Shown: in pieces, positions 1 through 25,757 of the stretch
Layout of the letters: each line of letters begins with the position of its first letter
Numbering within the stretch: the stretch's first letter is position 1
IMG/VR virus record: IMGVR_UViG_3300042310_000070
Location: 1 to 25,757 of that record
DNA length: 25,757 nt
Reading direction: 5' to 3' (one strand)
From: a virus
Program-made: the position numbers and the translations under genes
The notes under the pieces: generated by a model
Seen by the model: only the letters and a program-made list of their open reading frames with translations
What the model was told of the DNA's origin: nothing
Databases searched by the model: none

Positions 1-69
1 CGTGGTACATGGACACGTAAAACACAATCCGCATTATCATTAGGTATCTTACCTGTATTCCATTCTTAA
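1..69 (+). CDS. C-terminal end of an upstream gene (partial)
   Basis: The first 22 codons of the window are open in frame 1 and end at a TAA at 67-69. The peptide ends in the residues LPVFHS. The stop overlaps the AAGGAG ribosome binding site of the next gene by two bases, so the two genes are tightly coupled. In this kind of module the gene before a DnaT_2-type adaptor is often a capsid or capsid-associated gene. The fragment is too short to identify, so no function is assigned. Confidence 0.6.
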   Translation, partial: RGTWTRKTQSALSLGILPVFHS

Positions 70-79
70 GGAGTAAGTT

Positions 80-562
80 ATGGCACTAGTTAAAGGTGTT
101 AATTCAAATGCTACCGTAACTGAGGCCAATACTTATTTTGAGAACAGACTAGATGTAGCGGCATGGACTGACGCTCCTGATACCCAAAAAGAGAGAGCTT
201 TATGTACTGCTACATTTATGTTGGATGAATTGGATTGGATCGGAGTAGCTACAGATTCAACACAATCACTAGCTCATCCTCGTAAAGATGGTGAATATTT
301 TGATCCTAAATTTGGTATACTTGTTTCTTTAGTTTCTACTGTTGTTGATCAAAGAGTCATTAAAGCTACTTATGAGTTAGCTTATCATTTATTAAATAAT
401 GACGGACTCTTAGACAATACAGGCTTAATTAAAGATTTAGAACTTAGTGGCATTAAACTTAGTGTGATTAGACCTGCGGATAAAATCCCCATGGTTGCAA
501 AGACACTCATCAAACCATTACTCCGGAATAGTGGTAAGAGAACATGGTGGAGGGCTAATTAA
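80..562 (+). CDS. DnaT_2-family head-tail adaptor protein
   Basis: A 160-residue neck protein. It probably sits under the portal and connects the filled head to the tail. Seen: ANTYFENRL at residues 16-24, the LDELDWIG stretch near 48-55, and QSLAHPRKDG at 62-71. This is the A-x-x-Y...W...LD...W.G...Q.LAWPR pattern of the family often labelled 'putative DnaT-like ssDNA-binding protein', which in phages lies at the adaptor position. The remainder is helical, as expected. The ATG at 80 follows AAGGAG (68-73) with a 6-nt gap. The gene ends in TAATG, overlapping the next start by one base. The DNA-binding label is inherited from database naming; structural use as an adaptor is inferred from context. 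Confidence 0.8.
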   Translation: MALVKGVNSNATVTEANTYFENRLDVAAWTDAPDTQKERALCTATFMLDELDWIGVATDSTQSLAHPRKDGEYFDPKFGILVSLVSTVVDQRVIKATYELAYHLLNNDGLLDNTGLIKDLELSGIKLSVIRPADKIPMVAKTLIKPLLRNSGKRTWWRAN

Positions 563-906
563 TGGCTTATAATTCATTAATTGGTGTCCAGCTAAATAAA
601 GCATTTAATGCAGCTAAGGACTTGGCTATTGAAGCAGTGTTTACAAAAACAGTTAATTCTGAATTTGACTTTAGCACTGGTGAAGTTAATGATACGACTA
701 TACCTTCAATAACGACAAAGATAATTATTACAAAAACGTCTAAAACTACAGAAGCGAAAACGATGACTATTATGTTTAAAACAAAAGAAGTTGGACCGTT
801 TTCGATGACAGACCATGTGTATATTGACAATGATAGATGGCATTTTGGAAATGTGATTACTTCAAACAATCATATTTCAGTTGTTGAACTTTATCATGAG
901 GTATAA
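562..906 (+). CDS. Head-closure-like neck protein
   Basis: A 114-residue protein, probably the head-closure or stopper ring between adaptor and tail terminator. The first 35 residues look helical. The rest alternates hydrophobic and polar residues like a small beta-barrel, with DHVYIDNDRWHFGNVI near 83-98, a pattern common in head-closure proteins (charged loop, aromatic strand). The start is ATG at 562, overlapping the previous stop by one base, with GGAGGG at 549-554 seven bases upstream. The role comes mainly from position between adaptor and terminator; sequence similarity alone would not be decisive. An alternative is another minor neck subunit. Confidence 0.6.
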   Translation: MAYNSLIGVQLNKAFNAAKDLAIEAVFTKTVNSEFDFSTGEVNDTTIPSITTKIIITKTSKTTEAKTMTIMFKTKEVGPFSMTDHVYIDNDRWHFGNVITSNNHISVVELYHEV

Positions 907-908
907 TT

Positions 909-1319
909 ATGGGCAAATATGCTGATTTAGAGAAAGACGTTTATTCAGTCTTTTCGTCTAATGGATGGACAGCTGAAAATATAAAAACATTCCCGACAAA
1001 TTTTGTAGTTATGAATACTACTAATGATGAATTTATTCGTGTATCAGTGATACCTAGTGGAAAACCTATAAATAGATACTCATTAGCAGGCATTCTCATA
1101 ATTGATATTTTTATAGCTGCAGGCTCTGGCACAAGACGTGCTATGGTGATAGCAGATGTCTTAGATAAATACTTAGTAAACAAATCTAAGAATACAGGTT
1201 CTGGCGTTACACAATTTGGTATAAGCAGTCTTACGCATGTAGGCCCTGATAAAGCTTTACCAGTTATTCACAAAAGTACCTACACAATTACTTTCAACTT
1301 CTTCGGAAGTTCTACTTAA
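909..1319 (+). CDS. Tail terminator (tail completion) protein
   Basis: A 136-residue protein likely to cap the growing tail tube and form the tail-side interface with the neck, like lambda gpU. Seen: an N-terminal helix, then FIRVSVIPSG near residues 43-52, SLAGILIIDIF near 58-68, and a helical IADVLDKYL near 80-88. It ends in a strand that reads TITFNFFG. This alpha/beta order (DE-x-IRV-x-V...G...IDIF...G...IAD.LD) matches DUF4128-like tail terminators. It lies two bases after the previous gene and just ahead of the tail tube gene, the usual place for a terminator. Confidence 0.7.
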   Translation: MGKYADLEKDVYSVFSSNGWTAENIKTFPTNFVVMNTTNDEFIRVSVIPSGKPINRYSLAGILIIDIFIAAGSGTRRAMVIADVLDKYLVNKSKNTGSGVTQFGISSLTHVGPDKALPVIHKSTYTITFNFFGSST

Positions 1320-1337
1320 ATTTAAAGGAATTAAAAA

Positions 1338-1970
1338 ATGGCACATATTTCTTCTCTTGGCGCTGCAATGTTCACAGATTTGTCTGTGAGTGCTTTACCA
1401 AAAACTAACGCACAACTTGCAGCTATTGTTGATGGCGCAGTTTCACATTTTGGCACAGAAGCTGCGCCTAATGATGTTGCTACAGCTGCTGCCGGTCAAT
1501 TTATTCGCATTTCGCACATCAAAGAATTTCCAGCTATTGGTACACCAGCTAACGTCGTTAAAGTACCTGAATATGGTGCTAAAACTTCTAAACAAATTCA
1601 AGGTCAAGCAGACTCTCCTACAATGGAAATCACCTTGAACTATATTCCAGGCTTATGGGCTGATTCAACTTTATCTATTGAAGGCACTGCTGCTGGTACC
1701 TTTGCTAAATCAAATATTAAAATTAATGACGGTAATGTTTATCTATTCAGATTCTCTTTATTAGCATTAGAACCAGAAGGTTACTTAGCAGTTGCTAATG
1801 GTGCCGGTGATGAAAACTCTATTGGTTCAGTAGGTAACTCTTCTTACTACTTCTTAGGTAAATTTGAAGCGTTAGAAGTAACTCCAAGTTTGACTGACGC
1901 ATTGTCTGCTAAATTGACAATCACAGTACAATCTGATATTCGCGGTGCATACACTGTAGGCAACGTGTAA
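1338..1970 (+). CDS. Major tail tube protein
   Basis: A 210-residue tail tube subunit that should polymerise as stacked hexameric rings around the tape measure. Seen: SLGAAMFTDLSV at residues 6-17, GQFIRISHIKEFPAIG at 53-68, VPEYGAKTSKQIQGQADSP at 76-94, then an ITLNYIPGLW strand at 98-107. The 'EFP.IG...VV.VPEYG...S..IQGQAD.PTMEITLNY.PG.W' block is characteristic of phage tail tube proteins. Codon use is clean and the ribosome site AAAGGA (1324-1329) stands 8 nt from the ATG, fitting a very abundant product. A GC-rich hairpin follows the stop. Identification is strong; the fold itself is known for the family, not seen here. Confidence 0.88.
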   Translation: MAHISSLGAAMFTDLSVSALPKTNAQLAAIVDGAVSHFGTEAAPNDVATAAAGQFIRISHIKEFPAIGTPANVVKVPEYGAKTSKQIQGQADSPTMEITLNYIPGLWADSTLSIEGTAAGTFAKSNIKINDGNVYLFRFSLLALEPEGYLAVANGAGDENSIGSVGNSSYYFLGKFEALEVTPSLTDALSAKLTITVQSDIRGAYTVGNV

Positions 1971-1986
1971 GCGATATTAATTATGT

Positions 1987-2010
1987 AAGGGGGTTAACGC
2001 TCCCTTGCTT
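1987..2010 (+). terminator. Hairpin after the tail tube gene, weak terminator or mRNA 3' stabiliser
   Basis: AAGGGGG (1987-1993) pairs with CTCCCTT (2000-2006) across a six-base TTAACG loop. The stem is 7 bp including one G-U pair. It is followed by GCTTTATATAA, which is only partly T-rich. It lies 17 nt after the tail tube stop in the one sizeable gap of this cluster. Partial termination or protection of the tail tube message is plausible; complete termination is unlikely because the next genes have no visible promoter of their own. Confidence 0.5.
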
Positions 2011-2031
2011 TATATAACATTAGGAATAAAA

Positions 2032-2247
2032 ATGGCTCAAGATAAACCATTCAGCTTAGAGTATGTTGTTGGCATCACTGTCAAACATATGCTCAAAAGC
2101 ATCGATATTAGTATTAATAAAACATTCGAAAGAACAAAAGATGATTCGTTATCTCCAGATAAGAAAACTGAAGCTTTCGAAACACTTTCAATTTTACATC
2201 AAATGCGAGCACAACTAGATGAACGCAAAATTAATCAAGGTAAGTAA
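2032..2247 (+). CDS. Small hypothetical tail-module protein
   Basis: A 71-residue protein of unknown function. The ATG at 2032 is preferred over an upstream TTG at 2005 because AGGA (2022-2025) sits 6 nt before it and the TTG lies inside the hairpin described just upstream. The sequence is highly charged and probably helical, with no membrane segment: a region around EYVVGITVKHML, then a Lys/Asp-rich stretch, then a helix ending in QMRAQLDERKINQ. It ends one base before the start of the G chaperone gene. Its place between tail tube and chaperones suggests a part in tail assembly, but nothing in the sequence says which. Confidence 0.7.
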   Translation: MAQDKPFSLEYVVGITVKHMLKSIDISINKTFERTKDDSLSPDKKTEAFETLSILHQMRAQLDERKINQGK

Positions 2248-2248
2248 T

Positions 2249-2560
2249 ATGTCAGACGTAAAAGGTATTAAAGCACTAGTCGGTCAACGTATGACCAAAA
2301 CCGTTAAGTTTTTAGGATCTGATGTTAAGATTTCTAAACTATCTGTCAATGAAGTTTTAGAAATTCAAGCTAAAGCTAAAGACATTGAAAAAGATGACAC
2401 AGCGGGTTTAGAACTCTTAAAAACTGTTATCCGTTCAGCTGTTGAAGGCGGTGCAGAATTAGATGATGAAGAATTCAATAACTTCCCAATGGATGAGTTA
2501 TCTAAATTATCTAATGAAATTATGAAATACTCAGGCATCGGACAAGAAGCGGGAAAGTAA
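2249..2560 (+). CDS. Tail assembly chaperone G (short product)
   Basis: A 103-residue protein, the zero-frame product of a lambda G/GT-type chaperone pair. It should bind the tape measure protein during tail assembly and be absent from the finished virion. Seen: an N-terminal beta-like part (MTKTVKFLGSDVKISKLSV) and a helical acidic part (EIQAKAKDIEKDD, AELDDEEFNNFPMDEL) that resembles gpG-like proteins. The ATG at 2249 is chosen over an in-frame ATG at 2219 because AAGG (2237-2240) precedes it with an 8-nt gap and 2219 lies inside the previous gene. The last two codons are GGA AAG, forming a slippery heptamer just before the TAA at 2558. Confidence 0.82.
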   Translation: MSDVKGIKALVGQRMTKTVKFLGSDVKISKLSVNEVLEIQAKAKDIEKDDTAGLELLKTVIRSAVEGGAELDDEEFNNFPMDELSKLSNEIMKYSGIGQEAGK

Positions 2561-2910
2561 AGCTTGATGATGAAGAATTGGCAATTTTCGAAATAGCATA
2601 TCATCTCAAATTACCTCTTTATGAATTATATGAAAAGATGACTTATGAAGAGTTATTAGGTTGGTTTAATTATTTTGAAAGACGTCCTGTTGACTGGCGC
2701 GATGATGATCGTACAGTTAAGCTACTACAAGTACAGGGAGCTGATGGGAAACCATGGCAATACTTCACTTCATTAGACGCAATCTACAATTATAAAGCTG
2801 ATAAAGAAGCTACATTTAATGTTAATTCATTTAAGCGGTCTGGACTCTTCCAGAAATTAGCATCCGCAGGTGGCGGAGAAAATATTTTTGGAGGTAGTGA
2901 TGGCGCTTAA
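2249..2910 (+). CDS. Tail assembly chaperone GT (made by -1 frameshift)
   Basis: The predicted long product is 220 residues: 103 codons of G, then 117 codons read after a -1 slip at G GGA AAG (2551-2557). Reading resumes GTA AAG CTT GAT and continues open to the TAA at 2908-2910. The T part has the features of the minor tail protein T family: ELAIFEIAYHLKLPLYELYEKMTYEELLGW, then W-F-N-Y-F-E-R-R-P-V-D-W-R-D-D-D-R, matching the usual M-x-x-E-L-x-x-W...RP.dW..D.R pattern. The T frame has no good independent start: only a TTG at 2578 with no ribosome site. It is open only from 2518, so the window for slippage is 2518-2557 and contains the heptamer. In lambda the T part recruits tail tube subunits to the G-coated tape measure. 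Overlaps the next gene by 11 nt. Confidence 0.85.
2551..2557 (+). promoter_or_regulatory. Programmed -1 ribosomal frameshift site GGGAAAG
   Basis: The heptamer G GGA AAG is read in the zero frame as ..G GGA AAG and followed immediately by the TAA stop of G. It fits the X XXY YYZ rule and is the same heptamer used by lambda at its G-T junction. I saw no strong hairpin or pseudoknot directly downstream, as also reported for lambda. Confidence 0.85.
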
Positions 2911-3196
2911 ATTTAATATGAATATAGATGCTTTAGTAAAAAGCAAGATTGAAAAAGAAAAAATTGCAGAGACTAACAAGTTAGTTGAGGCATTAAAAGA
3001 AGCTACTCCTGTAGATACAGGAAGAGCGCGTGATGGCTGGAAAGTAGTAGATGGCAATATAACTAATGATGTTCCTTATATAGACGAATTAAATGGTGGC
3101 TCAAGTAAGCAGGCACCTCAATATTTTATTGAAAGAACATTATTATCTCATATTGGTATAGAAGCTAATGGCGTAATCGTCACACCATCTGAATAA
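2900..3196 (+). CDS. HK97 gp10-like tail completion / neck protein
   Basis: A 98-residue protein. Seen: a helical N-terminus rich in Lys and Glu, TPVDTGRARDGW at residues 36-47, then ND.PYI..LNGGSSKQAP at 56-73 and a short helix FIERTLL at 76-82. The 'TPVDTG..R.GW......I.ND.PY...LN.GSS.QAP' pattern is typical of the HK97 gp10-like / lambda gpZ-like tail completion family. The ATG at 2900 is chosen because GGAGG (2890-2894) lies 5 nt upstream; an in-frame GTG at 2870 has no such site. It overlaps the T reading frame by 11 nt. In most siphophages this gene is found before the tail terminator, so its place after the chaperones is odd. A strong terminator follows. Confidence 0.7.
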   Translation: MALKFNMNIDALVKSKIEKEKIAETNKLVEALKEATPVDTGRARDGWKVVDGNITNDVPYIDELNGGSSKQAPQYFIERTLLSHIGIEANGVIVTPSE

Positions 3197-3202
3197 TAAT
3201 TC

Positions 3203-3229
3203 TCCCCTCATTTTTGAGGGGATTTTTTT
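3203..3229 (+). terminator. Strong Rho-independent terminator before the tape measure gene
   Basis: TCCCCTCA (3203-3210) pairs perfectly with TGAGGGGA (3215-3222) across a TTTT loop, followed by seven Ts (3223-3229). This is a textbook intrinsic terminator, six bases after the preceding stop and 14 bases before the tape measure ATG. No convincing promoter lies between it and that gene. It therefore probably works as a partial terminator or is antiterminated, lowering tape measure transcription relative to the tail tube and chaperones. Confidence 0.88.
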
Positions 3230-3242
3230 ATAGGAACTTACA

Positions 3243-6200
3243 ATGTCAGGGATCATAATTGATGTCGAAACCAGGATAGATAAGGCGCAGAAAGATTTAC
3301 ATGCCTTAAACAGTACTGTTTCCGGTGTCGCAAGTAGTGTTAACGGACTTGTAGATAATTTTAAAAGAGCAACAATGGCCATCGGTGGTATGGCAGCTGC
3401 AGGTGGTTCATTAGCTTTCATTGCACATTTGTCTACAGGCTTTACAGAAATAGAAAATAAAATAGCATTAGTGGTTGGTCGCACTAATGAGCTATCAATC
3501 GCACAAGCGAAATTACAAGATATTGCAGATGCCACACGTACATCATTAGAAGATTCAGCTAATGTCTTCTCAGCATTAGGGCGTTCAGTGAGCGGCATGT
3601 CAGTGTCTCAAAACGCGATGATGCAGGCTACCAAGACGATCCAGCAATCTATGGCCATATCAGGTGCATCGGCAGAGTCTGCTCGTGCCGCTATCACACA
3701 GCTTGGGCAAGGTTTGGCATCTGGCACGCTACGTGGTGAGGAACTCAACTCAGTTCTGGAACAAGCACCGCGTATTGCAAAGGCAATTGCTGACGATTTA
3801 AAGGTTGGTACAGGTGAATTAAGAAATATTGCAGCTGCAGGTAAGCTTACATCTACAACTGTTTTCAATGCAATCTTAAACCAATCTAAATCAATCAATG
3901 CCGAATTCGGTAAAATGAAACCAACGCTAGCTCAAGGCGGATTAGCTTTAAAAGAAGCTATGAAATCCTATTTACATGATTTAGATAAAGGTTCAGGATT
4001 TTCTGACGCAATGGCATCTCAAATGATGAATATATCTGCTAAATTAAGATTAGCAGGTGTTGACGCATTTACTGTTGGTATGAAGTTAGCAGATGGTTTT
4101 AATAAAGCCAAAAATATGTTAGCTCCTTTTGTTACAGCAATCATTAGTGTTGTTAAAGCATTAACTAAAGAGATTGTATTTGTAACAAATCTTCCAGTAG
4201 TACAAGCTCAATTTCAACATTTAAAAAGTATTGTACTGAGTGTATTTAATGCTATAAGAACGGACGCCAAAACAATATTTGATGTCGGTGCAATGATGCA
4301 TAAATTTTCTGCATTATTTCTTGTAGGGTTATTAGCACTTAAATTTCAAATAAGTCGAGTAGGCTTATGGGAAGCACTTAAAACAGATCTTCCAAAAGCA
4401 GCTAAATTTCTTGGCGATCAAATTAAACAATTATTAACATATAAATTAATTGCTGGTGCCATTTCAAATTTTGTAGATACAGCTAATAAAGCGTTATCTA
4501 AATTATTTCATTTTGAATTTTCATTTGGTTCATTAGCAGAAGTATTTGATAAAGCTAAAATTAAATTCACTGGCTTTTTAAATTTCTTAAAAGATTTTAA
4601 AGATGAAGTTGTAACTGTATTTAAAGAATCTGGTATTGAAGATTCATTTAAATTATTAATGACAGCAATATCTGCACAATTTGCTCGATTCTCTTCAGGC
4701 TTAACATTTAAAGATGTTGTACATAAGATATCTGCATCGTTAAAAACACTTGCAACAAACTTACCGCAAATAGTTGACTTTGTTATAATTCTTGAAAAAG
4801 GATTTTTAACATTGATTAAAGCAGCAATTGGCTTAGTGTTTATAATTGGTAAAATCAGTGTTGCATTAGAAGATACTTTTGTTAAATCAGGTGCAAGTGC
4901 TAAGATTACTCAATCTGTAAACGTGATTAAGAAAGCAGTTTTAGACATACAATCATCAATACAAGAAGGTACTTTTGTAGATTTATTAAAAGAAAAAGTA
5001 TCAGATTTTGGCAGTGTGGCTGTAGATAAATTCAAAGATGTAAAGAAAAGTATTGCTGATATGTTTGCCGCTTCAGGTGTTGGAGAAGCATTTGTAGCTA
5101 GCTTTAAGTTTGTAAAACAATTCATGTCAGAGTTAGTAAATAGTTTCAGAGGACAGTCTAAAGGATTTGATACTGTATTGAATGCATTAACTAATTTTGG
5201 TGATAAAGCAATTAATATCTTTAAGAATATTTGGGATAAAGTAATTGGCCACTCATGGTGGACAGACACAATTGATAGTGTAATTAGCTCATCTAAATCT
5301 TTATGGGATAATGTTAAACAAGGTTTTGAACTATTTAAAAATAATATTATCTCAGGCTATGAAGTTGTATATGGTAAATTAGACAGTATAATTGCAAAAC
5401 ACAAAGATAAATTAAGTACTACCTTCAGTAATATTAGTCTTAAAATAAAAGAAGCTCCAGCTAAATTAGCTAGTATTGATATTAAAGCTAATATCGTAGA
5501 TATGAAAGATAGCTTTGTTAAATTTAAAGATTATATTGTAAAAGCAATGGCTGGTGTAATTGAAGATGGCTACTTGAAAGATGTGTTTATAAGTGGTCTA
5601 CAATTGTGGATTGCTACAGCTTTCTTACCTACAGGGTTAGTTACAAGCGCAGTAATATTAGGGTTAGGCTATGCATTTGCACAATCTTCAGCACTACTTA
5701 TAGACTCTATCGGACGTAATTTCGGTGACATAAGTCTAATGCGTAAGTTTGGTATGCAACTTGGTGCATTCTTTGAATCAGCTGTAGAAGACTTTGTTAA
5801 AGCATTACCTAATCTTATCAGTGCAGGTGTTGGCTTTGCTAGTGGATTCTTACAAGGCTTCTTAGAGTCTATTCCAGTTATTGGTTCAGCAATTAAAGGC
5901 TTATTCTCAACAGCAGATTTTTGGGGATTGTCAGGTACATTAGGCTTTATAGGCGCACTGTTATTTGGTAAAGATATACTACGTCTTGTCAGTTATTTAG
6001 GCTTCTTTGAATCACAAATTGAAAGTATGTTAGGTGTAATTGCCCGTGTTGGAAGATTCATGGGAGGTAGCGATGGTGTTATTTCTACCTTACTATTTGG
6101 AAATGGTCGTGGCGTACGTACTATTGCGGCATTATTCTTAATTGCTGATTATTTCAACTCATTTGAATCTATATTCATGGGGTCTGCCGTAGGCCATTTA

Positions 6201-9200
6201 ATTGCGCAAGGTGGATTATTGTATCTGTTGTTTACAGGTAGAGCTGGTTTAAATGCTGTATTATCACCAATCACATTTGCGTTAAGTACAATATCACGGG
6301 GGATCCTTCAAGTAATTAGTGAAACTCGAGCAGGTGCAGCATTATTACGTAGAACATCTGTTGAAGAATTGATGTCTAATACAGAAGCAGGCGCAGCAGC
6401 AAGGTCTAGAGCATTAAGAAGAACTAATGCTTTTGCTACTAGAACAGCTATAAACCTTCCAGGTAATATGGCGGCTATGGGATCTTCTATCTCTGGGTGG
6501 GTATCTAGTGCATTTACGAATCCTAGTTATGTATTATCTCGTACATTAGCTAGTATGCTATTTAAGATTGAAACTTTCTTAATTGCAGCTAAGGCTCAGT
6601 TTATCAGATTTGGAGCATGGATAGGACGATTTGCGTTAGGCTTGACAGGTCGTATGTTAATTTGGCCTGCTTTAATTTTAGGCCTAGGTCTATTTTCAGG
6701 TGTTGTGCATGCTGCTGAAGAGGACGGTAAGAAAGCAGGTTCATCATTCATACATGGAGTATCTGTATCTATTGCAGATGGTGTAATGGGCATCTTTGAT
6801 AAAATTGCAAATGCATTGAAAGAATTGCCTAATAAAATTAAATCTATTTGGGATGACATTGATTTTAGAAATACTAAAGGTGGCTTTGATTGGGTAGGTA
6901 AATTAGGGTTAGCGATTGTTGTATTAGTAAGCTTTAGAAAACAAATAAAAGCTTTAATGGTTGAAACATCATCAGCACTTGCTGTATTAAGAAATACTGC
7001 AATGGCTACTTCTGGGCCAGCTACAATGACTGGCGGAGTATCGTCTAACTTTAGAGGTCCAAGCGCTATTGCTGATAGTAGACCAGGAATGTTTGCTAAT
7101 TTGCGCAATAGATTCTTTGGAACTCCAACATCACCTCCAGCACCCTTTGTTCCAGCTACAATGACTGGCGGAGTTTCTGCTTTATTCAGAGGGTCTGATA
7201 TAAATCCAGCTCCAGCACCCTTTGTTCCAGCTACAATGACTGGCGGAGTTTCTAGTGGCTTTAGAGGCCCAGATACAACACCACGTGCTTCTGCAGTAGG
7301 TTCAGCAGTAAATAGAGGCCTTTCAGGTATTGGTTCTGCACTTACAAATAAATATGTATCAGGATTAGCAGGTGTTGCTGCAGGTACTTTTATCGGTGCA
7401 TTTGTAGGTAATGCAGGTTGGGGGCATGCTGGCGCTGAAATTGGTGCAATAATTGCAATAGGGTTAAGTAGTCACTTATTTGCCGCATCCGCATGGATAG
7501 CATCTAAGATTGGATTAATGTTTAGTGCAGCTCAATTAGGCTTAATTGGAATAGGCATAGCAGCTGCTGGTGTATTAGGTGTGTATTTGTTTGGCGAAGG
7601 CGATTCTATAAACGAAAAGTTCGGAAATGTCTGGAAATGGATGCAAAGAATCACAGGATTCACACCTAAAAATATGGTTGCTACTTTAGGTATTTCAGCT
7701 GAATCTAAACATTTCTTAACCGCTCAAGGCGTATCACCTGGTTATGATCTTGCTGCAATAGAAAGAAGCCGCGTACCAAAAGCATTATTAAAGAAATTAG
7801 ATAATGCACTAGAAGCATTAGATAGTACTATTAGTGATATTGAGGATTCTACTGGTCTTGGTGAAGATATTTCTCAAGCGCAAAGACAACAAATTGTAGA
7901 TAAAGCTAAACAAGTTAAACAATTTGTAAGCAAAGCTCAAGTTGCGTCTAACCCTGTTATCGATAATTTCTTAAATGAATTAGTAAAAGCAAAACAATTA
8001 GATCCTAATAATGCAATCAATAGAGCGCAAATAGCTACATTACAAGCAGCTTTAGATTTTGAATATAAAACTATAAAAGGATTTAATGAATATTCTTTAG
8101 ATTCTTTCTTTCAAAGTGCGGCAGAACGTTCTGCAGGTGAATTAGCTCATCTTGCGCATATGAAGCATACACAATTTAGCGCACAGTATCAGTTAGCTAA
8201 TATTACACCACTAGAATTAAAGATAGCACAAACTTATCAAAGTCAAAGAATAGCAGGAGCAGATCCTGAATTAGCTGCTAAAATTGAAAAGTATGTTAAT
8301 TTTTATATCTCTGCAGCATCTCGTAATAAAAAGTTAAGTACATCTTTCCTTAATGAAGAAAAATTAAAGATATCTGAATTACCATTAGCTAACTATAATG
8401 AAGTTATAGCCGCAGCAAAAGGTACAACAGCAGACGCAATTAATAAACAAGTACAAGCTCAAATCAAAGGTACAGAACATTTTGCATGGGGTGAAACCAT
8501 GTATAAATACCCTTCTGTAGACTCTGCTACAATGGATCAGATTGCTAATATTATTCTTCAATTAGAGCAACAACAAGCAATAGCTATTGAAGCAAATACT
8601 GCAGCAGCTAATTTTAAAGCAGAAGTTGCAGGCCTCAAAACTAAATTTGATGCAGCAGGAATCACTTTTGATCCTGAAAAGATGTTTGCAAAAGATAAAA
8701 CCAGTTATGATGCTGTAACTGCATTAGCAGATGAAGCAAAGAAATTAACTGAATCAATGTCTAAAACACATGACATTGTTGCTAGAAATGTTTACAAACT
8801 TAAATTAGATGGTATACAAAAAGTAATTGATAAAAATGCTGAACTAGCTGCACTTAGCGGAACTCGTTCTCAAGCGGCGATTGCTAAAATAGCATCTGAA
8901 CTCAGCATGTCTGATACTATGGCATTAGCTTCGCAACTCAATACACGTCCTGCAGAGGTATTACGTGGTCGTTTAGAAGATCTGTCTTTAGCGCAAACTA
9001 GATTAGAACAAGGTAGAACACCTGCGCCTAAGTATCCAATGATGCAGGATATAAAATTACCTGTTGATATCACTAGAGAAAAACCTTTAGCATCTGGCGA
9101 ACAAGCCGATTTAATGCGTAAGGAATTAGATAAACGCAGAGATGCGTGGACTGAAGAATCTAAGAAATGGAATGATGCAGAAGCTGAATATAAGAAAAGT

Positions 9201-12200
9201 GTTGATAAATTTGCCGAAGAAAAATTCAGAATAGAACAAGATTTATTAGATAGTCTTAAGTCTGAAGGTGGCAATAAAATAGAAACACTTAATGAAATTG
9301 CTAAACTTACAGGAATGGATTTCTTCCAATTAGCTATTGAAAATGGTGTTGAAAAAGCTAAACAAACACTTTATACAATATTAGATCTTAAAACAGAAGT
9401 TGATAAAGCAATATTAGGTCATGATCCTGAAAAAGTAAATAAAGCTACAAAAGATTATAATTTAGCCAAAGCAATGAATGCCCCTTATGAGCAAAAGAAT
9501 ATCTTTGAGAAATTATCTGGAATCGGAATGAATGTCACTCCGATGGAGCTAGGCTTATTTAATGATGATACTCTTAATAAGTTAAGTACTGGTTATAAGC
9601 GTATAGCTGAAATTGATAGAGAATTTGCTAACAAGAAAGATTTAACTAATAAACAAATTAAAGATTTATACAAAGAAAGAGAAGGTATTGTTCGCCAAGG
9701 CGAAGATGCAATGGCTCTTATTCAATATTCATCTTATGATAAAATTAAATCTGCACTTAGTGATACAGGTGGCATGAGTACTCTTAGTATCCTAGGCGCA
9801 ACTAAAGCAAGTATTAAATCAATTCTTGGATTAGATGCTGCGTTTAAGGAATTAAAACGTGACACTAAAAATCCAATGAATATTGATCAATTCATTGAAG
9901 CTAATAAACAAGCTGCGATGCTTGAAAGAGCAATGGCACGTGTTAAATTGATCAATGCGTCATTTGAAGATAAACTTTCTGCAGTAAAAGAAGTATTTAA
10001 TACTGATATTTCTAATTTAGATTTTAGTAGATTATCTGGTAATTTAGGTCAAATTTTAATTGACACAGCTCAAAGATTTAAACAAGCGTTATCTGAAGAA
10101 CTTGCAACTAATGGCATGTCTGATACAGCCAAGGGTATCTTAGAAGGTATGGACCAACTATCTAAAGACGGTGCATATATAAACTTCTTTGCAAGCTTTA
10201 GAGAAGATATGAAAGAATCTTTAACAGATGGTGTATCTACAGCATTTGATAAAGTTAAAAATGCTCTTCCAGGTTTAGGTTTAGATTTCGGTCAATTCCA
10301 AAACTTAAGTTCATCTAAACAAGCTGAATACAAGGCTAAAGCTCTTGATGTAAAGACAATGAATAATCTCTTTACATTACCTAATCTTTCTCAGTACCAA
10401 GCTGATATCATAAATAAAGTAGGTAAAGGAACTCCTGTTCAAGAGATGATGAAAGAGTTGGAACAAACATTTAGTAAAGAGCAAGCTGCTAAATATGCTG
10501 CTGTATCTAAATCACCTATTGAAATTCCAATGAATAATTTAACAGAAAGCACTAATAGAAATACAGCTGCTACTGATAGATTAAATGAAACAATAAGTGG
10601 AAAAGGTACTAAAGAAGCTCCTACAGCCTTTCAAAGTCCAATTAAAACAGCTGCTGATAAGTATGGAGTAGATCCAGCTTTATTAGGCGCTTTAGTTAGT
10701 GTTGAATCTGATTTTAAAAATGGATTGACAAGCAAAGCAGGTGCGCAGGGATTGACACAGTTAATGCCAGCTACTCAAGCTAAATATGGTGTTACTGATC
10801 CGTTCAACGTACAGCAAAACTTAGATGCAGGTGCTAATTACCTTAAAGATTTAATTGATCAACAAAAGAATCTTAGTTGGGCATTAGCAGCATATAATGC
10901 AGGCCCTGGTGATCAACCATTAGCTGGTGGCGGTACCAAACGTGCTAAACGAATGGCTACTGAATTACCTTATGCAGAAAAAGTATTAAAAAGATATGCT
11001 GAGATGTCACAAGAAGGTGCAGTATTGCCTCAAGTGACAGCGTTAAAAGGCTATGAAAGTACTTTAATTCCTGGAACTAAACCTATTGATGTATCAGGCG
11101 TTAAGCCAAGTGGAGCTGCAGGCATAATTAATACAGCCACTGTGAATGCTGTAGAAGTAATGCAAAAAGAGATTGCTAATCCATTACAAGATTTGCAAAC
11201 AGAGCTGAGTTCAGGAAGATCTTCTATTAGAGAAATCTTAGCTAGTAAAGGTCAATATGATCCTGCAATGCTTGCTTCACTTAGTAATGAACAAGCTAAT
11301 AAGCTGCTAGAAGGTTTGAAAATAAAATTAGGTAAAGAATCTCAATTAAATCGGATAACAGCTGCTGGATATGATACTACTGGATTGCAAAAATCTATTC
11401 TTAGTGATGCTGAAAAAGAAAAAGGAAAAATTGATGCTATCAATATGTCCATTAGTTTAACAGCTAATAGGCTAAATGAAGCTGATGGCTTCTTAAAGCA
11501 AATGCCAAATAATATCACATCATTCCTAGAAGTATATAGTGGATTGAATGCTGAAACCGTTGCATATATGAGTGAAGCACAAAAGTCAATACTTAAAACA
11601 ATGACTTTAGACGCACTTCATTTGCAAAAACAAATTGATGATGCTAAATTATTAGGACAACCTACAGATGAAGCTTCAAGTAAACTTGCGTTATTAAAAG
11701 ATAGTATCAAAGAAATGGGTGATGCTGCTAATGCAAGCGCTATTCAAGCTCGTGAAGCAGGTAAGTCATTTGCAAGCGGTATTCAAGGTGGTTTCAAAGA
11801 TGCATTTAAAGGTTTAATAACAGGCGCAGGTGCAGGTGAAAAAGGCGGAATACTAGGTGCTTTTGCTAATAAATTAAAATCAGCTTTCATTGATAACATG
11901 GCAAATGCTATGTCTGACAGTATGACTAAAAGTTTAGGTTTAGGTGCAGAGGGTACTTTATTTAAAACAGCGGAAGGCTTAGGAACTAAAGTATTTAGTT
12001 TATTTGAGTCAGGGATAAATAGTATTACACCTAATGCAATGAGATCACCATCAAGTGGTTTCTTATCATTCTTAGGTTTTGCAGAAGGCGGTCAAATAGC
12101 TGGTCCAGGTACTGGTACATCTGATTCAATGATTGCTGCTGTATCTAATGGTGAGTATATTGTAAATGCTAAATCTACAGCTAAACATTTAGGCTTATTA

Positions 12201-15200
12201 GATGCAATTAATAAAGGCAAGATTCCTAAGTTTGCTAAGGGTGGTTTTTACGGTAATAATGTTACATCTGCATTTTCTACGATTCCCGCTACAACAGGTA
12301 CTGTAATTGAAATAAATGGATTAGATGCACCAGCCGCTAAATTATCTAAAGCTGGAGATGATTTATTAAATTCAAGTAGTATCTCTAAAGATGTATCATC
12401 TGTATGGCTAGATTCAATAACTCAAATGGTTACAGGCGGTCCTGATGGTGGCGGAATAACTGGTACGCTTGTAGATGTTGGTGCAGAAGTTGGTAAATTC
12501 TTTCAAGATAAATCTAAATGGGTATGGGATGGTACTATTAATCTTTATGACAAAGCCAAAGGTTTGTTAAATACTGCTGGAAATTTTGTATGGGATGGCG
12601 TAATTAATGTAGCTGGGACTATTAAAGATAATTTACCTTCTGTATCAGCTCTTGTAAATTGGACAGGAGGTGGAAATGTCTCTGTTCCCGGCACAGTTAA
12701 TACTGGTTCCGCACCATCAGTAACGGCTACAGTAAGCGGTTGGTTAGATAAAGCAGGAAATGCAATTAAAGATTTAAATATAACAGGTACTTTAACAGAT
12801 TTCAAAAATACTATAACTGCTAAATTTGCTGGATGGTATGAAAATGGAACAACGCTTATAAATGACGCGTGGCAAGGTGTTAAAGGTACTCTTAATATTT
12901 CAGAAACTGCTAAAACAGTATCAACAAAAATCTCTGAATGGTATGATGCAGGCGGTACTTTAATAGGAGAAGGCTGGAAAGGCGTCAAAGGTGTTATTTC
13001 AAATATTCCTAGTATTGACTTCAGTAATATGTTTACTGTAGATAATATGGAAGCGATAGGCGGTGCATATGTCTTAAAACCGTTCACTTATATGTCTAGC
13101 GCATTGAAGAATATAGACTTTAATAAATACTTTAGTCTTGAAGCAATAGGCAAAGGGTTCAAAGCTGTTTTAACGCCATTTACATGGATTCGCGATAAAG
13201 TATCCGCAATGGATCCTGGCCAATATCTGACATTAGATACTGTCGCAGCTGCAGGTAAAAACATTATAAAGCCATTTACATGGCTCGGCGCTCAAGTCAC
13301 TAAAATACCTTTCTCAGATTATTTGTCTGTACAAGGGATCAAAGAAGTTGGTACAACTTTATTAAAACCGTTTGAATATATCGGTGCAGAAATAAACAAA
13401 GTAGATTGGGCGGGATTATTTAAATTTGATCCTTCCAAAATATTTCCTAATTTATCTAATGATATTTCTGGTGATATTGCGGAGTGGTTCGGTAATATTG
13501 ATTTGCCAGCTTTTGAACCTAGTAAATGGGCGAATGAAATAAGATCACTCGGGACGGTAGCCTTTGACTTCCTCACTAACTTGGTAAAAGGCATAAGAAT
13601 TGATTCTGTTGCTAGTTTATTCCCGCAAGCTACAGGAGGTTTAGCAGGAACTGGCAAAGACATTCCTCTCAGCGGTCTAGTTAAAGGCCCTGGTACTGGT
13701 ACATCGGATTCAATTCCAGTTCGATTATCGAATGGGGAGTATGTAATACCGGCAAAACAAACAGCAGAATATGCTGATGTACTTAATCAAATTAGAGCTG
13801 GTACTTTTGGAAAAGGATTGCCTGGTGACCTAACAATTGGAGACTATGCGGCGGGTATTAAAAGTGGTAAATATGCAACTAAAGATAATAAAGGATTCTT
13901 TGATGCATTAGGTAAATTAAAAACTTATGATGCTAATGGTAATCCTACAGGGCATTATTGGATGCCTGAATATGCGCCTATAATGGACTCATTGGGTTCT
14001 GCATTTACATCAGGATTGCCTTCAAATTCTTCTGTTAATTATGGTGGAAAGGATTACGGCATTGCTGCTTTCAATAAATTAATGATGAAGGGCATTAGTG
14101 GTGCAGGCCAATTAGTTAGGACAGCGCTAGGGAAATACTCTTGGGATAATACTGGAGAAATGTCTGATTGGACTCCTGATATTTCTGAAACGCCTATAGC
14201 TGGCACATCTCAGTATACTATGGAGCAGTTAAAGTATACTTTTGGAAAGCAAGGCGAAGCTATCGGATACTCGGATATAAAACCTACTGATATGACTACT
14301 AAGTTCATATTAAGTGATAATGGCGCTAGACAAGTTCCTAATCTCTTAAATGATGATAGTAATTGGTTTGGTACAGGTATTCTGTTGCCTAATGATCGTT
14401 CTATGTCAGTAGAAGATATGGCTGCAATTAGAGCGCATAACTATTTAAACCTTAGACGATTTGATTCTATTGCTGATAAGCAAACAGGTAAAGGTTTACT
14501 TCGTGTATTCAATCAAAATCCTAAAACTAAAGCTTTTGAACCTGCCAAAGGTTCTTTAGGGCCTTGGAGAACTCAATCAGAAGTAAATAAGTTAGTTGAA
14601 AATTCAGGCTATTTAGGGAATACACAATTCTTTGATAACACAACAGTTGCACAAATGGATGCTGTCAGAGAAGCTTCCTTTCCTGTAATAAGTGCGTATG
14701 ATGAAGAATCCCAAAATACGTTTAAAAAGTTTAAACCGAATTTAGGTACATTAGGCATTTTTGCCAATACAGGTGCATCATCATTCCTCAATTTGAATGA
14801 CAGCATTGATGGATATGTATGGCCATCTGGTATGAATAATGCCACTGCATTAGCTAAAATAGGATTACAAAATAAGCAATATTCTGAATTATTAGCAAAA
14901 AGTGAAAATCCGTTATCAGATGCAGCAGTTTTCTGGCAAAACACCAAAGGTTCAACTCATTATGAAAAAGAACTTGCAAAAACTTCAAGCGTATCTGGTC
15001 ATTCTTCTATAAACTATTGGGAAGATTATTTCGGACAAACGGCTTTAGATTTAATCAATAAATACCATCCTGACGCTTCTAATAATTATTTAGGCACAGC
15101 AGTACAACCTAAGCCTAACGCTCAAGTTCAAAAAATATTAGAAGCTACAGAAAAAGCTTTTGAGTTACCTTTGAAAGCAGATGGATCTCCATATTCAGAT

Positions 15201-17405
15201 GATGATATCAAAGCAATTCACCAAGGATTAGTCGATTCTAATATTCTAAGTAAAGTTGTTGCGGGATCTACTAAAAGTGCTGTAGGCTTAAATGGGTTCC
15301 AAATTCCTTCTAATGTTATGGCCAGTTTGCTTAAAGACGGCCAACTAGGTACAGGTAGTTGGGCATTAGAGAAAAACAGTGGAATGTACAATTACACTGA
15401 AGAAGCTGTAGCAAATGGTACAAAGATGCGTGAGACTGTCTTAGGTCTTACTAGTGCTGCAGGTGATCTCGTAACAGAGAGAATTCCTACAGATAAGCCT
15501 ATGTTAGAGTTGAATAAAGCAGGCAAGTGGGAATTACCAAAAATAAAAGTACCAGAAGCCACTAATACCCGATTGGCAGCTAAATTAGTTTCAAATGTAG
15601 CTTCTGGAAAATCCAAAGTCAGTGATTGGATGTCACCAAAAACTCCTAAAGTTACATCAACTACTCCATATATGACTTTTGATCTTTTAAGTAAGAATGC
15701 CGGTCCTAAGCCTGCCTCTGATCCTTTTGCGCATATTAAAGATTTATTATCGGTAAAAGGTGTCAAGAAGTTCGGATCAGATAGTATGAAGATGGCGTCC
15801 TACTTGGCTGATAAATTATACAGGGGTGGTGTTGATACAGCTATTTCAATAAAAGATTTTTATACGAGTATGACTGCGGAGGGCTATATTGATGCAGGAA
15901 AGGTAGGTGCGTTACCTGATTTTAAACTACCAGATACGCTATTTGCTTTAGATAATGTTAAAACTAAATTCCCATTTGACGCAAAATTCTTGGGAGAACA
16001 ATTTGCGTCAGATGCTTGGGCAGGTTATACATTGCTAGGTAGTGCTGATAATCCTTATGGTTCGTCCTTTCCATTTCTATTAGATAAGAATGCGAGCCCT
16101 AAAGATGTTTCCGGAGCTAAGGCAAACTTGGATCAATTAGTTGCTTATGTAAAAGCCGGCGGTGCAATGACTTCCGAGCAGACATTAGGGGCTGATTGGA
16201 TTTTAGGCAAGTCTAACCTTGATATTAATAAACTTCGTCCGCCAACAATGTTAGATAAGGTAGGAAATTGGCTAATAAAACCTGCGGGTGCTGATGCTGG
16301 AGTCCCTCCTGTATTACAGGCATATGATACTTCAACTGCTGCAGGATTATCTCAATTCTACCCTAAAGTATTTTCAAACCCTGTTTTAGCAAAGCAGATA
16401 ACATCTGATCTTGCACCAGATAATACTTTGGATGAAAGTACAGTAACTTCGTTATTAGACAATATTGAATTTTCAAGTCTTTCAAAATCATTAAACGACA
16501 AGTTAGTAAGCGACTGGGGTAAAGATATGATAGCACCAATGCTATCAGGCGTAGAAGTAATAGATCAATCTACATACCCTAATCCTGAATTCGGTATTTG
16601 GGATCGTATGTTAAGCTGGGTAGGGTTATCTGATAAGCCTGAAATTTTAACAGCAGAACAACATGATGATTATGAAACTTTCAAAGGTTACAAACCATTA
16701 GCTATTTCTAAACCAGTAACACCTTCGTTATTTAATTTTGGAAATGATCCTATTACTAAAGTTCCAATGTTGTCTATAGGTTCTGGTAAGTTATTACAAG
16801 ATTGGGAAGCAGATGAAAATCCACTAATTACTCTTGCAAAAGATTCCCAAGGACAAAGTTTATCTTCTAATTGGGATGCGGGTTGGAAAAACGATTTTGG
16901 ATTTAGCGATAATCGGATGACAGATATTACTCCGATGGTTGAGGCAATATTCTCAGCATTTACCAATGACCCTGTTGGAACCATCGCATCTATTGTTACT
17001 CCAGCTGCTCAACAGACAGTGACAAGTTTGTTAACTGGATGGTTATTCAGCTCAGTTATGGGTATGGCTACAGGCGGTTTAGTAACAGGCCCTGGAACAA
17101 GTACTTCTGATTCAATTCCTACAATGTTATCCAATGGTGAATTTGTAATTAATGCGGCTGCAACTAGACAGAATAGAGCGTTACTTGAATCTATCAATTC
17201 AGGCCGTCCACTTTCATCTTTAGCGCCTTCTATCGGTGTTAAAGAATTTGATACAAATAAAAATTCAGTAGTTAATAATAACTCTACTGTAGTAAATTTA
17301 AATATAACAGGAGATATCTCTAATCAAACAAGATCTGAGATTCTTCAATTAATTCCAACAATAGCTCAAGGTGTTAATACATACAATAGAGCTAGAGCTT
17401 ACTAA
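3243..17405 (+). CDS. Giant tape measure protein with internal lytic transglycosylase domain
   Basis: A 4720-residue protein that sets tail length, occupies the tail lumen and is expected to leave first at infection. Seen in order: the tape-measure N-terminal domain at about 66-245 (ENKIALVVGR, ISGASAESARAAI, LRGEELNSVLEQ, LTSTTVFNAI); Lys/Phe-rich amphipathic helices to about 780; hydrophobic, probably membrane-active clusters at about 790-1450 (for example LIWPALILGLGLF, GIGIAAAGVLGVYLFG); long coiled-coil-like sequence to about 2440; a soluble lytic transglycosylase (SLT) domain at about 2467-2586 with probable catalytic Glu2488 in SVESDF, then GLTQLMPAT and ALAAYNAGPG; three GPGT-TSDS motifs at 2949, 3478 and 4611; Trp-rich repeats at about 3090-3393; and an unrecognised region at about 3520-4600. 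AGGA (3232-3235) lies 7 nt before the ATG. Lambda gpH is about 850 residues; only phages with extremely long tails reach this size. Confidence 0.93.
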   Translation: MSGIIIDVETRIDKAQKDLHALNSTVSGVASSVNGLVDNFKRATMAIGGMAAAGGSLAFIAHLSTGFTEIENKIALVVGRTNELSIAQAKLQDIADATRTSLEDSANVFSALGRSVSGMSVSQNAMMQATKTIQQSMAISGASAESARAAITQLGQGLASGTLRGEELNSVLEQAPRIAKAIADDLKVGTGELRNIAAAGKLTSTTVFNAILNQSKSINAEFGKMKPTLAQGGLALKEAMKSYLHDLDKGSGFSDAMASQMMNISAKLRLAGVDAFTVGMKLADGFNKAKNMLAPFVTAIISVVKALTKEIVFVTNLPVVQAQFQHLKSIVLSVFNAIRTDAKTIFDVGAMMHKFSALFLVGLLALKFQISRVGLWEALKTDLPKAAKFLGDQIKQLLTYKLIAGAISNFVDTANKALSKLFHFEFSFGSLAEVFDKAKIKFTGFLNFLKDFKDEVVTVFKESGIEDSFKLLMTAISAQFARFSSGLTFKDVVHKISASLKTLATNLPQIVDFVIILEKGFLTLIKAAIGLVFIIGKISVALEDTFVKSGASAKITQSVNVIKKAVLDIQSSIQEGTFVDLLKEKVSDFGSVAVDKFKDVKKSIADMFAASGVGEAFVASFKFVKQFMSELVNSFRGQSKGFDTVLNALTNFGDKAINIFKNIWDKVIGHSWWTDTIDSVISSSKSLWDNVKQGFELFKNNIISGYEVVYGKLDSIIAKHKDKLSTTFSNISLKIKEAPAKLASIDIKANIVDMKDSFVKFKDYIVKAMAGVIEDGYLKDVFISGLQLWIATAFLPTGLVTSAVILGLGYAFAQSSALLIDSIGRNFGDISLMRKFGMQLGAFFESAVEDFVKALPNLISAGVGFASGFLQGFLESIPVIGSAIKGLFSTADFWGLSGTLGFIGALLFGKDILRLVSYLGFFESQIESMLGVIARVGRFMGGSDGVISTLLFGNGRGVRTIAALFLIADYFNSFESIFMGSAVGHLIAQGGLLYLLFTGRAGLNAVLSPITFALSTISRGILQVISETRAGAALLRRTSVEELMSNTEAGAAARSRALRRTNAFATRTAINLPGNMAAMGSSISGWVSSAFTNPSYVLSRTLASMLFKIETFLIAAKAQFIRFGAWIGRFALGLTGRMLIWPALILGLGLFSGVVHAAEEDGKKAGSSFIHGVSVSIADGVMGIFDKIANALKELPNKIKSIWDDIDFRNTKGGFDWVGKLGLAIVVLVSFRKQIKALMVETSSALAVLRNTAMATSGPATMTGGVSSNFRGPSAIADSRPGMFANLRNRFFGTPTSPPAPFVPATMTGGVSALFRGSDINPAPAPFVPATMTGGVSSGFRGPDTTPRASAVGSAVNRGLSGIGSALTNKYVSGLAGVAAGTFIGAFVGNAGWGHAGAEIGAIIAIGLSSHLFAASAWIASKIGLMFSAAQLGLIGIGIAAAGVLGVYLFGEGDSINEKFGNVWKWMQRITGFTPKNMVATLGISAESKHFLTAQGVSPGYDLAAIERSRVPKALLKKLDNALEALDSTISDIEDSTGLGEDISQAQRQQIVDKAKQVKQFVSKAQVASNPVIDNFLNELVKAKQLDPNNAINRAQIATLQAALDFEYKTIKGFNEYSLDSFFQSAAERSAGELAHLAHMKHTQFSAQYQLANITPLELKIAQTYQSQRIAGADPELAAKIEKYVNFYISAASRNKKLSTSFLNEEKLKISELPLANYNEVIAAAKGTTADAINKQVQAQIKGTEHFAWGETMYKYPSVDSATMDQIANIILQLEQQQAIAIEANTAAANFKAEVAGLKTKFDAAGITFDPEKMFAKDKTSYDAVTALADEAKKLTESMSKTHDIVARNVYKLKLDGIQKVIDKNAELAALSGTRSQAAIAKIASELSMSDTMALASQLNTRPAEVLRGRLEDLSLAQTRLEQGRTPAPKYPMMQDIKLPVDITREKPLASGEQADLMRKELDKRRDAWTEESKKWNDAEAEYKKSVDKFAEEKFRIEQDLLDSLKSEGGNKIETLNEIAKLTGMDFFQLAIENGVEKAKQTLYTILDLKTEVDKAILGHDPEKVNKATKDYNLAKAMNAPYEQKNIFEKLSGIGMNVTPMELGLFNDDTLNKLSTGYKRIAEIDREFANKKDLTNKQIKDLYKEREGIVRQGEDAMALIQYSSYDKIKSALSDTGGMSTLSILGATKASIKSILGLDAAFKELKRDTKNPMNIDQFIEANKQAAMLERAMARVKLINASFEDKLSAVKEVFNTDISNLDFSRLSGNLGQILIDTAQRFKQALSEELATNGMSDTAKGILEGMDQLSKDGAYINFFASFREDMKESLTDGVSTAFDKVKNALPGLGLDFGQFQNLSSSKQAEYKAKALDVKTMNNLFTLPNLSQYQADIINKVGKGTPVQEMMKELEQTFSKEQAAKYAAVSKSPIEIPMNNLTESTNRNTAATDRLNETISGKGTKEAPTAFQSPIKTAADKYGVDPALLGALVSVESDFKNGLTSKAGAQGLTQLMPATQAKYGVTDPFNVQQNLDAGANYLKDLIDQQKNLSWALAAYNAGPGDQPLAGGGTKRAKRMATELPYAEKVLKRYAEMSQEGAVLPQVTALKGYESTLIPGTKPIDVSGVKPSGAAGIINTATVNAVEVMQKEIANPLQDLQTELSSGRSSIREILASKGQYDPAMLASLSNEQANKLLEGLKIKLGKESQLNRITAAGYDTTGLQKSILSDAEKEKGKIDAINMSISLTANRLNEADGFLKQMPNNITSFLEVYSGLNAETVAYMSEAQKSILKTMTLDALHLQKQIDDAKLLGQPTDEASSKLALLKDSIKEMGDAANASAIQAREAGKSFASGIQGGFKDAFKGLITGAGAGEKGGILGAFANKLKSAFIDNMANAMSDSMTKSLGLGAEGTLFKTAEGLGTKVFSLFESGINSITPNAMRSPSSGFLSFLGFAEGGQIAGPGTGTSDSMIAAVSNGEYIVNAKSTAKHLGLLDAINKGKIPKFAKGGFYGNNVTSAFSTIPATTGTVIEINGLDAPAAKLSKAGDDLLNSSSISKDVSSVWLDSITQMVTGGPDGGGITGTLVDVGAEVGKFFQDKSKWVWDGTINLYDKAKGLLNTAGNFVWDGVINVAGTIKDNLPSVSALVNWTGGGNVSVPGTVNTGSAPSVTATVSGWLDKAGNAIKDLNITGTLTDFKNTITAKFAGWYENGTTLINDAWQGVKGTLNISETAKTVSTKISEWYDAGGTLIGEGWKGVKGVISNIPSIDFSNMFTVDNMEAIGGAYVLKPFTYMSSALKNIDFNKYFSLEAIGKGFKAVLTPFTWIRDKVSAMDPGQYLTLDTVAAAGKNIIKPFTWLGAQVTKIPFSDYLSVQGIKEVGTTLLKPFEYIGAEINKVDWAGLFKFDPSKIFPNLSNDISGDIAEWFGNIDLPAFEPSKWANEIRSLGTVAFDFLTNLVKGIRIDSVASLFPQATGGLAGTGKDIPLSGLVKGPGTGTSDSIPVRLSNGEYVIPAKQTAEYADVLNQIRAGTFGKGLPGDLTIGDYAAGIKSGKYATKDNKGFFDALGKLKTYDANGNPTGHYWMPEYAPIMDSLGSAFTSGLPSNSSVNYGGKDYGIAAFNKLMMKGISGAGQLVRTALGKYSWDNTGEMSDWTPDISETPIAGTSQYTMEQLKYTFGKQGEAIGYSDIKPTDMTTKFILSDNGARQVPNLLNDDSNWFGTGILLPNDRSMSVEDMAAIRAHNYLNLRRFDSIADKQTGKGLLRVFNQNPKTKAFEPAKGSLGPWRTQSEVNKLVENSGYLGNTQFFDNTTVAQMDAVREASFPVISAYDEESQNTFKKFKPNLGTLGIFANTGASSFLNLNDSIDGYVWPSGMNNATALAKIGLQNKQYSELLAKSENPLSDAAVFWQNTKGSTHYEKELAKTSSVSGHSSINYWEDYFGQTALDLINKYHPDASNNYLGTAVQPKPNAQVQKILEATEKAFELPLKADGSPYSDDDIKAIHQGLVDSNILSKVVAGSTKSAVGLNGFQIPSNVMASLLKDGQLGTGSWALEKNSGMYNYTEEAVANGTKMRETVLGLTSAAGDLVTERIPTDKPMLELNKAGKWELPKIKVPEATNTRLAAKLVSNVASGKSKVSDWMSPKTPKVTSTTPYMTFDLLSKNAGPKPASDPFAHIKDLLSVKGVKKFGSDSMKMASYLADKLYRGGVDTAISIKDFYTSMTAEGYIDAGKVGALPDFKLPDTLFALDNVKTKFPFDAKFLGEQFASDAWAGYTLLGSADNPYGSSFPFLLDKNASPKDVSGAKANLDQLVAYVKAGGAMTSEQTLGADWILGKSNLDINKLRPPTMLDKVGNWLIKPAGADAGVPPVLQAYDTSTAAGLSQFYPKVFSNPVLAKQITSDLAPDNTLDESTVTSLLDNIEFSSLSKSLNDKLVSDWGKDMIAPMLSGVEVIDQSTYPNPEFGIWDRMLSWVGLSDKPEILTAEQHDDYETFKGYKPLAISKPVTPSLFNFGNDPITKVPMLSIGSGKLLQDWEADENPLITLAKDSQGQSLSSNWDAGWKNDFGFSDNRMTDITPMVEAIFSAFTNDPVGTIASIVTPAAQQTVTSLLTGWLFSSVMGMATGGLVTGPGTSTSDSIPTMLSNGEFVINAAATRQNRALLESINSGRPLSSLAPSIGVKEFDTNKNSVVNNNSTVVNLNITGDISNQTRSEILQLIPTIAQGVNTYNRARAY
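7017..7253 (+). repeat. In-frame tandem repeat inside the tape measure gene
   Basis: A 44-base sequence is repeated exactly at 7135-7178 and 7210-7253, a period of 75 nt (25 codons). Its 23-base core CCAGCTACAATGACTGGCGG(AGT) also occurs at 7017-7039. The repeated peptide is PATMTGGVS followed by FRG, at about residues 1259-1345 between hydrophobic segments. It is rich in Pro and Gly, so it is likely a flexible linker. DNA identity shows the last two copies arose recently. Confidence 0.85.
10641..11000 (+). other. Lytic transglycosylase (SLT) domain within the tape measure protein
   Basis: Residues about 2467-2586. The order AADKYGVDPALLGALVSVES, SKAGAQGLTQLMPAT, ALAAYNAGP and PYAEKVLKRY is the canonical SLT arrangement. 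Glu2488 (GAA at 10704-10706) is the expected catalytic acid of the VESDF motif. The family cleaves the MurNAc-GlcNAc bond of peptidoglycan, forming a 1,6-anhydro end. In a tape measure this suits local opening of the cell wall during DNA delivery. Confidence 0.9.
12087..12179 (+). other. GPGT-TSDS motif, copy 1 of 3 in the tape measure
   Basis: Residues 2949-2979 read GGQIAGPGTGTSDS, then a short variable part, then SNGEYIVNAKST. It is preceded by a hydrophobic FLSFLGFAEGG stretch. This motif is familiar near the C-terminus of many tape measure proteins of phages of Gram-negative bacteria. Confidence 0.85.
13032..13418 (+). repeat. Four-unit 32-residue repeat in the tape measure protein
   Basis: Residues 3264-3392 form four consecutive units of 33, 32, 32 and 32 residues. 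Each has a hydrophobic start (FTV, FSL, LTL, LSV), a central KPFTY / TPFTW / KPFTW / KPFEY box, and an end with an aromatic or leucine (NKY, GQY, SDY, AGL). DNA identity between units is low, so the repeat is old and kept at protein level. Two related Trp repeats, GWYENGTTLINDAWQGVKG at 3197 and EWYDAGGTLIGEGWKGVKG at 3232, lie just upstream with a 35-residue period. Confidence 0.85.
13674..13763 (+). other. GPGT-TSDS motif, copy 2 of 3 in the tape measure
   Basis: Residues 3478-3507 read GLVKGPGTGTSDSIP, then LSNGEYVIPAKQT. It lies 529 residues after copy 1 and closes the Trp-rich repeat region. Confidence 0.85.
17073..17165 (+). other. GPGT-TSDS motif, copy 3 of 3 in the tape measure
   Basis: Residues 4611-4641 read GGLVTGPGTSTSDSIP, then LSNGEFVINAAAT, 1133 residues after copy 2 and about 110 residues from the C-terminus. 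It is preceded by a hydrophobic helix (LLTGWLFSSVMGMA). This copy is in the position usual for the motif in tape measures. Confidence 0.85.
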
Positions 17406-17415
17406 GGAATATATT

Positions 17416-18063
17416 ATGGAATTCGGTATCCTAGATATTGATGGTTCTTTACTTGCTAAATTCACAACTCCATTAACTGTGAAAAGTAATCAACCAATAT
17501 TTGTCTCGGATACCCTTTCTCTGCAAAGAAAAGTTACAAAGAGATCTTCAAGTCATAGATGGGAAATAGATACTAATCTAGCTCCTTTAAAACTTGATGC
17601 GAATGATCTCTTTGCATTTATTGTAGAAAAAGGGTTATCGGAAACAGTTAAAATAAAAATGCCACAAAATTATGCAGTGGTGGTAAAATTAGAAAAAGAT
17701 GGATTAGGTAAACATACAGATAGGCTAGTAATAGATGACAATATTACTAATGGAAACTTAGGTACTAGTACAATTAAAGTAACAGGTACTCCTTATGAAA
17801 TACCAAGAGGTACATTTGTTTCTTTTACAGGCAGTAATCCTAAGATGTACATGACAACCTCTGAATCAACACCATCTGTTAATGGCGTATCTACTATTAA
17901 TATTTTCCCTGCATTAGTTTCAAATGTAACTGGAGAATATTTGAAATATAAAAATGTTGAAATGACATGTAAATTTGATACGTCAGTTGTAATAGGCATG
18001 ACATATAGTGATGGTGTTTTGATGGATAATGGTACTTTTAAACTATTGGAGCATTTAGTATGA
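17416..18063 (+). CDS. Distal-tail-like minor tail protein
   Basis: A 215-residue, mostly beta protein, the first gene after the tape measure, where distal tail proteins (Dit) or lambda gpM-like proteins are encoded. Seen: MEFGILDIDGSLL at the N-terminus, SLQRKVTKRSSSHRWEI near residues 35-51, a YEIPRGTFVSF strand, and a later NPKMYMTTSES strand followed by INIFPALVSNV. The latter resembles the 'F-x-G-x-x-K-x-Y...I-x-P-x-L' layout of tail and baseplate proteins. The ATG at 17416 is preferred over an in-frame ATG at 17371 inside the tape measure gene because AAGGA (17404-17408) lies 7 nt upstream. It overlaps the next gene by ATGA. The Dit assignment rests on position and general character. 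Confidence 0.62.
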   Translation: MEFGILDIDGSLLAKFTTPLTVKSNQPIFVSDTLSLQRKVTKRSSSHRWEIDTNLAPLKLDANDLFAFIVEKGLSETVKIKMPQNYAVVVKLEKDGLGKHTDRLVIDDNITNGNLGTSTIKVTGTPYEIPRGTFVSFTGSNPKMYMTTSESTPSVNGVSTINIFPALVSNVTGEYLKYKNVEMTCKFDTSVVIGMTYSDGVLMDNGTFKLLEHLV

Positions 18064-18638
18064 TATCTGCTACAAGTAATATACATGCTGCAGTATTGAG
18101 TAATGCACCGTCATCTATTTTATTGAGAATCTTAGATCCAACTGGTGATCAAATCCTGAGTACAACTACCGCACCTTTTGATGTTGTGTTCAAAGATAAT
18201 ACGTATTATTCAAATGCTATTTTAGTATCAACATCTCCTCCAAAATTTACAACTTTAATAGGAGGCGGCGATTACACGTTTGTAGTTACAGATCCTGATT
18301 TATTAGCTTTAGTGTCTTTTAATAATGGTCTTGTAGGTTATTCAGCAGAGGTTTACGTTGTGTACTTAGAGAACGATACACCAATAGATGATGAAGGCTA
18401 TTTAATATTTAAGGGTAAGATAAACTCTGTATCTCAAACAACTAAAACAGATGTAATAGGCGAGAATACATTAATATGCACTTGCTCTAGTCCATTATAT
18501 AGTTTAGATTATGAAAAGGGATTTTTATTATCTCATGAGAAAGTCTCTACAACTACATTAGGTGATGATTGCTGTATCAATATAGCATCAGATAAAAATA
18601 CTGGGAAGCTTAAATGGGGGTATGTCAATGGCCGATAG
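18060..18638 (+). CDS. Tail hub-like protein with four cysteines (gpL / DUF2163-like candidate)
   Basis: A 192-residue protein between the distal-tail-like and gpJ-like genes, the place of the tail hub. Seen: beta-rich N-terminal half with a TFVVTDPDLLALVSF stretch, YLIFKGKINSVSQTT near residues 114-128 and a C-terminal part holding all four cysteines: C140 and C142 in LICTCSS, C171 and C172 in TLGDDCCINIA. It ends in LKWG. Lambda gpL and the DUF2163 hub proteins of gene transfer agents also have a cysteine-bearing C-terminal domain in this position, and gpL binds an iron-sulfur cluster. The LGD-x-C element fits that group, but the CxC...CC spacing is not the usual one. Start overlaps the preceding stop as ATGA; end overlaps the next gene by 11 nt. 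Confidence 0.58.
   Translation: MISATSNIHAAVLSNAPSSILLRILDPTGDQILSTTTAPFDVVFKDNTYYSNAILVSTSPPKFTTLIGGGDYTFVVTDPDLLALVSFNNGLVGYSAEVYVVYLENDTPIDDEGYLIFKGKINSVSQTTKTDVIGENTLICTCSSPLYSLDYEKGFLLSHEKVSTTTLGDDCCINIASDKNTGKLKWGYVNGR
18616..18620 (+). promoter_or_regulatory. Ribosome binding site deciding the gpJ-like start
   Basis: GGGGG at 18616-18620 lies one base before an ATG at 18622 and seven bases before an in-frame ATG at 18628. Only the second spacing suits initiation, so the protein most likely starts MADSWF. Confidence 0.7.
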
Positions 18639-21153
18639 TTGGTTTAAAAATATATTCACACTTGCAGGTATTGGAGCTTTTGCATATCTAATTTATGATG
18701 AAGCTACTAATAAACCTAAAGTCGTAAATAAAGTAGGCTCTGATGTTGAAAACCAAACAGAAGCAACATATCTTCCTATTGCTTACGGGAGATGTACTTT
18801 AGATGGTATTAGGGTTTCTGCGGAGACTGTTAATAAGTATATTCAAACTACTGGAAATTTTGATAATAGCTTCTATACACCTGGAATAACTTCTACATAT
18901 GTAAATTCTGCTAATAATATTTTAGTAACACAATCTGTATTATGTTTAGGGCCGATTAATAGAGTAGTAGATGTTCTTGTTGATGACAAACCTATAACAG
19001 ATCCTAATTTTGCAAATTTAAATGGGTTTAGAATTGATGTACACAATGCAGGCTCTACTAGTTATTCATGTGAACTTGCACGTAGTCATGTATCAAATGC
19101 TGCACATTCTTATTTCAATAAAATGGCATATGCTACTTCAGTATTTAAACTAAATGGTACAACACCAGCTTTTAGTGGTATACCTAAATTACAGTTCTTT
19201 TTAGAAGGATCTAAAGTAAATGTATATAATGCTACAGGGCAAAATCCAGTATTACAGTATTCTAATAATCCAGCATGGTGTTTACTACATTTCTTAACAA
19301 ATAATTACTTAACAAAATCTCTTGTAAATATAAATGAAATAGATATTATATCATTTTATAAAGCAGCTCAAATATGTGAGCAGTCCACAGGCATATCGCA
19401 TGCAGGAAAAGGGCGTGTATGGGGCTCACCAGACCCTTATACATATAAAAGATATGAATGTAATATGGTTTTAGATACTAGTAGACCTGCTAGAGAAAAT
19501 ATTTCAGACATATTATCTACTATGAATTATGCAGATTTAGTATGGTCTGAAGGGACTTATAAATTAAAGCTTATCGATCCCACTAAAAATTATTCTTTGG
19601 CAGCTAATTTATGTTCACCATTAGATAGTGTTTCAATAAATGATGACCATTTAGTATTAGGCGAACAAATTGATTTAGCATGGCCACCTATTTCTAGTAA
19701 GTTGAACTATATAACTGTTAAATTTAAAAATGAAGAATTAGATTTTAAAGAAGATTCTATTTCATGGCCGCCGAAAAATACTAGAACCTATTATGTAGGC
19801 GAGGGACCGTATCAGTATACTGCAGATATTTATACTAAACCTGAAGCTAATTCTTTAGCGGCTGATTATGGTGTTTGGGCAGGTTCGGGCAGTAGCTGCA
19901 TACTAGTGTACTTATTTAAAACTCCTATGTATTTAACGTCTACATCTGCTACATTCTACCATTCTGGTCCATCTAGTGATAGTTGGAATATTAAAAGCGA
20001 ATCTGATGCTTCATTAGCATTAACAACAAAGCCTACTACAATTACCTTAAAGGCTAATACAGTATATAAAGTTACAATGAATGCAACAGGCAGAGGTGTA
20101 GGCGATCGTGCATTAGCGGGTACTATTCAAACATCTAGTCAAATATTATGGACAACACGTGATGAAACTTTTGCAAACTATGTAACTATTTCTGAAACAG
20201 ACCAATACAGTTCATTATTAGCAGAAGATGGTGGAATAATATTAGAACAATCTACTAATTTAGTAGGCATAACCTCCAGAACACATGCTCTTGCAAGAGC
20301 TAGGGATATTCTAAATAAAAGTAGAAATGAATTAGCTGTTGGTATTTCTGTTGCTACACCTGGAGTATTATTTGAACCTGGTGATATAATTCAATTAGAT
20401 ACTGCTACATTAGACCTGGCTATACAGAATTTTAGAATAGCATCTATAGATATTAAAGATAATGATATATTGCAATTAAAAGCAACATTATATGATAACG
20501 CTATAATTGCACCGTATACTTCTACATACCAAACTGAGAAATTAGAATGGGTTTCGAGTACTTATGTACCAGCTCCGACTAATGTTTCGTATACAGTTTC
20601 TACTGTTTCGTCATCTGAGAAATCTTCAGGGACTATTAAGTGGTCAGGTGTATCGAGCAATTTAGGTAACATTGTTTATAGGATAACTGTATATGGATTA
20701 AATGCGCCTATTATTGATGTAGATAAAGTTTTATCTTTTGATGTAGTTGGTACTACTGAATGCGTATTGCCTGATTTAGAACTTAAAGGGATTACAGAAG
20801 CTAGATTTTCTGTAAAAACAGTAATAGATAAACATGGAGAGTCTATAGAATCATTTACTGGAACAACTTTAGAAACATTAGTTCCTTATGATCCGTCTAT
20901 TATTATAACACCTGCAAGTGGCCAGCCTTCTAATTTTACAATAGCATCTAATAGCAAGGTTATTACACCTTCGTATATTATACTGCAAGCTAATTCTGGT
21001 GTTTCACATTCGAATTATACATGGTATATTAATAATGTAAAACAAACGTATCAGATAATTAATGGTGTTTCAACACCTGCTAATACACAGACATTCAGAT
21101 TAATAGCTCCATCTGATTCAAATCCATTAAGTATAAAAGTTATAGCGAGTTAA
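18628..21153 (+). CDS. gpJ-like tail tip / central fibre protein
   Basis: An 841-residue tail tip protein that should sit at the end of the tube, close the channel and help contact the receptor. Seen: a hydrophobic segment at about residues 8-24 (IFTLAGIGAFAYLIY); NKVGSDVENQTEATYLPIAYGR at 34-55, which is the 'N-x-x-G-S-x-x-x-IPVVYG-x-R' opening of gpJ-like phage tail proteins; LCLGPINRVVDVLVDDKPI; and CNMVLDTSRPARENISDILST with YADLVWSEGTYKLKL, the conserved gpJ core with baseplate-hub-like domains. Residues from about 649 form a fibronectin type III-like domain (APTNVSYTV...GTIKWSG) and the end is Ig-like. It is shorter than lambda gpJ (1132 residues), with the fibre part moved to the next gene. 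The N-terminal hydrophobic segment is an oddity for a virion tip protein. Confidence 0.85.
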   Translation: MADSWFKNIFTLAGIGAFAYLIYDEATNKPKVVNKVGSDVENQTEATYLPIAYGRCTLDGIRVSAETVNKYIQTTGNFDNSFYTPGITSTYVNSANNILVTQSVLCLGPINRVVDVLVDDKPITDPNFANLNGFRIDVHNAGSTSYSCELARSHVSNAAHSYFNKMAYATSVFKLNGTTPAFSGIPKLQFFLEGSKVNVYNATGQNPVLQYSNNPAWCLLHFLTNNYLTKSLVNINEIDIISFYKAAQICEQSTGISHAGKGRVWGSPDPYTYKRYECNMVLDTSRPARENISDILSTMNYADLVWSEGTYKLKLIDPTKNYSLAANLCSPLDSVSINDDHLVLGEQIDLAWPPISSKLNYITVKFKNEELDFKEDSISWPPKNTRTYYVGEGPYQYTADIYTKPEANSLAADYGVWAGSGSSCILVYLFKTPMYLTSTSATFYHSGPSSDSWNIKSESDASLALTTKPTTITLKANTVYKVTMNATGRGVGDRALAGTIQTSSQILWTTRDETFANYVTISETDQYSSLLAEDGGIILEQSTNLVGITSRTHALARARDILNKSRNELAVGISVATPGVLFEPGDIIQLDTATLDLAIQNFRIASIDIKDNDILQLKATLYDNAIIAPYTSTYQTEKLEWVSSTYVPAPTNVSYTVSTVSSSEKSSGTIKWSGVSSNLGNIVYRITVYGLNAPIIDVDKVLSFDVVGTTECVLPDLELKGITEARFSVKTVIDKHGESIESFTGTTLETLVPYDPSIIITPASGQPSNFTIASNSKVITPSYIILQANSGVSHSNYTWYINNVKQTYQIINGVSTPANTQTFRLIAPSDSNPLSIKVIAS

Positions 21154-21155
21154 TT

Positions 21156-23663
21156 ATGGCTACACAAAGTGCTTCTACAACAATATTAACTTTAAAGGAA
21201 GGTGATGCTAATTCATCTTTATATTTAAATACATATGCAACAGTTGTACAATATGATTATACAGGTGCAATTAAAGCCAATCAACTCCCATCTATAAATG
21301 TATCAATACAACAGGGCGCTATTCTATTAGATAATGCTAAATTTGATTTCACATTAACGCCTGTTAATTGTACTGCAACTTATTCTAATGGTGTTGTGAC
21401 AGTTGCATCTATAGGTACCGCTGATAAAACTAATTTAAAGATAACAGCAACCTTAAAATCACAATATTTAAACACTATTGTCTTCCCAAGTAGCGGAGTA
21501 AATGCTACACATAATATTATAAAATCTGTTGATGTATTACGTACAGGGATTATGGACGTATATCAATGGAGTCCTACTCAGCCGACTTCTTTTCCATCAG
21601 GCGTATCAACATATACATGGGCCACTGGGCAATTTACTGACGCAGATGTATCAACAAACGGATGGTACCAAACGCCATCTATTGGAAATGAAGGTGATAC
21701 GTTATGGGTTGTCAAGCAACCTGTGCTAGATTCGAGTACTGCTGACACAACCGGTGTTACTTGGACAGCTGGCTTGGATACATTGAAAGCTATTGGAAAA
21801 GCTGGTGAAAATGGAACTAGAAATGGATTTCTAGAATTATATAAATGGTCTTACAATACACCTACTACATTTCCATCTGGAGTGTCCACATACACATGGT
21901 CTAGTGGACAATTTACACAACCCGCTACATTAAATGGCTGGGCATTGACTATAAATGATAGTCCAGGTGCTGGTTACAAGTTATTTGGGTGCTCTGTATC
22001 TATTATAAATAAATTAAATACTAATACTGATGATGTTACATGGAATACAGCTACTGCGTATATGATAGGCTCTTCTGGCAATGATTCGGTGTATGCTACT
22101 ATTTCCAAACCTGCTTTAAATGTTTCAGAAGACACTAGTGGTACAATATCTCTAAGTGGGACTGGAATATCTCTTTCATTAAATGAAGGTTCTTTACAAT
22201 TAACCCCTGTTACAACTATTACGTCTAACGGTCAATTTACAGTTTCAGTGAGTAGTTCTGGAATTACACCGGGTGCTATTACAATAAATGGAAATAATTT
22301 TATAGAAGCTGATGCTACAGCGATGTCATCTACGACTAATGCCTCTATTACTTATACTTTTAATTATAAAAGAGCAAATGGTGTTACGGGGAGTTTATCT
22401 CAAACGAGATCGCTAGCACGTAGTAAAGCTGGGGCAACAGGCGCAACAGGCTCAGGTTCTACAGGCGCGACAGGTATTTCTAATTATAGAGCTTATACAA
22501 AAGCTGCTTATAATGCAGCTACCCCTCCAACAGCACCTAATTCGGGATCTAGTTTACCACCGGCACATGCTACATATACTTGGTATAATACACCTCCTGC
22601 TTTGGCTGATAATGAGGTAATGTGGCAATCTGATGGGCAATCTCAATCTGCAGGCAGTTCTAATATCGTATGGAATACACCTTATCCTTCATCGTTAAAA
22701 GTTGGTACGTTACAAGCACTACAGACTAAAACTGGTGAATTAGTATCTCAAACAGTTGCTGGCCAAAGATTATCTATAAATGAAGGCGAATCTAATGAAT
22801 TTAGAAATTATAGTAGCAATAATAAGTTAATATCTTCAATAGGTGATACAGGTACAGGTGCTTGGGAATCTATTTTTTATTGTAGTACAGCAGCTGTTGC
22901 TAATTATAATACAGCTAATAAAAAGACAATGGGCTATGAGGTATTATTGCCGCCAATCACTACATCTTTTGCAGATGGTGTTAATTTAAGAGGCCTTGTA
23001 ATAGGGACACGTTTTGAAAATTCATTAGGATTAGATGGCGGTTTGAGTGTAGATATAGGCTGTATACAAAGATACTCAGGCTCAAGTGTGGGAGTTGTAA
23101 ATTCCAAATTTGGGTTATTTGCAACATGTGGTGTATATAATAATGAGCCTGATAGGATATCAGGAATGATCGTAAATACTTCTTCTGCAGCTGATGGTTC
23201 ATATGCTGCAAGGTTTGATCGTAGTGGCGTAGCGGGTACTTCAGGTATTGTAGTCATTCTTGATGGCACATATGCAATAAAAGCTACAGGTAATATTAAA
23301 GCTACTGGAAGTATTTCGGTATCAGGTAATATAACTGCATATGATGGATCTGATAGACGTATTAAAGAAAATATAAAACCGATTAGTAATCCATTAGCCA
23401 AGCTAAATCATATATCAGGTAATACATTTAAATGGAAACAAGAATACTATGATAAGCAAGATAAAGAATTATTTAAAGAATATGATGTCGGTGTAATAGC
23501 TCAAGAAATAGAAGCAGTATTACCTGAAGCTGTGCATGAGAGATCAGATGGTGTAATGGCTGTTAATTATGTTAAAATAGTACCACTATTAATTGAAGCT
23601 ATTAAGGAACAGCAAGTTCAAATTGAGGAGTTACGTAATGACATTACCCGTCTCTCCAAATAG
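21156..23663 (+). CDS. Tail fibre with C-terminal S74 self-cleaving intramolecular chaperone
   Basis: An 835-residue receptor-facing fibre. Seen: beta-rich N-terminus; two related modules at residues 134-206 and 227-299 (VYQWSPTQPTSFPSGVSTY versus LYKWSYNTPTTFPSGVSTY, each ending in DVTW or GVTW); collagen-like triplets GATGATGSGSTGATG at 426-440; a third, diverged module at about 443-508; beta-rich shaft; then an S74 peptidase domain from about 729: GSDRRIKENIKPI, FKWKQEYYDK, YDVGVIAQEIEAVLPEAV, VNYVKIVPLLIEAIKEQ. Ser732 is the expected self-cleavage nucleophile, so the mature fibre would end near 731. The domain drives trimer folding and then leaves. The gene starts two bases after the previous stop with only a weak ribosome site (GAG at 21147-21149), suggesting translational coupling. 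Its 3' end overlaps the next gene by 26 nt. Confidence 0.88.
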   Translation: MATQSASTTILTLKEGDANSSLYLNTYATVVQYDYTGAIKANQLPSINVSIQQGAILLDNAKFDFTLTPVNCTATYSNGVVTVASIGTADKTNLKITATLKSQYLNTIVFPSSGVNATHNIIKSVDVLRTGIMDVYQWSPTQPTSFPSGVSTYTWATGQFTDADVSTNGWYQTPSIGNEGDTLWVVKQPVLDSSTADTTGVTWTAGLDTLKAIGKAGENGTRNGFLELYKWSYNTPTTFPSGVSTYTWSSGQFTQPATLNGWALTINDSPGAGYKLFGCSVSIINKLNTNTDDVTWNTATAYMIGSSGNDSVYATISKPALNVSEDTSGTISLSGTGISLSLNEGSLQLTPVTTITSNGQFTVSVSSSGITPGAITINGNNFIEADATAMSSTTNASITYTFNYKRANGVTGSLSQTRSLARSKAGATGATGSGSTGATGISNYRAYTKAAYNAATPPTAPNSGSSLPPAHATYTWYNTPPALADNEVMWQSDGQSQSAGSSNIVWNTPYPSSLKVGTLQALQTKTGELVSQTVAGQRLSINEGESNEFRNYSSNNKLISSIGDTGTGAWESIFYCSTAAVANYNTANKKTMGYEVLLPPITTSFADGVNLRGLVIGTRFENSLGLDGGLSVDIGCIQRYSGSSVGVVNSKFGLFATCGVYNNEPDRISGMIVNTSSAADGSYAARFDRSGVAGTSGIVVILDGTYAIKATGNIKATGSISVSGNITAYDGSDRRIKENIKPISNPLAKLNHISGNTFKWKQEYYDKQDKELFKEYDVGVIAQEIEAVLPEAVHERSDGVMAVNYVKIVPLLIEAIKEQQVQIEELRNDITRLSK
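21555..22052 (+). repeat. Duplicated Trp-rich fibre module
   Basis: Two in-frame modules, 21555-21770 and 21834-22052, encode the pattern Y-x-W-S-x-x-x-P-T-x-FPSGVSTYTW...GQFT...NGW...VTW. A third diverged copy lies at about 22482-22680 (TPPTAPNSGSSLP, ATYTWYNTPP, IVWNT). Such modules occur in fibres of many phages of Gram-negative bacteria and are freely duplicated. Confidence 0.75.
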
Positions 23664-24876
23664 CATTTCTTTATCACAAGTCAATATAGAATTGGGACTT
23701 ACAAGTACTGCGACTATTAGTTTGGATGATGCAGCTGTTCGAGCATTGTTTAGTAAATCTTCTGGAATTATTTCAATGAGTGATGGTTGGGGTAAGAGTA
23801 GTGCTTTACCTAAATTAGCTACCCCACTATATTCAGTAGTAGCTGGTGGTGTTAACTCGGTATCTTTCGCATGGGCTGCAGTCTCTAATGCTACAAGTTA
23901 TGATGTGACGTTTAATGGCACTACTGCAAATCAAACTAGTCTTACATTTAACATCGCATCGGGTGTTGCCGCAGGGACTTACTCTTTGAGTGTTGTGGCC
24001 AAGGCAACCAACTACACTCACTCAGATGCTGCTACATCTGGTAATATAATCGTAACAAATGCTAAACTCTCTACCCCTTCGTTTACGGCGGCCACTGGTT
24101 CAGTCAATCAAGTATCATTTACATGGAGTGCAGTTACAAATGCTACAAGTTATGATGTGACGTTCAATAGTGTAACAACTAATCAGACTAGCACAACATT
24201 TACAAGCGTTAATACTTTGACCCCGGGCACATATTATCTTTTTGTTAAAGCGAAAGCAGCCAACTATCCCGATTCAGATGTCGGTACCAGTTCTGCGGTT
24301 GCAACCGCAGCGGTACCAGCGCTTGCACTTCCAGGTACGGTTACATTAACCACTAGCGCCATCACAAGCACTACAGCAAGGATTACTGCAACAACCAATT
24401 CAGGAGGTGCTCCGGCTAATTTCCACTTATTTAGGAATATTAATGGGACCAATACCTATATACGGTCTGCAGCTAATGGTATATTTGATCTGTACGATAT
24501 GACACCTGGTGAAACCTATGGCCCTTATCGTTCTTATGCGGAAAATGCTACAGGCATCTCAGCATATTGGTCTAATGATGTGTATGTCACTAACACAGCT
24601 GTCTTTACACCTGTATCAACAACAGCTAGTGGTATTACAAACACTAATTGGTACACATATTCGTATACAGCGCCTGTTACTAGAACATATACATTTACAG
24701 CTACAGGTTTTGATACGCAGATATCTTTCGATGGCTTTACAACATTTACTGATGCTGATTCGCAGCCTGGCAATGGTGAGCAAGTCACAAAAGCAATGAC
24801 AGCTGGCCAAAGCGTTACAGTGTCTGTTCGTGCCTATGGCACTGGTGGCGGTACCTTAACATTCTCTATAACTTAA
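23638..24876 (+). CDS. Tail-associated protein with fibronectin/Ig-like repeats
   Basis: A 412-residue virion surface protein. Seen: a short N-terminal domain LPVSPNSISLSQVNIELG ... ISLDDAAVRALFSKSSG ... ISMSDGWGKS (residues 3-55), a conserved attachment-like head found on tail and adhesion proteins; two fibronectin type III-like domains with matching SVSFAWAAVSNATSYDVTFN and QVSFTWSAVTNATSYDVTFN strands, 84 residues apart; a third Ig-like domain from about residue 238 (TVTLTTSAITSTTARITATT); and a C-terminal jelly-roll-like domain (TNWYTYSYTAPVTRTYTFTA ... TAGQSVTVSVRAYG) resembling pre-peptidase C-terminal domains. The ATG at 23638 has GAGGAG (23625-23630) 7 nt upstream; an in-frame ATG at 23593 lies inside the fibre's chaperone and has no such site. 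It probably decorates the tail tip and binds surface sugars; the binding role is inferred. Confidence 0.75.
   Translation: MTLPVSPNSISLSQVNIELGLTSTATISLDDAAVRALFSKSSGIISMSDGWGKSSALPKLATPLYSVVAGGVNSVSFAWAAVSNATSYDVTFNGTTANQTSLTFNIASGVAAGTYSLSVVAKATNYTHSDAATSGNIIVTNAKLSTPSFTAATGSVNQVSFTWSAVTNATSYDVTFNSVTTNQTSTTFTSVNTLTPGTYYLFVKAKAANYPDSDVGTSSAVATAAVPALALPGTVTLTTSAITSTTARITATTNSGGAPANFHLFRNINGTNTYIRSAANGIFDLYDMTPGETYGPYRSYAENATGISAYWSNDVYVTNTAVFTPVSTTASGITNTNWYTYSYTAPVTRTYTFTATGFDTQISFDGFTTFTDADSQPGNGEQVTKAMTAGQSVTVSVRAYGTGGGTLTFSIT
23887..24164 (+). repeat. Duplicated fibronectin-like unit with 26-base identity
   Basis: The 26-base stretch beginning AATGCTACAAGTTATGATGT occurs identically at 23887-23912 and 24139-24164, 252 nt (84 codons) apart and in frame. 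The flanking protein matches continue, but DNA identity falls off, so the duplication is older than the conserved core or the core is under homogenising exchange. Confidence 0.8.
24282..24319 (+). repeat. 18-bp perfect palindrome flanked by 9-bp direct repeats
   Basis: CTGCGGTTGCAACCGCAG (24293-24310) is a perfect inverted repeat. CGGTACCAG flanks it on both sides (24282-24290 and 24311-24319). GGTACC is itself self-complementary, so the copies can extend the stem. It lies in a GC-rich Ala/Val linker between Ig-like domains, inside the coding frame. Confidence 0.8.
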
Positions 24877-24878
24877 TT

Positions 24879-25055
24879 ATGAAAAAATTATACTTCACCG
24901 CAGCTACGGAATATGTTGTGCAAGATTCACAGCTTCCGGAACCATTGAATATTGCCAGTTTTGAAGCGGAAGATTTTGATGTTACAGTTAGTTACATCTT
25001 ACTTCCAGGCAATACTTATGAAATTTTAACAAATATTGGAGGACAACCCGCATGA
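24879..25055 (+). CDS. Small hypothetical protein (58 residues)
   Basis: A short gene, MKKLYFTAATEYVV to the end NIGGQPA, starting two bases after the preceding stop and overlapping the holin-like gene as ATGA at 25052-25055. It has no transmembrane segment and no known motif. It is acidic in the middle (EAEDFD) and beta-like, with a SYILLPGNTYEIL stretch. No good ribosome site is visible, but the two-base gap suggests translational coupling to the Ig-repeat gene. The tight packing on both sides and ordinary codon use support a real gene. Its position between tail-surface protein and holin gives no clear function; a small tail-tip accessory protein is one possibility. Confidence 0.65.
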   Translation: MKKLYFTAATEYVVQDSQLPEPLNIASFEAEDFDVTVSYILLPGNTYEILTNIGGQPA

Positions 25056-25234
25056 GATATTTATTTGCAAGATTAAAAGAACCATCTACATGGTTCGGTA
25101 TTATTTCAGCTACATTAGCTATCTTAAGTTCATTTAAAGTGTTAGTATTAACGCCTGAAGAAATGGATAGTTTACTCGCGCTGTCGGTTGCCGTTTTGGG
25201 TGGCGGCAGTATCACGTCTAAAGATCCTGAATAA
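25052..25234 (+). CDS. Holin-like small membrane protein
   Basis: A 60-residue protein. Seen: a basic N-terminus (MRYLFARLKEPSTW), a hydrophobic helix at about 14-33 (WFGIISATLAILSSFKVLVL), a short turn with TPEEMD, a second weakly hydrophobic helix at about 39-54 (SLLALSVAVLGGGSI) and a charged tail ending SKDPE. The size, two-helix layout and place after the tail genes fit small phage holins or spanin-region membrane proteins, and the 'LKEPSTW.G' start is common among them. GGAGGA (25038-25043) lies 8 nt before the ATG. No endolysin follows in the window. Because holins are short and diverse, the function is a reasonable guess and not a firm call. Confidence 0.6.
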   Translation: MRYLFARLKEPSTWFGIISATLAILSSFKVLVLTPEEMDSLLALSVAVLGGGSITSKDPE

Positions 25235-25249
25235 AAAGGGAAAAAACAC

Positions 25250-25757
25250 ATGGCGAAAAAATCTAGACGTACTGAAGAAAACGTTGTAGAACCCACTACT
25301 GAAAAGGACTTACAGCTTTTAACAGATGCACAAAAAAGATATTTAAATTCCATAAAATCAAATATAATAACGTTTGGTGTTGGGGTTGCTGGTACAGGTA
25401 AATCATATGTAGCATTATCATATGCTGCTCAATTACTACAGAACAAGCGAATATCAAAGATCATTGTTACAAGGCCTGCGGTAGAAGCCGGTGAATCATT
25501 TGGATACTTACCAGGAGAGCTTGAGGAAAAATATGCTCCCTACGTTGATCCAATAAAAGATATATTAAACAAAAGATTAGGTCATTCATTTACAGATTAC
25601 TTATTTAAACGTAAAGTAATTGAAGCAAGACCATTGGCATTTATCAGAGGAAGTACATTTGAAAATACATTCGTATTATTAGATGAAGCTCAAAATTGTA
25701 CTCCTGCTCAAATGAAAATGTTCTTAACTAGAATTGGTGAGAATACTAAAGTAGTTA
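25250..25757 (+). CDS. PhoH-like ATPase (N-terminal part; runs off the window)
   Basis: The first 169 residues of a P-loop protein of the PhoH family. Seen: Walker A GVAGTGKS at residues 45-52, IIVTRPAVEAGESFGYLPG at 71-89 with EKYAPYVDPIKD at 93-104, FIRGSTFEN at 131-139 and Walker B VLLDEAQN at 142-149. These are the hallmark PhoH motifs (TRP...E..GFLPG...K..PY..P..D; F-x-RG-x-T-x-x-N; DEAQN). The ATG at 25250 has AAGGG (25236-25240) 9 nt upstream and lies 15 nt after the holin-like stop. The family binds ATP and has been linked to RNA handling and phosphate-starvation responses in hosts; its phage role is unsettled. The 3' end is outside the window. Confidence 0.9.
   Translation, partial: MAKKSRRTEENVVEPTTEKDLQLLTDAQKRYLNSIKSNIITFGVGVAGTGKSYVALSYAAQLLQNKRISKIIVTRPAVEAGESFGYLPGELEEKYAPYVDPIKDILNKRLGHSFTDYLFKRKVIEARPLAFIRGSTFENTFVLLDEAQNCTPAQMKMFLTRIGENTKVV

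Follow-up and report, generated by a model that had tools for sequence, protein, structure and literature searches.

The window, by which is meant the whole 25,757-base virus record that was analysed (IMG/VR IMGVR_UViG_3300042310_000070), contains two overlapping genes, G and T, which sit between the tail tube gene and the tape measure gene in the same order as in the named relatives. Tail assembly chaperone pairs are typically located in this way, with G and T flanked by the tail tube and tape measure genes. Genes for a head-tail adaptor, a tail terminator and the major tail protein lie 5' of G, while 3' of T come a Neck1-like gene and then the gene of a tape measure protein of 4,720 aa. The features of the locus are as follows:

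1338..1970, + strand: major tail (tube) protein gene, the upstream neighbour (phrog_158 major tail protein, E 5.6e-9)
2032..2247, + strand: small ORF encoding 71 aa, located between the tail tube gene and G (no family match)
2249..2560, + strand: gene G, predicted tail assembly chaperone of 103 aa and main product (family matches, AlphaFold2 model)
2551..2557, + strand: putative slippery heptamer G GGA AAG (in frame; GGGAAA invariant in 51 main-clade junctions; codon statistics)
2558..2560, + strand: 0-frame stop TAA directly after the heptamer (reading frame; spacing shared by 48 of 72 relatives with the heptamer)
2557..2910, + strand: T part of the predicted GT fusion, 117 aa after the slip (T family matches; T-frame substitution pattern starting at the heptamer)
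2564..2610, + strand: position of the 3' hairpin of relatives, degenerate in the window (11 of 20 pairs, no excess stability)
2900..3196, + strand: tail completion or Neck1-like gene, 3' of T and preceding the tape measure gene (phrog_169, E 2.2e-12)
3243..17405, + strand: tape measure protein gene, 4,720 aa, with TMP_3 (PF20155, E 2.6e-50) and SLT transglycosylase (PF01464, E 8.8e-22) domains

Similar small ORFs occupy the position before G in the DSS3 phages and EBPR siphovirus 1. The Neck1-like gene (2900-3196) is placed between T and the tape measure gene and not among the head-tail connector genes. Within the tape measure protein, the SLT transglycosylase domain spans residues 2466-2558 (positions 10638-10916, E 8.8e-22). 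Elsewhere in the window, the product of positions 21156-23663 bears a Peptidase_S74 chaperone domain at its C terminus, and at 25250-25756 a PhoH-like gene runs off the window end.

The G frame (2249-2560) ends with the codons CAA GAA GCG GGA AAG TAA. The T frame is -1 relative to G, has a stop at 2515 and is open from 2518 to 2910, and the two frames overlap by exactly 40 bases (2518-2557). Re-reading the frames gave the same result as the preliminary description, according to which the T frame is open solely from 2518, the slip is confined to 40 bases that include the heptamer and the G stop follows the heptamer directly. The overlap contains a single heptamer of the form X XXY YYZ, GGGAAAG at 2551-2557, which lies in the register of the G frame. 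As a bare motif GGGAAAG is not rare, with one match against 1.83 expected by shuffling on both strands of the window; in-frame GGGAAAN occurs at this site alone among the 8,084 codon positions on the forward strand of the window, and an overlap of 13 codons would be expected to contain about 0.026 in-frame XXXAAAN sites. Chance occurrence of the heptamer is excluded because it is conserved in relatives. The only start-like codons of the T frame near the junction are TTG at 2578, which has a Shine-Dalgarno core of 2 nt and lies 18 nt past the G stop, and ATG at 2638, which falls in the middle of the domain of T. Slippage at the heptamer would yield a GT fusion of 220 aa in which the junction peptide ...EAGK is followed by VKLDDEE. 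No strong internal Shine-Dalgarno sequence is found 5' of the slip site in the window, where pairing is weak (best -3.2 kcal/mol).

The search for relatives covered 183 related loci with 95 distinct junctions, and T is in the -1 frame in all relatives examined. T had been described as having no start of its own, and a T-frame start codon before the G stop is found in none of the 95 distinct junctions; the observation named in advance as speaking against a frameshift, a normal start codon and ribosome site for T in relatives, is thus not borne out. Conservation of the heptamer, one of the checks proposed at the outset, is seen in 72 of the 95 distinct junctions, which carry an in-frame GGGAAA[G/C/A] in the overlap (GGGAAAG 50, GGGAAAC 16, GGGAAAA 6). 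Outside a pelagiphage-type clade the in-frame motif GGGAAA[G/A/C] is present in 68 of 70 junctions, the two exceptions being the odd lineage L169 and one record that is cut off by its end; the 23 junctions without the canonical heptamer are these two and 21 of the pelagiphage type. The overlap is reduced to 13, 10 and, in DSS3_VP1/PM1, exactly 7 bases, namely GGGAAAC, and since the heptamer alone makes up the overlap in the latter there is no other place to slip.

Across 51 main-clade junctions, substitution periodicity switches at the heptamer, from that of the G frame on its 5' side to that of the T frame on its 3' side. In the same alignment the first six bases of the heptamer, GGGAAA, have zero entropy; the 51 rows were selected for carrying the heptamer, yet every main-clade junction found carries it. 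The residue that precedes Gly-Lys varies among the 51 relatives (Q, A, S, K, V or T), and the codon preceding GGA AAG ends in G in 51/51 against 19% expected. Glycine at the slip site is encoded by GGA in 51/51 (21% expected) and lysine by AAG in 45/51 (32% expected). The strong constraint that had been proposed for the heptamer is borne out by this invariance and codon bias and, as judged from the sequences, acts on the nucleotides of the slip site and not on the protein only.

In the pelagiphage-type clade (L022, L103-L147), 21 distinct junctions have G GGG AAG at the position homologous to the slip site and four close members have G GGA AAG; the former may represent slippage on a G_GGG tetramer. 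For the Pelagibacter phage Kolga, the authors speculated that its S21 protein aids frameshifting (PMC8163748). In L169 (643-668) the T homologue lies in the -1 frame, a GGGAAA site is absent and the overlap contains a CCCC run, which might act as a substitute slip site.

Both proteins can be placed in families of tail assembly proteins. Members of the G family match PF10109 Phage_TAC_7 (23 of 58) and the tail assembly chaperone family phrog_4976 (20 of 58), while the G of the window alone falls below the thresholds in curated-family searches. The AlphaFold2 model of G (pLDDT 79) resembles the HK97 tail assembly chaperone 2ob9 (Z 7.4 over 92 aligned residues), YqbN (Z 7.0) and two uncharacterised proteins (Z 7.9 and 7.1), values which, lying below a Z of 8, are suggestive and short of proof; the next, unrelated match is at Z 2.5. 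G is thus predicted to fold like the HK97 tail assembly chaperone. In the T family, 52 of 55 members match phrog_337 (best 4.6e-10), which is also matched by lambda T (4.8e-7), and 31 of 55 match PF06223 Phage_tail_T (best 1.6e-9). The T of the window alone matches weakly (phrog_337 E 0.001; Pfam E 0.13), and comparing profiles directly with the single lambda T also gave a weak match. By these profile matches T is assigned to the lambda T family. Profile searches of the sequences of solved structures gave no real match with G or with T, and Foldseek gave no match with T.

A separate T protein could in principle be produced by termination-reinitiation or by initiation at an internal codon, for instance TTG 2578 or ATG 2638. 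The TTG lies 18 nt after the G stop, and in the annotations of EBPR siphovirus 1 and the DSS3 phages T is a gene of its own with a downstream start. However, no start codon position is common to the relatives and Shine-Dalgarno cores measure 1-3 nt in nearly all of them, and internal starts and reinitiation were rejected. Moreover, conserved T residues and the first predicted helix begin 5' of the candidate starts, within about 6 residues of the slip; the first residue of the helix is number 7 counted from the slip site, so that translation from an internal start would truncate it. Separate synthesis of T would also leave the invariant heptamer and its codon bias unexplained and is very improbable. 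The lack of a start for T is the sole point that would favour a sequencing error or a decayed T pseudogene, a reading which is contradicted by the relatives, in that the same junction recurs in many independently assembled contigs and in isolated phages and the T frame is under purifying selection; its likelihood is negligible. Counted against a frameshift are the weak matches of the window's own T and G to curated families, the lack in the window of a stimulatory RNA structure or a strong internal Shine-Dalgarno sequence, and the 21 pelagiphage-type junctions with G GGG AAG in place of the canonical heptamer.

The locus is best read as a lambda-type G/GT site of programmed -1 ribosomal frameshifting, with a probability of about 0.95, in agreement with the preliminary description, which had placed it at GGGAAAG. 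This reading is based on the frames and the missing T start, gene order, conservation among relatives, the change of coding frame at the heptamer, codon-level statistics, the protein families and the predicted fold. The slippage itself, its frequency and the role of the products in assembly we infer as follows. Most ribosomes would translate G and stop at the TAA at 2558, releasing the 103-aa chaperone. In a minority, tRNA-Gly on GGA and tRNA-Lys on AAG would slip back by one base to GGG AAA, and these ribosomes would bypass the TAA and continue through T to give the 220-aa GT fusion. If assembly proceeds as in lambda, the G portion would coat the tape measure protein, and the recruitment of tail tube subunits would fall to the T portion of the few GT molecules.

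Of the 72 junctions that carry the heptamer, 48 have the 0-frame stop immediately behind it and another 16 have the stop after 6 nt. When the T peptides were recoded with local codon usage, 23 +/- 3.7 adjacent stops were expected against the 48 observed and 39.6 +/- 3.7 stops at 6 nt or less against the 64 observed, in a simulation that treats the 72 junctions irrespective of shared ancestry. The adjacent stop is commoner among the relatives than would be predicted from coding alone. On the tree the spacing switches between 0 and 6 nt, as in the near-identical pair L074 and L084, and the adjacent stop is kept while the last base of the heptamer and the T residue change (GTA, CTA or ATA). In an HIV-1 (intercodon) reporter, a stop directly after the slip site led to less frameshifting, which depended on release factor (PMC4373837). 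The preliminary description had expected the adjacent stop to give a sharp ratio between the two products, which is not supported; published data on stops after slip sites suggest a lower and release-factor-sensitive efficiency instead. A tentative variant of the G/GT reading, of rather low probability, is that the slip is post-translocational, occurring when AAG occupies the P site and the stop the A site, and that competition between release factor and slippage helps to set the G:GT ratio. The excess of adjacent and near stops, the retention of the stop as the heptamer's last base and the T residue vary and the release-factor dependence of the HIV-1 reporter with a stop at the same position are all consistent with it, but the expected numbers take no account of ancestry, a nearby stop may merely end G cleanly at the slip site and lambda functions with a stop 15 nt away. 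In the window, release-factor sensitivity is putative and deduced from the geometry of the stop.

Many relatives have a potential hairpin of up to 20 bp with a 7-base loop, located 6 bases after the heptamer. Its stability relative to synonymous recoding reaches z < -2 in 25 of 72 relatives (down to -6.4), compared with 6-8% in control windows located 99 and 198 nt further. The corresponding segment of the window has a z of +0.4 and forms 11 of 20 pairs, and no stable hairpin 5-9 nt after the heptamer that could serve as a stimulatory RNA structure is found there. The hairpin is present in EBPR siphovirus 1 and absent from the window and most of its closest kin. In an unselected alignment the covariation score of the hairpin is 0.148 against 0.127 +/- 0.006 when shuffled and at most 0.095 in shifted registers, while the covariation count on a second alignment (A4) is biased because its rows were picked for folding. 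RNAalifold gave no consensus structure for the unselected alignment of 50 sequences, and the hairpin is therefore claimed for a subset of relatives only; a search of Rfam gave no match. Tape measures are on the whole longer in lineages without the hairpin (Mann-Whitney p 0.007, Spearman p 0.08, 18 lineages), a relation confounded by one clade that holds most of the long tapes. A link between hairpin loss and tape measure length is put forward as a hypothesis. That the G:GT ratio is tuned jointly by release factor competing at the adjacent stop and by a 3' hairpin, strong in part of the lineages but eroded where tape measures are longest, is unlikely on present evidence; if true, fewer GT per G would be required for tape measure proteins of the greatest length. 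To our knowledge, stop competition and a 3' hairpin have not been described together for G/GT sites. In lineage L183 (G008:C1:23400-43300) the tape measure ORF is 5,895 aa long from the first ATG, with the same open frame length in a second contig. It is longer than the tape measure of P23-45, which has 5,002 residues and is described as giant (PMC10770324), and that of the window has 4,720 aa.

In EBPR siphovirus 1 and the DSS3 phages (L019, L020, L021) the site is present and G and T are annotated as separate hypothetical proteins. No annotation of a GT fusion occurs in the regions read of the records of EBPR siphovirus 1, DSS3_VP1/PM1 and Kolga, in which two genes annotated as hypothetical can now be assigned a function. 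The relatives also provide a natural series of slip sites, with the stop adjacent or 6 nt away, the hairpin present or eroded and GGGAAAG or GGGGAAG, which can be used to study how the chaperone ratio is set in phages, possibly in relation to tail length.

The closest known system is lambda G/GT, in which the GT fusion is a minor product, at about 1:30. Both sites have GGGAAAG preceded by GCG and a shift in the -1 direction (the lambda record reads GCG GGA AAG TGT), which confirms the earlier statement that the heptamer is identical to that of lambda and extends the identity to the preceding codon. In both, the pair lies between the tail tube and tape measure genes and T is of the same family and without an upstream start. 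They differ in that the lambda stop is located 15 nt after the heptamer and not directly after it, in an overlap of 61 rather than 40 bases, and in that the G of the window belongs to a TAC_7-like chaperone family and not to that of lambda G. In the conserved G/GT-type frameshifts of other tailed phages the chaperone genes likewise overlap and the slippery site is close to the 3' end of G (Xu et al. 2004, cited in PMC5009743; PRFect survey, PMC10885494). On average the 0-frame stop lies 26 nt from the slip site in the SEA-PHAGES set and 36 nt in the Xu set (PMC10885494), whereas the distance is 0 in the window. A stop directly after the slippery heptamer is shared with Rous sarcoma virus and barley yellow dwarf virus (named in PMC4373837), although their genes and hosts are unrelated and their ribosomes eukaryotic. 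The mechanism is already well known (PMC5009743) and the site in the window adds one more lambda-type G/GT case, to which the conserved adjacent stop and the lineage-variable hairpin make a modest addition.
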